A stretch of DNA of 64,000 nt from an uncultured Actinomycetes bacterium (lineage in GTDB: Bacteria > Actinomycetota > Acidimicrobiia > Acidimicrobiales > Ilumatobacteraceae), in the NCBI GenBank assembly GCA_903872155.1, contig CAIQJP010000008.1:1-64000 (forward strand), given 5' to 3'. Under the pieces are notes generated by a model. It ran no database searches and was not told the origin of the DNA. It saw only the letters and a program-made list of their open reading frames with translations. A program made the translations under genes and the position numbers. Positions 1 through 64,000 of this stretch are shown one piece after another. Each line of letters starts with the position of its first letter. Position 1 is the first letter of the stretch.

Positions 1-305
1 ACCATGCGCGCGACTTTCACATGATGTTTCGCATCACCCGCGCTATAGGAAATACCCGCTCGTAACCAGCCGGCCATGGTGGTGTGGCCGTGATCACGAA
101 ATGCACCAGTGCGATCAACTTCGGCAAGCACTTCCGCTCGAGCGGCTTCGATGAACCGTGACGCTTTTTCAAGCTCAACCAGACGAGTCATCGCATCATC
201 ACCATCAACAATCAAAGATTGCGACGACCATGCAGCGCGCAAACCTGCAACGAGAAAACCACCACAACTTTCTGCGGTTTTTGGTGTCAGATCACGTGAG
301 AACAT
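1..305 (-). CDS. DUF222/HNH (13E12-type) protein, N-terminal part, cut by window edge
   Basis: Reading the minus strand from an ATG at 305 gives an open frame of about 100 codons to the window edge with no stop. It begins MFSRDLTPKTAESCGG and contains ELEKASRFIEAARAEVLAEV and GHTTMAGWLRA, the helical N-terminal pattern of DUF222 proteins. These usually end in an HNH nuclease domain; here that part lies outside the window. A second, complete family member lies at 59373-60554. The start codon sits inside a perfect GAAC-N4-GTTC palindrome. The sequence TACTAA lies 6 nt upstream, suggesting a leaderless transcript. The family is the one containing the mycobacterial REP13E12 proteins; its biochemical function is not settled. 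Confidence 0.8.
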   Translation of the reverse strand, partial: MFSRDLTPKTAESCGGFLVAGLRAAWSSQSLIVDGDDAMTRLVELEKASRFIEAARAEVLAEVDRTGAFRDHGHTTMAGWLRAGISYSAGDAKHHVKVARM

Positions 306-311
306 ATGTTC
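300..311 (-). promoter_or_regulatory. SOS box (LexA site) over the start of the DUF222 gene
   Basis: GAACATATGTTC is a perfect 12-bp palindrome fitting the actinobacterial LexA consensus GAAC-RNRY-GTTC. It covers the start codon and the predicted transcription start, so bound LexA would block initiation. A matching site lies upstream of the other DUF222 gene at 60598-60609. Confidence 0.75.
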
Positions 312-394
312 TTAGTATGCCACTAAGGTGTGGCAAAAAGCAAATGAAATCAAGGGTTTTTTGAAAAAAGTTTTCAATAATGCAGCTATCGAAA

Positions 395-438
395 CTGGTG
401 GCGAAAACTAACGGAAAAGCTCTCGTTTCTGCCACCAG
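395..438. repeat. Hairpin repeat of the CTGGTG/CACCAG family, copy 1
   Basis: Arms CTGGTGGC (395-402) and GCCACCAG (431-438) pair perfectly over 8 bp around a partly self-complementary centre. It lies past the 3' end of the MFS gene and upstream of the DUF222 start. The rest of the 306-504 gap holds the DUF222 promoter and nothing else I recognise. The outer part of the left arm recurs in reverse near 59174-59189. Confidence 0.7.
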
Positions 439-504
439 AAAAACCAATGAAATGTGTCAACCACGAGCTAGCGACGAGCATCACGCGAAAAGCAAGATCA
501 ATAG

Positions 505-1749
505 CTAATCAACAGCGACTGAATCGGTAACACTTTCAAGTCGACGCACGTCTTTATTGAATAGCGCCGCTCCGGCCATCACGATCGCAATCACACCAGC
601 GATATACAAAGTCTCACTCGTGCCAATCCACTGAGCGATTGGCCCAGCCAAGAACAATCCAAACGGCGCAAACACGGTCGAACCAAGAGCGTCATACGCA
701 CTCACTCGAGACAAAGCCTCTTCGGGCACGTGCGTCTGGAACATGGTCATCCACATCACGAAGAACAAGTCCATCGCAATGCCCGACACGAAAGCCAAGA
801 TCATCAAGACACCGATGTGAAATGGCACGGCGGCACCAAGCATCCACACGCCAACAATCGGCATTCCGCCCATCGCAATAATCAACGGATGTTTTGGTTT
901 GATGCGCAATGACACCAATACTCCACCAATATTGCCTGCACCAAAAGCGAACAGCATGAAGCCCATGTCGCGAGCACCACCGAGTGCTTCTTTCATCTGC
1001 ACCGGAGCAAGGACTCCTAAGAATCCTTCAAAACACATATTGATAAATGCGAAGCAGATCACGACGACAACAATCCATTTACGTGAGTAGAACTCGGTCC
1101 AACCTTGTCGTAGTTGCAAAATCATTGAAGGGTGCTCTTCAATTTCACCCGTTTGCATTTTTGTTGGCAACTGCAGTCGCAAGACCAGGATGCCGGCAAT
1201 CAGAAATGATGCTCCGTCGCCGATGATTGCCCAGCCTGGGCCAAATGTACTGACGATGGCTGCGCCCAAAGTTGCACCAAGTGTGAAACCAATGTTTGCA
1301 CCTAGCCCTACCAACGAGTTGGCCGCTTGCAAATTTTCACTCGGCACAACTTCGGGAAGGAGCCCAGCAAATGCGGGCCACCACAACGCGTTTAACACTC
1401 CGAAAATAAATGCGTTGATACACAGCAGCGGAACAGTCGCGTGGTGAGTCAAAAAAAGGACACCACTTGTTGCCACAACGAAACTGCCGATGATGTCAGT
1501 AATTCCAACGACACGAGCTCGTCCCATACGGTCGGCGACAACTCCGCCAAGTAACAAGAACAAAACAATCGGCACCATGTGCGAAGCAGTCACCCAACTC
1601 AGTGATGAAGCATTACTGCCAGGGAGCGAAAGCACACCAAAGGCCATGGCAATGGGTGACATGCCGTTGCCGATATTCGACAAAGTGCGCGCCGTCAGCA
1701 AAATACGGAAGCGTTTGATTTTCCAAAGGGTTTTAAGGTCGTGCAGCAC
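505..1749 (-). CDS. MFS transporter (multidrug/siderophore exporter type)
   Basis: A 414-residue protein with about 12 hydrophobic segments. The loop after the second segment reads GGVVADRMGRARVV, the MFS motif A pattern (G-x3-D-R-x-G-R), near residues 68-82. The overall length and N-terminus (FRILLTARTLSNIGNG) match the EntS/MFS_3 type of exporters, though the substrate cannot be told. It starts with GTG at 1749 and is transcribed away from the adenine deaminase gene, sharing a 98-bp divergent region with it. No regulator is adjacent. Confidence 0.85.
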   Translation of the reverse strand: MLHDLKTLWKIKRFRILLTARTLSNIGNGMSPIAMAFGVLSLPGSNASSLSWVTASHMVPIVLFLLLGGVVADRMGRARVVGITDIIGSFVVATSGVLFLTHHATVPLLCINAFIFGVLNALWWPAFAGLLPEVVPSENLQAANSLVGLGANIGFTLGATLGAAIVSTFGPGWAIIGDGASFLIAGILVLRLQLPTKMQTGEIEEHPSMILQLRQGWTEFYSRKWIVVVVICFAFINMCFEGFLGVLAPVQMKEALGGARDMGFMLFAFGAGNIGGVLVSLRIKPKHPLIIAMGGMPIVGVWMLGAAVPFHIGVLMILAFVSGIAMDLFFVMWMTMFQTHVPEEALSRVSAYDALGSTVFAPFGLFLAGPIAQWIGTSETLYIAGVIAIVMAGAALFNKDVRRLESVTDSVAVD

Positions 1750-1835
1750 AATGATCGTGTGTCAGGTTAGTGAATTTTGAGTGTGAAATCTGCCGTGTTA
1801 TCGCCGGTGATCTGCAGAGCACCCCAAATTGTGTC

Positions 1836-1841
1836 TACACT
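1836..1841 (+). promoter_or_regulatory. -10 box for leaderless adenine deaminase mRNA
   Basis: TACACT ends 6 nt before the ATG at 1848, so transcription should start at or next to the start codon. No Shine-Dalgarno is visible. Confidence 0.5.
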
Positions 1842-1847
1842 CACGCC

Positions 1848-3566
1848 ATGTCACGACCCCCCGCCTCACTTCGAGCCCTTGCCGTTGCCCGTGGTGATGA
1901 GCCTGCCGATTTGCTCATCACTGGTGGACGAGTTCTATCTCCGATTACACGTGAATGGGTATCAACCGACTTGGCAATTGCTGACGGTGTTGTCGCCGGA
2001 TGGGGTAAACGTGAAGCTAAAGAAACTGTTGATGTTGGTGGCGCGGCCTTAGTTGCCGGTTTTGTTGACGCCCATATGCATCTTGAATCAACCAAATTGT
2101 GGGTGGATGAATTTGTTCGTGGCGCATTGCCTTGCGGAACAACTGCGGTTGCCTGTGATCCGCACGAAATTGCCAACGTTGCCGGGCTCGAAGGTGTGGG
2201 GGCAGTCGCCGAAGCTGCCGAAAAGATGCCATTCACGTTTGGCCTTGCTGCTTCGAGTTGTGTGCCTGCATCGAGTTTTGAAAGTCCTGGCGCGGCATTT
2301 TCGCCAGCAGATATTCGTCACTTGATTTCTGAATTCAAAGCCATCGGTATTGGTGAAGTGATGAACTATCCCGCTGTCATTAATGGCGATCCAACCTTCC
2401 GTGAAATCATCGCGGCTGCGGGCTGGCGAAGTGTTGATGGTCATGCCCCTGGTTTGCGTGGTCCGCAACTTGATGCGTATTTGGCCGCAGGCGTTGAATC
2501 TGATCATGAATGTTTTGCTCTTGATGAAGCACATGAAAAGCGTCAAAAAGGAATGTGGGTCTTTTTGCGTTATGGATCGGCTTGTAAAGATCTCGTTGAA
2601 TTACTACCAACTGTTTTGCGCACGGGTGTCACACGTACTGCAATGTGCACCGACGATCGTGAACCTCACCAGATTCGCACGATCGGCCACATCAACCATT
2701 GCGTGAGCCTTGCGGTTGAAGCGGGTTGCGACGAGATCGAAGCGCTCATCATGGCCTCGTACTTGCCTGCGCAGTTTCACAACTTCTTCCATCTCGGTCA
2801 ACTAGGGCCTGGATATCAAGCCGATGTCTTGGTCTTTGATTCAATGAAGGAGTACCGACCTGCTGCTGTGTATCAAGCCGGCAAGTTGGTGGCTCGACAT
2901 GGTTACATCCTCGATGGTGCCGTGCCGGCGACGCCGGCCCCCGATTCATTGCGCAATCGCGTGCACTTGCATCACAATCCAACTGCCGCAGAGTTAACTG
3001 TTGACGCACCCGCCGATGGAATGGCGCGAGTCATTGGTGTTACTCAAGGAACCGTGCGTACGACTGCACTCGAACTTGATATCAATGACCCGAACAACGA
3101 CATCGCGCGTATTGCAGTTCTTGAACGCCACAAAAAAACTGGTCGTATTGGTCTTGGTTATGTCGCCAACTTTGGTTTGACTCGCGGCGCGATTGCATCA
3201 ACCGTGTGTCACGACGCTCACAATGTGATGGTGATTGGTGCTCGCGACGAAAGTGGTCCCGCCGACATGGCTATTGCTGTGGAACACCTTGCCAAAATTG
3301 GCGGGGGACAGGTGCTCGTGCACGAAGGCAAGATTTTGGCCGAGGTTCCTCTACCGATTGCTGGTCTGATGAGCGATCAGCCCCTCGATGTGGTGGCTGA
3401 TCAGATCGAACTCATGGAGCAGACCGCCCGTGATTTCGGCATTTCCATTGACGCACCGTTTATGTTGCTGTCGTTCCTGGGGCTCTCGGTCATTCCCGAC
3501 CTGCGCATCACTGACCACGGGTTGATTGACGTCAACCAGTGGAAACAAGTCCCTGTCGCGCTTTAG
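1848..3566 (+). CDS. ade: Adenine deaminase
   Basis: Converts adenine to hypoxanthine and ammonia in purine salvage. About 572 residues from ATG 1848, the usual family length. The amidohydrolase metal motif is VDAHMHLES. Other landmarks are AVACDPHEIANV, SSCVPAS, GEVMNYPAVI, DGHAPGL, SDHECF and CTDDREPH, followed by the family-specific C-terminal domain with STVCHDAHNVMV. An upstream extension of the frame to 1770 is open, but the leaderless promoter and homologous N-terminus favour 1848. The next gene is the GntR/5-FCL-type regulator, so a shared role in nucleobase or cofactor-precursor salvage is possible; that is inference. Confidence 0.92.
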   Translation: MSRPPASLRALAVARGDEPADLLITGGRVLSPITREWVSTDLAIADGVVAGWGKREAKETVDVGGAALVAGFVDAHMHLESTKLWVDEFVRGALPCGTTAVACDPHEIANVAGLEGVGAVAEAAEKMPFTFGLAASSCVPASSFESPGAAFSPADIRHLISEFKAIGIGEVMNYPAVINGDPTFREIIAAAGWRSVDGHAPGLRGPQLDAYLAAGVESDHECFALDEAHEKRQKGMWVFLRYGSACKDLVELLPTVLRTGVTRTAMCTDDREPHQIRTIGHINHCVSLAVEAGCDEIEALIMASYLPAQFHNFFHLGQLGPGYQADVLVFDSMKEYRPAAVYQAGKLVARHGYILDGAVPATPAPDSLRNRVHLHHNPTAAELTVDAPADGMARVIGVTQGTVRTTALELDINDPNNDIARIAVLERHKKTGRIGLGYVANFGLTRGAIASTVCHDAHNVMVIGARDESGPADMAIAVEHLAKIGGGQVLVHEGKILAEVPLPIAGLMSDQPLDVVADQIELMEQTARDFGISIDAPFMLLSFLGLSVIPDLRITDHGLIDVNQWKQVPVAL

Positions 3567-3635
3567 AGGCTCAAATCTGGACAGGTCCGGGCTTTTACTT
3601 TTTGCCCAAAAACGGAATCGTCACACTTTGGAAAC

Positions 3636-3651
3636 ATTCGTCTAGACGAAT
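3636..3651. promoter_or_regulatory. Palindromic GntR/HutC-type operator
   Basis: ATTCGTCTAGACGAAT is a perfect 16-bp palindrome with the core GTCTAGAC. This core is typical of operators of HutC-subfamily GntR regulators (for example DasR and NagR sites). It overlaps the expected -35 region of the regulator gene 19 bp downstream, fitting autoregulation of the operon. Confidence 0.75.
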
Positions 3652-3657
3652 TGTGTC

Positions 3658-3663
3658 TATAGT
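3658..3663 (+). promoter_or_regulatory. -10 box for leaderless GntR/5-FCL operon
   Basis: TATAGT lies 6 nt before ATG 3670 and immediately follows the palindromic operator. Confidence 0.55.
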
Positions 3664-3669
3664 TCGCAC

Positions 3670-4590
3670 ATGGCCAAGCGGGAGACCAGCATTCGACAGA
3701 CCGAGATCGACCTCGCCTCCGATGCTCCGCTGTATGAGCAGGTCCGAGATCGCTTGAGCCAGATGGTTTTGACCCGCGATCTTTCAGACTCAACGCCGCT
3801 GCCAACCGAACCGAATCTGATGGAGCTTTTCGGTGTCAGCCGCGGAACTCTTCGTCGAGCGATTGAAGAATTGGTTCGCGACGGGCTATTGAGCGCCGAA
3901 CAAGGTCGTGGCACGTTTGTTGTCCAAGAAGAACGCGTGCGCCGAGTCGTATGGCAACGGTTATCTGAAGTTGCTCGTCCCGACTCACGATTTGATCTTG
4001 ACCTCAGTCAATACGTTCCCGATTTTGCTGGATCCAACCTTGCGCACAAGCGAGTCATGAAGCGCACCGAGTGGAGAAGTGCAGATGTGGTTTTCTGCGC
4101 CCCCGATAACAGCATTGAACAGTTGCGATTTGCGGCCCTTGAAGCAGGAAAGAAGATTCTCGTTCCGACGTACGGACTGCGTCGCGGCTTCATTCTTCTT
4201 GACGGAAAAAAAATTCTAAAAACCGATCATGCCTTGGCCGCATCACTTGACGGGATGGAACGATTCGGCAAGCGACTCGGTCCTGGCGATTTACGTCAAG
4301 CGGGCACGATTGACTTGGTAGTTACTGGTGCAACCGCCGTGACAACCGATGGCCGACATATCGGTGGTGGTCAGCGTTACCTCGCTCTCGAGTGGATGAT
4401 GATGAAGCAACTTGGCGTGTTGTCATCAGATGCTTTGGTTTTTGCAGTCGTGCACGACTGCCAAGTCGTTGACGAAATGGTTGAAGCAGAACCAGATTGT
4501 TTGCTTGATCTGATTTGTACGAACACTGATGAAATTGATGTGTGGGAGCCCCGTGATTCTGCTCCTTCAAAATTGAGGAGAATTAAGTGA
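3670..4590 (+). CDS. GntR-family regulator fused to a 5-formyl-THF cyclo-ligase-like domain
   Basis: Residues about 18-85 form a GntR winged helix: PLYEQVRDRL, then LPTEPNLMELFGVSRGTLRR and EELVRDGLL, and the wing QGRGTFVV. Residues about 90-290 are a 5-FCL/COG0212-like domain and align along their length with the next gene (shared VARPDSRF, TYGxxRGF, ASLDGxxR and VVHDCQ). The nucleotide-binding signature GKGxGYxDxEW of that family is degenerate here (GGGQRYLALEW, about residues 232-242), so the domain probably senses a ligand rather than catalyses. The gene overlaps the next by 4 nt (GTGA). It is preceded by a palindrome suggesting autoregulation. The ligand is unknown; a thiamin- or folate-related molecule is the best guess. 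Confidence 0.82.
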   Translation: MAKRETSIRQTEIDLASDAPLYEQVRDRLSQMVLTRDLSDSTPLPTEPNLMELFGVSRGTLRRAIEELVRDGLLSAEQGRGTFVVQEERVRRVVWQRLSEVARPDSRFDLDLSQYVPDFAGSNLAHKRVMKRTEWRSADVVFCAPDNSIEQLRFAALEAGKKILVPTYGLRRGFILLDGKKILKTDHALAASLDGMERFGKRLGPGDLRQAGTIDLVVTGATAVTTDGRHIGGGQRYLALEWMMMKQLGVLSSDALVFAVVHDCQVVDEMVEAEPDCLLDLICTNTDEIDVWEPRDSAPSKLRRIK

Positions 4591-5345
4591 GTAGCGCTTT
4601 GTCAACCGATCAATATCGCGAGCAGATTTGGGCCGAGTTGGCCAAGGTTGCGCGACCCGACTCACGTTTTCATTGGGACTTCTCGAGTTTCATCTGTGAT
4701 TTCATCGGAAGCGAAAAGTGTTCAGATCGAGTCTTAGAACTTGATGCATTAAAGAATCGCGGAAATCGTCAGGTCTTTGTTACACCCGACAATTGCTTAG
4801 AAGATTTGCGTTACAAACTGATTCAGCGCGGAATTCCATTCGTGATGACCACCTACGGAATCGTCCGTGGTTTTTATCGCCTCGATCCCACGACGATTCC
4901 GGCGAGCGATCATCATTACGCTGCAACTCTTGACGGATTTGATCGCTATGCAGTGGCAATGCCATTGGCTGATTTGCAAAAAGGTGAAAAGTTTTCCCTG
5001 CTCGTAACTGGCGGAAGTGCTGTGAGCAATAACGGTGTGCGCTTTGGCAAAGGGCATGGTTATTTCGATTTTGAGTGGGCTGTTCTTTCAGAACTTGGAC
5101 TCACCGATAGTTCTTCAGTTGTGGCCGATGTCGTGCACGACTGTCAGTTCGTCAATGAAGTTATGCCTGCAGAGAAGCATGACGTCGTTGTCGATTGGGT
5201 GGTCACTCCCACTCAAGTAATGCACATAGATCAGAGCTCGCGTCAAAGTGGACGAGTGTTCTGGGAATTGGTTCCAGGAACAGAATTCGAACATCTCGGC
5301 ATTGTGTCCGAGTTGCGCGCGATTCAGAACTTGGGTCCGTTATGA
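4587..5345 (+). CDS. 5-formyltetrahydrofolate cyclo-ligase paralogue (COG0212-like)
   Basis: 252 residues starting at a GTG that overlaps the previous stop; GAGGAG at 4575-4580 is the ribosome site. It is a single-domain paralogue of the C-terminal part of the preceding regulator. It keeps the phosphate-binding signature GKGHGYFDFEW near residues 154-164 and VVHDCQF downstream. True 5-FCL converts 5-formyl-THF to 5,10-methenyl-THF using ATP. The COG0212 branch is a divergent paralogue that comparative genomics has linked to thiamin metabolism. Its position between a sensor version of itself and an NMT1-type importer fits processing of the imported compound. Actual activity is unknown. Confidence 0.72.
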   Translation: MSSALSTDQYREQIWAELAKVARPDSRFHWDFSSFICDFIGSEKCSDRVLELDALKNRGNRQVFVTPDNCLEDLRYKLIQRGIPFVMTTYGIVRGFYRLDPTTIPASDHHYAATLDGFDRYAVAMPLADLQKGEKFSLLVTGGSAVSNNGVRFGKGHGYFDFEWAVLSELGLTDSSSVVADVVHDCQFVNEVMPAEKHDVVVDWVVTPTQVMHIDQSSRQSGRVFWELVPGTEFEHLGIVSELRAIQNLGPL

Positions 5346-5407
5346 CTCTGCGCCCAGTACTTCAACCGTGACACAACCCATCCGACAAACAACATGAAAG
5401 GTCAACT

Positions 5408-6424
5408 ATGAATCCGATTTCACGACGACAGATGCTGATTCGAGCATCCGCAGCCGGTGTTGGTTTAGCAGGCTTGCCTGCATTCCTCGCAGCATGTGGA
5501 GGCGATGACAGCAAGTCATCAGGCTCAAGTTCAGGTACTTCGACCAAGTTCACGATGCAAGCAGCATGGGTGAATGACGCTGAATTCACTGGTTACTTTG
5601 TGGCATTGACCAACGGTTATTACACCGATCAAGGTCTCGACCTCAATTACCAATCAGGTGGACCTGATGTCATTCCCGAGAGCACATTGCTCGCTGGTAC
5701 GTCACCACTTGCATTGACAACGCCAGACAGCACTATTCAAGCCATCGTCAACGACAATGCTCCATTTGTGATCGTTGGTGCTCAGTACCAAAAGAATCCG
5801 TTGGGTGTTGTGAGCTTGAAGAAGAACCCCATCAATTCGCCCGCCGATTTGGTGGGTAAGACGCTTGCAGTTCCGCCATCAAACACTGTTTCGGTTGAAG
5901 CAATGTTGTCAATCAGTGGTGTCAATAAGGCCGATGTCAATATCGTGCCGTACGAATACGACCCAACACCGCTTGTTAAGGGTGAAATTGATGCATCGGT
6001 TGACTTCACAACCAACGTACCTTTCACCATTCAGCAAGCTGGCGAAGAAGCAACATCATTCTTGATGTACGACTACGGCTTTACAATTTTCAACGACACG
6101 GTTGTTGTGACCAAGGATGCCTTGAAGAACAATCGTGCCGAAATTGTTAAGTGGTTGCGTGCGAGCCGTATGGGTTGGGATGAAAATTTCAAAGATCCCA
6201 GCAAGTACCCGCCGATGTTTACCGACACCTACTTCAAGGGAACTGGCCGTACCATCGAAAACGAGTTGTACTTCAACAATGCGCAGATGCCGTTGATCAA
6301 ATCAGACGGTGGCATTTACTCAATGTCCGAAGAGGCAATTGCCGCAAACCTCGAAGCACTTGGTGCTATCGGCATCAAGGGAACACGCGACATGTTTGAT
6401 ACGACTCTTCTCGAGGAAATCTAA
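5408..6424 (+). CDS. ABC transporter substrate-binding lipoprotein, NMT1/THI5-like
   Basis: 338 residues. The N-terminus has [19 protein letters not shown] (twin-arginine-like) followed by the lipobox AACG, so it is a lipoprotein on the outer face of the membrane. The mature part begins with a Ser-rich linker, then [19 protein letters not shown], FYxDxGL-type YYTDQGLDL and GGPDVIP, typical of pyrimidine/thiamin-precursor and alkanesulfonate binding proteins (NMT1 family). GAAAGG at 5398-5403 is the ribosome site. It is first of three importer genes, with only 2 nt to the ATPase gene. The substrate cannot be read from sequence; the family and the COG0212 neighbours suggest a pyrimidine or related heterocycle. 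Confidence 0.85.
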
Positions 6425-6426
6425 AT

Positions 6427-7221
6427 TTGTCAACGTTGCAAGAAGTAGCCGGTGGTGCGCTCCGCGTTCAAAACGTGGAGCGCACCTTCGCGCTCAAAGA
6501 CGATGTAGTTCGGGCGCTTGACAAAGTGTCTTTAGAAGTTCCGGTCGGGTCGTTTATTTCGTTGATCGGTCCCTCGGGTTGCGGTAAATCAACGTTGTTG
6601 CGATTGCTCGCCGGCCTTGAGTTGCCTGACGCAGGTTCATTGCTCATCGGCGAGAGGTCACCCGATGAAATGCGTACGGCAGGTCGGCTCGGTGTGGCTT
6701 TTCAAGATCCGGCTTTGTTGCCGTGGCGCTCAGTGTGGAAGAACATCACTTTGCCCTTGCAGGTGATGGGCAAATCTGTGAAGGAATATCAATCAGCGAT
6801 TGAAGAACTGATCTCCCTCGTTGGACTCAAAGGTTTTGAACAGGCATTGCCGGCGCAATTGTCAGGTGGAATGCGTCAGCGCGTTGCAATCGCGCGGGCA
6901 TTAGTAACCGAGCCCGAAGTGCTCTTACTCGACGAACCTTTTGGTGCGCTTGATGAAATTCTTCGTCGCACCATGAATCTTGAATTGCAGCGAATTTGGT
7001 CGGCTCGTCGTCCAACCACCATTTTGGTGACACACTCGATTGAAGAAGCCATTTTTCTTGCGGACAAAGTTGCTGTCATGTCGGCGCGACCAGGTCGCAT
7101 TGTTGAAATTGTGGACGTGCCATTTGAACGGCCTCGAGTTCCCGAGATCATGCGCAGTTCTGAATTCCATCATTTGGCTGATCACTTGTCCGAGCTGTTG
7201 TTCGCTGGTGGCGGACACTGA
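6427..7221 (+). CDS. ABC transporter ATP-binding protein (NitT/TauT/ThiZ type)
   Basis: 264 residues from a TTG start, with GAGGA 9 nt upstream inside the end of the previous gene. Walker A GPSGCGKS at residues 48-55, Q-loop [10 protein letters not shown], signature [15 protein letters not shown], Walker [13 protein letters not shown] and switch histidine TILVTHS. It is a complete ATPase that would energise the importer with the fused permease encoded immediately downstream. Confidence 0.93.
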
Positions 7222-7235
7222 AAAGTGTCGTCAAG

Positions 7236-8777
7236 ATGAAGAACTTCAGTCGTTTCGCTCGCGGCACTGGCGTTGTGCTGATTGTCCTCGCCATCTGGGA
7301 AGTATTGGGACGACTTGAACTCATCGGTCAAGGAGCTCTGCCAGCCCCGACACAAATTTTGGCTCAGTTGTGGAAGGACCGTTCTGATTATCCACCACAT
7401 CTGTCGGTGACATTGAAGTCAGCGGGCACTGGTTTTGTGATCGGCAATATCATTGCAATCGTCGCTGGTGCGATTTCTGCACGATTTCGAATTGCCGAAA
7501 CCTTGTTGCGCGGGCTTGGAATGTCTTTGTTTGCAGTGCCGTTGATCGCGATTGTTCCGGTGTTGTTGTTGGCATTCACGGGCACAACACCGCGAATTAT
7601 TTTGGCTGCTATGGCGGTGTATTTTCCGACCTATATCGCAACGATGAATGGAATGCGCAATGTCGATCCGCGACTTGTTGATGTGGTCATGGTTGCTGGT
7701 GGCTCAACCACTGATGTCTTGCGCTGGATTCGGGTACGCAGCGCGTTGCCACACATCGTGAGTGCGTTCAGAGTCGCTGCACCAGCGGCTTTGCTCGGAA
7801 CGTTGCTCGCTGAGTTTGGCGGTGGAACTCGATGGGGACTCGGAACATATCTGCTTGGTTCATTAGGTCAGGCCAATCCGTCGCGATTATGGAGTATCGG
7901 TTTAGTAGCCACTGCAGTCGCGGCTTCGGCGTACATGTTGTTCGCTTTATTGGGTTCTCGCCTCACGCGCTCGTCAATGTCGGCCACAGTCCAAACATCG
8001 TTGCCGATGGGTGGAGCAACTGGTCCTTGGTGGAAACGATTAGGCGGGGGAGTCATATCGGCCGGAGTTGTCTTAGGTCTTTGGGCGTTGGTGCTGAGTA
8101 TTTTGGATATGTCGCCGGTAGTCGCCAAGTCGCCGTTTGCAATCGTGAGATATCTCACAACCGACCCTCGCGCTTCAGTTTCACGCTCACGTTTATTTGA
8201 TGCATACAGTGAAACTCTGCCGTTGGCTTTGATCGGCTTATTGTGCGGGCTTGCTGCCGCTTTGTTGCTTGCAGTCATATTAAGTTTGCGACCTGCGCTC
8301 GGTCGAGCAGTTTTGCCATTTGCTTTGGTTTCGCAAACAATGCCGCTGCCAGCTTTAACGCCGTTGATTGTTTTGGTTTTTGGTCGAAGTATTTTGGCAA
8401 CAGTTGTGGTGTGTGTCTCGGTGACGTTTTTCCCGTCGTTTGTGACAATCTCTCAAGCGCTAGCGACAACATCTTCGGCCGCGATTGATGTAGTTCGCGT
8501 CAGTGGCGGTGGACGTTTCAAGTCGTTGCGTTTCGTTGGACTACCGGGTGCTATCCCGGCAATGGTGACAGCAGCACGTTTGGCGGCGCCACGTGCATTG
8601 CTTGGTGTGATGATTGCCGAGTATTTAGCAACTGGTGACGGACTCGGGAATCTGCTGAACGAATCACGTGGTCGACTTGATTATGGAATGATCTGGACCG
8701 TCGCGACCACGTCGGTATTGGTTGCGGTGATCATCACGCAACTATTTGGACTCGCCGAAAAACTCACCCGCAAATAA
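7236..8777 (+). CDS. ABC transporter permease with two fused transmembrane domains
   Basis: 513 residues containing two complete BPD_transp_1 units in tandem. Each has its own cytoplasmic EAA-type loop: VAGGSTTDVLRWIRV before about residue 175, and VSGGGRFKSLRFVGLPGA near residue 430. The two halves are joined by a linker around residues 245-260 (SMSATVQTSLPMGGATG). Importers of this family normally assemble a homodimer of a single-unit permease, so here one gene should supply the whole membrane channel. It ends 3 nt from the convergent antitoxin gene. Confidence 0.88.
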   Translation: MKNFSRFARGTGVVLIVLAIWEVLGRLELIGQGALPAPTQILAQLWKDRSDYPPHLSVTLKSAGTGFVIGNIIAIVAGAISARFRIAETLLRGLGMSLFAVPLIAIVPVLLLAFTGTTPRIILAAMAVYFPTYIATMNGMRNVDPRLVDVVMVAGGSTTDVLRWIRVRSALPHIVSAFRVAAPAALLGTLLAEFGGGTRWGLGTYLLGSLGQANPSRLWSIGLVATAVAASAYMLFALLGSRLTRSSMSATVQTSLPMGGATGPWWKRLGGGVISAGVVLGLWALVLSILDMSPVVAKSPFAIVRYLTTDPRASVSRSRLFDAYSETLPLALIGLLCGLAAALLLAVILSLRPALGRAVLPFALVSQTMPLPALTPLIVLVFGRSILATVVVCVSVTFFPSFVTISQALATTSSAAIDVVRVSGGGRFKSLRFVGLPGAIPAMVTAARLAAPRALLGVMIAEYLATGDGLGNLLNESRGRLDYGMIWTVATTSVLVAVIITQLFGLAEKLTRK

Positions 8778-8780
8778 CGG

Positions 8781-9029
8781 TCAAGGCTCAACTAATTCTT
8801 CAAGATCGTTACGCAGCAACACTGGATCGATGGCTTTGAGTTTCGCGGCACGCATTTTTAGAGCACTCAAACCTGCTGGGATTGATATTGGAGACATCTC
8901 AGCGACTGGTTGACCATCGCGAGTAATGGTGAGTAGTTCGCCCGCAAGTACTCGGTCCAGTACTTGTCCAGAGTCACTGCGTAACTCGAAAACCGTTACA
9001 GCGTTTTTTCCAGAAGTCTTTTTTCTCAT
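8781..9029 (-). CDS. Phd/YefM-family antitoxin, without an adjacent toxin
   Basis: 82 residues with VTVFELRSDSGQVLDRV, LLTITRDGQPVAEMSPI, the Phd/YefM fold that binds operator DNA and neutralises a toxin. In such modules the toxin normally lies just downstream, but downstream here is the convergent permease gene. The neighbouring MazF-like toxin already has its own RHH antitoxin. It may be an orphan left after toxin loss, or may act on a distant toxin. The N-terminus MRKKTSGKNA is Lys-rich. Confidence 0.75.
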   Translation of the reverse strand: MRKKTSGKNAVTVFELRSDSGQVLDRVLAGELLTITRDGQPVAEMSPISIPAGLSALKMRAAKLKAIDPVLLRNDLEELVEP

Positions 9030-9081
9030 GTAACAACTGTAGAACCTTGGAACAACTCAGAATGAAGGATTAATTATGGCT

Positions 9082-9426
9082 CTACGAGAAGTTGAGCAGC
9101 ATTCGTAGGGCACGTCGAATCTGAAAACGCGACTCGATATCAATGACACCGAGCGGATGCACGAGTCGACGTTTGCTGATGGAACGTAATTGTTCGCATT
9201 GGGCGTAACTGATTTCAGAAATGCCCGAGTCAACACTGGGTTCAACCTCTACATGAAAATTCAATCCACGTTGTTTTGTGGTGAACGGAACGACGAAAAC
9301 ATTGCTCAGAAAATCGGCGAAGCCATCGGTTGGTCCAACAACAAGTGCTGGCCGTTTGTGTCCAGGTTCGGCCGGGAAGTTGGGTCCGAAGTCAACGAGC
9401 CAAATGCTGTCGATGAGATCCATCAA
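9082..9426 (-). CDS. MazF/PemK-family type II toxin
   Basis: 114 residues. The N-terminus IWLVDFGPNFPAEPGHKRPALVV matches the SH3-like MazF/PemK opening (IWxVDxxPxxGxExxxxRPALVV). It continues with VFVVPFTTKQR and a C-terminal helix with RSISKRRLVHPLGVID. MazF toxins are sequence-specific mRNA endoribonucleases. The gene overlaps its antitoxin gene by 4 nt (ATGA), so the pair is translated together. It appears intact. Confidence 0.85.
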   Translation of the reverse strand: MMDLIDSIWLVDFGPNFPAEPGHKRPALVVGPTDGFADFLSNVFVVPFTTKQRGLNFHVEVEPSVDSGISEISYAQCEQLRSISKRRLVHPLGVIDIESRFQIRRALRMLLNFS

Positions 9427-9662
9427 TTGATCCCATCGGCAACTTCGGTCAACAACGATTCGCGCAAGTAGTCGGCCCAGGCTTGAGGATCGGCCTTCAA
9501 GTTCTGCATTTGTGATCGGGCTTCGTCGACAAAAAGTTCACGGTCTAACGCATCGGTGGCTCGGCGGAGCACCTCGATCAAAGACAGCCCTTGCTGCTGA
9601 CTGAAGGTGAGAAGTCGTTGGTGGGTGTCGCGGTCAACCCGAATTGTCGTGGAGTCAGTCAT
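9423..9662 (-). CDS. Ribbon-helix-helix antitoxin of the MazF-like module
   Basis: 79 residues from ATG 9662; an ATG at 9668 is also in frame. The start TTIRVDRDTHQRLLTFSQQQGLSLIEVLRRA is a ribbon-helix-helix DNA-binding domain. The C-terminal half (FVDEARSQMQNLKADPQAWADYLRE) is the acidic helical toxin-binding tail. TAAAGT at 9670-9675 sits 7 nt upstream of 9662, which supports that start and a leaderless message. Confidence 0.82.
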   Translation of the reverse strand: MTDSTTIRVDRDTHQRLLTFSQQQGLSLIEVLRRATDALDRELFVDEARSQMQNLKADPQAWADYLRESLLTEVADGIN

Positions 9663-9669
9663 GAGCATG

Positions 9670-9675
9670 ACTTTA
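9670..9675 (-). promoter_or_regulatory. -10 box for the toxin-antitoxin operon
   Basis: On the minus strand TAAAGT lies 7 nt before ATG 9662; the paired repeats at 9692-9711 fall at its -35 position. Confidence 0.45.
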
Positions 9676-9691
9676 GGCTTCCAAGCTGGGT

Positions 9692-9711
9692 TTGTCTACA
9701 AATTGTCTACA
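9692..9711. promoter_or_regulatory. Tandem direct repeat, probable antitoxin operator
   Basis: TTGTCTACA occurs twice (9692-9700 and 9703-9711), 11 bp apart, that is, one helical turn. This is the spacing expected for two adjacent RHH dimers. It overlaps the -35 region of the toxin-antitoxin promoter. Confidence 0.55.
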
Positions 9712-9822
9712 CATAATATGGCTGATATTCATGCAGGTAGTGAGGCTTCACGATTGCAGTCGACGGTGGTTAAACAGGGAAATACTTTCTGACACGCCAT
9801 CAGAAAATTTGCCCTCAACGCC

Positions 9823-9828
9823 TAAGGT
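9823..9828 (+). promoter_or_regulatory. -10 box for leaderless LLM oxidoreductase gene
   Basis: TAAGGT lies 7 nt before ATG 9836. Confidence 0.4.
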
Positions 9829-9835
9829 GTAACGC

Positions 9836-10771
9836 ATGACTCGGGGGATGTTCACGGTTCCGCAAGGACGCCGTATCTATGGAATGCAATTGCCCATCCA
9901 GGCCCAAAGCGCCTACTTCGTGGCCGACTGGGAACGAACAGCTGGACCCAAAGAACTCGGTCGCCTGGCCAAGGCTTGCGATGACAATGGCTATGCCTAT
10001 GTCGGGGTGTGTGACCATGTGGCCCTTCCCGAATCAGTTGTTGGCGGCATGGGCACGCACTGGGCCGACCCGATTGCCACGCTTGGTTGGATCGCTGGCA
10101 TGACATCGAACGTCGGCTTGCTCACCCATGTCTATGTGTTGCCGTATCGCAACCCGCGAGTAGCCGCCAAACAATTCGCGACACTCGATCACCTGAGTGA
10201 TGGTCGTGCGCTCATCGGAATTGGCGCCGGACATGCGCAAGCCGAATTTGAATTGCTCGGCGTTGATTTTCATAGCCGCGGTAAAGCTCTTGATACAGGC
10301 GTTCCTGAACTTGCGAAGTTGCTCGAGAGCGAATTCGTTGACGGATTCGGTGCCCGTCCGTTGCCAACACAGTCGCCACGTCCGCCCATTTGGGTGGCAG
10401 GCTCAAGCCCAGCAGCAATCAAACGTGCTGCGCGGGTTGCCGACGGTTGGTTGCCACAAGGCCCATCAGACGCATCAATGGTGAATATGTTGAACGAAGA
10501 GCGTGCTCGTGTCGGTCGCGCAGCGTCAGCGAATGATGGCTTCATGATTGGCCACATCACGCCGTTCTTATATGTCGGCAAGCCCTCGTTTGATGTGGGT
10601 GAAGCAACACTGAGTGGTTCTGCTCAATCAATCGCCGAACGAATTCTTGAAGGAACTGCGTCTGGTGTGAATCAACTTCAAGTTCGCTTCAAAGCGCAGA
10701 GTTGCGATGAACTATGCGATCAAATCACTGCGTTTGCCAGCGAAGTCGCGCCACTCGTGACAACAATCTAA
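9836..10771 (+). CDS. LLM-class flavin/F420-dependent oxidoreductase
   Basis: 311 residues of the luciferase-like monooxygenase TIM barrel: GYAYVGVCDHVALPE, GLLTHVYVLPYRNP, KQFATLDHLSDGRALIGIGAGH (the family motif LSxGRxxxGxGxG) and PIWVAGSSPAAIKRAARVADGW. In Actinobacteria most such proteins use coenzyme F420. The N-terminal MTRGMFTVPQGRRIYG is longer than the family core, so ATG 9884 is an alternative start; the -10 box at 9823 favours 9836. It leads a plus-strand run with the next two genes, which include an acyl-CoA ligase. Confidence 0.88.
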   Translation: MTRGMFTVPQGRRIYGMQLPIQAQSAYFVADWERTAGPKELGRLAKACDDNGYAYVGVCDHVALPESVVGGMGTHWADPIATLGWIAGMTSNVGLLTHVYVLPYRNPRVAAKQFATLDHLSDGRALIGIGAGHAQAEFELLGVDFHSRGKALDTGVPELAKLLESEFVDGFGARPLPTQSPRPPIWVAGSSPAAIKRAARVADGWLPQGPSDASMVNMLNEERARVGRAASANDGFMIGHITPFLYVGKPSFDVGEATLSGSAQSIAERILEGTASGVNQLQVRFKAQSCDELCDQITAFASEVAPLVTTI

Positions 10772-10800
10772 GAAATAGTTACTTCACTAACGGAGCCATC

Positions 10801-11922
10801 ATGCTGTCTAATCTCGACGACTTCCCGATTCACCAAACATCTGAGCCGATGCGCCATGTCGCAACGAGCGATCGTAATTTTTATGATCGCTATTACTTCA
10901 ATGGTTTCAATCACGATGGAACAGTGATGTTTGTCTGTGGTTTGGGCGTGTATCCAAACCTTGGCGTGATTGATGCGTACCTGTTGGTCTTCCATGAAGG
11001 TCAGCAGCAAGTTGTTCGCGCATCGGGCGCTCTTGATAATGCGAATCGTATGAACCCTGGCGTTGGTCCGATCAGCATTGAAGTCATTGAGCCATTGCAA
11101 AAATTGCGCGTACGTTGTGATGACAATGAATGGGGTATCACGATTGATGCCACCTGGACCGGTGCAATGCCCGCTTTCGAAGAACCTCGCCATTACATTC
11201 GCGAAAATGGCCGCGTGATTTTTGATACCTGTCGCCTCGCGCAAACTGGTGGTTGGGACGGAACCTTGACCGCGGGTGGACACACATTCGCCATTGATTC
11301 AAAGACCTGGTGGGGGACTCGCGATCGTTCGTGGGGTGTACGTCCGATCGGTGAAAGTGAACCTGCCGGTATTCGTGCGAGCAATCCATTCAGCTGGTTC
11401 TGGATTTACACGCCAATTCGTTTCGCCGATCACTCGCTCATGATCATCATGCAAGAAAATCCTGATGGAAGTCGTGTGATGGAAGAAGCAACACGCATTT
11501 GGCCCGATGGTCGTATTGAACATCTCGGTCGCCCCGAACACGATCTTGAATATCGCGAAGGTTCACGTTTCTCAACCGGTGGTGTGATTCGCGTTGTCGC
11601 AGACGACGGCCACGTAATAACCCTAGATATCGAACCGTTGTTGCCAGTGCACATCGGTATCGGAACTGGTTATGGCTATGACGCCGATTGGCGCCACGGA
11701 ATGTGGCAAGGTCCGTTGAAGGTTGAGAACTTCCACCTCGATACAACGACTCCCGAAGGTGCCATGCGTTTGTTCGGCATCGTTGATAACTCGGCCAAGT
11801 TTGCTTACACCGATCGTGATGGCAAGCGTCATGAGGGTTACGGCTTATACGAAAACATGGCGATTGGACCACACGAAAAGTATGGCTTCACCGACATGCT
11901 CGATGGCTTCGTGAAGAAGTAG
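10801..11922 (+). CDS. Conserved hypothetical protein, beta-rich, in catabolic operon
   Basis: 373 residues from ATG 10801 with CGGAG 6 nt upstream. No membrane segment or signal peptide. The sequence is rich in aromatic residues (SWFWIYTPIRF, DRSWGVRPIG, WWGTRDRSWG, YGYDADWRHGMWQG), suggesting a two-lobed lipocalin-like beta structure similar to AttH/CrtC-type proteins; I cannot confirm this. It lies 10 nt before the acyl-CoA ligase gene and 29 nt after the LLM oxidoreductase, so it probably acts on the same catabolic substrate. Similar proteins often occur in actinobacterial steroid and lipid clusters (general knowledge, not seen here). Confidence 0.65.
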   Translation: MLSNLDDFPIHQTSEPMRHVATSDRNFYDRYYFNGFNHDGTVMFVCGLGVYPNLGVIDAYLLVFHEGQQQVVRASGALDNANRMNPGVGPISIEVIEPLQKLRVRCDDNEWGITIDATWTGAMPAFEEPRHYIRENGRVIFDTCRLAQTGGWDGTLTAGGHTFAIDSKTWWGTRDRSWGVRPIGESEPAGIRASNPFSWFWIYTPIRFADHSLMIIMQENPDGSRVMEEATRIWPDGRIEHLGRPEHDLEYREGSRFSTGGVIRVVADDGHVITLDIEPLLPVHIGIGTGYGYDADWRHGMWQGPLKVENFHLDTTTPEGAMRLFGIVDNSAKFAYTDRDGKRHEGYGLYENMAIGPHEKYGFTDMLDGFVKK

Positions 11923-11932
11923 AGAGAATTCC

Positions 11933-13519
11933 ATGGCCCACAAGACTTACCCCCGCTCCATCCAACTCGGTGACCTCTTTGAAGTCATCGCCGATGCGAT
12001 TCCCAATGAGCCTGCGCTCATCACCAACGATGTCAAGTTCACCTATGCCGAACTTGATGAACGCATCACTCGTTTGGCGAACCACTTGCTGTCAATCGGC
12101 ATCAAGCGTGGAGAGCACATCGGCGTACACGCGCAAAACACTCATGAGTGGGTCGAAGCCTTTTATGCGTGCGCCAAGATCAGCGCAGTTGCAATCAATG
12201 TCAACTATCGCTATGTCGAAGCAGAACTTCGTTATTTGTATGACAATGCCGATTGCGTTGCGGTCATCGCAGATCCCGAGTATCTCGGTGCAATCAACGA
12301 TGTGCGTGATGCCTTGCCGAACCTTCGCAATGTCATTGTGCTCGGCGAAGATTACGAAGATGCCTTAGCTGCCGCTTCACCCGATCGCGACTTCCCGGGC
12401 CGTACCGCTGATGACGTATACGTGTTGTACACGGGTGGAACGACCGGTATGCCCAAGGGTGTGATGTGGCGGCACGAAGATGTGATTCTCGGTGCTATGA
12501 ACTCGGCCCGTGGTAATCGTCCGATTGAACGAATTGAGCAGTTGGGTGAAGAAGCAGCAGCCTCGGCGTTTCGTGCTCGACTGATGTCAATTGGTCCGAT
12601 GATGCACGGTGGTGGTCAATGGATCATGGGCAATGCCATTACATCTGGTGGTTGTTTTGTTCTCTACACAAAAAAGCGATTTGATGCACATGATGTGTGG
12701 CAACTTGTTGCCGACGGTGTCGTGACTTCGGTATCAACAATTGGTGATGCGATGGCTCGTCCACTTGCCGAGCATCTAGTTGCTGAACCGCGCCCGGCTT
12801 ATGACTTGTCAATGTTGTTTGCAATCGGAAATGGCGGTGCGCCATTGTCAACTGGAGTGCGTGAACAGATTCGTGCAGCATTGCCGAACGTCGCGATTCT
12901 CGACAGCTTTGGTGCTTCCGAAACTGGTGCCGCCGGCGCACGCGCCGATGATGGTTCATCAATGTCGTCGCCTAAGTTTGCAATGAACGATGACACCACG
13001 GTGTTGAGTGAAGAGGGTCGTCAATGCGTCGCAGGCGAAGTTGGCAAGTTGGCCCGCAGTGGAAATATTCCGTTGGGCTACTTCAAAGATCCGGTGAAGA
13101 CGGCCGAAACGTTCCGCACATTTGATGGCAAACGCTGGGTGATTCCGGGCGACTTTGCTCAGATCGAAGACGATGGCCAGATCACATTGCTCGGACGCGG
13201 TTCAGTGTGCATTAACTCGGGTGGAGAAAAGATCTATCCCGAAGAAGTCGAGGCGGCGCTGAAGCAACATCCAGCAGTGTTTGACGCAGTGGTAATTGGT
13301 ACACCGAACGCTCGTTGGGGTGAACAGGTCACTGCGTTAGTTCAACTTCGCGAGGGCACGAGTCCAAGTGTGGAAGACATCGTGACTTTCTCGCGCACTT
13401 TGGTGGCTGACTACAAGAGTCCGAAAGCGGTGTTCTTTGTGCCAGTGGTTGAGCGCACGCCGGTGGGTAAAGCCGATTATCAGTGGGCTAAGGCCGAAGC
13501 CTTACGCCTGATTGGCTGA
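11933..13519 (+). CDS. Acyl-CoA synthetase, FadD19-like
   Basis: 528 residues. Activates a carboxylic acid to its CoA thioester through an acyl-adenylate. AMP-binding motif YTGGTTGMPKGVMWRHED at about residues 164-181, IGPMMHGGGQW, DSFGASETG, IPGDFAQIEDDGQITLLGRG and SGGEKIYPEEVE, with the catalytic C-terminal lysine in GKADYQWAK. The wording of these motifs closely follows mycobacterial FadD19, which acts on cholesterol side-chain intermediates; that would fit the FadE28/29-like pair next door. It is convergent with the DUF2889 gene, 7 nt away. Confidence 0.9.
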   Translation: MAHKTYPRSIQLGDLFEVIADAIPNEPALITNDVKFTYAELDERITRLANHLLSIGIKRGEHIGVHAQNTHEWVEAFYACAKISAVAINVNYRYVEAELRYLYDNADCVAVIADPEYLGAINDVRDALPNLRNVIVLGEDYEDALAAASPDRDFPGRTADDVYVLYTGGTTGMPKGVMWRHEDVILGAMNSARGNRPIERIEQLGEEAAASAFRARLMSIGPMMHGGGQWIMGNAITSGGCFVLYTKKRFDAHDVWQLVADGVVTSVSTIGDAMARPLAEHLVAEPRPAYDLSMLFAIGNGGAPLSTGVREQIRAALPNVAILDSFGASETGAAGARADDGSSMSSPKFAMNDDTTVLSEEGRQCVAGEVGKLARSGNIPLGYFKDPVKTAETFRTFDGKRWVIPGDFAQIEDDGQITLLGRGSVCINSGGEKIYPEEVEAALKQHPAVFDAVVIGTPNARWGEQVTALVQLREGTSPSVEDIVTFSRTLVADYKSPKAVFFVPVVERTPVGKADYQWAKAEALRLIG

Positions 13520-13526
13520 CGAACTA

Positions 13527-14207
13527 CTAGCCGCGGATGCGACCCCATTCGCCGGGGTCGCGACCAAGTTTGTCGAGTCGACGAGTCACCGACAACGGTG
13601 CACCGATATCAAGACCTTCACGAATCTTGCGAACTTGTTCGCCTTCTTCGTCCCAAATGTGACACGTATTGAGGTTTGACTTGAATCCCATTTCGCGTTG
13701 TTCGGGAGTCATCTCTGGTCGTTCGGCACCTGCCTCAAACGCTTCGTTCATTTTGATGACACGCATGCTCCAACCACATTGAATGGCAACTGGGCCCATT
13801 GCTTGCAAGAGGGCTGTGGTGTGAGTGCAACCACGTGGTCCGCCGAACAATTCGCGAACCTTGTGGGTGAACCCACGAGCGATTGACAAACCGATGAGAC
13901 CTTTGTACTTGATGCCGATTCCGGGACATTCGTGATGCGGGAACTCTTTGAGTTCAGCCGATGCATCAAGAATTTCCATCATGGGGAAAGAAACCCGCAA
14001 CTGCACAACCATGTGATGGATCGTGAGAACTTCGTCGTCGTTCTGTACGTACATGCCGGCAGGCTTGTCATCGCGAACGGCACCCCATAACAAAATTTCG
14101 TTGTCGTTCACTTTGAATGCCCGCACTTCGTAGTTGCGCGTATGAATGGGCAAGTACTCCGGGTTGTCGGGCAGTATGGGATTGGGATTAGGTAATGGTT
14201 GAGCCAT
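13527..14207 (-). CDS. DUF2889 family protein
   Basis: 226 residues from ATG 14207; the open frame runs further upstream into the preceding gene, but 14207 lies 4 nt after that gene's stop and gives a normal family N-terminus (NPEYLPIHTRNYEVRAF). Landmarks are ILLWGAVRDDKP, IHHMVVQLRVS, FPHHECPGI and the Cys/His segment FGGPRGCTHTTALLQAMGP, typical of DUF2889. Proteins of this family recur beside aromatic and steroid catabolic genes but have no assigned reaction. It is the last gene of a three-gene minus-strand operon behind two acyl-CoA dehydrogenase subunits. Confidence 0.8.
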   Translation of the reverse strand: MAQPLPNPNPILPDNPEYLPIHTRNYEVRAFKVNDNEILLWGAVRDDKPAGMYVQNDDEVLTIHHMVVQLRVSFPMMEILDASAELKEFPHHECPGIGIKYKGLIGLSIARGFTHKVRELFGGPRGCTHTTALLQAMGPVAIQCGWSMRVIKMNEAFEAGAERPEMTPEQREMGFKSNLNTCHIWDEEGEQVRKIREGLDIGAPLSVTRRLDKLGRDPGEWGRIRG

Positions 14208-14211
14208 GGCG

Positions 14212-15261
14212 TTAACTATTAACCAAGATCTGGCCCAAGCGTGCCAGGCTCGGCTGCGTTGATCCCAATTGCAATTCAAGTTGCTTGTGCAACAAGAAGT
14301 AACGGTGCAATGGATAATCTCGATCGACTCCGACACCACCATGAACATGGTGTGAACCATGCATCACGCGCCAGCCACCTTCAGCGGCCCAGAACTTGGC
14401 TGACAACAGTGCCTCGTCAGAGGGGAGTCCTTCGCTCAATCGCCAAGCTGCTTGCCATGCTGTTAAACGAACACCTTCAGTGTCGATGTACGCATCGCCG
14501 GCACGTTGACTCACAGCTTGGAAAGTCGCGATGGCCTTTTCGAACTGGAAGCGTCCCTTTGCATATTCGGCCATAAGTGCCAAAGCTGATTGGCAAGCAC
14601 CCGAAGTCATGATACACGCCGCAGCAATTCCGCGGTTAATCAGCTCTGCTGTTGCGCCCGGGTTGCCGAGGCACTTTGCCGTTGCATTTTTGAATTCAAC
14701 AAGCGCGTCAGGGACACCGCTTGTCGTGTCTTGACGAGTGATCTTGACGTTGGGGTCGTTTGCTTCGACGCAATACAAACCATCAACGGCGCTCACGACG
14801 AATCGTTTGGCAAGCAAACCGTGAGGCACACACACTTTTGTTCCGGTGATTTTGCCGTCAACAACAACAGTTGCCGGGTTGAAAACATCGCCAACTGCTT
14901 CGTGGAGAGCAGCAGTCACAATGGTTTCGCCACTTGCAACGCCATCAAGTAGTTCGGGGTAAGCCACGAGTGCATTGGCGGCAAGTCCCATGACTGCGAA
15001 TGCCGGAACCGGTGCAGCAACTCGACCGATTTCTTCAAGAACGACTGATGTTTCGATGATGCCAAGACCGGCGCCACCGACTGATTCAGGTAACCCGATA
15101 CCAACAAGGCCGGCATCAGCCAGCGTGCGCCATAACGCAAGATCGGTTGCACTGTCGGTTGCGCCAATTTGCTTGAGATGTTCTGGTGTGCAGACATCGG
15201 TCAAGATCTGACGAGCGAGTGAGCGCAATTCGTTTTGGTCTGAGGTAAGTGAAAAATCCAT
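14212..15261 (-). CDS. Acyl-CoA dehydrogenase, small subunit (FadE28-like)
   Basis: 349 residues, shorter than classical homotetrameric acyl-CoA dehydrogenases. It has the N-terminal helical domain (LTSDQNELRSLARQIL, GLPESVGGAGLGIIE), a weakly conserved middle domain, and a C-terminal domain ending HVHGGVGVDRDYPLHRYF, the form seen in FadE28-type alpha subunits. Its ATG shares one base with the stop of the upstream subunit gene (TAATG), indicating translational coupling. Known FadE28-FadE29 pairs form heterotetramers that dehydrogenate steroid side-chain CoA esters; the substrate here is inferred. Confidence 0.87.
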   Translation of the reverse strand: MDFSLTSDQNELRSLARQILTDVCTPEHLKQIGATDSATDLALWRTLADAGLVGIGLPESVGGAGLGIIETSVVLEEIGRVAAPVPAFAVMGLAANALVAYPELLDGVASGETIVTAALHEAVGDVFNPATVVVDGKITGTKVCVPHGLLAKRFVVSAVDGLYCVEANDPNVKITRQDTTSGVPDALVEFKNATAKCLGNPGATAELINRGIAAACIMTSGACQSALALMAEYAKGRFQFEKAIATFQAVSQRAGDAYIDTEGVRLTAWQAAWRLSEGLPSDEALLSAKFWAAEGGWRVMHGSHHVHGGVGVDRDYPLHRYFLLHKQLELQLGSTQPSLARLGQILVNS

Positions 15262-16436
15262 TAGCGGGCCGCCCGGGGGAATCCAAGAGAGAACATTGTG
15301 ATGAGGTCGCGTTGCATTTCGTTTGTTCCGCCACCAAAGGTGAGGATGAGCATGCCGCGGTACATGCTCTCGAGTCGGGCACGAATGACTGCGCCTGGTG
15401 TTCCTTGAACGAGGTAACCCGTCGGTCCAAGAATTTCAAACAAGAGTCTGAATGCTTCAAGGTAGAACTCGGTTCCGTACACCTTGATTGATGAACAGTG
15501 ACCAATATCAAGTTTGCCTTGAGTGGCTTCCCATGCTGATTGCCAGTTCATGAGACGCAAGACATCGAGCTTGGCGTGCACTCGTGCCAAGTTCATTTGC
15601 ACCCACTCTTGATCGGCAATACGACGACCGTCGGGTAGGTGAGTGGTCTTAGCGTATTCAAGCGTGTCGGCAAGAGCACGGTCAATGACACCAGTCGAAC
15701 ACAATGTCACGCGCTCGTGGTTGAGTTGATTGGTGATGAGGGTCCAACCCTTGTTTTCGCCACCGACACAGTTCTCAACTGGAATGCGCACGTCATCGAG
15801 GAACATCGCGTTGATGTCGTGTTCGCCGATGAGGTTGAGTTTTTGCAATGTGATGCCAGGCGTGTTCATCGGCATGATGAGGATGCTGATGCCTTTGTGC
15901 TTGGCCGCATCGGCATCGGTGCGAACTGCAAGCCAGCAGTAGTCGGCATCGCTTGACAGCGAAGTCCACATCTTTTGACCGTTAACGACATATACGTCGC
16001 CGTCACGTACGGCGCGAGTTTGCAACGATGCCAAGTCGGTGCCAGCGCCAGGCTCGCTGTATCCGATGCAGAAGTGCAGATCACCTTTCAAGATTTTGGG
16101 CAAGAAGAATTCTTTTTGCTGTTCGGTTCCGAAGTTCATGATGGTCGGTCCAACAGTGTTGATACTCAACATCGGAACCGGAGCACCGGAGCGCATTGAC
16201 TCATCAAAGAAGATGAATTGTTCGATCGCGCTGCGACCCTGGCCGCCAAAGTCCTTCGGCCAACCGATACCGGCCCAACCATCAGCGCACATCTGCTTCC
16301 AGACTCGACGAGGGGTCTCGCCAATTCCGTGGCTCGTGCTCAGGTCTTTGACCGTCTTTTCGTCAAGAAGTTTCTCGTAGTACGAGCGCAACTCGGTGCG
16401 CATCGCCTGCTGTTCGTCGGTGTACCCGATATCCAT
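15261..16436 (-). CDS. Acyl-CoA dehydrogenase, large subunit (FadE29-like)
   Basis: 391 residues: GIGWPKDFGGQGRSAIEQFIF, FCIGYSEPGAGTDLASLQTRA (FAD and substrate segment), VNGQKMWTSLSSDADYCWLA, and C-terminal LILTFGGGTNEMQRDLI. Sequence pattern and length follow FadE29. It is the first gene of the minus-strand operon with the FadE28-like subunit and the DUF2889 protein. An 88-bp divergent region separates it from the plus-strand LLM gene. Confidence 0.9.
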   Translation of the reverse strand: MDIGYTDEQQAMRTELRSYYEKLLDEKTVKDLSTSHGIGETPRRVWKQMCADGWAGIGWPKDFGGQGRSAIEQFIFFDESMRSGAPVPMLSINTVGPTIMNFGTEQQKEFFLPKILKGDLHFCIGYSEPGAGTDLASLQTRAVRDGDVYVVNGQKMWTSLSSDADYCWLAVRTDADAAKHKGISILIMPMNTPGITLQKLNLIGEHDINAMFLDDVRIPVENCVGGENKGWTLITNQLNHERVTLCSTGVIDRALADTLEYAKTTHLPDGRRIADQEWVQMNLARVHAKLDVLRLMNWQSAWEATQGKLDIGHCSSIKVYGTEFYLEAFRLLFEILGPTGYLVQGTPGAVIRARLESMYRGMLILTFGGGTNEMQRDLITMFSLGFPRAAR

Positions 16437-16524
16437 GTTTCCCCCTGGGAATCCCCTGATAGTGCCCTCAAGTTTCTAGCAGAAGACACGCCGAAATGTC
16501 GTTGCCAACTACTGTGAAATATCT

Positions 16525-17565
16525 ATGACAACTGATCTCAAACTCGGCTGGCACATCGGATATTGGGGTCGTTCGATGCCCACTGGCGTGCCCGAAACAT
16601 TGAAGATGATCGAAGGCCTGGGCTACGAGACGGTGTTCACCGCCGAGTCGTGGGGAAGTGACGCGATTTCTCCCCTCGCGTGGTGGGGAGCAGCCACGAC
16701 CAAGTTGCGTCTTGCCACCAACATCGTGCAGTTGTCGGCCCGTACGCCAACTGCGACTGCCATGGCCGCGATCACCATGGACCATCTGTCGGGTGGACGC
16801 TTCTGTCTTGGGCTTGGTGTCAGCGGTCCGCAAGTTGTTGAAGGTTGGTATGGCCAACGATTCAACAAGCCACTGGCGCGTACTCGTGAATACGTCGACA
16901 TCATTCGCAAGATCTTGGCACGCGAAGAACGGCTAACAAACGCCGGTCCCGAGTATCCGATTCCGGCAACTGACGGACTTGGTCTTGGTAAAGCGTTGAA
17001 CGTCATGACGCATCCGTTGCGCGTTGACTTGCCGATTTTCATCGGAGCAGAAGGCCCGAAGAATGTGGCACTGGCCGCTGAAATTGCTGATGGGTGGTTC
17101 CCCATTTTTTACGCACCGCGTCATGAAGAGATGTATGCCAAGCATCTCAATGAAGGATTCGCTCGGCCGAATGCGCGCCGCAATGCCGACAACTTCGAAA
17201 TCTTGGCGATGGCCAATGTGGCGATCGACGAAGACATGGATAAGGCGTACGACAAATTGCGTCCAACCATTGCGTTGTACGTCGGTGGCATGGGTGCTCA
17301 AGAAATGAACTTCCATGCTGATGTGTTTCGCCGACTTGGTTACGAAGAAGCGGTCGACAAGATTCAAAGTCTTTTCTTGAGCGGACATCAGAACGATGCA
17401 ATTGCTGCTGTTCCGAAAGCAATGATTGATGAAATTTGTTTGGTGGGTTCACCAGCAAAGATCAAAGATGATCTTGCGGCATGGCGCGAAAGCAAAGTGA
17501 CAACTTTGGTCGTCGGCGGTGCGCCAGAAACGTTGCGCACGATGGCCGAATTGTTGTACGGCTGA
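16525..17565 (+). CDS. LLM-class F420-dependent oxidoreductase
   Basis: 346 residues: GLGYETVFTAESWGSD, RLATNIVQLSARTP, TMDHLSGGRFCLGLGVSGPQVVEGWYG (family motif LSxGRxxxGxGxSxP) and ADGWFP. This resembles the F420-dependent subgroup that ends in VGGAPETLRTMAELLYG. It is divergent from the acyl-CoA dehydrogenase operon and 52 nt upstream of the cyclase-family gene, with which it is probably co-transcribed. Confidence 0.88.
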   Translation: MTTDLKLGWHIGYWGRSMPTGVPETLKMIEGLGYETVFTAESWGSDAISPLAWWGAATTKLRLATNIVQLSARTPTATAMAAITMDHLSGGRFCLGLGVSGPQVVEGWYGQRFNKPLARTREYVDIIRKILAREERLTNAGPEYPIPATDGLGLGKALNVMTHPLRVDLPIFIGAEGPKNVALAAEIADGWFPIFYAPRHEEMYAKHLNEGFARPNARRNADNFEILAMANVAIDEDMDKAYDKLRPTIALYVGGMGAQEMNFHADVFRRLGYEEAVDKIQSLFLSGHQNDAIAAVPKAMIDEICLVGSPAKIKDDLAAWRESKVTTLVVGGAPETLRTMAELLYG

Positions 17566-17617
17566 TCGCTACTTACATTCAACGACAAGACGTGACGATG
17601 AGAGACGGGGAAAAATC

Positions 17618-18544
17618 ATGACAATGCCTGATTACTTACGTGAGTTAGCGGCCAACGTTTCAAACTGGGGACGCTGGGGTGCGGACGATCGACGCGGAAC
17701 TTTGAATCTGATTGATGATGCGGCGATTCGTCGCGGCATGGCCGCGGCACGTCAAGGCAAAGTATTTTCTCTCACATACCCATTTGATGAAGACGGTCCA
17801 CAACTCGGATTCATTCCTGGTCGCATCAACCCCGAGCGCACGATGATTTCGCTCAACCATTCAATGACGGGTGACCCTGGTGATTTCACGTCAAGTGATG
17901 ACGCCGTGAGTATGGGAGTTCAAGCATCAACTCACCTTGATTCTTTGGCCCATGTCGGTTACGACGGACTTTTGTATAACGGATTATCAGATACAACAAC
18001 CGATGAAACTGGGGCAACCGAACTCGGTATCGAAAAAGTTGGGCCAGTTGTTTCACGCGGAATTCTTTTAGACATAGCCCGCTTACATGGGGTTGAATAT
18101 TTCGATGAGGCATTTGCAATTGGTGCTGAAGATCTTGAAGCAGCGGCCAATAAAGCTGGTGTGAAGGTATTGCCTGGGGACATCATTTGTGTCCGCACCG
18201 GGCATATGCACTGGCTGCGCGAAGGCAACAAAGTTCATTATTCGTACCCAACTCCGGGTCTCGGTCAAAAGAGCATTCAGTGGGTACGAGATCACGATGT
18301 TGCCATCGTTGCGACCGACACCATTGTGTTTGAGTGTTACCCGCCCGAAGACCCAGCTGCGATGTTGCCAGTCCACATGATCAACATTCGCGATATTGGC
18401 TTGACGCAAGGTCAGAACTGGTTGCTTGATGATTTGGCCGCAGATTGCGCGGCTGATGGTCAGTACGACTTCATGCTCACTGCGACGCCGTTGCCATTTA
18501 CGCGCGCTGTTGGTGCTCCCGTTGCACCGACAGCTATCAAATAA
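17618..18544 (+). CDS. Cyclase-family (kynurenine-formamidase fold) metal hydrolase
   Basis: 308 residues from ATG 17618, preceded by GACGGGGA at 17604-17611. The metal site motif is STHLDSLAHVGYDG (H-x-D-x3-H) near residue 107, as in the Cyclase/KynB family (PF04199), with GDIICVRTGH and HMINIRDIGLTQGQNW downstream. Such enzymes cleave amides or act on cyclic compounds. It follows an F420 oxidoreductase and faces the fatty-acyl/steroid-like block, so a ring-cleavage or hydrolysis step in that pathway is a reasonable inference. The upstream in-frame extension to 17519 overlaps the previous gene and is rejected. Confidence 0.85.
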   Translation: MTMPDYLRELAANVSNWGRWGADDRRGTLNLIDDAAIRRGMAAARQGKVFSLTYPFDEDGPQLGFIPGRINPERTMISLNHSMTGDPGDFTSSDDAVSMGVQASTHLDSLAHVGYDGLLYNGLSDTTTDETGATELGIEKVGPVVSRGILLDIARLHGVEYFDEAFAIGAEDLEAAANKAGVKVLPGDIICVRTGHMHWLREGNKVHYSYPTPGLGQKSIQWVRDHDVAIVATDTIVFECYPPEDPAAMLPVHMINIRDIGLTQGQNWLLDDLAADCAADGQYDFMLTATPLPFTRAVGAPVAPTAIK

Positions 18545-18550
18545 CTAATT

Positions 18551-19534
18551 CTACTTGTCCCGCGGGGGATTGGTGAAGACATGTTGAATGTCGATTCCGT
18601 CTGAAACCGATGCCGCAACCGCACGTTCAAAGGCTTCGGTCAAAACCTCGGCATCGCTCACAGTTTCACTCACACCCCGTCGAGCCGACCGATAGGAAAT
18701 CGCAATTGGGCGGTCAGGCGATTCGTTGTTCGCGCGATGAATCAACATTGTTGCGCGCTCTTGCCAACGACGAAGCGAATCATCAGTGATTGATTGATCT
18801 TCGCCTAAGTCTGATCGAAAGGTAATACCGACTAAGTCGATTGATCCAGCAAGGTCGGCGAGTTCGCGATCGGCACGACCAGGAATGACGATGTTGCCAT
18901 CACGAATACCGCGCAAGAAGGTTTTCCAACGAATGTGATCTTCGCGTTTGGCAAGATCGATGGCAATTTGTGATTCGTCAATAGCTCGCACCATGCGCAC
19001 ACCAAACGAACTCGCAACTGGTGGTCCACCGCGCAAGATGCGCCAGGCATCACGCCAAGCAACGATCATCGTGTCAACCATTTCACCGTGGCGCGTGGCG
19101 TCATCGGGTTCGTGACGTGTTGCGTAACCAATTGGGTCATCGATCGGAAACCATCCAGCAACAAGATCACCAAATGAATCAGCGGCCATTTCAACAAATC
19201 GAGGCCAATAGCGGCCAGCATTTTTTGCGTCGCTGAAACCGTGTTCATCATCGAACCAATGCGGGGCTTCGCGTTCAAGTAATGATGCCCATACTTGAAT
19301 ACCAACACCGTTGGCGGCATTGATGACATCGCGGTACCACTCAACCCACTTGCCGTCGAGTCCGCCAGCGCGGGGTTGAAGTTGCGACCAATCAAATCCC
19401 AAACGCAATTGCGTAGCTCCGGCGATTGCGTACGAGTTGATGATCTCTTCGAAGTGTGTGCGAAATGGCGCTTGTCCATCGGGACCAACAGCGAATTGCG
19501 CGGGTAGGTAAAAACCCGGAGTTGGATCAGTCAT
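18551..19534 (-). CDS. GH1-fold protein lacking the catalytic glutamates
   Basis: 327 residues with the opening of a family 1 glycosidase barrel: QLRLGFDWSQLQPRAGGLD, then WYRDVINAANGVGIQVWASLLEREAPHWF. Where GH1 enzymes have T-x-N-E-P this protein reads PIDDP, and where the nucleophile motif T-E-N-G belongs it reads ISYRSARRG, so neither catalytic Glu is present. At 327 residues it is also shorter than the usual 450. It is probably a non-catalytic or repurposed barrel. It lies immediately downstream of a nucleotide cyclase gene in the same direction. Confidence 0.6.
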   Translation of the reverse strand: MTDPTPGFYLPAQFAVGPDGQAPFRTHFEEIINSYAIAGATQLRLGFDWSQLQPRAGGLDGKWVEWYRDVINAANGVGIQVWASLLEREAPHWFDDEHGFSDAKNAGRYWPRFVEMAADSFGDLVAGWFPIDDPIGYATRHEPDDATRHGEMVDTMIVAWRDAWRILRGGPPVASSFGVRMVRAIDESQIAIDLAKREDHIRWKTFLRGIRDGNIVIPGRADRELADLAGSIDLVGITFRSDLGEDQSITDDSLRRWQERATMLIHRANNESPDRPIAISYRSARRGVSETVSDAEVLTEAFERAVAASVSDGIDIQHVFTNPPRDK

Positions 19535-19564
19535 CGCGGCCTTGAAAACGCGTGCACTTGGTAA

Positions 19565-20113
19565 TTACGCAACGAAGGGCGAGCGAGTCCATAACTCACC
19601 CGTGTCGTTATTGCCACCAATTTTGTCTTGGGCAGTCAAGTTGACCACTTCAACTTCACCAAGTCCGCGCAACACCACATTGTCGTGATTGTTCTCGGTG
19701 ACACCGGGCGGCAAACGACGCAAGTCGGAGCGAGGCATCAGAACTTCGTTGTGCTCGGCGACGTCGCACAAGCGCGAGGCCAAGTTAACCGATGTGCCGA
19801 TGTAATCCTCACCCTGGAACATCAAGACTTCGCCAGTAGCCAGTCCGACGCGAACGGTGAGGGGTCGACAGACATCTTCGCAACGCTTTTGCATGTCAAG
19901 GGCAAAGCCGATGGCCATATCTTGTTCAACTGAAACGATCATGCAGCCATCGCCGAGCCACTTGTCGACTCGAATACCCCACGAAGCCGCGACATCGCGA
20001 ACTTCAGCCCGGAATTTGGTGAGAATATTTCCGGCCGCAGAGTCGCCGTTTGCCGCGGTGTACTTGGTGAACCCCGAGAGGTCAACAAAAACGAAGGTGC
20101 GTTCAACTTTCAT
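19565..20113 (-). CDS. Stand-alone class III adenylate/guanylate cyclase domain
   Basis: 182 residues, a single cyclase homology domain. The metal aspartates are in FVDLSGFT and DKWLGDGCMI, the purine-contact lysine is in VDKWLGD, and the transition-state Asn/Arg pair is in VNLASRL, so it should be active as a dimer. There are no membrane or sensory domains, so it is cytoplasmic. GAGAG precedes ATG 20113. It is probably co-transcribed with the GH1-fold gene 30 nt downstream. Nucleotide specificity (ATP or GTP) cannot be settled by eye. Confidence 0.85.
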   Translation of the reverse strand: MKVERTFVFVDLSGFTKYTAANGDSAAGNILTKFRAEVRDVAASWGIRVDKWLGDGCMIVSVEQDMAIGFALDMQKRCEDVCRPLTVRVGLATGEVLMFQGEDYIGTSVNLASRLCDVAEHNEVLMPRSDLRRLPPGVTENNHDNVVLRGLGEVEVVNLTAQDKIGGNNDTGELWTRSPFVA

Positions 20114-20168
20114 GGCTCTCGTCAGACTACCCCCTTGCTTCGACGGGTCAATGGCGGCTTTTGGGGAC

Positions 20169-20174
20169 TAGCGT
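20169..20174 (+). promoter_or_regulatory. -10 box for leaderless VWA-protein gene
   Basis: TAGCGT lies 6 nt before ATG 20181. Confidence 0.4.
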
Positions 20175-20180
20175 GCGCAT

Positions 20181-22190
20181 ATGACTGCTCGGTCCACATA
20201 TTCACGATGGGACGGAACCCAGACTGGGTTCGACCTCGAGGCCAGTGATCTCTTCGACGAAATGTCGGATGATTTGTTGCAAAATGGCGATCTGCGTGGG
20301 GCTTTGCGACGTTTGATGGAGCGTGGGGCGACCGACCCGAACGGCGAGCGGATGCAGGGATTGCGAGAGATGCGCCGCAAATTGAAAGAAGCTCGTCAAG
20401 ATTTGCTGGAAAAAGGCGACCCGAACGGGGTCTTTCAAGAAATCGCTGACGCACTTGACGACATCTTGGATGAAGAGCGTCATGCCGTTGAACAGTCGGT
20501 GATGGACGCCGATAAGAGTGGCGACGAGCGCCGTGCCGAAAACGCACGCAACGCCGCCATGGAGCGCAACTTCCGACTCGACATGATGCCCGATGATCTG
20601 GCTGGCAAGGTTCGCGAACTGCAGTCGTACGACTTTGAGTCGGCTGAGGCTCAGCAGCGATTTGAACAGCTCATGGAGAAACTCCGTGATCAGTTGATGC
20701 AGCAGAACTTCGACAAAGTTTCGTCGGCAATGAAGAGCACATCACCTGAAGACATGCAACGCATGAAAGAAATGATGAAGGCGCTCAACGAGATGATCGA
20801 GCGCCACAACAATGGTGAAGACGAAAAGTTTGAAGAGTTCATGCAAGAACATGGCGAGTTCTTTCCAGAGAACCCGAAATCGTTTGATGAACTGATGGAG
20901 CAGATTGCGCGGCAGATGCAAGCTGCTCAAGACATGCTCAATTCAATGTCGCCCGAACAGCGTCAGCAGTTGCAAGAGTTGTCGCAGATGCTGATGCAAG
21001 ATTCAGATATGCAAGACGAAATGAATCAGCTGTCGCAAAGCATGATGCAGATGTTCCCGGGTCTTGGTCAAGGGCAGGGTTACGAAATGCAAGGCGAAGA
21101 TCCGATGGGCTTCGATCAAGCAATGCAGGCAATGAAAGATCTTGCTGAACTTGATCGCCTTGAAGACTTAATGAACAACCCAACGTCTCCGCAGCAACTT
21201 GCTGAAGCCGACATGGATCGTGTGCGCGAATTGATGGGCGATGATGTTGCTCGCTCCATGGAAAAACTTGCCAAGTTGGTGAAAGAGCTTGAGCGTGAAG
21301 GTTTGATTCACCAAAAAGACGGCAAATTAGAAGTGACTCCAAAGGGCATGCGCAAAATCGGTTCGAAATCGTTGCGCGACTTGTTCTCAAACTTGTCGAA
21401 AGACAAGCAGGGCCAGCACCAGCAAAACCGCTTTGGTCAGGGTCACGAGCGCACGTACGAAACCAAGCAATACGAATACGGCGATCCGTTCAACCTTGAT
21501 TTACAGCGCACGATTCGCAATGCATTGCGTCGTGGCGGGCAGGGGACTCCGGTCAAACTGTCGCCTGAAGACTTTGAAATTGAACAGACCGAACATCTGA
21601 CGCGGTCGTCGACTGTATTGATGCTTGACGCGTCGTATTCAATGGTGCGTGATGGTCGTTGGGGGCCAGCTAAAAAAGTTGCGGTTGCTTTGCAGTCGTT
21701 GATGTCATCGCAATATCCGCGCGACTACCTCGGTGTCTTGATGTTTGGCCATGTGGCCTGGGAAATCAAGGCTGATGAATTGATTGAAGCCTCACTGACT
21801 GGCATGCAAGGCACCAACATGCATCACGCTCTTGGTCAGGCTCGCAAAATGTTGAGTCGTCAAACTGGCAACAAGCAGATCATCATGATCACCGACGGTG
21901 AACCGACTGCTCACATCACCCCGCAAGGTGATCCATGGTTCACCTACTTTGATGGCTACGAAGCTCAGCAGTTAACTGTTGAAGCAACTCTTCGTGAAGC
22001 GATGCGTTGCACGAAAGACAACATTCGTATCAATACGTTCATGCTCGATCCCGATCAGTATCTGCAGCGTTTTGTTGAGCAGATGACGGCGTTAAATGGC
22101 GGTCGTGCATTTATGACGAACAGTGACAACCTCGGCGACTATGTACTTGTCGACTTCCTCAACAACAAACGCCGCACCAGTCGTAAATAG
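20181..22190 (+). CDS. VWA-domain protein with Met/Gln-rich helical N-terminal half
   Basis: 669 residues. Residues about 40-420 are helical, charged and unusually rich in Met and Gln (for example MSPEQRQQLQELSQMLMQ), probably coiled coil. Residues about 475-660 are a von Willebrand A domain with an intact metal site: DASYSM (DxSxS) near 482, then GTNMHHALGQ and MITDGEPT. Proteins of this shape usually pair with a MoxR/Mg-chelatase-type AAA+ ATPase encoded next door; none is present in this window. No signal peptide or membrane segment. Confidence 0.8.
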   Translation: MTARSTYSRWDGTQTGFDLEASDLFDEMSDDLLQNGDLRGALRRLMERGATDPNGERMQGLREMRRKLKEARQDLLEKGDPNGVFQEIADALDDILDEERHAVEQSVMDADKSGDERRAENARNAAMERNFRLDMMPDDLAGKVRELQSYDFESAEAQQRFEQLMEKLRDQLMQQNFDKVSSAMKSTSPEDMQRMKEMMKALNEMIERHNNGEDEKFEEFMQEHGEFFPENPKSFDELMEQIARQMQAAQDMLNSMSPEQRQQLQELSQMLMQDSDMQDEMNQLSQSMMQMFPGLGQGQGYEMQGEDPMGFDQAMQAMKDLAELDRLEDLMNNPTSPQQLAEADMDRVRELMGDDVARSMEKLAKLVKELEREGLIHQKDGKLEVTPKGMRKIGSKSLRDLFSNLSKDKQGQHQQNRFGQGHERTYETKQYEYGDPFNLDLQRTIRNALRRGGQGTPVKLSPEDFEIEQTEHLTRSSTVLMLDASYSMVRDGRWGPAKKVAVALQSLMSSQYPRDYLGVLMFGHVAWEIKADELIEASLTGMQGTNMHHALGQARKMLSRQTGNKQIIMITDGEPTAHITPQGDPWFTYFDGYEAQQLTVEATLREAMRCTKDNIRINTFMLDPDQYLQRFVEQMTALNGGRAFMTNSDNLGDYVLVDFLNNKRRTSRK

Positions 22191-22242
22191 CGATCTGGTC
22201 GGCTTTTGCTGAGGTTTTCTGCAACTTTGCCAGACCAGATCG
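22191..22242. terminator. Hairpin between convergent genes
   Basis: Perfect 10-bp arms CGATCTGGTC (22191-22200) and GACCAGATCG (22233-22242) enclose a T-rich loop between the stops of the VWA gene and the convergent membrane-protein gene. Probably a bidirectional terminator. The arms contain CTGGT/ACCAG and may be a distant member of the CTGGTG hairpin family. Confidence 0.55.
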
Positions 22243-22250
22243 TCGTTTGT

Positions 22251-23336
22251 TTACGGCAATAGTGAATTGTCGTGGGACAACGGGCCTTGCGAGTTTTCCC
22301 AACCTGGCACAATCCAAGCCCGCACCATCCATGACACCGTGTTTGTAAGCGTGCCATTGATTTTTGAACATGCTTTTCCAGTGACTGATTCGTCGTAAAC
22401 AACGGCAAAAGAATCGTTGACTTCGCAGGTGCCGGTATGCATATGCCACAACATGTCTTGACCAATAAACCCAACTGGTGTTGATCCGTCACTCGTCCAT
22501 GCGTTGTACTGCACTCCAACGATTGGGGCAGAGTCAATTGAAGATGCATAGAGCAAACCTTGGGGGACTGCTGGATCAAACACTTGATCTCGAGAATTGC
22601 CGTTGGGATCCATCAACATTTGACCCGCACCAGTTACATAACCACCAACCAAGATCCAACCAGCGGCGCGCGCATCGGCCAATGTTGGAAACTTCAGGGC
22701 GGCTTCGCGAGCGTTGACTAACTGCTGACCAAATTGCACGCGTTCATCAACGGTCATCATTGACATCATGCTGTGATCCATGCCGGGCATATTTGACGTT
22801 GAAGACATCGTGTGTGAATGCGTGTGACTTGAACCAAGAATGTGTGCAGCGTTATCGGCCCACTTACTGACTGCGAGTCCAGGTAGGGCTACAAGAACGA
22901 TTGCGAACGGTGCGAGTGTGTCGAAACGAATGCCCGGTGTCCCAACGTGCTCGGTGCCAACGACCAAGGTGGCGATTGCCAAGGTCAGACTGATGATTGA
23001 CAAAACGAGGACGAGCACTTCATATGGACCCATTTGCGGAGTCACTGACGACCATGGTCCAAACGGGTAACCAGCTGTTCGCGTGATGATGAGCCACGCC
23101 GCAACGAGGGTCATGAGTATCACTACGAAATACAAAATGGTTCGATGAGACGACACAACTACGGCTAGTCCGACGGCAATGAGCAACACCCCAACAGTGG
23201 CCAGCATGAGACCTTCGGCAAACCAATCGGCCGAACGACCGGGTGCAACAATGAGTAGTAGTGCACCAACGGCGCCGACTAATGCCGCCACAATTCCGCG
23301 AAGACTGACCGCTGACGTCGGGTTCGATTTGGACAT
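22251..23336 (-). CDS. Membrane protein with His/Met-rich segment and extracytoplasmic domain
   Basis: 361 residues. The first roughly 175 residues hold about five hydrophobic helices (IVAALVGAVGALLLIV, MLATVGVLLIAVGLAVV, VVILMTLVAAWLII and two more). Then comes HTHSHTMSSTSNMPGMDHSM, a metal-binding-looking His/Met stretch, and a soluble domain of about 150 residues with GQDMLWHMHTGTCEVND and a second cysteine in GKACSKI. This suggests copper or similar metal binding on the outer face, but I do not recognise a named family. It is convergent with the VWA gene. Confidence 0.6.
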   Translation of the reverse strand: MSKSNPTSAVSLRGIVAALVGAVGALLLIVAPGRSADWFAEGLMLATVGVLLIAVGLAVVVSSHRTILYFVVILMTLVAAWLIITRTAGYPFGPWSSVTPQMGPYEVLVLVLSIISLTLAIATLVVGTEHVGTPGIRFDTLAPFAIVLVALPGLAVSKWADNAAHILGSSHTHSHTMSSTSNMPGMDHSMMSMMTVDERVQFGQQLVNAREAALKFPTLADARAAGWILVGGYVTGAGQMLMDPNGNSRDQVFDPAVPQGLLYASSIDSAPIVGVQYNAWTSDGSTPVGFIGQDMLWHMHTGTCEVNDSFAVVYDESVTGKACSKINGTLTNTVSWMVRAWIVPGWENSQGPLSHDNSLLP

Positions 23337-23402
23337 ACGTTGAGTTTGTCAGTATTCGACAAGTCATGCCTAACGAATGTGGTGGAAAGTGTTACCAACG
23401 AG

Positions 23403-23408
23403 TAACAT
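23403..23408 (+). promoter_or_regulatory. -10 box for leaderless acyl-CoA dehydrogenase gene
   Basis: TAACAT lies 6 nt before ATG 23415. Confidence 0.5.
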
Positions 23409-23414
23409 CGCCTC

Positions 23415-24629
23415 ATGGCTGAATTTTCAATGCACCTCAATGACGATCAATTGCAGATCAAAGACTGGATTCATCAGTTCGCGGTTGAGCACATTCGCCC
23501 ACACGCGCAAGAGTGGGACGACCGCGAAGAATTCCCGTGGCCCGTGGTGCAAGAAGCCGCAAAAATTGGTTTGTATGGTTTCGAATTTTTGATGAACGCG
23601 ATGACCGATACCACCGGTCTCACCATGCCTGTCGCAATCGAAGAAATCTTCTGGGGCGACGCTGGTATTGGTATGGCCATCATGGGTTCTGGTTTGGCTG
23701 CTGCAGGAATTAGCGGCAACGGAACTCCCGAACAAGTGATGGAATGGGTTCCGCAGTGTTACGGCACCGCCGATGACATCAAGTTGGGCGCATTTTGTGT
23801 GAGCGAACCCGACGCTGGATCAGATGTGTCATCGCTTCGTACGCGCGCTGTTTACGACGAAGCTAAAGACGAATGGGTGATCAACGGAACTAAGGCATGG
23901 ATCACCAATGGTGGCATTGCCAATGTGCACGTGGTTGTCGCTGCAGTTGATCCCGCACTCAAAGGTCGTGGTCAGGCTTCGTTCATTGTTCCTCCGGGCA
24001 CCAAGGGCTTGTCACAGGGTCAGAAATATCAGAAGCACGGCATCAAGGCTTCGCACACCGCCGAAGTAGTACTTGATGATGTTCGTATACCTGGCAGTTG
24101 CTTGTTGGGTGGAAAAGAAAAGCTTGATGCCAAGCTCGCGCGATACCGCGAAGGTGGAGCATCAAGTGGCAAGCAGCCCGCAATGGCAACCTTTGAAGCA
24201 ACTCGTCCATCAGTGGGTGCGCAGGCTTTGGGTATTGCTCGCGGTGCTTATGAAATTGCTCTTGATTACGCAAAAGAGCGCGTTGCCTTCGGCAAGCCGA
24301 TCATCATGAACCAAGCGATTGCCTTCAAGTTGGCCAACATGGCGACACAAATTGAAGCTTCGCGTTTGCTCATTTGGCGCGCTGCCTGGATGGCTCGTAA
24401 TGGAGGCTTCAAGAATGCCGAAGGTTCGATGAGCAAGTACTACGCCTCAGAGACCGCAGTGCGCGTCACCGAAGAAGCAATTCAGATTCTTGGTGGCTAC
24501 GGCTACACCCGCGAATACCACGTTGAGCGCATGCACCGCGACGCCAAGATTCACACCATCTTTGAGGGCACTTCTGAGATTCAGCAGCTGGTGATTGCCC
24601 GCGCAATCTCTGGCCTGCGAATTGAGTAA
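23415..24629 (+). CDS. Acyl-CoA dehydrogenase (classical single-subunit type)
   Basis: 404 residues with the complete fold: GAFCVSEPDAGSDVSSLRTRA, INGTKAWITNGGIAN, GVxA-type GIKASHTAEVVLDDVRIPG, RVAFGKPI, and QILGGYGYTREYHVERMHRD followed by the catalytic-base segment IFEGTSEIQ. FAD-dependent alpha,beta-dehydrogenation of an acyl-CoA is expected. The last 20 codons plus stop recur, with only third-position changes, at 25838-25900 beyond the next gene. This implies that the DNA after this gene was inserted or exchanged. Confidence 0.93.
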   Translation: MAEFSMHLNDDQLQIKDWIHQFAVEHIRPHAQEWDDREEFPWPVVQEAAKIGLYGFEFLMNAMTDTTGLTMPVAIEEIFWGDAGIGMAIMGSGLAAAGISGNGTPEQVMEWVPQCYGTADDIKLGAFCVSEPDAGSDVSSLRTRAVYDEAKDEWVINGTKAWITNGGIANVHVVVAAVDPALKGRGQASFIVPPGTKGLSQGQKYQKHGIKASHTAEVVLDDVRIPGSCLLGGKEKLDAKLARYREGGASSGKQPAMATFEATRPSVGAQALGIARGAYEIALDYAKERVAFGKPIIMNQAIAFKLANMATQIEASRLLIWRAAWMARNGGFKNAEGSMSKYYASETAVRVTEEAIQILGGYGYTREYHVERMHRDAKIHTIFEGTSEIQQLVIARAISGLRIE

Positions 24630-24631
24630 TT
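24565..24631 (+). repeat. Direct repeat, left copy (3' end of acyl-CoA dehydrogenase)
   Basis: 67 bp repeated at 25836-25902 with about nine mismatches inside the coding part, all at third codon positions. The two copies bracket the FAD monooxygenase gene. Confidence 0.85.
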
Positions 24632-24642
24632 GCTACGAGACG

Positions 24643-24648
24643 TAGCCT
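24643..24648 (+). promoter_or_regulatory. -10 box for leaderless FAD monooxygenase gene
   Basis: TAGCCT lies 7 nt before ATG 24656, just past the left direct repeat. Confidence 0.4.
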
Positions 24649-24655
24649 CTCTACT

Positions 24656-25837
24656 ATGAAGATTGCAATCATTGGCGGGGGAATTGGCGGTCTTGCGACC
24701 GCTCTTGCACTCTCTCAAAGTTCTCATGAAATCACTGTCTTTGAACGTTCGGCAGGAATCAGAGAAATTGGTGCTGGCGTGCAAATCAGCCCGAATGCTT
24801 CTCGTCTTTTGCATTCGTTAGGTCTTGGCCAAGCATTTTCAGAAATTGCGGTGCATCCGCATCGAGTTGTATTTCGCCGTTGGGAAGATGACTCCATTCT
24901 TCGTATGGCAGACATTGACGACAGTTTCGTGGCGCAGCATCAGCTGCCGTTAGCAAATGTTGCACGGAATGATTTGGTTGAAATTCTTGGAAATGCGGTG
25001 GCGCAGCAGACAAATGTAACATTGAAATTCTCGACGTATGTTGTGGGTGCGGAGCCAGGTGAATCATCATCGGCGGTTCGATTTTCCGATGGAACAAGCC
25101 AGTCCTTTGACATCGTCATTGGTGCTGATGGAATTCATTCGGTGATTCGGCCGTGCGTTGGTGGTCTAGATAAACCCCGGTTCAGTGGCTCTGCTGCGTA
25201 TCGTGCATTGGTCCCACGCAAGTTCGTGGAAGATCTACCAATTGATGTCACTAACCGCATGGGTCCAGATCGCCATGTGGTGAGTTATTTCATTGGACGT
25301 AATCGCAGTCATCTCAACTTGGTTTGTATCTCACCTGAAGATTCGTGGGAAACCGAATCATGGACTGAGCAAGGAACAGTAGAAGATTTGTATGCACGAT
25401 TTGAAGGTTGGTCACCTGAGCTTCTCTCACTGCTAGCCCGGGTCGAAGAACCAGTTTTCCGCTGGGCGTTATACGACCGTGAACCATTGGATCAATGGGG
25501 AATAGGCACGACAACATTGCTCGGTGATGCTTGCCATCCGATGCTTCCTTTTATGGCTCAAGGATCATGCCAAGCAATTGAAGATGCAGTTGTGTTGGCA
25601 CGTTGTCTATCTGATGAGAGCATTAGCGATGCTGCGCTTGCCCTTCGTCGATATGAAAATGCACGTCAAGGTCGCACAGCTCAAGTGCAAACCTCATCGT
25701 TGATGAATCGTGATCTGTTCCACATGCTGGATGGTCAAGAACAAAAAGATCGGGATATGTTTTTTTCGCTGACGCCACCAGGAATGTCAATTCTTGATTG
25801 GGTCTTCGAATACGACGCACTTACTGTTGCCATTTAG
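24656..25837 (+). CDS. FAD-dependent monooxygenase (salicylate-hydroxylase-like)
   Basis: 393 residues of the group A flavoprotein hydroxylase fold: IAIIGGGIGGLATALAL (GxGxxG), the DG motif DIVIGADGIHSVIR, and the second FAD motif TTLLGDACHPMLPFMAQG. Such enzymes hydroxylate aromatic or similar rings using NAD(P)H and oxygen. The gene lies exactly between two copies of the upstream acyl-CoA dehydrogenase 3' end; its stop (TAG at 25835-25837) abuts the right copy. It thus appears to be an acquired gene. Its codon use is slightly more A/T-rich than that of the neighbours (impression, not calculated). Confidence 0.88.
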   Translation: MKIAIIGGGIGGLATALALSQSSHEITVFERSAGIREIGAGVQISPNASRLLHSLGLGQAFSEIAVHPHRVVFRRWEDDSILRMADIDDSFVAQHQLPLANVARNDLVEILGNAVAQQTNVTLKFSTYVVGAEPGESSSAVRFSDGTSQSFDIVIGADGIHSVIRPCVGGLDKPRFSGSAAYRALVPRKFVEDLPIDVTNRMGPDRHVVSYFIGRNRSHLNLVCISPEDSWETESWTEQGTVEDLYARFEGWSPELLSLLARVEEPVFRWALYDREPLDQWGIGTTTLLGDACHPMLPFMAQGSCQAIEDAVVLARCLSDESISDAALALRRYENARQGRTAQVQTSSLMNRDLFHMLDGQEQKDRDMFFSLTPPGMSILDWVFEYDALTVAI

Positions 25838-25900
25838 GGCACCTCAGAGATCCAGCAGCTGGTTATTGCGCGTGCGATCTCCGGCCTTCGAATTGAGTAA
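25838..25900 (+). pseudogene. Displaced 3' end of an acyl-CoA dehydrogenase gene
   Basis: Encodes GTSEIQQLVIARAISGLRIE and a stop, identical in protein sequence to the end of the gene at 23415-24629 but with nine synonymous differences. It has no start and no upstream part. It is the remnant of an acyl-CoA dehydrogenase gene whose body is now separated by the FAD monooxygenase, or was replaced by the copy upstream. Confidence 0.85.
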
Positions 25901-25924
25901 TTCGTAGGCCATTTTTAGCAAATT

Positions 25925-25941
25925 CAGTTGAGTGTCAACTG
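25925..25941. promoter_or_regulatory. Palindrome upstream of malic enzyme
   Basis: CAGTTGA-GTG-TCAACTG, perfect 7-bp arms, 36 nt before the malic enzyme ATG. It could be a regulator site for that gene or a small terminator for the upstream unit; there is no T-run after it. Confidence 0.4.
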
Positions 25942-25977
25942 ACAACTGGGTGCTAAGTCCGTAGCATAAGAGGTCTT

Positions 25978-27384
25978 ATGTCTACTCTCCCTAACGCCGC
26001 ATTTTCTATCTCTCTCGATTGTCAGCTTGACAACGTGCCAGGCACCCTTGGACGGTTGTGCGCCGCCATTGGTGAAGCAGGCGGAAACATCGGCGCTCTT
26101 GATGGTTTTGACGTTCGCGGTCCGGTTCTTCGTCGCAGTCTTGTCGTGCACTGTCGAAACGAAGAGCATCAACAAACAATTGTTGCTGCAGTGCAAAAAC
26201 TCGATGGTGTCACTGTTCTTGATTGGTGGGACCGAACTTTCCGCATGCATGAGGCTGGCAAGGTTGAAGTTCTGAGTACTGCGCCAGTGAATGATCGTGA
26301 TGATTTGTCAATGGCCTATACGCCAGGCGTCGCTCGCGTCTGTACTGCGATTGAAAATGATCCATCGCTCTCCCATAAGTACACCATTCGCAAAAACACC
26401 GTTGCCATTGTGAGCAACGGAACTGCGGTGCTCGGACTTGGCGACATCGGTCCAGAGGGCGCAATGCCCGTTATGGAGGGCAAGGCCCTGTTGTTTAAAG
26501 AGTTTGGTGGGGTGAACGGTTTCCCGATCTGTATCAATGCTCGCACCGCCGATGAAGTTGTTGATTTTGTGCAACGTATTGCTCCAACATTTGGTGGAAT
26601 CAATCTCGAAGACATCAAAGCACCTGAGTGTTTTGAAATTGAAGAGCGCCTGCGTGCGAGTCTTGACATTCCTGTCTTCCACGACGATCAGCACGGCACG
26701 GCAGTTGTCACCTTGGCGGCTTTGTGGAACTCATTGAAAATCACTGGCAAGAAGATGGAAGACCTCACGGTTGTCATCGCCGGAGTTGGAGCTGCTGGTG
26801 TTGCTATCGGCAAGATTTTGCTCAACGCTGGTATCGGTGATGTCATTGGTTGCGATCGAGTAGGCGCCATTTACACCGGTCGAGGTGAAATGAACTCGGC
26901 AAAAGAATGGTTTGCTGCAAATACAAATTCGTCACGAAAGATGGGAACCATCAGTGACGTCATGAAAGGCGCAGACGTGTTTGTCGGAGTCAGTGGGCCC
27001 GATCTCATCACTGCTGCCGATGTGCGCTCGATGGCGAAGAACCCCATTGTGTTTGCCATGGCCAACCCGAACCCAGAAATACGTCCAGAGCAGGTTGATG
27101 GTCTTGCTGCTGTCATGGCTACGGGACGCAGCGACTATCCGAACCAAATCAACAACGTGCTGGCATTCCCCGGCATCTTCCGTGGTGCACTTGACGCAAA
27201 TGCAACGGACATCACCGAAGGCATGAAATTGGCCGCGGCCATTGCCATTGCCGAGTCGGTGTCTGACGCCGAGCTTTCACCAGAATTTGTGGTTCCTTCA
27301 GTGTTTAACCGGACCATTGTTGAGCGTGTTGCGCCGGCGGTTGCTGCAGCTGCAGTGAAAGACGGCGTTATCCGCAAGTCGTAG
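25978..27384 (+). CDS. NAD(P)-dependent malic enzyme with N-terminal ACT domain
   Basis: 468 residues. Residues about 8-80 form an ACT-type regulatory domain (LDNVPGTLGRLCAAIGEAGGNI). The catalytic part has the proton-donor tyrosine in SMAYTPGVARVC, lysine in MEGKALLFKEFGG, metal ligands in LEDIKAPECF and HDDQHGTAVV, and the nucleotide-binding loop AGVGAAGVAIGK. It decarboxylates malate to pyruvate. ACT-fused malic enzymes are usually allosterically controlled by an amino acid or similar ligand. Its last 24 codons recur as a fragment at 30540-30614. Confidence 0.93.
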   Translation: MSTLPNAAFSISLDCQLDNVPGTLGRLCAAIGEAGGNIGALDGFDVRGPVLRRSLVVHCRNEEHQQTIVAAVQKLDGVTVLDWWDRTFRMHEAGKVEVLSTAPVNDRDDLSMAYTPGVARVCTAIENDPSLSHKYTIRKNTVAIVSNGTAVLGLGDIGPEGAMPVMEGKALLFKEFGGVNGFPICINARTADEVVDFVQRIAPTFGGINLEDIKAPECFEIEERLRASLDIPVFHDDQHGTAVVTLAALWNSLKITGKKMEDLTVVIAGVGAAGVAIGKILLNAGIGDVIGCDRVGAIYTGRGEMNSAKEWFAANTNSSRKMGTISDVMKGADVFVGVSGPDLITAADVRSMAKNPIVFAMANPNPEIRPEQVDGLAAVMATGRSDYPNQINNVLAFPGIFRGALDANATDITEGMKLAAAIAIAESVSDAELSPEFVVPSVFNRTIVERVAPAVAAAAVKDGVIRKS

Positions 27385-27468
27385 AACGTGTTTTGTCTGA
27401 GCGATCTCAGGCCGAAGCATCAAGTAATTCTTCATTGAGGTTTGGATATCTGCTCTCAACCGATCGGG

Positions 27469-27474
27469 TAGATT
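27469..27474 (+). promoter_or_regulatory. -10 box for leaderless 56-residue ORF
   Basis: TAGATT lies 6 nt before GTG 27481, the same geometry as at many other starts in the window. Confidence 0.45.
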
Positions 27475-27480
27475 TTTTGC

Positions 27481-27651
27481 GTGACTGAGATATCGCCGAT
27501 TGATGAGATGTATCTAGAAGGTCTTGAGATGAAGCGGGCGCAAATACGTCGTGGAGATCCCACCCTTGACGACGAGACTGTCGAGAAATTACTCAGAGAG
27601 TGGATCATGGACCGCCCAATGGATGCTCCAGGTCGAGTCAGGTTCGTGTGA
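27481..27651 (+). CDS. Small protein (56 residues), copy 1
   Basis: GTG start with leaderless-type promoter; the protein contains MYLEGLEMKRAQIRRG, DPTLDDETVEKLLREW and IMDRPMDAPGR. It is charged, helical and soluble. I do not recognise a named family; short actinobacterial proteins with a similar KRAxxRRxxP...LLxxWxxxRP layout exist, some near toxin-antitoxin genes. That it is real is shown by a second copy at 30342-30495 which is about 90% identical in DNA and differs almost only at synonymous sites. Its stop is separated by one base from the convergent surface-protein gene. Confidence 0.7.
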   Translation: MTEISPIDEMYLEGLEMKRAQIRRGDPTLDDETVEKLLREWIMDRPMDAPGRVRFV

Positions 27652-27652
27652 G

Positions 27653-30244
27653 TCAGACTGACTTGAATAATCCTCGTCGCCGCATCAACACGCCGCCGAT
27701 GAGCAATAGCAACGCCACCACAAGCAGACGGTCCTGGTCATTTGAACCAGTCGCCGGAAGCTTGGGCTGGGACACCGTGATCGGTTGCGAGAATCCGACT
27801 CCGCTCACGGGTGCGTACACCGCCAACGTGTGATTACCAGATCGCAAAGTGGCCGGTAAATTTCCACTGATAGTCACGACACCTTGGGCGTTGGCATAAC
27901 CAGAACCGATCACTTGCGGAGTTGAGGCAATGATCAATTGCACATACTCGAAAGGCGTAAAGCCGCCAAACGTCACTGTCACTTCTTCGCCAGTCGCCAA
28001 TGAATTGTCAGGAACGAGTGGCGTCTCGGCCCGTGGCAAACCTGTGACAACTGATTCAGATGGTGGTGCAACCGTGGTCGAAGTAGTGGTCGAAGTAGTT
28101 GTCGATGTGTTGTTTGGAAGTGTTGTCGCTGTTGAGCCCGACTGTGGCGCAGTTGTTGTGGTCGCGCTTGGCACAGAACTTTCTGTCGGTGCTTCTGTGG
28201 TGGGCGCTTCAGTGTTTTCGGTACTTGGTGTTGTTGTTGTTTGTGGTTCTGAGATTGTGAACGAGTGCATGACTTCATTTGCGTCTGCGAACAAAGAGTT
28301 ACCAGCCACGTTCGCAGTCAACGTGCAGGTCCCCACTGTCAGCATCGATACCTCAAGCCCCGCCACGGTACAAACATCTAGCGTTGTTGATGTCAGTACC
28401 ACAGAGAGGTTTGAATTAGACGTAGCAGTCACCATGAACGGTGTCGACGAGAGCTCGCGATCAACTGGGCCAGTCAACGAAATGATTTGGGCTGCAAGAG
28501 GTCTGACTACTGTCGATACCGGTGACGATGCCGTAGTGGTTGACCCTTTTGTTGCAGTTGTCGTGAAGGTATAGGCGGTTCCAGCTGTTAAGCCGGCAAC
28601 AACACACGAAGTTTCTGGAAACACAATTGTGCAAGTTATGTCACCCGGTGACGATTTCACTAGGTATGAAGTAGGAAGTCCACCGGTGCCGCGTTGCGCA
28701 GTGACACGAACGCTTTGGGCTAAAGCTAATCCTGATGGTGCGCGTGGTGTGGTGATAGCTGGACTCCACGCGGCTTGGGTGTAGCCAAGATATGTCGCGG
28801 ATAATGCAGGCCAACCGTTGGTGCCTTCAATGCGATGGATGATTGCTCCAGTGGGCAGACCTAAATCGACGTCTTCGGGCGGAGAGTCGCCCTCAAAGTA
28901 AATATCAAAGGGAGTGCCGGCGGGATTCTGGTTCTGGCCGAACGGTTGGTAACCCCAGGTGTTCACCGTGTGCGGCACCACAATATTCGTGATCTTTGTG
29001 TAGTACAAAGAATTCTGACCGAGGGTGGTGAGGCCCGACGGCAAATTGATACTTGCCAGATTTGTGGCATAGATAAAAGCGGCGTTTTCGAGGACGGTGA
29101 TTGAATCGGGCAATGTGACTGTCGTGAGTGTCGGTGCACTCTGGAAAGCATCTTCCCCAATCGCGGTGGTTCCCGCAGGAACTGAATATGTTTCACCCGT
29201 TTTCCCTTTGGGGTAGGCAACCAGAGCGCTACCTCTGAATAAGACTCCGTCAATTGTATTGAAGTTGGGGTTACCTACTTCAACGGTGACCGACTCAAGA
29301 TTTGACACCCCCCGTAGTGGATTAGATGCAAAACTCGTGAATGAGAGGGGTAGTGATAGCGAGGTCAGGGCTGTATTTCGGTCAAATGCTTTATCCCCGA
29401 TCGCGGTGGTTCCCGCAGGAACTTGATACGTCGTATCTGTCCTCCCTCGCGGATACAAATTCAGTTCGTTGCCTCTGAATAAGACTCCGTCAACTGCGCT
29501 GAAGGTTGGGTTACCTGCAGTAACAGTAAAGTCTGTTATTGATCCGCCAAATGCATCCTCGCCAATGACTGACACTGCGATCGGAATTTCAATCGTTGAC
29601 AAACCGGGGAGGCTAAAGGCTTGCTGGTCGATGAATTCAAGAGAGGCTGGTAGCGACACGGATGTGACCGGACCCCCGTAGAAGGCACCCATGCGAAGCT
29701 TTTTAACACCACTGGGAACTGTCACTGAAGTTGCCGTGGCACCACCTGGGTAGGCGATGAGTTCGGTGCCATCTTTGGTCATCAAGGTTCCATCCACACT
29801 CTTGAAATCCTGTGACAATGGGTCAACTGAAAATTCAGTAGCTTTCGATCCACCAAATGCATAGCCGGCAATAGCTGTCACCGATGCTGGAATCTGAACT
29901 CCACGGAGGGTGTTATCAAACCAAAAGGAGCTGCCTCCGATCCCGAGCACGGGCTTGCCGTCGACAACGCTCGGAATGACGACTGGATCTGGGCACGCTG
30001 CGGCACAACCCTTTACTTCCCATGATGCATCAGACCCTTGGAAAGGGCCGAATACCAGACCATCACTATCCAACGCTTGGGCCAAACGGGGAGATGCACT
30101 CGAACTGACAATCACCGTTCCCACAATGACAGCGAGAAGGACTGCGCTTCTTCCTGAAAGTCTTTTCTTTGGAGCATTCCCGTTCTTGGCACCGTCGATA
30201 TAAAGATTGACAACCCTCGTTATTTCTGTGGTGTCTTGGCCCAT
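27653..30244 (-). CDS. BspA-like leucine-rich-repeat surface protein with LPXTG anchor
   Basis: 863 residues from ATG 30244. Residues 1-24 duplicate the start of the lumazine-binding-like protein at 30761 (QDTTEITRVVNLYIDGA), so this is a chimera. Next come a hydrophobic signal helix (AVLLAVIVGTVIVSSSA) with a likely cleavage site after LAQA, then about nine BspA-type LRR_5 repeats (IGEDAFxx, DGVLFRGxxLxxYPxGxT). An fn3/Ig-like part and a Thr/Ser/Pro-rich wall-spanning stretch follow. The sorting signal LPATG sits near residue 830, followed by a hydrophobic helix and RRR tail. It should be sortase-anchored and exposed, probably adhesive. No sortase is in the window. An in-frame TTG at 30265 is a less likely start. 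Confidence 0.85.
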   Translation of the reverse strand: MGQDTTEITRVVNLYIDGAKNGNAPKKRLSGRSAVLLAVIVGTVIVSSSASPRLAQALDSDGLVFGPFQGSDASWEVKGCAAACPDPVVIPSVVDGKPVLGIGGSSFWFDNTLRGVQIPASVTAIAGYAFGGSKATEFSVDPLSQDFKSVDGTLMTKDGTELIAYPGGATATSVTVPSGVKKLRMGAFYGGPVTSVSLPASLEFIDQQAFSLPGLSTIEIPIAVSVIGEDAFGGSITDFTVTAGNPTFSAVDGVLFRGNELNLYPRGRTDTTYQVPAGTTAIGDKAFDRNTALTSLSLPLSFTSFASNPLRGVSNLESVTVEVGNPNFNTIDGVLFRGSALVAYPKGKTGETYSVPAGTTAIGEDAFQSAPTLTTVTLPDSITVLENAAFIYATNLASINLPSGLTTLGQNSLYYTKITNIVVPHTVNTWGYQPFGQNQNPAGTPFDIYFEGDSPPEDVDLGLPTGAIIHRIEGTNGWPALSATYLGYTQAAWSPAITTPRAPSGLALAQSVRVTAQRGTGGLPTSYLVKSSPGDITCTIVFPETSCVVAGLTAGTAYTFTTTATKGSTTTASSPVSTVVRPLAAQIISLTGPVDRELSSTPFMVTATSNSNLSVVLTSTTLDVCTVAGLEVSMLTVGTCTLTANVAGNSLFADANEVMHSFTISEPQTTTTPSTENTEAPTTEAPTESSVPSATTTTAPQSGSTATTLPNNTSTTTSTTTSTTVAPPSESVVTGLPRAETPLVPDNSLATGEEVTVTFGGFTPFEYVQLIIASTPQVIGSGYANAQGVVTISGNLPATLRSGNHTLAVYAPVSGVGFSQPITVSQPKLPATGSNDQDRLLVVALLLLIGGVLMRRRGLFKSV

Positions 30245-30341
30245 GGCAAACTCCGAATCGCTCAAAGCGATCCACGGAGATGTGAAGGGCTGAGGCGAAC
30301 CTTAATGACCGCCCTTCAACTAAGCAATGAATTTCAAGGCC
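30188..30341. repeat. Inverted repeat, left arm (154 bp)
   Basis: Reverse complement of 30664-30817 with six mismatches (about 96% identity). It covers the leader, ribosome site and first about 18-20 codons of the surface-protein gene on the minus strand, as the right arm does for the lumazine-binding-like gene. Weaker similarity continues for about 15 bp inward. Confidence 0.92.
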
Positions 30342-30495
30342 AATCGACGAGATGTATCTCGAAGGTCTTGAGATGAAACGCGCGCAAATACGTCGCGGGG
30401 ATCCCACCCTTGATGACGAGACCGTAGAGAAATTACTCAGAGAGTGGATCATGGACCGCCCAATGGATGCCCCCGGTCGAATCAGGTCTGTGTGA
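30342..30495 (+). pseudogene. Second copy of the 56-residue ORF, 5' end truncated
   Basis: About 90% identical to 27498-27651, with 16 differences that are nearly all synonymous (V to I and F to S near the end are the exceptions). Homology begins exactly at the inverted-repeat boundary. The first five codons and the promoter are missing, and an in-frame stop lies just upstream. It could still be translated from ATG 30352 (47 residues). Confidence 0.7.
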
Positions 30496-30539
30496 GTCTT
30501 CTTTCTGCGGCATCGAAGTTTATGTCTCGCGCAAATTCA

Positions 30540-30614
30540 AGGACAATCGTTGAACGTGTTGCGCCGGCGGTTGCTGCAGCGGCAGTGAAAGAGGGCGTTA
30601 TCCGCAAGTCGTAG
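30540..30614 (+). pseudogene. Displaced 3' end of a malic enzyme gene
   Basis: In-frame fragment encoding RTIVERVAPAVAAAAVKEGV and IRKS plus a stop. It matches the last 24 codons of the malic enzyme at 25978-27384 with six differences, five synonymous and one Asp-to-Glu. No start or body is present. The rest of 30496-30663 holds nothing I recognise. Confidence 0.85.
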
Positions 30615-30663
30615 TACGCGTATGCCCTGTTGGTGCGGGGTTATTGCTGTTTAATTGCAGGAT

Positions 30664-30817
30664 GGCCTAGAAATTCATTGCTTAGTTGATGGGCTGTCAT
30701 TAAGGTTCGCCTCAGCCCTTCACATCTCCGTGGATCGCTTTGAGCGATTCGGAGTTTGCCATGAGCCAAGACACCACAGAAATAACAAGGGTTGTCAATC
30801 TTTATATCGACGGAGCC
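30664..30817. repeat. Inverted repeat, right arm (154 bp)
   Basis: The presumed original copy: leader plus first 19 codons of the lumazine-binding-like gene. It contains a small inner palindrome, ATCGCT-TTG-AGCGAT (30734-30748), directly before the ribosome site. The reverse-complement copy lies at 30188-30341. Confidence 0.92.
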
Positions 30818-31129
30818 GGAAACGGAAACGCCGACCAATTAAATGAGGCCTTTCACAAAAGCGCCCGTTGGTTTGGTGCAATGGATGGCGTTGATTACGA
30901 CATGGACAAAGAAGGCTTTGTTGCATTTATGGTTGAGTCGCCTGGCCACCCAACGGCTGCAAAAATAGTTGACATCCAGATTGCTGGTACGGCTGCGACA
31001 GCGACAGTGACAGAAGACGGATTTTGGGGAACACTTTCGTTTACGAATTTCTTCCAGTTGTCAATTCTTGAGGGACACTGGCAGATCACAAGCAAGACTT
31101 TTGCCCATACCGGTGGACAGCACGCTTAG
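30761..31129 (+). CDS. NTF2-fold lumazine-binding-like protein (SnoaL superfamily)
   Basis: 122 residues from ATG 30761, with GGAG 6 nt upstream; a TTG at 30740 is in frame but less likely. The sequence ITRVVNLYIDGAGNGNADQLNEAF, FHKSARWFGAMDG, AATATVTEDGFWGTLSFTNF and FFQLSILEGHWQITSKTF follows the PF12893 (Lumazine_bd_2) pattern of small cone-shaped NTF2-like proteins. Function is unknown. Its leader and first codons were the source of the N-terminus of the surface protein at 27653-30244. Confidence 0.8.
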   Translation: MSQDTTEITRVVNLYIDGAGNGNADQLNEAFHKSARWFGAMDGVDYDMDKEGFVAFMVESPGHPTAAKIVDIQIAGTAATATVTEDGFWGTLSFTNFFQLSILEGHWQITSKTFAHTGGQHA

Positions 31130-31157
31130 TTGCCGACAGATACTTTTCGACTAGTTC

Positions 31158-32372
31158 TTACGCTTTAGCGCGAGTGCGTCGAAGAAGTGGATCAGCAATT
31201 CGTAACGCGTTGTCGGCAAGTCGCATGACTTTGCCGGCAGCACCAGGAGTCGTTGAATCAATCAAATTACCCATCACGGCAAGCGTGATGTCGGCCGCTG
31301 ATTGAGTTCCGACGGCGACGCGCAAACCTGGGCGTAATAACCACGGGTGACCGATGATGAAACTGAATCGTCGGCCAGTGCGTAAGAACGCATCGAAGCG
31401 TTCACCTACTTGAGTGTCGTATGACCTTGGTGCAGTTACAGGATTATCGATAAAGCATTTGACGGCAAGAGTGCCCGACTCAAGCGCGTAATCGATGCCC
31501 TCACCATTCATCGGATTCACAAAACCAGCAGCATCGCCAACTGCAACCCAACCTGGCCCGTGGCGACGTATGCAACTCATTGGCAGACGCCACGCACGTG
31601 GCTTCTCAACATAATCACCCAACGACCAAGGTTCTCGAACAATTGATGCGTATTGATCAAGCAAGGTATTGAGATTGAGTTTCTTGAAACCCTTCATGGT
31701 GCTCAGTGCACCAACACCAATATTGACGGTGCCATCACCCGCCGGAAACATCCAGCCATATCCAGGAACCGGAGTCCCGTGTTCATCACGCAAACTTAAA
31801 CACGCTTCGAGATGACGTTCGGCATGACGAGGAGTCGGCGCGTAAGCACGGATGGCTAATCCAAAAGTTTCATTGGGGTCACGAACAGCTCCGAGCATTT
31901 TTGCCGCTGCACCTTGTGCGCCAGTTGCCAAGACAACAAGTGACGAGCGCAATATTTCGCCGTTGACTTCAACGCCGACAACGACACCGTCTTCAAGAAC
32001 GGGTAGTGCTTCGCTATTGAAACGAACATCAGCACCAGCCTCGATTGCGACATCAAGCAGATGATTATCAAATTTTTGTCGAGGCCAAACTGCACCATGA
32101 TTTGGGAAGCGATCGGTCGTTGGCCACGAAAGCTCGCGTTGCTTCTTGCCAGCAATCATGCGTAGGCCATCAATGCGATGGGCAACTGAATGATCAATGT
32201 TTAAATCATTGAGTGCCGCAATAGCCCGCGGCGTTAAACCATCGCCACATACTTTGTCGCGGCCGTAAGGACCTTTTTCGCATAACACCACACGAAGTCC
32301 GGCGCGTGCAGCTGATATTGCGGCCGATGAACCTCCGGGTCCACCTCCGATAATTGCGATGTCAAACTGCAT
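31158..32372 (-). CDS. Geranylgeranyl-reductase-family FAD oxidoreductase
   Basis: 404 residues: FDIAIIGGGPGGSSAAISAA at the N-terminus, the family hallmark KVCGDGLTPRAI, AVWPRQKFDNHLL, and WVAVGDAAGFVNPMNGEGI, the second FAD motif with the substrate pocket. Members reduce isoprenoid double bonds of lipid or quinone side chains (for example menaquinone). It stands alone between unlike genes, so its substrate cannot be deduced. Confidence 0.9.
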   Translation of the reverse strand: MQFDIAIIGGGPGGSSAAISAARAGLRVVLCEKGPYGRDKVCGDGLTPRAIAALNDLNIDHSVAHRIDGLRMIAGKKQRELSWPTTDRFPNHGAVWPRQKFDNHLLDVAIEAGADVRFNSEALPVLEDGVVVGVEVNGEILRSSLVVLATGAQGAAAKMLGAVRDPNETFGLAIRAYAPTPRHAERHLEACLSLRDEHGTPVPGYGWMFPAGDGTVNIGVGALSTMKGFKKLNLNTLLDQYASIVREPWSLGDYVEKPRAWRLPMSCIRRHGPGWVAVGDAAGFVNPMNGEGIDYALESGTLAVKCFIDNPVTAPRSYDTQVGERFDAFLRTGRRFSFIIGHPWLLRPGLRVAVGTQSAADITLAVMGNLIDSTTPGAAGKVMRLADNALRIADPLLRRTRAKA

Positions 32373-32483
32373 ACCTTGAGCCTGTCACGCCTACTTTGGC
32401 GATGCCAACATTGGCGCTCGGTATCAACCAATAGAAGTTGAATGTCACATACACCGTGCCTGAGTCGGCGAACTCCGCGAGTT

Positions 32484-33062
32484 TCATACGTGAATTGAGG
32501 TAACTGCGGTTCGTGACACTTGATGGATAAACGCATTGATGTCGTCAATACCTTCAAGTTTCAACTCAAGCGGGCCATCAAGTAGCAACGTCGCCAGACC
32601 ATGGCCAACAGACCACATGTATGCAGTCTGTGTCTTCACAATTTCGTCACTGGCACCTTCTCCGAGCAGCGACTTCACCTCATCAACAAGAATGTCAAAG
32701 GCACGATCGGCTTCCATTCGAGCGCTTGGATAGTCGGCAAGTTGACATAAGTCGTTGCGCATCATCACTCGAAAATGCCCAGGGTGTTGTAATGCAAAAT
32801 GCACATACGACTCGCACATATTTGAGTCATTCGAGGGACGGGGAGCGAGCAAAGCTTCAGACAGTTGGCGGAAACCTTCCTCGCAGATCGCGGCAAATAT
32901 TCCCGAGCGGTCGGTGAAGTGGTGGTAGGGGGCTTGGTGCGAAACGCCAGCTTCGCGGGCGACTTCACGCATTGAAATGGCGTCGGGGCCATTGGCTGCC
33001 GAGATTGCGACAGCGGCATCAAGCACCGTTCGTCGCAGGGACTCTGATTTCAATGAGGACAT
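32484..33062 (-). CDS. TetR-family repressor, divergent from MFS exporter
   Basis: 192 residues. The helix-turn-helix is AVAISAANGPDAISMREVAREAGVSHQAPYHHFTDRSGIFAAICEEGF at residues about 17-65. The C-terminal ligand domain is variable. It shares a 41-bp divergent region with the exporter gene that contains a long inverted repeat, so it most likely represses both itself and the exporter until a toxic ligand binds. Confidence 0.9.
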   Translation of the reverse strand: MSSLKSESLRRTVLDAAVAISAANGPDAISMREVAREAGVSHQAPYHHFTDRSGIFAAICEEGFRQLSEALLAPRPSNDSNMCESYVHFALQHPGHFRVMMRNDLCQLADYPSARMEADRAFDILVDEVKSLLGEGASDEIVKTQTAYMWSVGHGLATLLLDGPLELKLEGIDDINAFIHQVSRTAVTSIHV

Positions 33063-33065
33063 AAC

Positions 33066-33101
33066 TTGACATTATCTAGTTTTTCTACTAGACAGTGTCA
33101 A
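33066..33101. promoter_or_regulatory. TetR operator and overlapping divergent promoters
   Basis: Arms TTGACATTATCTAG (33066-33079) and CTAGACAGTGTCAA (33088-33101) match at 12 of 14 positions around an 8-bp centre. TTGACA doubles as a consensus -35 for the exporter, with TAGACA (33089-33094) 17 bp on. On the minus strand TAATGT (33069-33074) is a -10 box placed 6 nt before the repressor ATG. Binding would shut both promoters. Confidence 0.75.
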
Positions 33102-33103
33102 GT

Positions 33104-34636
33104 ATGAATATTCACCCTAACCCGGTCGTGCAAAAACGCCGTTGGCTCATCTTGCCGGTGCTCTGCATCAGTTTGTTTATGGTCGTCGTCGACAACCTCA
33201 TCATCAACGTGGCTTTGCCCACTTTGTCGCGTGAACTTGGGGCCTCGACGAGTGGTTTGCAGTGGATTGTTGACTCGTACTCATTGGTCTTTGCTTGTTT
33301 GCTGTTGGCATTTGGAGCCTTGGGTGATCGGCTCGGTCGTAAAGGTGTCATGCAGTTCGGAATGGTTGCCTTTGTGGCGTGTTCAGTGTGGGCGTCATTC
33401 GCGCAGTCGACATCAAGCCTGATCATTGCGCGTGGAGCGATGGGTGTTGGTGCAGCGGCGATCTTCCCCGCAACCCTTGCCATCGTGATTGACATTTTCC
33501 GCGATCCCATTGAGCGAGCGAAAGCGATTGGTGTGTGGTCGGCGGTCTCGGGTGTTGCGGTTGCATTCGGACCAATCACTGGCGGAGTTTTACTCGAACA
33601 CTTTTATTGGGGCTCGGTCTTTTTCGTGAACTTGCCCGTCGGCATCATCGCATTAACCCTTGGTGCACTCTTGATTCCTTCATCGAAAGATCCGAACCCA
33701 CGCGCCATTGACATGAAGGGTTTCATCCTTTCGATTGCAATGGTCGGGCTGTTGGTCTTCACCGTCATTGAGGCGCCGCACCAGGGTTGGATGAGTGGAC
33801 GCACACTCCTTTCATTCGTTGCAACTGCAGCACTGTTCGCCATCTTCATTAGGTGTGAATTGAAGGCGGATGAGCCGTTGCTTGATGTTCGCGTCTTTCG
33901 TAACGCGCGTATTTCAGCCGCAACTGGATCAATTGGCGCAGCTTTCTTTGTTCTTTTTGGATTTACGTTCTTGGTTACTCAGTATTTCCAATTTGTACGC
34001 GGTTACAGCACACTCTCTTCGGGGCTACACACGTTGCCGTTTGCATTTGGAGCCGGAATTACTTCGCCAATTGCCGCCCGCCTTGCTTTGAAATTCGGAA
34101 CCAAACGTGTTGTGGCACACGGATTGCTGAACATGTCAATTGGCCTGGTGATCATTGGTTTCAGCGGTGCCGATGTTCCATATTGGGGTCCAGTTGTGAT
34201 CGGCATGTTGTTCTTGGCAACTGGCCTTGGTCTGGTGACTTCGCCATCGACTGACGCGGTTATGGGATCATTGCCAGCCGAGCGTGCTGGCGTTGGCTCA
34301 GCAATTAATGACGTGAGTCGAGAAGTGGGTGGAACGCTTGGAGTTGCCATCAGTGGTTCGGTTTTCGCATCGCTGTATGGACCCAAACTCGGTGAGCTCA
34401 TCGCGAATTTCGGGATGCCAGATGAAGCTGTGGCGGTTGCCAAAGAATCGGCAGGCGCTGGTTTCACAGTTGCTGAAATGGCGCCAACTCCCGAAGCCAC
34501 AGAAGCTGTACGTCAAGCAGTCAGCGAAGCATTTATGCACGGTTTTCACGCGGCAGTATTTGTGGGCGCCGGAGTTGCATTTGTTGGTTCGTTGTGCGCG
34601 TGGAAATTTTTGCCGGCACGCAATCGTTCATCGTGA
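33104..34636 (+). CDS. MFS drug exporter, 14-helix EmrB/QacA (DHA2) type
   Basis: 510 residues from ATG 33104; an upstream GTG at 33095 is in frame but falls inside the -10/operator. About 14 membrane helices. Motif A is LLAFGALGDRLGRKGVM, with DNLIINVALPTL in helix 1 (the D-x3-V-N-V-A-L-P motif of DHA2 proteins) and motif C-like SGVAVAFGPITGGVLLEHFYW. Proton-driven export of a toxic compound is expected, controlled by the divergent TetR protein. Confidence 0.9.
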   Translation: MNIHPNPVVQKRRWLILPVLCISLFMVVVDNLIINVALPTLSRELGASTSGLQWIVDSYSLVFACLLLAFGALGDRLGRKGVMQFGMVAFVACSVWASFAQSTSSLIIARGAMGVGAAAIFPATLAIVIDIFRDPIERAKAIGVWSAVSGVAVAFGPITGGVLLEHFYWGSVFFVNLPVGIIALTLGALLIPSSKDPNPRAIDMKGFILSIAMVGLLVFTVIEAPHQGWMSGRTLLSFVATAALFAIFIRCELKADEPLLDVRVFRNARISAATGSIGAAFFVLFGFTFLVTQYFQFVRGYSTLSSGLHTLPFAFGAGITSPIAARLALKFGTKRVVAHGLLNMSIGLVIIGFSGADVPYWGPVVIGMLFLATGLGLVTSPSTDAVMGSLPAERAGVGSAINDVSREVGGTLGVAISGSVFASLYGPKLGELIANFGMPDEAVAVAKESAGAGFTVAEMAPTPEATEAVRQAVSEAFMHGFHAAVFVGAGVAFVGSLCAWKFLPARNRSS

Positions 34637-34646
34637 GTAGCAGGAA

Positions 34647-35096
34647 CTACTTCCCAAGTGCTTCGAGCAATTTGATGGGTGTATCTTTGGGTGAGATTTT
34701 GTACCAAGCCTCAAGAATGATGCCATTCTGAATCAGGAATGCAGAGCGTTCAATTCCCATGTATTCACGCCCGTACAGCGACTTCTTCTTCCACACCTTG
34801 AATGCTTTGGCCACAACTTTCTCGGTATCTGCCAACAAAGGAAAACCAAGTTCGAACTTGTCATCAAACTTCTTTTGTTTTGCCGAAGTGTCGGGGCTGA
34901 TGCCAACAATTTTTGTACGACCGATTTCTGTGCGAATATCTCGCAGAGCACAACTCTGCTGCGTGCATCCGGGTGTATCTGCCTTTGGATAGAAGTACAC
35001 GAGAATCTTTCCCTTACCTTGTTTGGCCAGAGAGAAAGACTGTCCATTTTGGTCAACAAGATCAATGGCAGGAGCGGGAGAACCAGGCTGAAGCAT
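34647..35096 (-). CDS. Peroxiredoxin, BCP/PrxQ type
   Basis: 149 residues from ATG 35096; the frame is open to 35159 but TATTCT at 35103-35108 gives a leaderless start at 35096. YFYPKADTPGCTQQSCALRD carries the peroxidatic Cys and a resolving Cys five positions on, the atypical two-Cys PrxQ pattern. FPLLADTEKVVAKAF follows. It reduces hydroperoxides using thioredoxin-like donors. It is divergent from the SDR gene. Confidence 0.92.
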   Translation of the reverse strand: MLQPGSPAPAIDLVDQNGQSFSLAKQGKGKILVYFYPKADTPGCTQQSCALRDIRTEIGRTKIVGISPDTSAKQKKFDDKFELGFPLLADTEKVVAKAFKVWKKKSLYGREYMGIERSAFLIQNGIILEAWYKISPKDTPIKLLEALGK

Positions 35097-35102
35097 GAAC
35101 GC

Positions 35103-35108
35103 AGAATA
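35103..35108 (-). promoter_or_regulatory. -10 box for leaderless peroxiredoxin gene
   Basis: TATTCT on the minus strand, 6 nt before ATG 35096. Confidence 0.5.
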
Positions 35109-35147
35109 ACAACTGGAATAACGGAATTTCTCTGACACAATGAATCT

Positions 35148-36131
35148 GTGAACATGCACTCGTCTTCGTCGCCTCTTTCAACGACTGTGAGCAAAGTTCT
35201 TGACTTCACTGTTGTCCCGGGCTTCTCCAAGATCGGCTATTTGATTCGCAAGAAACTTGGTGGATGGTCTGATATTTCGGCTTTTGACCTGACCGGAAAA
35301 ACGGTGGTCATCACTGGTCCAACTTCGGGCCTTGGATTAGAAGTGGCGCGCTTGCTCGCACCCACCGGGGCCAAGTTGATTTTGGTGGGACGCAATCCCC
35401 AAAAGTTGGCGGCCATGATCGGCGAGATCGAACCCAAGTGTGCGGCTGGAAAGCCTGAAGCAGTGATTGCTGAAATGGGCAATCTTGCCGCTGTTCGTCG
35501 GGCGTGCAAAGACATTCAAAAGTTGACGAGTCATATCGATGTCCTCGTTCACAACGCGGGTGCGCTTCTCAATTCTCGTGAGGTTTCGGCTGACGGAATT
35601 GAACAAACCATTGCTTCACATGTGGTTGGACCGTACTTGATGACCTCATTGCTTTTGCCAGAACTTCAAGGTGGTCGAGTGGTGACAGTCTCATCTGGCG
35701 GCATGTATACGAAGGGAATACCTGACCTTTGTAATGGTGCTTCTCTTGAGATGTCTGCCGACAAATACAACGGCAGTCAGCAGTATGCGATTGCGAAACG
35801 AGTGCAGGTAACACTGAACGAGATGTGGGCTGATCGGGTCCCCGAAACTGAATTTGTTGCGATGCATCCAGGCTGGGCCGACACGCCTGGTGTTCAAGAA
35901 AGCATTCCCGGATTTCGTCGTTTGACCGCACCAATTTTGCGATCCGCACGTGAAGGGGCCGACACCATTGCCTGGCTTTCTGCGGTCAACACACTGCCTG
36001 GTGCTTCTGGAACATTTTGGTGCGATCGCGAGACATGGCCGATTCACAAAACATCAGCCACAAAGAAAACTGATACTCCCGAAGTTCGCCGCTTGTTGTG
36101 GGAATTGTTAGAGCAATACTGCCAGGCATAA
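35148..36131 (+). CDS. Short-chain dehydrogenase/reductase (DHRS12/retinol-dehydrogenase-like)
   Basis: 327 residues from GTG 35148 (an ATG follows two codons later). Residues 1-45 are an N-terminal extension. Then the Rossmann start KTVVITGPTSGLGLEVAR, the helix-loop LVHNAGALLNSREVSADG, the catalytic serine in VVTVSSGGMY, and Tyr/Lys in QQYAIAKR. It is complete and probably NADP-linked, acting on a lipid alcohol or ketone; substrate unknown. CACAAT 6 nt before the GTG could be a -10 box. Confidence 0.87.
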   Translation: MNMHSSSSPLSTTVSKVLDFTVVPGFSKIGYLIRKKLGGWSDISAFDLTGKTVVITGPTSGLGLEVARLLAPTGAKLILVGRNPQKLAAMIGEIEPKCAAGKPEAVIAEMGNLAAVRRACKDIQKLTSHIDVLVHNAGALLNSREVSADGIEQTIASHVVGPYLMTSLLLPELQGGRVVTVSSGGMYTKGIPDLCNGASLEMSADKYNGSQQYAIAKRVQVTLNEMWADRVPETEFVAMHPGWADTPGVQESIPGFRRLTAPILRSAREGADTIAWLSAVNTLPGASGTFWCDRETWPIHKTSATKKTDTPEVRRLLWELLEQYCQA

Positions 36132-36176
36132 GTCTGTTGAATTTTTCTCTGCAGTCATCAAAATGTATTGAGTGGA

Positions 36177-37106
36177 TCAGAGAGACCCCATGACCTCAGA
36201 TGCAATGAGATCAAGTTGGTCAAGGTCGGCTAGGTCGAGAACTTGCAAGTAAGCGCGCTCGGCTCCAACCGCTGCCCACGATTGCAGTTTTTCAATGGCC
36301 TCGGCGGGTGTTCCACAGACACCGTTGAGTTTCAACTCATCAACTTCGCGGCCAAGAAACGCAGCACGGCGTTTGACGTCGGCGTCGGTCTTGCCAACGC
36401 ACACGATGAGTGCGGTTGAGTACACCAGCGAATTGGGGTCACGGCTGATGTCGTTGCAGGCGGCTTTCACGCGGTCACATTGTTGAACGAAAAGTTCTTG
36501 TGAAGAAAATGGCAAGTTGAATTCAGACGCGTAACGAGCAGCGAGTGCGGGAGTGCGCTTGGGTCCGCCTCCACCAATGATGATCGGCACTGGAGACTGC
36601 ACTGGCTTGGGAAGTGCCGGTGAGTTAATAAGTTGGAAGTGTTTGCCATCAAAGCTAAATGTTTGATCAATAGGTGTTTTCCAAAGGCCAGTCACGATCG
36701 CCAGTTGCTCTTCAAGTCGATCAAATCTTTCGCCTAGCGCGGGGAAGGGGATTCCGTAACTGGTGTGCTCGTCATTGAACCAACCTGCACCAAGCCCAAG
36801 CTCAACACGACCGTTTGACATGTCGTCGACGTTGGCGATGCTGATTGCTAGCACTCCGGGATAACGAAATGTCGATGAATTCACCAAAGTCCCGAGGCGA
36901 ATGGTTGAAGTTTCACGGGCGATGCCGGCCAAAGTGATCCATGCATCAGAAGGACCAGGCAATCCAGAGGCTTGATCGCCCATCTTCACGTAGTGATCGC
37001 TGCGAAAGAAACCATCAAAACCGAGCTTTTCGGCGTGTTGAGCGACGGCGAGAAGGTCTTTGTAGAGGGCGCCCTGTTGGGGTTCGGTGAAGATGCGAAG
37101 TTTCAT
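36177..37106 (-). CDS. LLM-class F420-dependent oxidoreductase
   Basis: 309 residues from ATG 37106, the start supported by TATCGT 6 nt upstream. FDGFFRSDHYVKMG, RLGTLVNSSTFRYPGVLAISIANVD and MSNGRVELGLGAGWFNDEH are characteristic of F420-dependent subgroup proteins (LxxGRxxxGxGxGW), with PIIIGGGGPKRTPALAARYASEFN downstream. It lies divergent to the VOC protein gene. Substrate unknown. Confidence 0.88.
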   Translation of the reverse strand: MKLRIFTEPQQGALYKDLLAVAQHAEKLGFDGFFRSDHYVKMGDQASGLPGPSDAWITLAGIARETSTIRLGTLVNSSTFRYPGVLAISIANVDDMSNGRVELGLGAGWFNDEHTSYGIPFPALGERFDRLEEQLAIVTGLWKTPIDQTFSFDGKHFQLINSPALPKPVQSPVPIIIGGGGPKRTPALAARYASEFNLPFSSQELFVQQCDRVKAACNDISRDPNSLVYSTALIVCVGKTDADVKRRAAFLGREVDELKLNGVCGTPAEAIEKLQSWAAVGAERAYLQVLDLADLDQLDLIASEVMGSL

Positions 37107-37112
37107 ATGAGC

Positions 37113-37118
37113 ACGATA
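37113..37118 (-). promoter_or_regulatory. -10 box for leaderless LLM gene
   Basis: TATCGT on the minus strand, 6 nt before ATG 37106. Confidence 0.45.
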
Positions 37119-37158
37119 ACGAGTAGTTAATGTGATTAAAGAACAAGAGGAGAAAAAC

Positions 37159-37707
37159 ATGGCTGCACTCGGTACTCCGTATCCACTATTTCAACAGGCG
37201 TACTTTGTCAACGACATCGAAAAGTCAATCAAGTATTGGTACGACACTTTTGGTGCTGGCCCGTTTTCAATCTCCGAACATCATCGTTGTGATGAGTTCA
37301 CATATCGCGGTACGAAACAAGAAGCCGACGTGTCGTATGCATTCGGTTACTTAGGCGACACGATGATTCAGTTCATCAAGCAACATGATGACACTCCATC
37401 GATTTATCGCGAAATGTATGGGGCCGGACAAGAGGGCTATCACCATTGCGCTTATCTCGTGACTGATTTTCAGGCTGAGCGTCAACGTTTGATTGATTTG
37501 GGGCTTGAGCCAGCGTGCGAGTTATACGCCGATGGAGTGAATGCGTCGTATTTTGATACGCGCCACATCAACGGTGGATTCACTGAGATCCATGGTGACC
37601 CGCCGCACATTTTGCAAGTGTTCGCTCAATGGCGTCGGGCTCATGACATTCATCGACCTGGTGATTCTCCGATCTGGCGACGAAAGACTGGCCCACAAGC
37701 TTCCTAA
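37159..37707 (+). CDS. VOC/glyoxalase-fold protein
   Basis: 182 residues from ATG 37159, with AAGAGGAG at 37145-37152 as a strong ribosome site. The vicinal-oxygen-chelate fold is visible as two beta-alpha-beta modules: QQAYFVNDIEKSIKYWYDTFGAGPF and GYHHCAYLVTDFQAERQRLIDLG, with metal-ligand-like His and Glu residues (YHHCAY and GGFTEIHGD). This resembles PF13669-type glyoxalase-like/methylmalonyl-CoA epimerase relatives. Reaction unknown. Confidence 0.82.
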   Translation: MAALGTPYPLFQQAYFVNDIEKSIKYWYDTFGAGPFSISEHHRCDEFTYRGTKQEADVSYAFGYLGDTMIQFIKQHDDTPSIYREMYGAGQEGYHHCAYLVTDFQAERQRLIDLGLEPACELYADGVNASYFDTRHINGGFTEIHGDPPHILQVFAQWRRAHDIHRPGDSPIWRRKTGPQAS

Positions 37708-37722
37708 ACATGGTGCACCATC

Positions 37723-37728
37723 TATGGT
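37723..37728 (+). promoter_or_regulatory. -10 box for leaderless PhnA-like gene
   Basis: TATGGT lies 6 nt before ATG 37735. Confidence 0.45.
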
Positions 37729-37734
37729 GGGTGA

Positions 37735-38082
37735 ATGAGTGATCTTCCTCCGTGTCCAAAATGCAATTGCGTGTATTCATATGAAATGGGTGCACTGGTG
37801 GTTTGCCCGGAATGCGCTCATGAGTGGTCGGCCGATGCTGAACAAGACGGCGATGATCAATTGTCAGTTATTCGCGATTCATCGGGCAATGTATTAACCG
37901 ATGGTGACTCAGTCGTTGTGGTGAAAGATCTCAAAGTGAAGGGCCGTCCCACAAATATTAAAATTGGCACAAAGGTCAACAACATCCATTTGGTACGTGA
38001 CAATGGCGATCACGACATTGACTGCAAAGTCGAAGGTTTTGGCGCAATGTACTTGAAGTCAAGTGTTGTGAAGAAGGCCTAG
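37735..38082 (+). CDS. PhnA/YjdM-like zinc-ribbon protein
   Basis: 115 residues. An N-terminal zinc ribbon, CPKCNC...CPECAHEW (residues 7-30), is followed by an SH3-like beta barrel with SVVVVKDLKVKGRPTNIKIGTKV, the usual PhnA/YjdM arrangement. Despite the old name alkylphosphonate utilisation protein, its role is not established. Its stop and that of the convergent TetR gene are adjacent inside the 14-bp palindrome GGCCTAGCTAGGCC (38076-38089). Confidence 0.88.
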   Translation: MSDLPPCPKCNCVYSYEMGALVVCPECAHEWSADAEQDGDDQLSVIRDSSGNVLTDGDSVVVVKDLKVKGRPTNIKIGTKVNNIHLVRDNGDHDIDCKVEGFGAMYLKSSVVKKA

Positions 38083-38700
38083 CTAGGCCCAGCCGATTTG
38101 CTTTTCAACTTCGGGTGCATTGCCGTATTCAAACAACATCAAGGCCTGAATGTCATCAAGTTGTTGTTTTGAAATCTCAACGTGGGGCAACACTGTGTAT
38201 TGCGCATATGAGAGAGCGTAGGTTTTCATCGCAATGGTAAATGCCATGCGTTCGCTAATGCCAGTCTTTTGATAGTTGTGAGCCATTGCTTGCAAGATTC
38301 GCAATGAATCGTTGCGCAAAACCGAATCATCAGAAATGACTTCAACTAATTCAGAAATCAAGATAAATCGTTTGCGAATTAAAACGTGGGTCGGTACTCC
38401 AATGATGATTGCGTTAATCACAGGATTGTCCGAAAGGTCGTCTTGTGGGGCTTTCAGCATGGCGATGATCTGATCGGCCAATTTAGATGTTGCCGCAAGA
38501 AGAAGGTCTTTTCGAAAACCGAAATAGCGTTTGACGAGAACATTGCCCGAACCGAGACCAGCTTCGTTGGCGATCTTGCCGACGGTCAATTCGCTCATCA
38601 AAGTGTCGCCAGCCAGTTTGATAGTCGCATCAATCAGACGCGACGATGCTTCAGCTTGGCTGACACGGTGTTTGCCGATTGACTTTGATACAAGTGGCAC
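38083..38700 (-). CDS. TetR-family regulator
   Basis: 205 residues from GTG 38700. Helix-turn-helix: ELTVGKIANEAGLGSGNVLVKRYFGFRKDLLLAA, residues about 37-70. The C-terminal domain is hydrophobic and unassigned. TAAATT (38707-38712) 6 nt before the GTG acts as -10 box. GAATTTA occurs twice, 11 bp apart (38706-38712 and 38717-38723), and may be its own operator. The nearest divergent target is the 33-residue protein at 38819. Confidence 0.85.
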   Translation of the reverse strand: MPLVSKSIGKHRVSQAEASSRLIDATIKLAGDTLMSELTVGKIANEAGLGSGNVLVKRYFGFRKDLLLAATSKLADQIIAMLKAPQDDLSDNPVINAIIIGVPTHVLIRKRFILISELVEVISDDSVLRNDSLRILQAMAHNYQKTGISERMAFTIAMKTYALSYAQYTVLPHVEISKQQLDDIQALMLFEYGNAPEVEKQIGWA

Positions 38701-38705
38701 AAGAT

Positions 38706-38723
38706 GAATTTACTTTGAATTTA
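38706..38723. promoter_or_regulatory. Direct repeat overlapping TetR promoter
   Basis: Two GAATTTA units, one helical turn apart, covering the -10 box of the TetR gene; possible autoregulatory site. Confidence 0.35.
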
Positions 38724-38818
38724 TGCCGAATTGTGGGCAGGGACCAGATGTAGTCTGATGGGAAGTAGTACGTCTCAGAGAATAATTGTTATTAAAACGA
38801 CAATCGATTGGAACAGTC

Positions 38819-38920
38819 ATGGCCAATAAAGAACAAAAGGCAAAGCCCAGCGGTAAGCGCGAGCCCCAGTTGACTCTTAAAGAGAAGCGTGCCAAGAAAG
38901 CCGAAAAGAAGAAGAGCTGA
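38819..38920 (+). CDS. Lys-rich small protein (33 residues)
   Basis: ATG 38819 to TGA 38920. The sequence starts MANKEQKAKPSGKREPQL and ends TLKEKRAKKAEKKKS, with about one third Lys. Small actinobacterial proteins with this TLKEKRAxKxxKK ending are widespread, which is why I call it coding despite its length. GGAAC lies 4-8 nt upstream. It is cytoplasmic, probably disordered and nucleic-acid- or ribosome-associated (inference from charge). Confidence 0.65.
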   Translation: MANKEQKAKPSGKREPQLTLKEKRAKKAEKKKS

Positions 38921-39056
38921 CGCGCTGCTTGGGTGCTCGGAGTGCCAAATAGGGCATGTTTTCGCGCCCAACAGAGTTGATGAAGCTAAATAGTCAAGTA
39001 GTCAAAGGCTTGTGCGCGTAGGCTTGACACGTCCTTAGTCCACTCGGAAGTGTCCC

Positions 39057-40283
39057 ATGCCTAACGAAATCCATCAATCTGACAAATTGGCCGATGTCCT
39101 ATACGACATTCGAGGTCCAGTACTTGATGAGGCCAAGCGACTTGAGGCAGCCGGTCAGCGGATCATCAAGCTGAATATTGGTAACCCGCACCCTTTCGGC
39201 TTTGAAACACCTGCCGAGATCTTGGTTGAGGTATCGCGCAGTTTGCAGGCATCGCAGGGTTACAGCGATTCGCAAGGTATTACTGCGGCTCGTACGGCAA
39301 TCGTGCAGCACTATCAAAACCAAGGCATTGACATCACGAATATTGATGATGTCTGGCTTGGTAATGGCGTCAGTGAACTCATTCAATTGTCGCTCAATGC
39401 TTTGTTAAACGAGGGCGACGAAGTTTTAATACCGGCTCCCGATTATCCGTTATGGACTGCTTCAACGACACTTGCTGGTGGCACACCTGTTCATTATCTC
39501 TGCGACGAAGAGAATGAATGGAATCCCGATATCGCTGATATCGAAAGCAAAATCACCAGTCGTACAAAAGCCATTGTTGTCATCAATCCCAATAACCCAA
39601 CGGGTGCTGTGTACAGCCGCGAAATTTTGCGCAAAATTGCCGATCTCGCGATTGAGCACAATCTCATTGTGTACGCCGACGAAATTTACGACAAGATTTT
39701 GTACGACGATGCCGTACACCACACGTTTGCTGAAGTTGCTCCCGATGTCTTTACGATCACCTTCAACGGATTGTCAAAGGCATATCGACTTGCCGGTTTC
39801 CGTTCAGGTTGGATGGTGATGACTGGCCCGCGTAAGCACGCTGCGAGCTACATCGAAGGTGTCCAAATGTTGACCAATATGCGTTTGTGCGCCAATGTGC
39901 CCGCGCAACACGCTATTCAAACCGCACTAGGTGGACGTCAAAGCATTAAAGATCTCATCTTGCCGGGCGGACGTTTACTCGAACAGCGTGACGCGGCGAT
40001 TAAGGCTCTGCACGAAATTCCAGGTGTCACGTGTGTTGTGCCAAAAGGTGCGTTGTACGTGTTCCCGAAGCTTGACCCCGAGATGTACCCAATCGCGGAC
40101 GACCGGCGCTTCGTGCTCGACTTCTTACGCGCTGAACATGTTTTGGTGGTGCAAGGAACAGGGTTCAACTGGCCACGTCCCGATCACTTACGTATCGTCA
40201 CCTTGCCATGGGCAAAAGATCTGACTGAAGCAATTGGTCGTTTAGGTCGATTCTTGTCGACCTATCAACCGCCCAAAGATTGA
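39057..40283 (+). CDS. PLP-dependent aminotransferase, alanine/aspartate (AlaA-like) type
   Basis: 408 residues, fold type I class I aminotransferase. Substrate-carboxylate and PLP features: GYSDSQGITAARTAI, NPNNPTGAVYS, YADEIYDKILYD, the PLP lysine near residue 241 in NGLSKAYRLAGFRSGW, and the C-terminal GTGFNWPRPDHLRIV with the arginine that binds the substrate carboxylate. This pattern is that of AlaA/AspC-type enzymes of Actinobacteria, which transfer amino groups between glutamate and pyruvate or oxaloacetate. GGAAG precedes the ATG, and TTGACAC/GTGTC arms (39024-39052) flank the likely promoter. Confidence 0.9.
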   Translation: MPNEIHQSDKLADVLYDIRGPVLDEAKRLEAAGQRIIKLNIGNPHPFGFETPAEILVEVSRSLQASQGYSDSQGITAARTAIVQHYQNQGIDITNIDDVWLGNGVSELIQLSLNALLNEGDEVLIPAPDYPLWTASTTLAGGTPVHYLCDEENEWNPDIADIESKITSRTKAIVVINPNNPTGAVYSREILRKIADLAIEHNLIVYADEIYDKILYDDAVHHTFAEVAPDVFTITFNGLSKAYRLAGFRSGWMVMTGPRKHAASYIEGVQMLTNMRLCANVPAQHAIQTALGGRQSIKDLILPGGRLLEQRDAAIKALHEIPGVTCVVPKGALYVFPKLDPEMYPIADDRRFVLDFLRAEHVLVVQGTGFNWPRPDHLRIVTLPWAKDLTEAIGRLGRFLSTYQPPKD

Positions 40284-40298
40284 GTGCGTCGGCGTTGC

Positions 40299-41093
40299 TC
40301 AGATGATGTTGAGCGCGTCCAAGAAATTGGCGACAACTGCTTGATCGCCAGTGACCTTGCAATGTTCGCTCCAATGCGAACGTTGAGTTCCCCAGTTCAC
40401 AAATGAATGTCCGTTACTGCTGACTTCGGCCACAGTGCCACTTGACTTGCCTTCGGTGACAACAATGTCATTGCCCGAAGGGGAGACAGTCCACGAGCCA
40501 CCACCAGGACCAGTCAATGTCAACACGATCGGAGCCGAAAGTGATTGTCCGAGATTGATCTGCATCTGGGGCATGCCGGTGATCATCCAACGAATGGCTG
40601 GTCCGAGACGAGTTGCGTCAGCATCGGGGAGTCGACGCTCGACGGGACCCTCGGGGGCGAGCAAGTCAATGCGCAGGTGGCAGTAGTGGTCAAATGCGTA
40701 AGCGTCGGCGAGCTGATTCATGGGGTACGAGCCCAAGTCGGCCAACGGGATCACTGTTGATGCCAGTGGCTCTTCTTGCATCGACGCCAAGACCGCAACT
40801 GCTTGATCGCAGAACGCCAAGTACTCGTCGAGAATCTGTTGGTTCGACCAGTCTTTACGGGGCTCGACGAGTAAATCCATCATGCGTTCAGCGGGAAGAT
40901 TGATGGGTTCGTCGGGGGCTGGCGACGGGTCGACCGTTTCCTTGTAATTTGAGCTCATGTGTGCGACGAGGTCGCGAACTGACCAACCAGCACAACCGCT
41001 TGGTCGTGACCACTCTTCGTCGGTCAAAGTGGTGATGACCGACTTCACTTCATCAACAGCAATTCGAAGTGCTTCGATTCCTTCACGTGACAT
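40299..41093 (-). CDS. Mycothiol-dependent maleylpyruvate-isomerase-fold protein (DinB-like)
   Basis: 264 residues. The N-terminal DinB-like four-helix domain has GWSVRDLVAHMSSN with the first metal histidine near residue 45 and DHYCHLRIDL with another. The C-terminal part (LTLTGPGGGSWTV, ...SFVNWGTQRSHW) is the SCP2-like domain common in this family. Members isomerise maleylpyruvate with mycothiol or carry out other mycothiol transfers. A mycothiol role supports an actinobacterial host. Precise substrate unknown. Confidence 0.82.
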   Translation of the reverse strand: MSREGIEALRIAVDEVKSVITTLTDEEWSRPSGCAGWSVRDLVAHMSSNYKETVDPSPAPDEPINLPAERMMDLLVEPRKDWSNQQILDEYLAFCDQAVAVLASMQEEPLASTVIPLADLGSYPMNQLADAYAFDHYCHLRIDLLAPEGPVERRLPDADATRLGPAIRWMITGMPQMQINLGQSLSAPIVLTLTGPGGGSWTVSPSGNDIVVTEGKSSGTVAEVSSNGHSFVNWGTQRSHWSEHCKVTGDQAVVANFLDALNII

Positions 41094-41192
41094 GGCTCTA
41101 TCTCCTAGGTCTTAAGTCCTTTAAGAGTACGAAAATTCTCTTTGTTCAGGCGAAGCGGAACTAAAAATAGTTATTCGTGGCAGAGTAATGGG

Positions 41193-42158
41193 ATGGATTT
41201 AACTGCTGCTCCGCCGCTTGAAGCACCACAAAACGTTGTCGGTCATCATTCAACTTTGTTGGTCGATGAATCACGAAATAGTCGAATGCTTGGCGTCGAA
41301 ATTTGGTACCCGGCGGTATCGGCGACGGTGCAAAGCACTTATGAGCTATTTCCAGGTATTTCATTTTTTGCGGCTTCGGCTCAAGAGAATGCTGCGGTTT
41401 TGGAAGGCACCCATCCGCTCATTATTTGGTCGCACGGACGTACTGGAATGCGACACAATTACAGCTTGCTCTGCGAAGCCTTGGCGGCCCGCGGGTACAT
41501 CGTGATTTCGTCAGATCATCCTGGCGACACCTTGTTTGATTGGGCACTCGGAACACAGGTTGATGACATCACGAATGATCGCCAGCGTTTAGGCGATGTG
41601 CGCTTTCTCATTGATTGCGCACTTGGTGCAGGTCCTGAAATTGCACCGTGGCTTTCTCGGGGTGTCGATCAATCGCGTATCGCAGTTGGTGGACATTCAT
41701 ATGGCGGTCTCACTGCACTAGCAACAGTGTCGTCGCTTCATGAGTTCACCCCGGATGTTCGTGTTCGAGCAGCAGTCATGGCTCAGGGATATACCCGAAT
41801 TCTTCCCGATGAAGTTTTTACGACGACGGCATCACCGGTTTTGATGGTGGTTGCGAATCAAGACGTCACGACACCACCATCGACTGATGCTGAAAAAGCT
41901 TGGGGCTTCCTATCAACTCGAACAGATCGGGTCGGAGAGAAGTCGCAGAGGTTCAATATTGACCATGCCGGACATCAGGCTTCAAGCGATTTTGGTTTAT
42001 ACGCCGAACTCGCACCACAGGTTGAAAATATCCCTGACATGTTGCGTGATTACTTGAAGTCAGTGGTTGATGAATCTCCGCCTGAGTGGATTCACAAGTG
42101 GCGAACCACCGTCTTGCGCCATGTCGTCCTCATCGACGAATTCTTAAACTCCCTGTGA
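41193..42158 (+). CDS. Alpha/beta hydrolase (PAF-acetylhydrolase/dienelactone-hydrolase-like)
   Basis: 321 residues from ATG 41193; the frame extends to a TTG at 41142 without homology support. The nucleophile elbow is AVGGHSYGGLTAL, the oxyanion-region segment PLIIWSHGRTGMRHNY, the acid DVTTPPST after MVVANQ, and the base histidine in NIDHAGHQ. It would hydrolyse an ester or lactone. No signal peptide. Its stop codon abuts the first CTGGTG-family hairpin flanking the next gene. Confidence 0.85.
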   Translation: MDLTAAPPLEAPQNVVGHHSTLLVDESRNSRMLGVEIWYPAVSATVQSTYELFPGISFFAASAQENAAVLEGTHPLIIWSHGRTGMRHNYSLLCEALAARGYIVISSDHPGDTLFDWALGTQVDDITNDRQRLGDVRFLIDCALGAGPEIAPWLSRGVDQSRIAVGGHSYGGLTALATVSSLHEFTPDVRVRAAVMAQGYTRILPDEVFTTTASPVLMVVANQDVTTPPSTDAEKAWGFLSTRTDRVGEKSQRFNIDHAGHQASSDFGLYAELAPQVENIPDMLRDYLKSVVDESPPEWIHKWRTTVLRHVVLIDEFLNSL

Positions 42159-42205
42159 TTCTGGTGTCGTTTTAATCGGTAATAGCGAATTTATTGACAC
42201 CAGTT
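42159..42205. repeat. Hairpin repeat of the CTGGTG/CACCAG family, copy 2
   Basis: Arms CTGGTGTC (42161-42168) and GACACCAG (42196-42203). The 30 bp at 42162-42191 are identical to 43185-43214 (copy 3). It begins right at the hydrolase stop codon. Confidence 0.8.
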
Positions 42206-42250
42206 TCACAAAAGATGCCGAAGTTTTGAGTCCGACGCCCACATTGAGGC

Positions 42251-43171
42251 ATGGATCTCAAACTCATACATGAAAAAGCGGCGAAACAGCACGGTCTAGT
42301 CACTCGCTTTCAAGCACTAGAAACTGGAATCAGTAATTGGCAATGGTTTCGACTCCACGAACAAGGACTGTTAATTCATGTGCATCCCAATGTGTCTTCG
42401 GTATTTGGATATGAACCAACGTGGTTGCAAAAGATACATGCAGCAACTCTTTCTGGTGATGGTCGGGGTATTGCATCGCACAAGACCGCGGCCGCGCTTT
42501 GGAATGTATGGACGCCTTCAGAAAGTGAATTCATTGACATAATTCGAATAGGACGAAAAAAGACTTCAGTGCAAGGAGGAATCAAGTTCCATCATCCGCG
42601 TGATCACTTAGATATTGCTCCAGTTCGGCGAGAAGGCATTCGTGTCACAACCGCCACTCGGACATTGCTGGATTTTGCAGCTGTCGCACCTCATCTTCTG
42701 CCAATTACGACGGAGCGGATGCTCATGGAATCTCACATTTCGCGGGGACACCTCGTTGCAGCAGTTGCACGACATTCAAAACGAGGACGAGCGGGCATCG
42801 GTCCTGTGCGAGACCTCCTTGCAACATGGCCATACGCAGACAAACCTGCAGATTCGGTCTTGGAACTTGAGATGCAAAGGTTGTTGTCAAAATATGATTT
42901 CCCGAAATTTGAAACGCAGATTTCTGTTGGGCCATATGTTGTCGACCTTGGGTGGCCGGAGTGGAAAGTGGCTAGCGAAACTGACGGCTGGGGGAAGTAT
43001 GAACAACGTTCAGATTTTGAACGTCTGGCAAAGCGAGACATTTATCTTCAAAAGCATGGTTGGTCAATCGCCCATTTCACATGGCGTGATGTGAAATCTC
43101 GACCGCGCTATGTCGTCCAATCGCTACGAGATCTTTTGAAAATCCGTGGATATCCGGGCTTTGCCTACTAG
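42251..43171 (+). CDS. AbiEi-type winged-helix protein with DUF559 nuclease-like C-terminus
   Basis: 306 residues. The N-terminal part (KQHGLVTRFQALETGISNWQ, WFRLHEQGLLIHVHPNVSSV) is the winged helix found in AbiEi-like antitoxins. The C-terminal part (ELEMQRLLSKYDFPKFETQ, VVDLGWPEWKVASETDG, RDIYLQKHGWSIAHFTW) has the E...D-x-n-E-x-D arrangement of Vsr/DUF559 PD-(D/E)xK folds, where Asp in VVDLGWP and Glu in ASETDG are likely metal ligands. This architecture is common, and unexplained, in high- and mid-GC Actinobacteria. No AbiEii toxin is adjacent. The gene is framed by two copies of one hairpin repeat, suggesting it moved as a unit. Confidence 0.72.
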   Translation: MDLKLIHEKAAKQHGLVTRFQALETGISNWQWFRLHEQGLLIHVHPNVSSVFGYEPTWLQKIHAATLSGDGRGIASHKTAAALWNVWTPSESEFIDIIRIGRKKTSVQGGIKFHHPRDHLDIAPVRREGIRVTTATRTLLDFAAVAPHLLPITTERMLMESHISRGHLVAAVARHSKRGRAGIGPVRDLLATWPYADKPADSVLELEMQRLLSKYDFPKFETQISVGPYVVDLGWPEWKVASETDGWGKYEQRSDFERLAKRDIYLQKHGWSIAHFTWRDVKSRPRYVVQSLRDLLKIRGYPGFAY

Positions 43172-43182
43172 CCAATTGTGTT

Positions 43183-43228
43183 TTTGGTGTCGTTTTAATC
43201 GGTAATAGCGAATTAAACGACACCAGAA
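43183..43228. repeat. Hairpin repeat of the CTGGTG/CACCAG family, copy 3
   Basis: TTGGTGTCGTTT pairs with AAACGACACCAG (one G:U-type change at the tip). The inner 30 bp are identical to copy 2. It lies between convergent genes, 12 nt after the DUF559-type gene and 12 nt before the end of the amidohydrolase gene. Confidence 0.8.
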
Positions 43229-43240
43229 GCACGAGGGGAG

Positions 43241-44317
43241 TTAGACCTTGTAGGTGCGGGCGGCAGTGTTGTAGAACAAATCGGCGCGTTCAGACGCTGA
43301 GAAACTGCTCGTCATCTTCTTGTACGCATTCCACAAAACCTCGTATGACAATGACAATCGGTCAACCGGGAAGTTTGATTCGAGCATGCAGCGCGACGGA
43401 CCAAAGCATTCAATTGCATGTAAGTAGTAGCGCGATTGTTGAGCGATGAATTCATCTGACGTCGGTGGGCGAGTGGCGGTGTTCCATCCGAAACCGTTGT
43501 CGGGCATCGCGAGTCCACCAATCTTGGCAACGACGTTGGGACACTTGGCAATATCGGCAATATCTTTCTTCCACCGCTCAAAGATTTCGTCGCGCTGTGT
43601 TGCATACGGGCCGACACCTACGGGTGTTCCGAAATGATCAAGGACCATCGTGGTTCCTGGTGTTGCGCGAGCAAGTTCTAAGAACTCGCGATTCTGATGG
43701 TGATAGTGCCACGAGTCGTAGGTAAAGCCTCGTTCGCCAAGTCGTGCTAATCCGCGACGAAAATCTGCATCAAGATACAAATCCTTCATTGCATGTCCCG
43801 GAATCATCATCGCTTCAGGATGAGTTGCGAGAGCGAGCGCATCACGAATTCCGCGGAACAATCCGCGGCTTGCGTCGACATGCATGTCTAGTAATTCATC
43901 GCGATCAGCGCGACGAAGGTCAATAGAACTCACGATTCCAGCGATGAGCGGATTCGGATCGCTTAAGGCTTCATCGGCGATGTACTTCGTTTCGCCGAGC
44001 GAACGAAGGTGTTCGGGGGCTTCGCGGTTATACGCCGAACCACATTCCATAAATATGGTCTTGACAATGTTGTGGCCCGCGCCAGCATCACGATGTAAGT
44101 CGTTGCGCGTGTACGGCAAACCTTGGCCCTGAGGCCACATGTGGTGATGGGGATCGAGAATTGGTAATTCGGGTTCGACGATGTCTTCAACAACTTGGTC
44201 GAGCCAATCTTGGGTTCCGGGAGTCAGTTGGGTCACGCCGAAATCATGCCACGCATTCGGCGTGAAGCTTTTAGTCAGCGAACCGAGATGCGAGTAATAG
44301 TGGTCATGCTGCACCAA
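43241..44317 (-). CDS. Amidohydrolase-2 family TIM-barrel protein
   Basis: 358 residues if ATG-equivalent 44317 is used; that start overlaps the preceding gene by 43 nt, so GTG 44236 (331 residues) may be the true start. Motifs: ILDPHHHMW (metal H-x-H type), KTIFMECGSAY, GIVSSIDLRRAD, MVLDHFGTPVG, VVAKIGGLAMPD and CMLESNFPVD. These match PF04909 proteins such as lactonases and decarboxylases. The substrate is unknown. It is probably translated with the upstream beta-propeller gene. Confidence 0.85.
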   Translation of the reverse strand: MVQHDHYYSHLGSLTKSFTPNAWHDFGVTQLTPGTQDWLDQVVEDIVEPELPILDPHHHMWPQGQGLPYTRNDLHRDAGAGHNIVKTIFMECGSAYNREAPEHLRSLGETKYIADEALSDPNPLIAGIVSSIDLRRADRDELLDMHVDASRGLFRGIRDALALATHPEAMMIPGHAMKDLYLDADFRRGLARLGERGFTYDSWHYHHQNREFLELARATPGTTMVLDHFGTPVGVGPYATQRDEIFERWKKDIADIAKCPNVVAKIGGLAMPDNGFGWNTATRPPTSDEFIAQQSRYYLHAIECFGPSRCMLESNFPVDRLSLSYEVLWNAYKKMTSSFSASERADLFYNTAARTYKV

Positions 44318-45528
44318 TAGATATCGCCACGTGGACCAATGGCTGGAAATACAGCCGACTGAATTGGGCTAGTTGTCGAGACTCGCGCAACTTCGGCGCC
44401 AGTCGTGATATCAAGCACGACGACTTGTTCGCAGCCAAGTTCGGGTCGGTAGTCGGCGGTAATGATTTGTCCAGTTTCGGGGAAGAGCAACATATGACAG
44501 GCATGATTTTGTTCGTGACTCCAACGAAGCGTGACTGAATCTTCGTCGTAATCAAAGCCGCTGATGACGCCATTGCCACTGTCAAACCCAACAACGATTT
44601 GTCGTTTGGTATCAACAACTGGTGGATTCGCAACAATGCCGTTGGGCAACCCACAAATCTCCGTCAACGTGACTTGACCACTTTGTTTGTTGACGCGTAC
44701 GAGGTGAAGCGGTGCTGTAGAAATACCGACACCGCGAAATGAACCGGTAAACAACTGTGTGCCTTCACCGTTATCTAAGAACCAAGCGTCGTCATCGGTG
44801 ACAACTGTGTCCCAACCGAATGTTTGACCATCGAGTGTGCGATAGCGAGCATTGAATGAATCATCAACCAATAACGACTCGCCATTCCAAACGACACGAA
44901 TCAATGTGAGATCGCCAACAACATAAATATTGTTTCCATCGGCCGATAGTCGTGCGATCGATGGCTCGGCAAGTTCGAGTCGCGCGACAATACGTAAATC
45001 GTCCGGATCAAGAATCAACAACTCGGTGTTGTCCATTGGTGTGCCATTGGGTTGACCCGGAAGTGGACCAGAAAAATCCTTCGTTGCAATATGTCCAGTC
45101 GGCAAAATAACGAAACTGTTATACGGTCGAACACGGGGCAACTCAGCAGACGCGAGAACCGCAAGATCAGTCGACAATCGATGCGCGTGATTTCCGAAGA
45201 CCACGTATAACGAACCATTTGCGTGAGCGGCCATACCGCCTGGCCACATCGGGCCACCCGCAAGTTGTTCAGATTGAGCGAGCGGTTCAAGCGTCAAAGG
45301 GTCGATCTTTTCAACCCATGCGACCGAATCAAGCCCGGGCATGACTCTTTGCAGAAACAACTCATCGTTAGGTCCAACAATTGGCATGGTCATTGCCAAT
45401 GCATCACGAGAAACAACTTCAAGCTGTTTTGCATTCAAAATTCGTGGAATCGACACATTTGTGGCAATTTGTTGTCTTTTTGGTCCGCCATCTTCACCCG
45501 ACCACGAACTAGGCCAATATTCACTCAT
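44275..45528 (-). CDS. Beta-propeller (SMP-30/quinoprotein-like) protein
   Basis: 417 residues with repeated blade-like motifs: GGMAAHANGSLYVVFGNHAHRL, LPTGHIATKDFSG, LSADGNNIYVVGD, PPVVDTKRQIVVGFDSGNGVIS and FPAIGPRGDIYWCSM. No signal peptide, so it is cytoplasmic. Such propellers bind or hydrolyse small lactones or carry cofactors. Coupling with an amidohydrolase-2 gene suggests a lactone or ring-hydrolysis pathway (inference). Confidence 0.65.
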   Translation of the reverse strand: MSEYWPSSWSGEDGGPKRQQIATNVSIPRILNAKQLEVVSRDALAMTMPIVGPNDELFLQRVMPGLDSVAWVEKIDPLTLEPLAQSEQLAGGPMWPGGMAAHANGSLYVVFGNHAHRLSTDLAVLASAELPRVRPYNSFVILPTGHIATKDFSGPLPGQPNGTPMDNTELLILDPDDLRIVARLELAEPSIARLSADGNNIYVVGDLTLIRVVWNGESLLVDDSFNARYRTLDGQTFGWDTVVTDDDAWFLDNGEGTQLFTGSFRGVGISTAPLHLVRVNKQSGQVTLTEICGLPNGIVANPPVVDTKRQIVVGFDSGNGVISGFDYDEDSVTLRWSHEQNHACHMLLFPETGQIITADYRPELGCEQVVVLDITTGAEVARVSTTSPIQSAVFPAIGPRGDIYWCSMTTITRISVR

Positions 45529-45605
45529 TCACAAACTCTAAACGGTAGGGATATCAGTACTCAAAAGAATGGTCCATGGCACTATCTAAGACCAGCCTCA
45601 GCGTT

Positions 45606-45611
45606 TAGGTT
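45606..45611 (+). promoter_or_regulatory. -10 box for leaderless desaturase gene
   Basis: TAGGTT lies 6 nt before GTG 45618. Confidence 0.45.
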
Positions 45612-45617
45612 GTAAGA

Positions 45618-46532
45618 GTGACCGACGAAACGATTTTGCTTGAACTTGAACCAGAAGCAGAACGTCTTCTCAATCGGCACCTCAGTTCGGCCGAAGAGTG
45701 GTATCCACATGAGCAAGTTCCGTGGGATCGTGCCGCACGTTTAAACAATGAAGGATTCACATTTGGTGAAGAACCTCTTCCGCAAGGCGTTCGTTCAGCA
45801 TTGTTGGTCAACCTCTTAACCGAAGACAACTTGCCTTGGTACACGCGCACAATCTCGCGAATGTTCGGAGGCGACTCGGCGTGGGGTGCATGGGCGCAAC
45901 GCTGGACTGCAGAAGAAGGCCGTCACGCCATCGTTATGCGTGACTACATCACTGTCAGCGGACTTGTTGATCCCAAGACTCTTGAAGATGGTCGCATGGC
46001 TCAAGTAAGCAGTGCCATTGTTCCCGAGCCCGATTCACCCGTTGACGGCATGTGCTACGTCGCGATGCAAGAACTCGCGACGCGAATTTCGCACCGCAAC
46101 ACCGGCACACTCTTGAATGATCCAGTCGGCTACAACGTGATGATGAAGTTGTCAACCGACGAAAATCGGCATCACCTCTTTTATCGCGACCTGGTGAGCA
46201 AGCTCATTGAGCTCAATCCATCGGCGGCCATTGAGGCTCTCAAGCGACAGATCACGTCGTTCTCGATGCCTGGTATTGGAATTCCAGGATTCGTTGAACA
46301 CGCCAAGGCCATTGCCCACGTGGGCATTTATGACTTCGCGATTCACCACGAAAAAATCATCATGCCACTCGTTTTTCGCCAGTGGGCGATTGACAAGGTT
46401 GAAGGTCTTTCCTCGGCGGCAGAAGAAGCTCGTGATGCGATGTTCAAGTACATCGAGCGTGTCGGCAAAGTTGCTCGTCGTCAGGTTGAGCGCCGAGAAG
46501 CTTCTGAAGCAGCCGCTATCGCAATCCTCTGA
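45618..46532 (+). CDS. Acyl-ACP desaturase (ferritin-like, DesA type)
   Basis: 304 residues, GTG start. The di-iron ligands are visible as LLTEDNLPWY, AEEGRHAIVMRDY (E-x2-H) and TDENRHHLFYRDL (second E-x2-H), with a further Glu in AMQELATR. Soluble actinobacterial and plant acyl-ACP desaturases insert double bonds into fatty acyl chains using oxygen and ferredoxin. Length and motif spacing match the actinobacterial DesA1/DesA2 group. Confidence 0.9.
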   Translation: MTDETILLELEPEAERLLNRHLSSAEEWYPHEQVPWDRAARLNNEGFTFGEEPLPQGVRSALLVNLLTEDNLPWYTRTISRMFGGDSAWGAWAQRWTAEEGRHAIVMRDYITVSGLVDPKTLEDGRMAQVSSAIVPEPDSPVDGMCYVAMQELATRISHRNTGTLLNDPVGYNVMMKLSTDENRHHLFYRDLVSKLIELNPSAAIEALKRQITSFSMPGIGIPGFVEHAKAIAHVGIYDFAIHHEKIIMPLVFRQWAIDKVEGLSSAAEEARDAMFKYIERVGKVARRQVERREASEAAAIAIL

Positions 46533-46591
46533 ACCAGATTTTTCCTAGCCTCACCCGCAAAATCGTTGTAGTTTGCGGTGCAGGGGGATTT

Positions 46592-47749
46592 ATGACTTCT
46601 ACATACGCCGGTGATCGTCGCATCATTGATATCGATGCACACATTCTTGAACCAAAGGGTTGGTTGCGCTCGTATGCCCCTGCCACGGTCAAAGATCTGA
46701 TCCCCGAATTGGGTGAAGGTGATCCCGACTTCAATCGACTTTTAGATGATTCGTATCGCGATTATCTAGGACGAATCGACGATGAGAATCTTCAGAAAGA
46801 AATTGACCGTGACTTCATGACAATTCCACGAAAAGGCTGGATGTCACTTGGCGGTTGGGATCTTGATGAACGTCGAAGGGCGCTTGACTTGTTGGGCTTT
46901 GAATGCCAACTTGTTTTTCCAACTGGATCATTTGAACAAATAATGGTGACCCCAACGTCTGTGCGCGTTGAAGCAGTGCGGGCAATGAATCGCGGAATGC
47001 TTGAATTCTGTCAAGATGCTCGATTGCTCGCCACTGCCTATGTTCCTTTTGAGTTTGGTCCAGCGATTGCGCTCGAACTGATCGCCGAAGCCGTGACCAA
47101 CAAAGTCACTGCTGTGTTGATTGATTCAATACCTGCTTCACATCAACATTCATTCACTCATCCCGATTTTGATGTGGTGTGGGAAGCACTTCAAGGATCA
47201 AACCTTGCGGTGTTTCTTCATGTCGGTGCTGATCAGAATTATCGACCTGTTCCTAAAGCATTCTTTGACAACGGTCGCGACATGCGACATTTTCGTTCTG
47301 ATGCGCCCGGGGACCCTTTGTCGTATATGGCAATTGGTTATCCGGGTGAACTCTTTTTGGCTTCACTGGTGTACGACGGAGTACTTGAGAAATTTCCGAA
47401 GTTGCGGATCGGTATTACAGAACTCGGGGCGACCTGGTTGCCTTCGTTCTTGCACTTCATCGACACGGGTTTTCGGGCGTTCAAAAACATTCAAGATCTG
47501 TCTCATTTGTCGATGCGACCCTCCGATTACCTGCGACGACAAGTCATCGTGAGCCCATTTGCTGGAGAAGATGTGGGTTGGATCATCGAGCAGGCAGGGT
47601 CGCAGATGGTGGCCTTTTCTTCTGATTACCCCCACCACGAGGGGACTGACGACCCGATACGTCGCTTTGAGGCGAGTATGCCCAATGTGGGTCAAAGCGA
47701 AATTGACGACTTTTATTTCGGTAATGGCGCTCGACTTTTGGGTCTCTAA
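46592..47749 (+). CDS. Amidohydrolase-2 family TIM-barrel protein
   Basis: 385 residues. AGGGGGA precedes the ATG. It begins IDIDAHILEPKGW (D-x-H metal motif) and has LAVFLHVGADQNYRP, FPKLRIGITELGATWLPSFL and FSSDYPHHEGTDDP with the catalytic Asp. This is the form seen in many actinobacterial catabolic clusters (PF04909). It is probably co-transcribed with the deacylase-type gene 58 nt downstream. Substrate unknown. Confidence 0.87.
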   Translation: MTSTYAGDRRIIDIDAHILEPKGWLRSYAPATVKDLIPELGEGDPDFNRLLDDSYRDYLGRIDDENLQKEIDRDFMTIPRKGWMSLGGWDLDERRRALDLLGFECQLVFPTGSFEQIMVTPTSVRVEAVRAMNRGMLEFCQDARLLATAYVPFEFGPAIALELIAEAVTNKVTAVLIDSIPASHQHSFTHPDFDVVWEALQGSNLAVFLHVGADQNYRPVPKAFFDNGRDMRHFRSDAPGDPLSYMAIGYPGELFLASLVYDGVLEKFPKLRIGITELGATWLPSFLHFIDTGFRAFKNIQDLSHLSMRPSDYLRRQVIVSPFAGEDVGWIIEQAGSQMVAFSSDYPHHEGTDDPIRRFEASMPNVGQSEIDDFYFGNGARLLGL

Positions 47750-47807
47750 GCAAAGTCTTTGACGAACAAAGCCCTAATCTGAAGAAAGTTCAGTCATTGG
47801 GGGACAA

Positions 47808-49487
47808 ATGAATTACGACTTGATTATTCGTGGTGGCATGGTTGTTGACGGCACCGGCAAGGCGGCCATTCGTGCCGACCTCGCAGTGTCGGGCGATCGC
47901 ATTGCGGCGATCGGTGATCTTTCATCTGACACCGCCACCCGCGAAATCGATGCCACCGGCAAAACTGTTTCACCTGGCTTCGTCGACTTGCACACTCACC
48001 TCGATGCGCAAGTTGGTTGGGACCCGTACATGACATCAAGTTCGTGGCACGGAGTCACAACGGTACTTATGGGTAACTGTGGCGTCACCTTCGCTCCAGT
48101 TGTCGAACAAGATCGCGAATTCTTAGCCGAGATGATGGAAAGTGTTGAAGACATTCCACGTCAATCAATTCTTGAAGGCCTGCCGTGGGACTGGGAGACC
48201 TATCCCGAGTATCTCGACTCGGTGCAACGACTGAAGCCAGCGTTGAATGTTGTTGGTCTAGTTGGACACTGCGCGATCCGTTCACAAGTCATGGGCGATC
48301 GTTCATTGAGCGACGAAGAGCCAACACCTGAAGAACTTGGTCGCATGGCCGACATCGCTGAAGAGTCAGTTGCCGGTGGTGCTGTTGGATTCTCAACATC
48401 ACGCATTTTGTTGCACGTCGTTCCAGACGGACGTTGTGTTCCCGGTACTTACGCAAAGATCGACGAATACAAAGCAATCGCCGATGGTATGAATCGCGCG
48501 GGCGGCGGAATCTTCCAAGCAGTCAATGATTTCGCGACTAAAGCCGAATATGAATTCACATTGCTGCGCGAGATGGCACAACACGCCGGCGATGTTTTGT
48601 TCTCGGGTGGTGCAGGCGACGGAGACCTTCGTTCGGTTGAACGAATGAATAGTTTCTTCACCAATATCAATGACAACTTGGGTCGCATTTCTTCAGCAAC
48701 GCAAACCCGCCCCGGCGGAACCTTGATGGGTCTCAAGCAAACTCCTGTCGTTGCCGGCAAAGTTTGGAATGAGATGATGAAGTTGCCGACTGTTGAAGAT
48801 CGCTTGAAGGTTTTGCGTGATCCAGTACGTCGTGCCGAATTGCTCGAAGAAGGAAATCGTAAAGGTACGTGGTACGACGCGGCCAAGATTTTCCCGTTAG
48901 GTCTAGATGAGTTGCCGAACTACAACGTTGACAATCCGAAGTCGGTTGCAGTGCTCGCCGCCGAAGCCGGTGTGACACCAGTTGAACTGATCGTTGATCG
49001 CTTGCTACAAAGCGAAGGCCGTGAGTTGTACAACGCGTGGTTCTTCAACCGCAATACCGAATCGATGGAAGTCTTCTTGCAACTTGATGCAGTTGTTCCT
49101 GGTTTGGGTGACGCGGGTGCGCACGCCGGTCAGATTTGCGATGCCGACAGCCCGACCTTCTACTTGTCGTATTGGTATCGCGATCGCAAGGCAGTGACTC
49201 TCGAAAAGGCGATTCACCAATTGACCGCCAAGCCGGCCGCTGTTTTGGGATTGGTCGACCGAGGAACCTTGAAGGTCGGAGCATTCGCGGACATCAACGT
49301 GTTTGACCCGGAAAAACTGCAGACCGAGTATCCCGAATATGTCCATGACTTCCCGGGCGAAAAGGGCCGTTTCCGTATTAAGGCTCGGGGCTATGCCGCA
49401 ACCATCGTGAACGGCGAAGTCGTGACTGATCAGGGCGAACATACGGGTCACCGACCCGGTCGGGTATTGCGCGAGTTCGCCCGTTAG
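47808..49487 (+). CDS. N-acyl-D-amino-acid deacylase-type amidohydrolase
   Basis: 559 residues, GGGGGA 7-12 nt upstream. Composite-domain amidohydrolase: N-terminal small beta domain IIRGGMVVDGTGKAAIRADLAVSGDRI, metal motif VDLHTHLDAQVGWDP, GNCGVTFAPV, GLVGHCAIR and the C-terminal GLGDAGAHAGQICDAD carrying the catalytic Asp. These are features of D-aminoacylases and relatives (COG3653). It would remove an acyl group from a D-amino acid or a similar amide. Confidence 0.88.
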   Translation: MNYDLIIRGGMVVDGTGKAAIRADLAVSGDRIAAIGDLSSDTATREIDATGKTVSPGFVDLHTHLDAQVGWDPYMTSSSWHGVTTVLMGNCGVTFAPVVEQDREFLAEMMESVEDIPRQSILEGLPWDWETYPEYLDSVQRLKPALNVVGLVGHCAIRSQVMGDRSLSDEEPTPEELGRMADIAEESVAGGAVGFSTSRILLHVVPDGRCVPGTYAKIDEYKAIADGMNRAGGGIFQAVNDFATKAEYEFTLLREMAQHAGDVLFSGGAGDGDLRSVERMNSFFTNINDNLGRISSATQTRPGGTLMGLKQTPVVAGKVWNEMMKLPTVEDRLKVLRDPVRRAELLEEGNRKGTWYDAAKIFPLGLDELPNYNVDNPKSVAVLAAEAGVTPVELIVDRLLQSEGRELYNAWFFNRNTESMEVFLQLDAVVPGLGDAGAHAGQICDADSPTFYLSYWYRDRKAVTLEKAIHQLTAKPAAVLGLVDRGTLKVGAFADINVFDPEKLQTEYPEYVHDFPGEKGRFRIKARGYAATIVNGEVVTDQGEHTGHRPGRVLREFAR

Positions 49488-49509
49488 GTGCCTTTTAGGC
49501 ACGGCGAAC

Positions 49510-49515
49510 TAATGT
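49510..49515 (+). promoter_or_regulatory. -10 box for leaderless acyl-CoA dehydrogenase gene
   Basis: TAATGT lies 6 nt before ATG 49522. Confidence 0.45.
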
Positions 49516-49521
49516 TGCCGT

Positions 49522-50847
49522 ATGCCTAAGCCCGGAATGCACTCAGGAATCAGTACCGACGACGCAATGAACTTGGCCATGTCGGCCAAGGTTGTTCCGC
49601 TGTACGAAGCAGTCGTCAAATTCATCGCCGAAGAAGTTGAGCCGGTCACGGCGAAGTTCTACAAACTCGCCGAAGGTCGCGCCGATCATTGGGGTTATGG
49701 CGAGGGACAACTTGAACTGCTCGATTCATTGAAGGCCAAAGCCAAAGCTCGCGGTCTCTGGAACTTCTTCTTGCCCGACGCCGAAACTGGCGAAGGTTTA
49801 TCGAACCTCGACTATGCATACATCGCTGTTGAGTTGGGTAAGAACCCACTCGCATCGGAAGCAATGAACTGCAGTGCTCCCGACACGGGCAACATGGAAG
49901 TGCTCGAGCGCGTCGGAACACCCGAACAGAAGAAGCAGTGGCTCGAGCCGTTGTTAGCCGGAGAAATTCGTTCGGCATACGCAATGACCGAACCCGATGT
50001 GGCTTCATCGGACGCAAAGAATCTTGAATGCCGCGCCGTCCTTGACGGTGAAGAGTGGTTGATCAACGGCGAGAAGTACTACATCTCTGGTGCTGGCGAT
50101 CCACGATGCAAAATCATGATTTGTATGTTGATGACAAGCCCCGACGCGTCACCGCACCGTCGTCACTCGCAGATCTTGGTTCCGATGGACACGCCAGGCG
50201 TTGAAATTCTTGGACCGATGCATGTGTTTGGCGAAGACGAAGCTCCGCACGGACACATGCACTTGCGTTTCACTGATGTGCGCGTACCCGCAGCAAACAT
50301 GTTGCTCGGTGAAGGACGCGGTTTTGAGATTTCACAAGTACGTCTCGGACCTGGCCGTATTCACCACTGCATGCGTTCAATCGGTGCCGGTGAGCGTGCT
50401 CTTGAATTGATGATTCGTCGTGGCTTGAGCCGCGAAGCTTTCGGTAAGCCGATTGCTCGCCTCGGAAAAAACACTGAAATCATTGCGAAAGCTCGTATTG
50501 AACTGGAAGCAATGCGTTTGATGGTGTTGCGTGCCGCAAAGGCCATGGACACTATGGGTAACGCTGAAGCCCGAATTTGGGTGAGTGCCGTGAAGGCAAT
50601 GGTGCCGATTCGCGTGTGCGCAATCATCGACGAAGCCATCCAAGTGCACGGTGCAACTGGTGTGTCGCAGTGGACTCCACTTGCTCGTTTGTATGCCGGT
50701 CAGCGCACATTGCGTTTGGCTGATGGTCCCGACGAAGTGCACTGGCACGTTGTTGGACGTAACGAAATTGCTCGTTACGAAGGTGAAGACAACGACACGA
50801 CTCGCGCGGCTCGCACGCAAGAGGGTCTGTTTTCGGGTCCGGCTTGA
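49522..50847 (+). CDS. Acyl-CoA dehydrogenase, ACAD10/11 (FadE2-like) type
   Basis: 441 residues, longer than short-chain enzymes. AYAMTEPDVASSDAKNLECRA, WLINGEKYYISGAGDP, ILVPMDTPGVEILGPMHVFGEDEAPHG, SREAFGKPIARL and the C-terminal QVHGATGVSQWTPLARLYAGQ then RTLRLADGPDEVHWHVVGRNEI match the ACAD10/11 family, which in known cases handles 4-hydroxy or long branched acyl-CoAs. It starts a plus-strand run with an SRPBCC protein 2 nt downstream and pyrophosphatase. Confidence 0.92.
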   Translation: MPKPGMHSGISTDDAMNLAMSAKVVPLYEAVVKFIAEEVEPVTAKFYKLAEGRADHWGYGEGQLELLDSLKAKAKARGLWNFFLPDAETGEGLSNLDYAYIAVELGKNPLASEAMNCSAPDTGNMEVLERVGTPEQKKQWLEPLLAGEIRSAYAMTEPDVASSDAKNLECRAVLDGEEWLINGEKYYISGAGDPRCKIMICMLMTSPDASPHRRHSQILVPMDTPGVEILGPMHVFGEDEAPHGHMHLRFTDVRVPAANMLLGEGRGFEISQVRLGPGRIHHCMRSIGAGERALELMIRRGLSREAFGKPIARLGKNTEIIAKARIELEAMRLMVLRAAKAMDTMGNAEARIWVSAVKAMVPIRVCAIIDEAIQVHGATGVSQWTPLARLYAGQRTLRLADGPDEVHWHVVGRNEIARYEGEDNDTTRAARTQEGLFSGPA

Positions 50848-50849
50848 TC

Positions 50850-51311
50850 ATGAGCGCTCCCGTTGTTGTCACTAAAGAAATCAATGCCAGTCCCGAAACC
50901 ATTTTTGCAATGGTGAGTGACCTCACGCGCATGGGTGAGTGGTCTCCCGAAAACCAAGGTGGTCAATGGGTGAAGGGCGCAACCGGACCTGCGGTCGGTG
51001 CGCAATTCAAAGGCCGCAACTCGAACGGTAAAAAGAGTTGGGGAACAATGGTCAAAGTTTTTGAGTTTGTTCCCGGTAGCAAAATCGTTTTCGCGTTGAT
51101 GGTTGGCCCGTCACGTTGGTGCGATTGGGTGTGGGAAGTTGCGCCCTCGGCAAACGGTTCATTGGTGACTCATTCGTGGATTGATCGTCGTAGCAAAATT
51201 GCGAACTCGCTTGGCCGTTTGGTGAGCGGTGTTGCAGATCGCAGCGAACACAATCGCAAGAATATGGAAGCAACCCTCGAATCTTTGGCGGCATCTGTTC
51301 ATGGAAGTTGA
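50850..51311 (+). CDS. SRPBCC-fold (polyketide cyclase/START-like) protein
   Basis: 153 residues from ATG 50850, two bases after the dehydrogenase stop. VVTKEINASPETIFAMVSDLTRMGEWSPENQGG is the standard SRPBCC opening, with VKVFEFVPGSKIVFAL and WVWEVAPSANGSLVTHSW following. The fold binds a hydrophobic ligand. Its last 11 bases overlap the pyrophosphatase gene, so all three genes are in one operon. Confidence 0.85.
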   Translation: MSAPVVVTKEINASPETIFAMVSDLTRMGEWSPENQGGQWVKGATGPAVGAQFKGRNSNGKKSWGTMVKVFEFVPGSKIVFALMVGPSRWCDWVWEVAPSANGSLVTHSWIDRRSKIANSLGRLVSGVADRSEHNRKNMEATLESLAASVHGS

Positions 51312-51783
51312 AATGATTGTCGAGATTCCGCAAGGGTCTCGCAACAAGTACGAAATGGACCATGAAACAGGGGCCATTTGGCTTGACCGTACGTTGTTTA
51401 CTGCGACGCAGTATCCGCTCGACTACGGATTCTTCCCCAACACATTGGGTGAAGATGGTGACCCGCTTGATGCATTGGTGTGGTTAGGTCAGCCGACGTT
51501 CCCGGGTTGTCATGTGTACGTGCGACCAGTCGCAGTGTTCTGGATGGAAGACGAAGCTGGTGGCGACGCCAAGGTTCTGTGTGTTCCTTCGCATGACCCA
51601 CGCTTCAAGAACTATGTCGACATTGAAGATTTGCCCGAGCACATGCTTGATGAAGTCGGCAACTTTTTTGAGACCTACAAATTGCTCGAGCCGAACAAAG
51701 AAACGACCGTACGTGGTTGGGAAGGCCGACAGGCTGCCGAGAAAGAAATTGCCGACGCGTTCGCGCGTCATAAACCTCACTAA
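51301..51783 (+). CDS. ppa: Inorganic pyrophosphatase, family I
   Basis: 160 residues from ATG 51301. Substrate and metal residues: EIPQGSRNKYEMDHETG, LDRTLFTATQYPLDYGFFP, the DxDPxD motif GEDGDPLDALV, KVLCVPSHDPRF and YKLLEPNKE. It hydrolyses pyrophosphate, for example that released by acyl-CoA ligases. It is essential in most bacteria. It overlaps the preceding SRPBCC gene by 11 nt and is followed 6 nt later by a perfect hairpin. Confidence 0.95.
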   Translation: MEVEMIVEIPQGSRNKYEMDHETGAIWLDRTLFTATQYPLDYGFFPNTLGEDGDPLDALVWLGQPTFPGCHVYVRPVAVFWMEDEAGGDAKVLCVPSHDPRFKNYVDIEDLPEHMLDEVGNFFETYKLLEPNKETTVRGWEGRQAAEKEIADAFARHKPH

Positions 51784-51789
51784 GGTTGT

Positions 51790-51840
51790 GATTCTGGTGT
51801 GTAATTGTTGCGAAATACGCAACAATTACACACCAGAATC
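51790..51840. repeat. Hairpin repeat of the CTGGTG/CACCAG family, copy 4 (23-bp perfect stem)
   Basis: 51790-51812 is the exact reverse complement of 51818-51840, with loop AAATA. It lies between the convergent pyrophosphatase and DoxX-like genes, so it probably also ends transcription in both directions. It shares the 20-bp inner part TTGCGAAATACGCAACAATT with copy 6. Confidence 0.9.
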
Positions 51841-51850
51841 GCGTCTGGCT

Positions 51851-52195
51851 TTAGATACTGGTGAGCAAAGTCGCGACACTCACTAAGCACAACACCAATG
51901 CAGGGATGGTGTTCGCCGCGGTGTCGCGAACTCGTACATGACACCATGTCGCCAACACGAAATACACGGCTAAACAAAACGCGGCGTAGATCCGTAAGTT
52001 GTCGTTGGCAAAACCAATCATCAACCCCGCAGCACCCGCAAGCTTGGCCACACCGAGCGCCGGAATGATGCGAATCGGCATTTTCAATTTCGTCATACTT
52101 TCAACGATCTGCGGCATCATCGTGAGGTCGGTGTATGCCGATGCAAGACAGACCAGGGCCAATAAAACCGACAAGACGTTTGAAGTGAGCGACAT
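51851..52195 (-). CDS. DoxX-like small membrane protein
   Basis: 114 residues with four hydrophobic helices: VLSVLLALVCLASAYTDL, IPALGVAKLAGAAGLMIGFA, IYAAFCLAVYFVLATWCHV and TIPALVLCLVSVATLL. This is the pattern of DoxX-like (PF13564-type) inner-membrane proteins, with the short link TKLKMP after helix 1. Function unknown. It is divergent from the SnoaL-like gene. Confidence 0.75.
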   Translation of the reverse strand: MSLTSNVLSVLLALVCLASAYTDLTMMPQIVESMTKLKMPIRIIPALGVAKLAGAAGLMIGFANDNLRIYAAFCLAVYFVLATWCHVRVRDTAANTIPALVLCLVSVATLLTSI

Positions 52196-52263
52196 GGGCT
52201 CAAAGATAATCGCTCACTATGGGCTACTCTCGTTATTCATACCGTTGATTACTGGGGGTCATC

Positions 52264-52701
52264 ATGGGGGCACAAGAACAAGCCAATAAGGCAGTCGCAG
52301 AAGCACATTGGAATTCGATGTACGCCAAAGATTGGGCTGACGTCGCGAGTCGATTCTCTGACGATGCCGAATACATGGACGTCGGTGCGGTGCCACCAGT
52401 AGTTGGTGGACGCGATATCGCCGATCGCTTAAAGCTTGGTCTGGGGCCGACTGCGAAGATGGTTCATCAACCCGGCAATGTTTTGGCCGAGGGTGACGTG
52501 GTGATCACCGAGCACAAAGAAGAGTGGCACTTTCCGACCGGTGAAGTGATCGTGCATCCATTTACTTCGGTGATGGAAATTCGCGATGGCAAAATCTGCC
52601 GTTGGCACGACTACTCACACTTGGGCAACTTGCTCGACAATGCGCCGCAGTGGTGGCTCGAGTACATCATGAGCGGCGGAACCACCCCAATACCGAGCTA
52701 A
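52264..52701 (+). CDS. SnoaL/NTF2-fold protein
   Basis: 145 residues; TGGGGGTC precedes the ATG. KAVAEAHWNSMYAKDWADVASRF, YMDVGAVPPVVGGRDIADRLKLGL, ITEHKEEWHFPTGEVIVHPF and MEIRDGKICRWHDYSHLGNL form the cone-shaped NTF2 fold, near limonene-1,2-epoxide-hydrolase-like and SnoaL-like proteins. RWHDY with a preceding Asp could provide the catalytic polar pair. Substrate unknown. Confidence 0.83.
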   Translation: MGAQEQANKAVAEAHWNSMYAKDWADVASRFSDDAEYMDVGAVPPVVGGRDIADRLKLGLGPTAKMVHQPGNVLAEGDVVITEHKEEWHFPTGEVIVHPFTSVMEIRDGKICRWHDYSHLGNLLDNAPQWWLEYIMSGGTTPIPS

Positions 52702-52704
52702 TCA

Positions 52705-52763
52705 CTGTGGTTCTGGTGAGTATTTTTCTTCATTTTGGGTAAGAATCCTCACCAGAATCACAG
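52705..52763. repeat. Hairpin repeat of the CTGGTG/CACCAG family, copy 5
   Basis: CTGTGGTTCTGGTGAG (52705-52720) pairs with CTCACCAGAATCACAG (52748-52763) at 15 of 16 positions. The centre is T-rich and weakly paired. It lies between convergent genes (SnoaL-like and aldehyde dehydrogenase). Confidence 0.85.
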
Positions 52764-52768
52764 GGGGG

Positions 52769-54130
52769 CTAGAGGAGTTTGCGGAAGAGCTTGGCCTTCT
52801 TGTCGGTGTACGGCGGGTAGGCCAGCGACGGATCGAGTTTGGTGCCGCGACTCAATACGGGCTTCATGTGCTGGAACAAACGCACACCCGACTTGCCGTG
52901 ATAACCGCCCATACCGCTTTCGCCGATACCGCCAAAGGGCAAGTGCGGGCTCGTGAGGTGCATCAAAGTTCCGTTGACTGTGACGCCACCAGCAGTGGTC
53001 TTGGCCAACACTTCTTTGACGACCGACTTATTCTCGGCAAAGACATACAGCGCTAACGGGTGTGGGCGAGCAGTGATGAACTCAATGGCTTGCTGAGTTG
53101 AGTTGATGGAAAGAACGGGTAACAGCGGCCCGAAGATCTCTTCGTTCATCAACGCCGAGTTCATGTCAACATCGGCGAGCACCGTTGGCGCAACGTAACG
53201 GCTCTCGGCATTGGTCTCGCCACCGATGACAACCTTGCCGCCAGTCATGAGTGACTTCAAGCGATCAAAGTGACGTGGCGAAACAATACGGCCGTAACTT
53301 TCGCTCGTTTGCGGATCGGCTCCGAAGAAATCAGTGATCGCCTTGCCGAGTTCATCCAAGAAAGGTTGACGAACTTTTTCGTTGACCAAGATGTAGTCGG
53401 GAGCAACGCAGGTCTGACCAGCGTTGAGCCACTTGCCCCAAGCGATGCGGCGAGCAGCCACATGGATGTTGGCCGATTCGTCAATGATGACGGGGCTTTT
53501 TCCGCCAAGTTCAAGGGTGACAGGGGTGAGGTTGTTAGCAGCAGCAGCCATCACAATGCGACCAACGGTTCCGTTGCCGGTGTAAAAGATGTGATCAAAA
53601 TGTTCGGCGAGCAACGCAGTTGTTTCGGGCACTCCGCCTTCGACCAATGTGATGGCCTTCTGGTCGAGATACTTCGGCACAAGTCGCGCGAGCACTTCTG
53701 ACGTCGCCGCCGAAACTTCGGACGGCTTCATAACCACTGCGTTGCCAGCGGCGATTGCACCAGCGGCCGGAACGAGCAACAACTGAATGGGGTAGTTCCA
53801 AGGAGCAATCACCAACACAACGCCAAGCGGTTCGGGAATGAGTTGTGACTTCGCCGGCATGGTGACGAGGGGTGTGGGGACGCGTTGGGGCTTATTCCAC
53901 TTCTTGAGGTTCTTGAGCATTAACTTGATCTCGCCAGTGATGAACGCGATGTCGGTGATGAAACCTTCAACAGTTGGCTTACCGAGGTCGGTCTTGAGCG
54001 CAGCCAAAAACTCGGGTTCGTTCTCTTCGAGCATTTTGATCATTTGCTCGAGTTGGTGTTTGCGCCAGGCGAGTGGGCGAGTGTGACCCGAGTTATAGGT
54101 GGCGCGAAGGTCTGCAGAGTAAGTCGACAT
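52769..54130 (-). CDS. Aldehyde dehydrogenase (ALDH3-like)
   Basis: 453 residues, shorter than ALDH1/2 and typical of the class 3 type. APWNYPIQLLLVPAAGAIAAGNAVVMKPSE (cofactor region), the general base in VTLELGGKSPVII and the catalytic cysteine in NAGQTCVAPDYIL, and MNEEIFGPLLPVL. It oxidises medium- or long-chain aldehydes to acids with NAD(P). It is the last gene of the minus-strand catabolic operon after the alkylsulfatase, fitting oxidation of the aldehyde formed from a released alcohol. Confidence 0.92.
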   Translation of the reverse strand: MSTYSADLRATYNSGHTRPLAWRKHQLEQMIKMLEENEPEFLAALKTDLGKPTVEGFITDIAFITGEIKLMLKNLKKWNKPQRVPTPLVTMPAKSQLIPEPLGVVLVIAPWNYPIQLLLVPAAGAIAAGNAVVMKPSEVSAATSEVLARLVPKYLDQKAITLVEGGVPETTALLAEHFDHIFYTGNGTVGRIVMAAAANNLTPVTLELGGKSPVIIDESANIHVAARRIAWGKWLNAGQTCVAPDYILVNEKVRQPFLDELGKAITDFFGADPQTSESYGRIVSPRHFDRLKSLMTGGKVVIGGETNAESRYVAPTVLADVDMNSALMNEEIFGPLLPVLSINSTQQAIEFITARPHPLALYVFAENKSVVKEVLAKTTAGGVTVNGTLMHLTSPHLPFGGIGESGMGGYHGKSGVRLFQHMKPVLSRGTKLDPSLAYPPYTDKKAKLFRKLL

Positions 54131-54152
54131 AGACCTCTATTTAATCAGTGGA

Positions 54153-56063
54153 TCATGGTTCAACGATGGCGAAACCGGGGGCATTGGTATCGATATTGCC
54201 AAAGATGTTGAGCAGCGCTGCACCGTCACCATCAAGTGTGATATTTCCGGCAGTGATTTGATCAACGAACGTTGTCTGCTGCGTCAAAATATCAATCAAT
54301 AACGACCGATTAATGCTGATTGACGCAACCGCTTCAGAATCATGTCGACCTTGCACGCCGTACAGCGTGCGATGCGATAAGGCGAGCACCCACTTCTCGT
54401 CGGCAGTTCCGACCATGTCGGGAAATGTCCAGTTGAGCTTCAGCGATAATCCACCAACTGCTTCGCTCTTCAAGCGCACTGAAATCGTGTCAAAGATTTG
54501 TTCTACGGTCATCGCCACCAAAATGCCGCGAGCACGAGCGGGACTGGCGGGCAAATTAGGTGTGCCGTGTCGTAGTTCTTGAGCACCCATCAAATACGCG
54601 TTGCGAAATGTCGATGACTCGCTTTGATATCCGAGTTGCTCGAGCAGATCAGCCTGAAGCGCACGTGCTTCGGTATTGGTTGGATCGGCAAATACCAAAT
54701 GGTTCACCAATTCCGCACCCCAGCGATAGTCGCCTTTTGCCAGAGCCTCTTTCCCGGCAGCAATCACTTTGTCGGCGCCGCCGGCTAGCGCCACATACCG
54801 TTGACCAACATCTACTGGTGGCAACTTGTTGAGGTTTGCCGGATTGCCGTCATACCAACTGAGATAACGCTGATACACCGCCTTACTGTTATGAACAAGG
54901 TCGCCGTAATAACCGTGCGTATGTTCTTGTGCCAAGAAATCGTCGGGCAACTTAAGTGTGCTCGCGATTTCAGTGGGGACGAGACCCTGATTGGCAAGAC
55001 GCATTGTTTGGTCATGCATCCACTTGTACAGATCTCGTTGCAATCCTAAGAATTCAACAGCATCGTCATGACCCCATCGCGGCCAGTTGTGCGATGTAAA
55101 CAAGACTTTGGTTTGTGCGCCAAACAATTCAATGGCTTCGTTGATGTACTTCGACCAACGCAATGAGTTGCGAACTAACGCACCACGAATCGGAATCAGG
55201 TTATGCATGGTGTGCGAACAGTTCTCGGCCATGCACAACGCATCTAAGTCGGGGAAGAAGAAGTTCATTTCGGCAGGAGCTTCGGTTTCGGGTGTGAGTT
55301 GATAGACAACGCGCACGCCATCAATCACCATCTCTTCGCCCGTAAAGGTGATATCTCGATTTGGAGCAATCAGCGTGTTCGGACCAATGGGTATTGAGTT
55401 GCCGAGTCCGCAGTCGACATGTCCGCGTGGTCCAGGCGGCAGCAATGGGCCGAATTGATAGAGGGCGCGGCGACCCATCGCTGGACCAGCAATCACATTT
55501 TCACCAACAACTTCGTGTAAGAAACCAACCGGTGCGATGACTTGGCATTTACCAGCATCAACATCGGCCTGTGACGTTACGCCCAACACGCCACCGAAGT
55601 GGTCGCCGTGTGAGTGCGTATAGATAACTGCGACGACTGGTCGGTGACCGAGATGCTTAGTGATGAGTTCGTAACTCGCGCGGGCGGTTGCTTCAACGGT
55701 GAGTGGATCGACAACTATCCAGCCGGTGTTGCTCTTGATGAATGTGATGTTTGAAATGTCGTAACCACGAACTTGCCAGACACCCTCGGTGACTTCGAAG
55801 AGTCCGTGATTGACATTGAGTTTGGCGTGGCGCCACAAATTGGGATGCACGGTGTCGGGTGCGTCGCCTTGAAGGAAGTCATAACGACCAATGTCGCCGG
55901 CCTGGCGACCTTGCGCATCGGTGATTTTGGTGTCTTCGAGCGCTGCGATGAATCCGCGCTGAGCACGCGTGAAATCTTCGGGGTCGAGGGCAGTGGCTGC
56001 CGAACTGTTGAAAGCACGGGTGTGTTCAGATGCAGGCTTAGATGTGTAATCGGGCGAGTTCAT
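54153..56063 (-). CDS. Metallo-beta-lactamase-fold alkylsulfatase (SdsA1/BDS1 type)
   Basis: 636 residues, full family length. The zinc motif THSHGDHFGG (H-x-H-x-D-H) is near residues 148-157, with MAENCSHTMHNLIPIRGALV and VLFTSHNWPRWG providing the other ligands. The dimerisation region RYLSWYDGNPANLNKLPP follows, then the C-terminal SCP2-like domain. Family members hydrolyse primary alkyl sulfates such as dodecyl sulfate to alcohol and sulfate. No signal peptide is visible, so it may act in the cytoplasm. TAGGAGA precedes the ATG. Confidence 0.92.
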   Translation of the reverse strand: MNSPDYTSKPASEHTRAFNSSAATALDPEDFTRAQRGFIAALEDTKITDAQGRQAGDIGRYDFLQGDAPDTVHPNLWRHAKLNVNHGLFEVTEGVWQVRGYDISNITFIKSNTGWIVVDPLTVEATARASYELITKHLGHRPVVAVIYTHSHGDHFGGVLGVTSQADVDAGKCQVIAPVGFLHEVVGENVIAGPAMGRRALYQFGPLLPPGPRGHVDCGLGNSIPIGPNTLIAPNRDITFTGEEMVIDGVRVVYQLTPETEAPAEMNFFFPDLDALCMAENCSHTMHNLIPIRGALVRNSLRWSKYINEAIELFGAQTKVLFTSHNWPRWGHDDAVEFLGLQRDLYKWMHDQTMRLANQGLVPTEIASTLKLPDDFLAQEHTHGYYGDLVHNSKAVYQRYLSWYDGNPANLNKLPPVDVGQRYVALAGGADKVIAAGKEALAKGDYRWGAELVNHLVFADPTNTEARALQADLLEQLGYQSESSTFRNAYLMGAQELRHGTPNLPASPARARGILVAMTVEQIFDTISVRLKSEAVGGLSLKLNWTFPDMVGTADEKWVLALSHRTLYGVQGRHDSEAVASISINRSLLIDILTQQTTFVDQITAGNITLDGDGAALLNIFGNIDTNAPGFAIVEP

Positions 56064-56127
56064 TGAGTTCTCCTATGAGTAGAACCACAGTACTCCTCGA
56101 TGAAACCTGCCCAATTAGTTTTGTGAC

Positions 56128-57375
56128 TCAGCCACCAAGAACGGGACCAGCAGTGCCGCCCGCGAATTCTCCCGCCGGCTCGTCACCCAAGAAGATGCGA
56201 CCGATTTCGCCATAGAGCGGACGTGAGACCCAACGGTGTGATGCCGCACCATGTGAATCGCGAAGCTTGCGCTCGAGCGGACTATCCATCCGTAAAGCAC
56301 TCGTGCCGGCCATGGTGTGTACTTCGTCGACGATGTGACGCGAGGTGTCGGCGGCGTAGACACACGCCAAGCGAGCATCTTGCGTTGCTTCGGCCGAAGG
56401 TAGGTCGTATCCGTTGTTGAGTTCGTATTCAACGCGATCCATAGCGGCAAACATGTAAGCACGAGCGGCGCGAAGTTTGGCTTCGTTTTCGCCGACCATC
56501 ATGTGCACACCAGGCTTGTCTTTGAGCAAGCTCGCCGAGAGCAATGGCTTCTTTTGGTTTGCCAATTCGATAAATGCATCGAGCGCGCCACGGGCAATGC
56601 CGGTGCCGATTGCTGCCTTGTTGTAAGCCAGTCGCAATGGAACAGGAATGCGGTACACGGGGTTGGGGTAGCGCGCGGGGAGTTCGGTGAGTTGAACATT
56701 GGCAAAGCGCGCGGGAACATGAGCACCTTCGGCTTTCACATCATGACTGCCTGAGCCACGGAGACCAGCCATATCCCATGTGTCAACGATGTCCCACTGG
56801 CTGCGATGCAAAAACCATGTGCGAACGACGGGTGCACCATTGACCAAACGGATTTGATCGCCATCAAATATGGGAGCGGGCATGAAACACCATTCAGAGT
56901 TGTGGCAGCCACTGATGAAAGTTGATTGACCCCACACTTTGAAACTGCCATCGGGTTGAGCCACAGCACGACCAAATGCCGAACCAGGCCCACCGCCACC
57001 GCACATCACAACCCGCGGATTGTCGTTGTAGACCTCTTGAGTGAGTTCAGGGTCCATTCCACCAACGGCCATGGCGTTGATTTCTGAGCCAAGCATGACG
57101 TTCCAGCCAACCGATGCATCGATGGCCGAAATTGCTTCAAGCACTTCAATGGTTTCGCGAACTGATGCATTTTCACCACCGACTTCGGTGGGAAGTGTGA
57201 AACGGAAAAGTCCGGCATCAATAAGCGCATCAATGGTTTCTTTTGGAACATGGCGCAACTCTTGGGCTTTGTCACCACCGGCACGTATCACGTCGGTGAG
57301 AGTCTTGACTCGGTCAAGTGGTGTCTTGCCGTATTTCTTCGCGTCATTGAGTGCAATGGGTTCGGCGATGCTCAT
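56128..57375 (-). CDS. Acyl-CoA-dehydrogenase-fold flavin monooxygenase (HsaA-like)
   Basis: 415 residues from ATG 57375 with TGGAGAA upstream; the longer open frame to 57480 overlaps the Rieske gene. It has the acyl-CoA dehydrogenase fold but the sequence features of flavin-dependent hydroxylases such as HsaA/HpaH-type proteins: HVPKETIDALIDAGLFRFTLP, SAIDASVGWNVMLGSEINAM, SFKVWGQSTFISGCHNSEWC, and MAGLRGSGSHDVKAEGAHVP. These enzymes oxygenate aromatic or related rings with reduced flavin. It follows a Rieske oxygenase in the same operon. Confidence 0.82.
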   Translation of the reverse strand: MSIAEPIALNDAKKYGKTPLDRVKTLTDVIRAGGDKAQELRHVPKETIDALIDAGLFRFTLPTEVGGENASVRETIEVLEAISAIDASVGWNVMLGSEINAMAVGGMDPELTQEVYNDNPRVVMCGGGGPGSAFGRAVAQPDGSFKVWGQSTFISGCHNSEWCFMPAPIFDGDQIRLVNGAPVVRTWFLHRSQWDIVDTWDMAGLRGSGSHDVKAEGAHVPARFANVQLTELPARYPNPVYRIPVPLRLAYNKAAIGTGIARGALDAFIELANQKKPLLSASLLKDKPGVHMMVGENEAKLRAARAYMFAAMDRVEYELNNGYDLPSAEATQDARLACVYAADTSRHIVDEVHTMAGTSALRMDSPLERKLRDSHGAASHRWVSRPLYGEIGRIFLGDEPAGEFAGGTAGPVLGG

Positions 57376-57409
57376 GTTGTTCTCCAGTGGATTAAGTGTC
57401 TTGCGTGAT

Positions 57410-58969
57410 TTAGGGCTTGTCGATCCACTGCTGTAACAGCTTGTGGAAGTGGCGAATTTTTGACTCTCCGTACTCACCAAACATTACGTACGGCTGCTTC
57501 ATCGTTTTCAGTCCAGCTTGCACGAACGGCATATTGTGCACATCTTGATTGAAAACCTTGGCCAACATGCCAAGTTCAGGAGCGTCGGTCCAATCGTCGT
57601 CAACGCCGAGCCAGTGAATAGGTGCAGCGGCTGGCTGTTCTTCTGTTGGTGGGCGAGGGGAGAAGAACATGCATTCGTGAATACACATGTTGGGATCGTC
57701 GCCATACGGGCGGAATCGATAGACGATCTGGTTAAACGATCCCCACGGATGCATATTGGGGAAGAGTGTGAGATAAATCGAATCAGTGAATTCGGCGTCG
57801 CTCACTTGTTCGACGTCATCGCCGATGAACGGGCGTAAACGTTGACGACCAAGATCACCCACCATCTTGCGCAGTACCGAATATTCGGGAACATCACCGT
57901 TCAACCATGGTGGCAAAGGTGCGTTTTCGTAATCGGGAAGTTGTTTGCCGCCGATCCAATCGCACATGTTGGGATCAACCTGGCCAAGTGTGCCATCCAC
58001 ACGATGACCACCATCGGTAAAGCGCCCTGAACGTCCATCGACGGCGGTGACATGAACATAGCCATCTTCATGTCGTTCGTAGATTGCGCCGCTCAAGGGA
58101 TGACGAAGTTTGGTGTACAAACCAACGCCTTCGAGCGATGGGAACTCGGGCATACCTTGCAAGTGTGGACTCGCAAACCCTTGCGGAGAGATCGCTCGCG
58201 AGTAATTGCCGAAGACGTCGTACTTGGTGTTGCTGTCGCCGATACCGCCGAGAATTTGTGGATGTGTTGCGATGACGTGGTATGCCTCAGAGAAAGCTTC
58301 TTGAGCGACTTTCCAATTGCAACGCAAAATCTTGGCGACGTGCGCAGACTTGTAGCGCTTTTCGTAGGGAAGCAATGTGAAGTGATCAGATAAGTCGCCG
58401 ATGAAATCTTCGAGTGGTTCGGCTTCGGTATCAGGGTTGATGAAGATAAATCCGCCCCAGCGACCGACCTTGACTTCAGGAAGTGACAGACAGGCATCGT
58501 CTGCTTGCGGATATTGAAAATCCCACTTACATGGAATCTCTTTGAGCGAACCATCAAGATTCCAACTCCAGCCATGGAATGAACAACGAAGCTCACGCGC
58601 CCACTTGCCATTTTCTTCGCGTAACAATTTGCCGCGATGAAGACACGCATTATGAAACGCTTTGAAAGAGTCGGGTCCATTACGTAAAACGATGAATGAC
58701 AAATGCGCGATGTCGTATACGAGGTAATCGCCAACATCGGGAATGTCATCTTCGTGACAGGCCATCTGCCACACGCGCTTCCAGACTTTCTCAACTTCAA
58801 GGTCGTGGAATTCTTGTGAAAAGTACCGCTCAACCGGAACGAGAGTCGGGCCTGGTTCCATCGGAGAATCAACGCGCAAGATGGGGCGAACAGGGTGACT
58901 GTCGTGATCAAGAATTTCTTGATAGGTCGCGCCTCGTGATCGATGGGTGCCGTTCAAAGTCTCGGTCAT
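57410..58969 (-). CDS. Rieske non-heme iron ring-hydroxylating oxygenase, alpha subunit
   Basis: 519 residues, longer than the usual 420-460. The 2Fe-2S ligands are in NACLHRGKLL (C-x-H, near residue 108) and RCSFHGWSW (C-x2-H, near 128-132). The mononuclear iron site is EAFSEAYHVIATHPQ (His pair). The extra length lies in the C-terminal part (FSPRPPTEEQPAAAP region). No reductase or ferredoxin gene is present, so electrons must come from elsewhere. It leads the operon with the HsaA-like, alkylsulfatase and aldehyde dehydrogenase genes. Confidence 0.9.
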   Translation of the reverse strand: MTETLNGTHRSRGATYQEILDHDSHPVRPILRVDSPMEPGPTLVPVERYFSQEFHDLEVEKVWKRVWQMACHEDDIPDVGDYLVYDIAHLSFIVLRNGPDSFKAFHNACLHRGKLLREENGKWARELRCSFHGWSWNLDGSLKEIPCKWDFQYPQADDACLSLPEVKVGRWGGFIFINPDTEAEPLEDFIGDLSDHFTLLPYEKRYKSAHVAKILRCNWKVAQEAFSEAYHVIATHPQILGGIGDSNTKYDVFGNYSRAISPQGFASPHLQGMPEFPSLEGVGLYTKLRHPLSGAIYERHEDGYVHVTAVDGRSGRFTDGGHRVDGTLGQVDPNMCDWIGGKQLPDYENAPLPPWLNGDVPEYSVLRKMVGDLGRQRLRPFIGDDVEQVSDAEFTDSIYLTLFPNMHPWGSFNQIVYRFRPYGDDPNMCIHECMFFSPRPPTEEQPAAAPIHWLGVDDDWTDAPELGMLAKVFNQDVHNMPFVQAGLKTMKQPYVMFGEYGESKIRHFHKLLQQWIDKP

Positions 58970-59372
58970 GCTCGCTCCTTCAACTGGCCACGAACGCTGG
59001 ATGAATGCGCGTGGCGATGTCTCAAGATTGGAAGCAAAAACGGGAAGTCAATAGGGACCAAAGTCCCAGCGTGACCGCCAAGTTACCCTCGGTAAATAAC
59101 TGGGGCTGTCGTTGTGATTCTGGTGCAGAATCTTTGCGAAATACGCAACAATTCTGCACCAGTTTCTGTCGCCGGTTTCGCCACCAGTTTCTGTCGGTCT
59201 GTTGGGACGCTCGTCGCTGGCTCGTGGTTGACTCACTGACGTCGCCCACACACCATTGTTCTCTTTCAAGTCTGGGCCGTGGGCTCAGTCAACGTTCGTC
59301 TCCCACGACCAGCTGCGCATCCCAACTGCACCCAAAACTGAGAACTCGTTGCATCAACTGCTCACTCGCCAA
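58970..59372. other. Noncoding stretch with hairpin and degenerate repeat tips
   Basis: No convincing coding sequence on either strand. It should contain the promoter of the Rieske operon near its left end; no clear box was found. The middle holds hairpin copy 6 and a second tip sequence (CACCAGTTTCTGTCG occurs at 59157-59171 and again at 59182-59196). The right third (59200-59372) is plain sequence in which I see nothing definite. Confidence 0.6.
59116..59163. repeat. Hairpin repeat of the CTGGTG/CACCAG family, copy 6
   Basis: CTGGTGCAGAAT pairs with ATTCTGCACCAG, then TTTGCG/CGCAA continue the stem around the loop AAATA, with one 2-nt mismatch. It shares its inner 20 bp with copy 4. It lies downstream of the DUF222/HNH gene. 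Confidence 0.85.
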
Positions 59373-60554
59373 CTAGGTGATGGTGAGTTCTCGGGTTGCG
59401 GGATCGAGTTGTAGCTTCCAGCCGCCTTCATGAGCGGCATGGTGATGCCTTGAGCACAATGGGACCATGTTGTTGAGATCGGTTGAGCCACCGTTTTCCC
59501 AGTAGTCAATGTGGTGCACGTTGCAGTGATCAAAAATCACTTCACAATCCGGAATCGCACAAGTTGCATGTATCGCTTCGAGTGCTCTTCGTTGATGCAC
59601 TGTCGCTAACCGTTTTGACCGGCCCACATCAATCGGAACTGATCGCCCATCAAGCACAACCGGCAAGATCTCTGCTTCACAAGCCAACCGGCGCACCGTT
59701 TCAACAGGCAAATCGGCTCCGAATGCAGTTCGGCAGGTGCCACCAGCATGCAAACCGCTCTTCAACGTCTCAAGATCAACATGAACAACGATTTCAGCGC
59801 GGGCCGGGACATCAGACACTGATTCGCTGGCACCGTTGACCAGAGCAATCAATGCTTGGGCTTGGCGGTGATCGTTTGGTTCGATCCATGGCATCACACC
59901 GACGGGAACGTCTCTATCTCCCGAGTGAAACATGGCTTCAACAACACGACCGATCTTTGTTTTCAAGATGGACGCGCTGATCGGATCGAACTTTCCGCTC
60001 ACTGACAAACAACCGTCAGCCTCAGTACGCATCTTGAAGAACGTCTCGCGCTTCTGGCGCTCAAATGTTGAGAGACCGTCGTCAGCAACGACCGACTTCG
60101 CGGTTTCTTTCACCAACTGGTCAAACTGCGACGCCGACATCGTCGTTGATGCTTCAACCAGTTCAGGCAGATGCGCCATGAAAGCATCGCGTTCGGCACC
60201 AGCGATCTTGAGACCACGACCTAATGAGTCAACATGAGCCGCGGTCGTGTCACCAGCGGCCAACACAGCACCCATCTCAGGTGCAACTTCAGTGACGAGT
60301 CCACGCGAAACGACTTCTCGAGCTTCACGAGATGTGAGGCCCCCATGAGCAACTAGTTCACGCTCAGGGATCACAAACGTTGGTGCAACTGGGTCGTGCA
60401 TCAACGAAATCATGCGTGCATTCAAAGCGAGTTTTTCAGCATCGAGTTTGGCCTGCAATGAAGAAACTTCAGACAGACGAGCACGAACTTGCTCAATCGT
60501 CATGTCATGAATCTCAACCTTGGCTGGACCACCGGACTCGAACAAAAACTTCAA
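59373..60554 (-). CDS. DUF222 protein with C-terminal HNH nuclease domain (13E12 type)
   Basis: 393 residues from TTG 60554; ATG 60503 (MTIEQVRARLSEV) is an alternative. The DUF222 helical domain covers residues about 15-300 (SREAREVVSRGLVTEVAPEM, GAERDAFMAHLPELVEAS). The HNH domain is near 335-380: ATCAIPDCEVIFDHCNVHHI, DYWENGGSTDLNNMVPLCSR and HHHAAHEGG, with all zinc and catalytic positions. This is the family of the mycobacterial REP13E12 proteins. An SOS box lies 44 bp upstream, so it should be induced by DNA damage. Its exact role is unknown. Confidence 0.9.
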   Translation of the reverse strand: MKFLFESGGPAKVEIHDMTIEQVRARLSEVSSLQAKLDAEKLALNARMISLMHDPVAPTFVIPERELVAHGGLTSREAREVVSRGLVTEVAPEMGAVLAAGDTTAAHVDSLGRGLKIAGAERDAFMAHLPELVEASTTMSASQFDQLVKETAKSVVADDGLSTFERQKRETFFKMRTEADGCLSVSGKFDPISASILKTKIGRVVEAMFHSGDRDVPVGVMPWIEPNDHRQAQALIALVNGASESVSDVPARAEIVVHVDLETLKSGLHAGGTCRTAFGADLPVETVRRLACEAEILPVVLDGRSVPIDVGRSKRLATVHQRRALEAIHATCAIPDCEVIFDHCNVHHIDYWENGGSTDLNNMVPLCSRHHHAAHEGGWKLQLDPATRELTIT

Positions 60555-60597
60555 AATACCCCTGATTTCATTGATGATTCGTAACTTTTACTGCTAC

Positions 60598-60609
60598 GAA
60601 CGTATGTTC
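60598..60609 (-). promoter_or_regulatory. SOS box (LexA site) upstream of the DUF222/HNH gene
   Basis: GAACGTATGTTC fits GAAC-RNRY-GTTC exactly, 44 bp before the TTG start. The AT-rich region behind it (60610-60704) should hold the promoter. An 8-bp inverted repeat (TTCGTAAC/GCTACGAA, 60579-60600) adjoins it. Confidence 0.75.
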
Positions 60610-60704
60610 AAAAGATACAGGAAGGGTGTTGCAAAGTCAACGCAGCAAACAGCTATTTTCAAAAATATTTGTGAAGAAATATACGAAGTAATGACGGTGC
60701 AAAA

Positions 60705-61448
60705 TCACAACTGTGGGACATGTATGCGCCACAAAATGGTGTTGTTGGTGTTCAGGTTTGAACCCCAAATCAACTTGGCATTGCCGTCCCAGGTGATGGT
60801 GTCGTAGCCGTCCTTCACTCCCACTTCGTCGGCGGTGTAGACAGTTGCTGTTGGCCATGTTGCGTCGTCAAAACTTGGCGAAGTCCATCCCGAGGGTTCT
60901 TCGAGAATTTCGAACTGACACTCGGTATTTGGATCTGCAGACTTTTCACACTCACTATTGAGTGGCGCGGTCTGTATGACGAAACCCCGCCAATTGCCAT
61001 TTGTCGTTGCGATGATTTCACCGGTGGCCGTATCGGTAAATTGCGCAACAAAACCACCGTCGCCCATTTGTTGATTCGGTTCGCCGATGTACTCGAGACC
61101 ACTATCGGTCTCTTTGTAGTCCTTGGTGATCATGGCGATCGTGAGTGGGTACGTCGCTGTAAACGTAATTGTCTCGGCGTTGAATGATCGCTCGGTGGTA
61201 ATTGGCACCGAGTCTTCGCCGACGAGTTGGCCATTCACATAGAGCGAAAACCAGTTATCGGCCCATACCTCGGCGGTGAAGGTCGATGCCTGTGCGGAAG
61301 CAGCGACCGTACTTGTCGGTTCGGCTTCGGTTACTGAAGGTGCTGAGAGTGCCGACGTTGATGATGTTGTTGTGGTTTCCGAAGACGAGCTACACGCTGC
61401 GACTCCGAGAATCGCCAGCATCAAGACAGTTGAACGAAAAAGTTTCAT
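60705..61448 (-). CDS. Lipoprotein with beta-sandwich-like domain
   Basis: 247 residues. Signal peptide LFRSTVLMLAILGVAAC with lipobox GVAAC gives a membrane-anchored exported protein; a Ser/Thr linker follows to about residue 55. The remainder (VWADNWFSLYVNGQLVGEDS, TTERSFNAETITFTATYPLT, NGNWRGFVIQ, and two cysteines SECEKS/NTECQFE) resembles galactose-binding or PA14-like carbohydrate-binding sandwiches. The start overlaps the YHYH-gene stop by 4 nt, so they are co-translated. GAGGAA precedes the ATG. Confidence 0.72.
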   Translation of the reverse strand: MKLFRSTVLMLAILGVAACSSSSETTTTSSTSALSAPSVTEAEPTSTVAASAQASTFTAEVWADNWFSLYVNGQLVGEDSVPITTERSFNAETITFTATYPLTIAMITKDYKETDSGLEYIGEPNQQMGDGGFVAQFTDTATGEIIATTNGNWRGFVIQTAPLNSECEKSADPNTECQFEILEEPSGWTSPSFDDATWPTATVYTADEVGVKDGYDTITWDGNAKLIWGSNLNTNNTILWRIHVPQL

Positions 61449-62464
61449 GAGTTCCTCGAGTATTTCTCAGTGGTGACGAGACCATCGGTATTTGTGAAAG
61501 TGAAATCAACGGTTGTATCGGTGACGATGTATGCGACTTCTCCGGTCATGCCATCAACGGTGTAACCGAGTTTGTACGAACCGGTAGTGATCGTTTCAAA
61601 ACTGGTAATTGTTGCGCCAACCATCGGTTCAAGCGAGTCACGAAATGGTTGTGTGATGGGTTGTGGATCGATTTGATCTTCAATCACATTCACAACTCCT
61701 CGCAAGCCTCCGTTGATATACGGGTAGGTGCGAGTGCCGTGATAGTGATACGAGCCGTCGGGCATTTCGTGCCCATTGAACTCATCAAGTTCGCCGACCG
61801 TAGATCCATCAGGCTCGGTTTCGCCATAAATTGCGTAACCATCAAGTGCGTAGGCGATTGGGCTTGCTGTTCCAACAACTTCTTGCAAGTGCAGCGGAGC
61901 GATGTGGTAGTGGTAATCGTCAGCGCGTCCAGCATGTCCACCCCACTCGTCAAGTTCGCCAAAGAGATATGCATCATCACCACGATTGTTCAATGCATTA
62001 AAAATTGGCACACCATTGACAGCCAGAGCAATCGCGCCGCGGTAGAGCTGAGTCTTTGCTGATATCGGAGTTTCGGCAACCACAGGAGTCGCAGGAATTT
62101 GCCATGCGTTAGTTCCGATATACGACTGTGCTGTTGGTACTTGTTGTTGCCAACTTGTGATGCCGACCATCATGTTGTGTGTCGGTAGACCATTACTTTC
62201 AACCAGCCATAAATTTCCGTTATTGACGACTTTGACTGAATCGGCAAAATACTCAAATCCTGGAAGTGAGCCAATGGCGACTGTTGTAGTTGTCGGTGCC
62301 TCAATCAATGAACTAGTGCTTGACCCATTGTTTGACTTGCTGCATGCAGCAAGCAATGCAGCACCGATACCGATTCCTCCCAGTCGAAGTGCTGATCGAC
62401 GAGTAACCATTGAAGATGGCAAATAGATATGGCTATGTTCGTGATGGGAACGATTTCCACACAT
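61445..62464 (-). CDS. YHYH-domain exported lipoprotein
   Basis: 339 residues from ATG 62464 with AAGGAGCT upstream. The N-terminus has a His-rich lead (CGNRSHHEHSH), then VTRRSALRLGGIGIGAALLA and lipobox LAACS, suggesting twin-arginine export and lipid anchoring. The domain carries two copies of the signature Y-H-Y-H: DDYHYHIAP (about 183) and GSYHYHGT (about 240), as in PF14240. The His pairs suggest metal binding. It is the middle gene of an operon of three exported proteins. Confidence 0.83.
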   Translation of the reverse strand: MCGNRSHHEHSHIYLPSSMVTRRSALRLGGIGIGAALLAACSKSNNGSSTSSLIEAPTTTTVAIGSLPGFEYFADSVKVVNNGNLWLVESNGLPTHNMMVGITSWQQQVPTAQSYIGTNAWQIPATPVVAETPISAKTQLYRGAIALAVNGVPIFNALNNRGDDAYLFGELDEWGGHAGRADDYHYHIAPLHLQEVVGTASPIAYALDGYAIYGETEPDGSTVGELDEFNGHEMPDGSYHYHGTRTYPYINGGLRGVVNVIEDQIDPQPITQPFRDSLEPMVGATITSFETITTGSYKLGYTVDGMTGEVAYIVTDTTVDFTFTNTDGLVTTEKYSRNS

Positions 62465-62470
62465 CGTGAA

Positions 62471-63064
62471 TTAGCTCCTTGTATAGGTGACGGTCAGTGT
62501 GTCACTCGCGAGAGTGATGCTTTCGATCGCGTCCAATAGCGCAGCACGATCAACATTGGACGGATCAGATAATTCAGGTTCGCCTGAAAGTGCGTAGACC
62601 GTGATGTTGTATGCCTTCGCTCCTGGTCCTTTCGAACATGGAGGCGTATAAGCCAATTCTCCATTGACGCTGTTTGTGCCAACGATCGCGTCACCATTTG
62701 AACCGGCAGGCAATTCGTTGGTACTTGCGTCGATATTCCACAAAGTCCAATACCAGTGCCAATCACCGGGTCCCGGTTGATGATCCATGAGGACTGCAAA
62801 ACTCTCTGTTCCTGAGGGAGCATTACTCCACGAGATGGGTGGCGACGTCGACGAGCCGTCGCAGGTGAAGTCGATCGGTAATGTTCCGCCGTCTTCCATG
62901 ACCGAACTTGAAACTGTGAACTCGCTCGCCGGCGTATCTGAAGGTGCCGACGAGGTTGTTGTCGTTGTTGTCGTTGCAGAACCTGAACAAGCCGAAATGA
63001 TGCCAAGAGCAAGAGATATCCCAATGATGAAAATTCGGCTGCGGTGTAGGGCTGGGATGTTCAC
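62471..63064 (-). CDS. PEBP-family (YbhB/YbcL) exported lipoprotein
   Basis: 197 residues from GTG 63064, chosen because TACTCT lies 7 nt upstream and because it puts the signal peptide (RIFIIGISLALGIISAC) at the N-terminus; the open frame extends to 63259 without a sensible signal. After the lipobox ISAC and a Thr-rich linker, FTVSSSVMEDGGTLPIDFTCDG, SPPISWSNAPSGTESFAVLM and the PEBP pocket residues PGDWHWYWTLWNI are present. PEBP proteins bind phospholipid head groups or other anions. First gene of the operon with the YHYH protein. Confidence 0.85.
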   Translation of the reverse strand: MNIPALHRSRIFIIGISLALGIISACSGSATTTTTTTSSAPSDTPASEFTVSSSVMEDGGTLPIDFTCDGSSTSPPISWSNAPSGTESFAVLMDHQPGPGDWHWYWTLWNIDASTNELPAGSNGDAIVGTNSVNGELAYTPPCSKGPGAKAYNITVYALSGEPELSDPSNVDRAALLDAIESITLASDTLTVTYTRS

Positions 63065-63071
63065 TGCAGTG

Positions 63072-63077
63072 AGAGTA
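63072..63077 (-). promoter_or_regulatory. -10 box for leaderless PEBP/YHYH operon
   Basis: TACTCT on the minus strand, 7 nt before GTG 63064. Confidence 0.45.
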
Positions 63078-63128
63078 TTTGCCGAAGGTAAGGAAAAGTT
63101 ATGAATAATGTGAACAGGTGATGTGAGT

Positions 63129-63653
63129 TCAGTTGCTGACCGTTCGCGACTCGCCAATGACTTCAGCGCAGAGTGCTTCAACATGTTGCACATCAACTCC
63201 CAATTTGTGGGCGATATGGACTGACCAAATGAGGGACTGAAGGTTTGATTCAAAATCAACTTGCGATCGAGTCTCCGAACGTGCGGCTTGCCGGTTTTGA
63301 CTGACCATTACAAATGTGGAGAGAAAGATCGCTTCAAGACTCACGATCATCGTCAGTAATCCAAACGGGAACTTGTCGAATTTGGCTGAAGCACCGACGA
63401 GTCCGACGTTGATTGCGATCCACACGACGAACCAGACCGAATGCAAGTACACAAAATTGAGTGACCCGGCAAACTTTGTCACTCTGTCGGCGGCCTTATC
63501 TTGAGCGGTGTAGAAGCGCTTGAAATGCATGCGCGCATTACTGACGCCCCAGTGGTCGAGTTTGAACATTTTCCCGTCAACGGTGCCGTCGGCTTCGTCG
63601 ATAATGCGACAGGCATCGCATGAATGATGGTTTGATTCGTTTGTTTGGGTCAT
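63129..63653 (-). CDS. DUF1003 membrane protein
   Basis: 174 residues from ATG 63653. The N-terminus has HHSCDAC, a possible metal-binding motif. Two membrane helices follow, LHSVWFVVWIAINVGLVG and FGLLTMIVSLEAIFLSTFVMV, with the DUF1003 signature QNRQAARSETRSQVDFESNL just after. It sits in the cytoplasmic membrane; function is unknown. The leaderless -10 TACAGT is 6 nt upstream. Confidence 0.88.
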   Translation of the reverse strand: MTQTNESNHHSCDACRIIDEADGTVDGKMFKLDHWGVSNARMHFKRFYTAQDKAADRVTKFAGSLNFVYLHSVWFVVWIAINVGLVGASAKFDKFPFGLLTMIVSLEAIFLSTFVMVSQNRQAARSETRSQVDFESNLQSLIWSVHIAHKLGVDVQHVEALCAEVIGESRTVSN

Positions 63654-63659
63654 GGGCAA

Positions 63660-63665
63660 ACTGTA
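63660..63665 (-). promoter_or_regulatory. -10 box for leaderless DUF1003 gene
   Basis: TACAGT on the minus strand, 6 nt before ATG 63653. Confidence 0.45.
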
Positions 63666-63737
63666 GGGCGCAAAAGTAGACCGAAAGATGAAGATGATCT
63701 ATTGTCGGGTTCACTCTTTATTGATCGGGGGATCATC

Positions 63738-64000
63738 GTGAAGATTCGTGCCTTATTAATTGTTCCAATTCTGGCAATGGGGTTGGTGAGTTGTTCTGGT
63801 GATGACTCGAGTACCAGTTCTTCAACGGCTGATTCCAAGGCTCCAACGACCGAAGCTGAAGCGCCTGTTACCGAAGCTCCGACCACAACTGTTTTCGCTC
63901 CAGAACCCGTGGCGATGAACGATGTTGGAGAGACGACGGTCGAAGGTCCGGTCACTGGCGGCGGCGGTCAAATCATTTTTGGCACATCAGCCTTTGATGG
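63738..64000 (+). CDS. Exported lipoprotein, N-terminal part, cut by window edge
   Basis: GTG start with CGGGGGA 8 nt upstream. 87 codons are visible before the edge. Signal peptide IRALLIVPILAMGLVSC with lipobox LVSC, then a Ser/Thr/Pro/Ala-rich linker (TTEAEAPVTEAPTTT). The conserved part is only just beginning (GGGGQIIFGTSAFDG), so no family can be given. The linker style matches the other lipoproteins at 60705-63064. Confidence 0.75.
   Translation, partial: MKIRALLIVPILAMGLVSCSGDDSSTSSSTADSKAPTTEAEAPVTEAPTTTVFAPEPVAMNDVGETTVEGPVTGGGGQIIFGTSAFD

Follow-up and report, generated by a model that had tools for sequence, protein, structure and literature searches.

A surface-protein gene with a borrowed start within an insertion mosaic of an uncultured acidimicrobial genome

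In a stretch of 64,000 nucleotides (the window) from an uncultured freshwater member of the Ilumatobacteraceae, a surface-protein gene that we call S begins with the leader and first codons of its neighbour on the opposite strand. We think it probable that S is a derived chimera with a start borrowed from this NTF2-like gene, and that it lies within an insertion mosaic built by homology-facilitated illegitimate recombination. Sequence comparisons show that S is a chimera and which way the start went, and they also show the mosaic, the orphan gene ends and the empty sites; we infer the recombination mechanism, as well as the expression and export of S from its new start. Direct repeats and orphan gene ends form a mosaic around the fusion, and they suggest scars of recombination rather than a system that captures leaders. 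The leader swap is probably a by-product of one-sided gene insertions, one scar of the larger mosaic. The two genes and their common start are as follows (the letters A, B and c and the name NTF2-like are labels of this analysis; the Pfam name is Lumazine_bd_2).

27653..30244, minus strand: S, chimeric gene for a BspA-type LRR / fn3-like / LPATG surface protein, 863 aa from the ATG at 30244 (ORF and Pfam)
27674..28177, minus strand: C-terminal module of S with the LPATG anchor
30173..30244, minus strand: first 24 codons of S, NTF2-derived; the last few are possibly S's own
30245..30342, minus strand: c', the copied leader of S, 98 nt 5' of its ATG; it differs from the NTF2 leader at 3 positions (30669, 30690 and 30695 in c numbering)
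30339..30345, no strand: c'/B' junction, a 7-base word (GATTGGC in the sense of S), found by eye also in B of G006 (antisense) and at the upstream leader edge of G007
30663..30760, plus strand: c, the leader of the NTF2-like gene; the c region 30663-30831 is 98% identical to G007
30761..31129, plus strand: NTF2-like gene (Pfam Lumazine_bd_2 / DUF4440), by Pfam match and orthologues

A repeat search of the whole window (seed 11, minimum length 45) reported a single inverted repeat, with arms at 30174-30342 and 30663-30831 that are 169 nt each, 93% complementary and 320 nt apart. Base by base, 30188-30342 and the reverse complement of 30663-30817 mismatch at just 6 of 155 positions, which confirms the inverted copy that a preliminary description had placed at the start of S. 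Another 5 mismatches fall in 30818-30831, at the edge where S-specific sequence starts. The 98-base leader is common to both genes and the first 24 codons are nearly alike: the residues are MSQDTTEITRVVNLYIDGAGNGNA from the ATG at 30761 (plus strand) and MGQDTTEITRVVNLYIDGAKNGNA from the ATG at 30244 (minus strand), and 22 of the 24 are identical. So S is one open frame whose parts are homologous to two different genes. Both parents are known unfused, S in G005 and the NTF2-like gene in G007, G074, G166, G180 and G187.

Judging from these relatives, the start was borrowed by S from the NTF2-like gene and the fusion is derived, because the S orthologue of G005 starts otherwise and the NTF2-like orthologues of two other genera keep their N-terminus. 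This is the direction first proposed, and the proposal was to look in relatives for the surface protein without its extension. We found a single S orthologue (in 61 genomes, many of them incomplete, counting matches over the body of the protein): G005:C371, which is 68% identical over residues 30-701 and begins MSKHVVNSNSSHHENAARVKRPAGR. The two proteins can be aligned from the fusion point onward (dN 0.247, dS 1.343, with dS near saturation). As for the NTF2-like gene, its orthologue in G007 is 90% identical, and those of G074, G166, G180 and G187, from two other genera, are 76-79% identical. These orthologues, in G007 and in the two genera, keep the N-terminal helix without S. (In G074 the gene is interrupted by an internal stop and lacks an ATG where the start aligns.) In the protein of the window, the Lumazine_bd_2 match begins at residue 11 if numbered from the TTG start. 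We reject an N-terminus that was ancestral to both proteins: the S of G005 is without it, and it is not what the relatives show.

The swap had also been thought recent. However, this is not supported, as the copies are no younger than the divergence of the NTF2 alleles of two species: over 155 bases there are 6 differences between c and c', 4 between c and G007, and 6 between c' and G007. Either c' was copied from c or it is another allele of the leader that came to meet c. In the first case, c' might have been copied in place, by template switching or inverted repair, and ended up in frame in S by chance. We regard such a local inverted duplication as quite possible: the copies are close together, a 7-base word lies at the c'/B' joint, and the short spans fit template switching. 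On the other hand, c is nearer to the G007 leader than to c', and c' has two states in common with G007 against c (at 30787 and 30814), counts that are too small to decide. A local duplication would explain no more than where c' came from, and it could go together with the mosaic. One-sided insertion does not account for the fact that c' is inverted; this needs a further event and counts against our preferred explanation.

Near-identical inverted arms and divergent genes might also suggest an invertible switch, in which the 320-base middle flips between the arms and toggles S or NTF2. We find this very unlikely: each leader lies inside its own arm, so a flip would alter neither 98-base leader, and inspection of the ORFs of 24000-35000, four of which were searched against Pfam, shows no apparent recombinase. 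Transposon terminal inverted repeats were rejected too, as no transposase is apparent by ORF inspection and the arms are parts of two genes.

The surroundings of S are a mosaic at the 3' end of a malic enzyme gene, with these parts.

25833..25902, plus strand: orphan acyl-CoA dehydrogenase 3' end behind an FAD monooxygenase gene (24562-24631 matches 25833-25902 at 86%); also in G004
25978..27384, plus strand: malic enzyme gene (ACT and malic domains, by Pfam and similarity), the proposed anchor gene
27311..27391, plus strand: A, the 3' end of the intact malic enzyme gene, repeated as A'
27495..27654, plus strand: B, a small antitoxin-like ORF in the interval between the malic enzyme gene and the 3' end of S (27495-27654 matches 30339-30498 at 90%)
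30339..30514, plus strand: B', second copy of B, 5'-truncated, entering the partner gene's first codons
30541..30621, plus strand: A', orphan malic enzyme 3' end, 91% identical to A and running straight into the region upstream of NTF2, as malic does in G007
31158..32372, minus strand: FAD-dependent oxidoreductase gene, which adjoins malic in G004, G006 and G016 and adjoins S in G005

S is flanked by the direct repeats B and B', and that block is flanked by A and A'; from B' to A' there are 16-26 unassigned bases (30515 to 30530 or 30540). In G006, B precedes an AbiEii-like gene (Pfam E 0.0042, below the cut-off), the end of which is also in G016. Empty sites exist in relatives: malic is followed by the oxidoreductase in G004, G006 and G016, and the order is malic, NTF2, oxidoreductase in G007. 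Downstream of A' is an NTF2 upstream region of the G007 type, so the orphan end of the anchor gene runs into the old downstream sequence, as it does in homology-facilitated illegitimate recombination. Downstream of A is a stem that resembles, by eye, the one that follows malic in G004 and G006. We also compared the borders of the insertion in 150-base windows: the malic end is 97% and the oxidoreductase end 99% identical to G004, against 87 and 89% identity with G007. Further upstream in malic, 26446-26670 is 99-100% identical to G007 and 93-95% to G004. The malic enzyme gene is thus a mosaic itself, G007-like upstream and G004-like at its end, as expected from a crossover inside it.

Most likely, this mosaic would have come from successive events of homology-facilitated illegitimate recombination (PMC3240628; PMC5361080, on effector genes that were displaced and immunity genes left as orphans in Vibrio cholerae). 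Incoming DNA would pair with a conserved gene at one end and join via little homology at the other, and orphan gene ends would be left behind. In the case of S, the gene's own upstream region and roughly its first 15 codons gave way to the 98-nt leader of the NTF2-like gene and to the 19-24 codons that follow it, fused in frame before the signal helix. This explanation is supported by the c'/B' joint on a 7-base word, by the empty sites, by the recurrence of orphan ends, and by constraint on the leader. That constraint shows between this genome (G000) and G007: the leader and 19 codons differ at 4 of 155 positions and the remainder of the gene at 30 of 312 (Fisher p 0.0044), and the leader alone differs at 2 of 98 (p 0.016). 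The leader sequence is found in 2 of 24 genomes of the genus (this one included), at NTF2 or S only, and a 32-base word of it gave no exact match in viral contigs.

Several observations count against our preferred explanation. First, A' is nearer to G004 (93% over 74 bases) than to G007 (86% over 81), which makes for a poor fit with a recipient that was simply G007-like. Second, S may have been at the locus earlier than NTF2, since in G005 the oxidoreductase is followed immediately by S, both on one strand. Third, the S join is known from one assembly. That assembly has 165 contigs and the joins are flanked by repeats, so an assembler might have joined two strain variants, one with malic and S and the other with malic, NTF2 and the oxidoreductase. 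We consider such an artefact improbable. The arms and repeats are 4-10% different, so we reject fold-back chimeras; both outer flanks are G004-like; the fusion of c' to S lies inside one open frame; and similar orphan ends are present in other assemblies.

Those orphan ends are as follows. The dehydrogenase 3' end behind the monooxygenase gene, one gene upstream, is in G000 and G004. Behind malic, orphan ends recur in two more lineages. A malic end lies behind a GH10 xylanase gene in G013 and G022, and the G013 sequence beyond it matches the empty site of G018. In G172 a malic end lies two ORFs downstream. Second matches to the malic end are on other contigs in G117, G180, G182 and G184, and G022 has a third match. 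Overall, orphan gene ends are rare, which also counts against our explanation. In a sample from this genome, 3 of 306 genes had a copy of their 3' end downstream: malic, the dehydrogenase, and what is apparently a tandem paralogue pair. In relatives it was 1 of 716, again the dehydrogenase end, so that this scar is counted once per scan, for two species. (Both scans used a simple longest-ORF caller, and the scan of relatives took in 66 of 80 loci, the 14 under 8 kb being excluded.) The family-wide search covered the malic end alone, and the excess of malic ends partly reflects where we aimed it.

The orphan malic ends of G000, G013 and G022 start at bases 77, 73 and 69 of the last 150, that is, within 8 bases (in another comparison, orphan starts are at residues 442 and 441). 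A fixed site would also give such close starts. The malic enzyme 3' end could be the attachment site of an integrative element, with S and the B repeats as its cargo or remains. We think this unlikely, as no integrase is apparent between the repeats on inspection of the ORFs, the same kind of scar is at the end of an unrelated gene (acyl-CoA dehydrogenase), and the orphan end of G172 begins about 40 bases further upstream (query residue 11 versus 24-25).

The preliminary description had reported an internal palindrome and a candidate ribosome site within the copied leader, and both are present, in each leader.

30726..30754, plus strand: hairpin in the NTF2 leader (CTCCG..CGGAG palindrome), by sequence and folding prediction
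30251..30279, minus strand: hairpin in the S leader, copy of CTCCG..CGGAG with GGAG in its 3' arm, by folding prediction

The GGAG inside the hairpin could be the ribosome site for both leaders. NTF2 and S would now have the same hairpin-bearing region for the start of translation, in divergent orientation, and S would be expressed from the borrowed leader. The ATG at 30244 is more likely to be the start of S than the mechanically called TTG at 30265, because the TTG falls within the hairpin. The hairpin is predicted to fold in c, c' and G007, with stability that is not exceptional (z of -1.16, -1.74 and -1.71; 27, 10 and 13 of 200 shuffles fold equally well). A promoter scan of 30140-31200 gave no promoter-like sites. 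There is one terminator-like site, at 30624-30641, and shuffles have a mean of 1.0. A known structured RNA was rejected as the identity of the leader, as Rfam gave no match at E up to 1 across 27300-31200. The lack of promoter-like sites, of an Rfam match and of exceptional hairpin stability weighs against our preferred explanation as well.

The stretch ahead of the signal helix of S had been called unusual, but it is not so different from that of its orthologue: 32-33 residues in S and 25 in G005. (The hydrophobic stretch of the helix was placed by hydropathy alone.) The borrowed residues would be cytoplasmic and are presumably removed with the signal peptide. At its other end, S has an LPXTG-like motif, a hydrophobic stretch and a basic tail, as sortase substrates do (LPATGSNDQDRLLVVALLLLIGGVLMRRR), and the genome has four sortase matches above the cut-off. 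Pfam finds LRR_5 in S (E 9.5e-36), and fn3 is under its cut-off. The C-terminal module (query about 697-864) is 55-71% identical to sequence in G023, G002, G007, G004, G003 and G000:C161. It is common to other surface proteins of the genus, and the orthologue in G005 has a different, shorter end of the LPVTG type. YSIRK signal peptides have a long n-region, comparable to the long stretch of S before the signal helix, and no YSIRK/GXXS motif is found in S by inspection.

In several ways, the locus resembles known systems. As in homology-facilitated illegitimate recombination as outlined in PMC5361080, there is a conserved anchor, new DNA is inserted, and the displaced old end is left downstream. 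Unlike in the V. cholerae case, ordinary metabolic genes serve as anchors here, the DNA inserted carries surface and enzyme genes, and one of the products has a borrowed start. As in the deletion-born fusion genes summarized in PMC12803068 (a preprint), a rearrangement joins the start of one frame to the end of another; those fusions are the product of deletions between genes, whereas here the NTF2 parent is intact beside the fusion and on the opposite strand. And S is wall-anchored, as are LPXTG proteins with YSIRK/GXXS signal peptides (such as in PMC5962339), although its extra residues derive from a cytoplasmic fold. Among the papers listed in literature searches, none describes this locus, judging by titles and abstract openings.

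The locus shows clearly how the beginnings of genes can arise anew, though it is not a new system. It is a natural case in which both parents, the fused product, the empty sites and the insertion scars can be aligned in close relatives. It also suggests that one-sided gene uptake in uncultured bacteria could be found by scanning the few kilobases behind a gene for an orphan copy of its last 70-110 bases. And it illustrates how the open frame of a bacterial surface gene can survive the loss of its own start when another is borrowed. More tentatively, the region from acyl-CoA dehydrogenase through malic enzyme to FAD oxidoreductase might be a standing acceptor site in freshwater acidimicrobia. 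DNA of relatives, taken up there in a one-sided manner, would bring in surface and enzyme genes again and again and, in the process, exchange their leaders and anchor modules. We are doubtful of this, but if it is true, then surface genes would come under the start signals of resident genes.

The inverted repeat that the preliminary description reported between the start of the surface-protein gene and its neighbor is real: in a base-by-base comparison, 30663-30817 and 30188-30342 are inverted copies with 6 mismatches in 155 bases, and the arms extend, at lower identity, to 30831 and 30174. A repeat search found no second inverted repeat of at least 45 bases in the 64-kb window. Elsewhere in the window lie four 50-base units (42154-42203, 43177-43226, 51787-51836, and 59113-59162) with common TGTG.TT.TGGTG...CACCAG ends and differing, palindrome-like middles. 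The genome assembly (G000; 2.81 Mb in 165 contigs, 97% complete) has relatives whose assemblies carry lake names, from which we infer a freshwater habitat. On the + strand, the order at the locus is:

Acyl-CoA dehydrogenase gene
FAD monooxygenase gene, its stop codon at the joint with the next feature
25833-25902, orphan acyl-CoA dehydrogenase 3' end, a 70-base direct repeat of 24562-24631
25978-27384, malic enzyme gene, with its 3' end (A) at 27311-27391 (+)
27495-27654 (+), small antitoxin-like ORF (B)
27653-30244 (-), surface-protein gene (S), ATG at 30244
30245-30342 (-), leader of S (c')
30339-30514 (+), second, 5'-truncated copy of B (B'), continuing into the opening codons of a partner gene since lost
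30541-30621 (+), orphan copy of the malic enzyme 3' end (A')
30663-30760 (+), leader of the NTF2-like gene (c)
30761-31129 (+), NTF2-like gene (Pfam Lumazine_bd_2)
FAD oxidoreductase gene (-)

The borrowed start is the NTF2-like gene's own, with S as the recipient, as first proposed, because the orthologue of S begins differently and the orthologues of the NTF2-like protein keep its N-terminal helix. A search of 61 genomes, many incomplete, gave one orthologue of the body of S, on contig C371 of G005 (68% identity over residues 30-701; dN 0.247 and dS 1.343 for the open frame, with dS near saturation). That protein starts with MSKHVVNSNSSHHENAARVKRPAGR, followed by the signal helix, and it can be aligned with S from the fusion point on. 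The NTF2-like protein has matches at E 0.001 in 13 of 221 family genomes, counting G000. The helix is kept in the orthologue from G007 (90% identity) and in those from G074, G166, G180, and G187 (two other genera, 76-79%); in G074, the copy is interrupted by a stop and lacks an ATG at the aligned start. Outside the genus, the leaders look quite different by eye, and a leader like c is present in 2 of 24 genomes of the genus (G000 and G007).

The event had also been called recent, which the differences across 30663-30817 do not bear out: 6 sites separate c from c', 4 separate c from the G007 leader, and 6 separate c' from the G007 leader, with 4 changes private to c', 2 to c, and 2 to G007. Judging by this short stretch of 155 bases, the c' copy is no younger than the separation of the NTF2-like genes of G000 and G007. 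Between these two species, the leader and first 19 codons differ less than the remaining gene does (4/155 versus 30/312, Fisher p = 0.0044; leader alone, 2/98, p = 0.016), which suggests that the start region is functionally relevant.

At the same site in G004, G006, and G016, the oxidoreductase follows the malic enzyme about 35 bases on. The order in G007 is malic enzyme, NTF2, and oxidoreductase, and in G005, S lies directly 3' of the oxidoreductase, so S may have reached the locus earlier than NTF2. In G006, B and an AbiEii-like gene (Pfam E 0.0042, below the cut-off) lie directly 5' of the malic enzyme (694-1497 of locus L057), with a dehydrogenase-end fragment preceding B; the G016 contig has the end of the same AbiEii-like gene there. 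In G000, the intact malic enzyme gene is followed by a stem resembling, by eye, the one behind the malic enzyme in G004 and G006, and downstream of A' comes the NTF2 region, in the same order as behind the malic enzyme in G007.

With its anchor, inserted genes, and displaced 3' end, the locus resembles the products of homology-facilitated illegitimate recombination, in which genes are added behind a conserved anchor gene and its former 3' end remains downstream (PMC3240628). PMC5361080 proposes the same kind of recombination as an explanation for effector genes that were displaced and immunity genes left as orphans. Here the malic enzyme gene would be the anchor, with genes added behind it and A' left downstream. 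The joint between c' and B' carries the 7-base word GATTGGC, which also occurs in the B of G006 and at the upstream boundary of the leader in G007, so end joining or template switching could have made this joint. As for the orientation of c', either the insertion may have carried a second leader allele, fused to S beforehand, or c may have been duplicated on the spot.

The insertion flanks, too, are recombinant, because window identities switch between G004, G007, and neither. Compared in 150-base windows, the malic enzyme and oxidoreductase ends next to the insertion share 97% and 99% identity, respectively, with G004, and 87% and 89% with G007. Further upstream in the malic enzyme gene, identity over 26446-26670 is 99-100% with G007 and 93-95% with G004, and the oxidoreductase interior (31916-32140) is only 77-79% identical to all four relatives. 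Over 26371-27384, the malic enzyme gene is a mosaic, G007-like around 26446-26670 and G004-like at its 3' end. A' matches G004 (93% over 74 bases) better than it does G007 (86% over 81 bases), which weakens a simple recombination picture.

Orphan ends also occur in relatives. The dehydrogenase end lies behind an inserted gene in G000 and G004, and the malic enzyme end lies behind an inserted GH10 xylanase gene (assigned with Pfam from the G013 protein alone) in G013 (3196-4532 of locus L054) and G022 (2679-4016 of locus L062). The xylanase carries its own LPVTG-type end, and the G013 sequence past the orphan matches the empty site of G018. G020 has the xylanase behind the malic enzyme too, on a contig that ends before the region where an orphan could show; in G172, from another genus, the malic orphan lies two ORFs downstream. 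Our family-wide search, which covered the malic enzyme end only (E 0.1), gave a match in 108 of 221 genomes and a short second match on the same contig in G000, G013, G022, and G172. A less probable alternative is that the malic 3' end is a fixed attachment site: the orphans start within 8 bases in G000, G013, and G022, but about 40 bases further upstream in G172.

Such scars are rare in the sampled sequence, and those in the samples sit at the malic enzyme/dehydrogenase locus. In 463,232 bases of G000, 3 of 306 genes have a downstream copy of their 3' end: the two orphans and, apparently, a tandem paralogue pair. Controls there gave one 3'-end match upstream and one mid-gene match downstream (from the same pair); 5' ends and three-quarter pieces gave no match. 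In 1,144,831 bases from relatives, 1 of 716 genes has such a copy (the G004 dehydrogenase), and the controls gave four mid-gene matches and one 26-base 5' match.

Deletion-born fusion genes have already been described (PMC12803068, excerpt), and one-sided insertions are likewise known; among the papers listed in literature searches, none describes this locus, judging by title and abstract opening. We place S among the chimeric genes that arise by rearrangement, a known kind, and its set of intermediates is informative.

S is likely translated from the borrowed start, because no further ATG, GTG, or TTG occurs in frame after the fused ATG and ahead of the signal helix. In the protein, a hydrophobic segment suited to that helix and an LPATG anchor are present, and the genome has four sortase hits that could act on the anchor. 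Export seems plausible given the stretches before the helix (32 residues with net charge +3, versus 25 residues and +4 in G005). The last ~170 residues (27674-28177) form a module without a counterpart in the G005 orthologue, which has a shorter LPVTG-type end. Because this module is shared instead with other surface proteins of the genus (55-71% identity), S is a mosaic at both ends, suggesting that anchor modules are exchanged among surface proteins.
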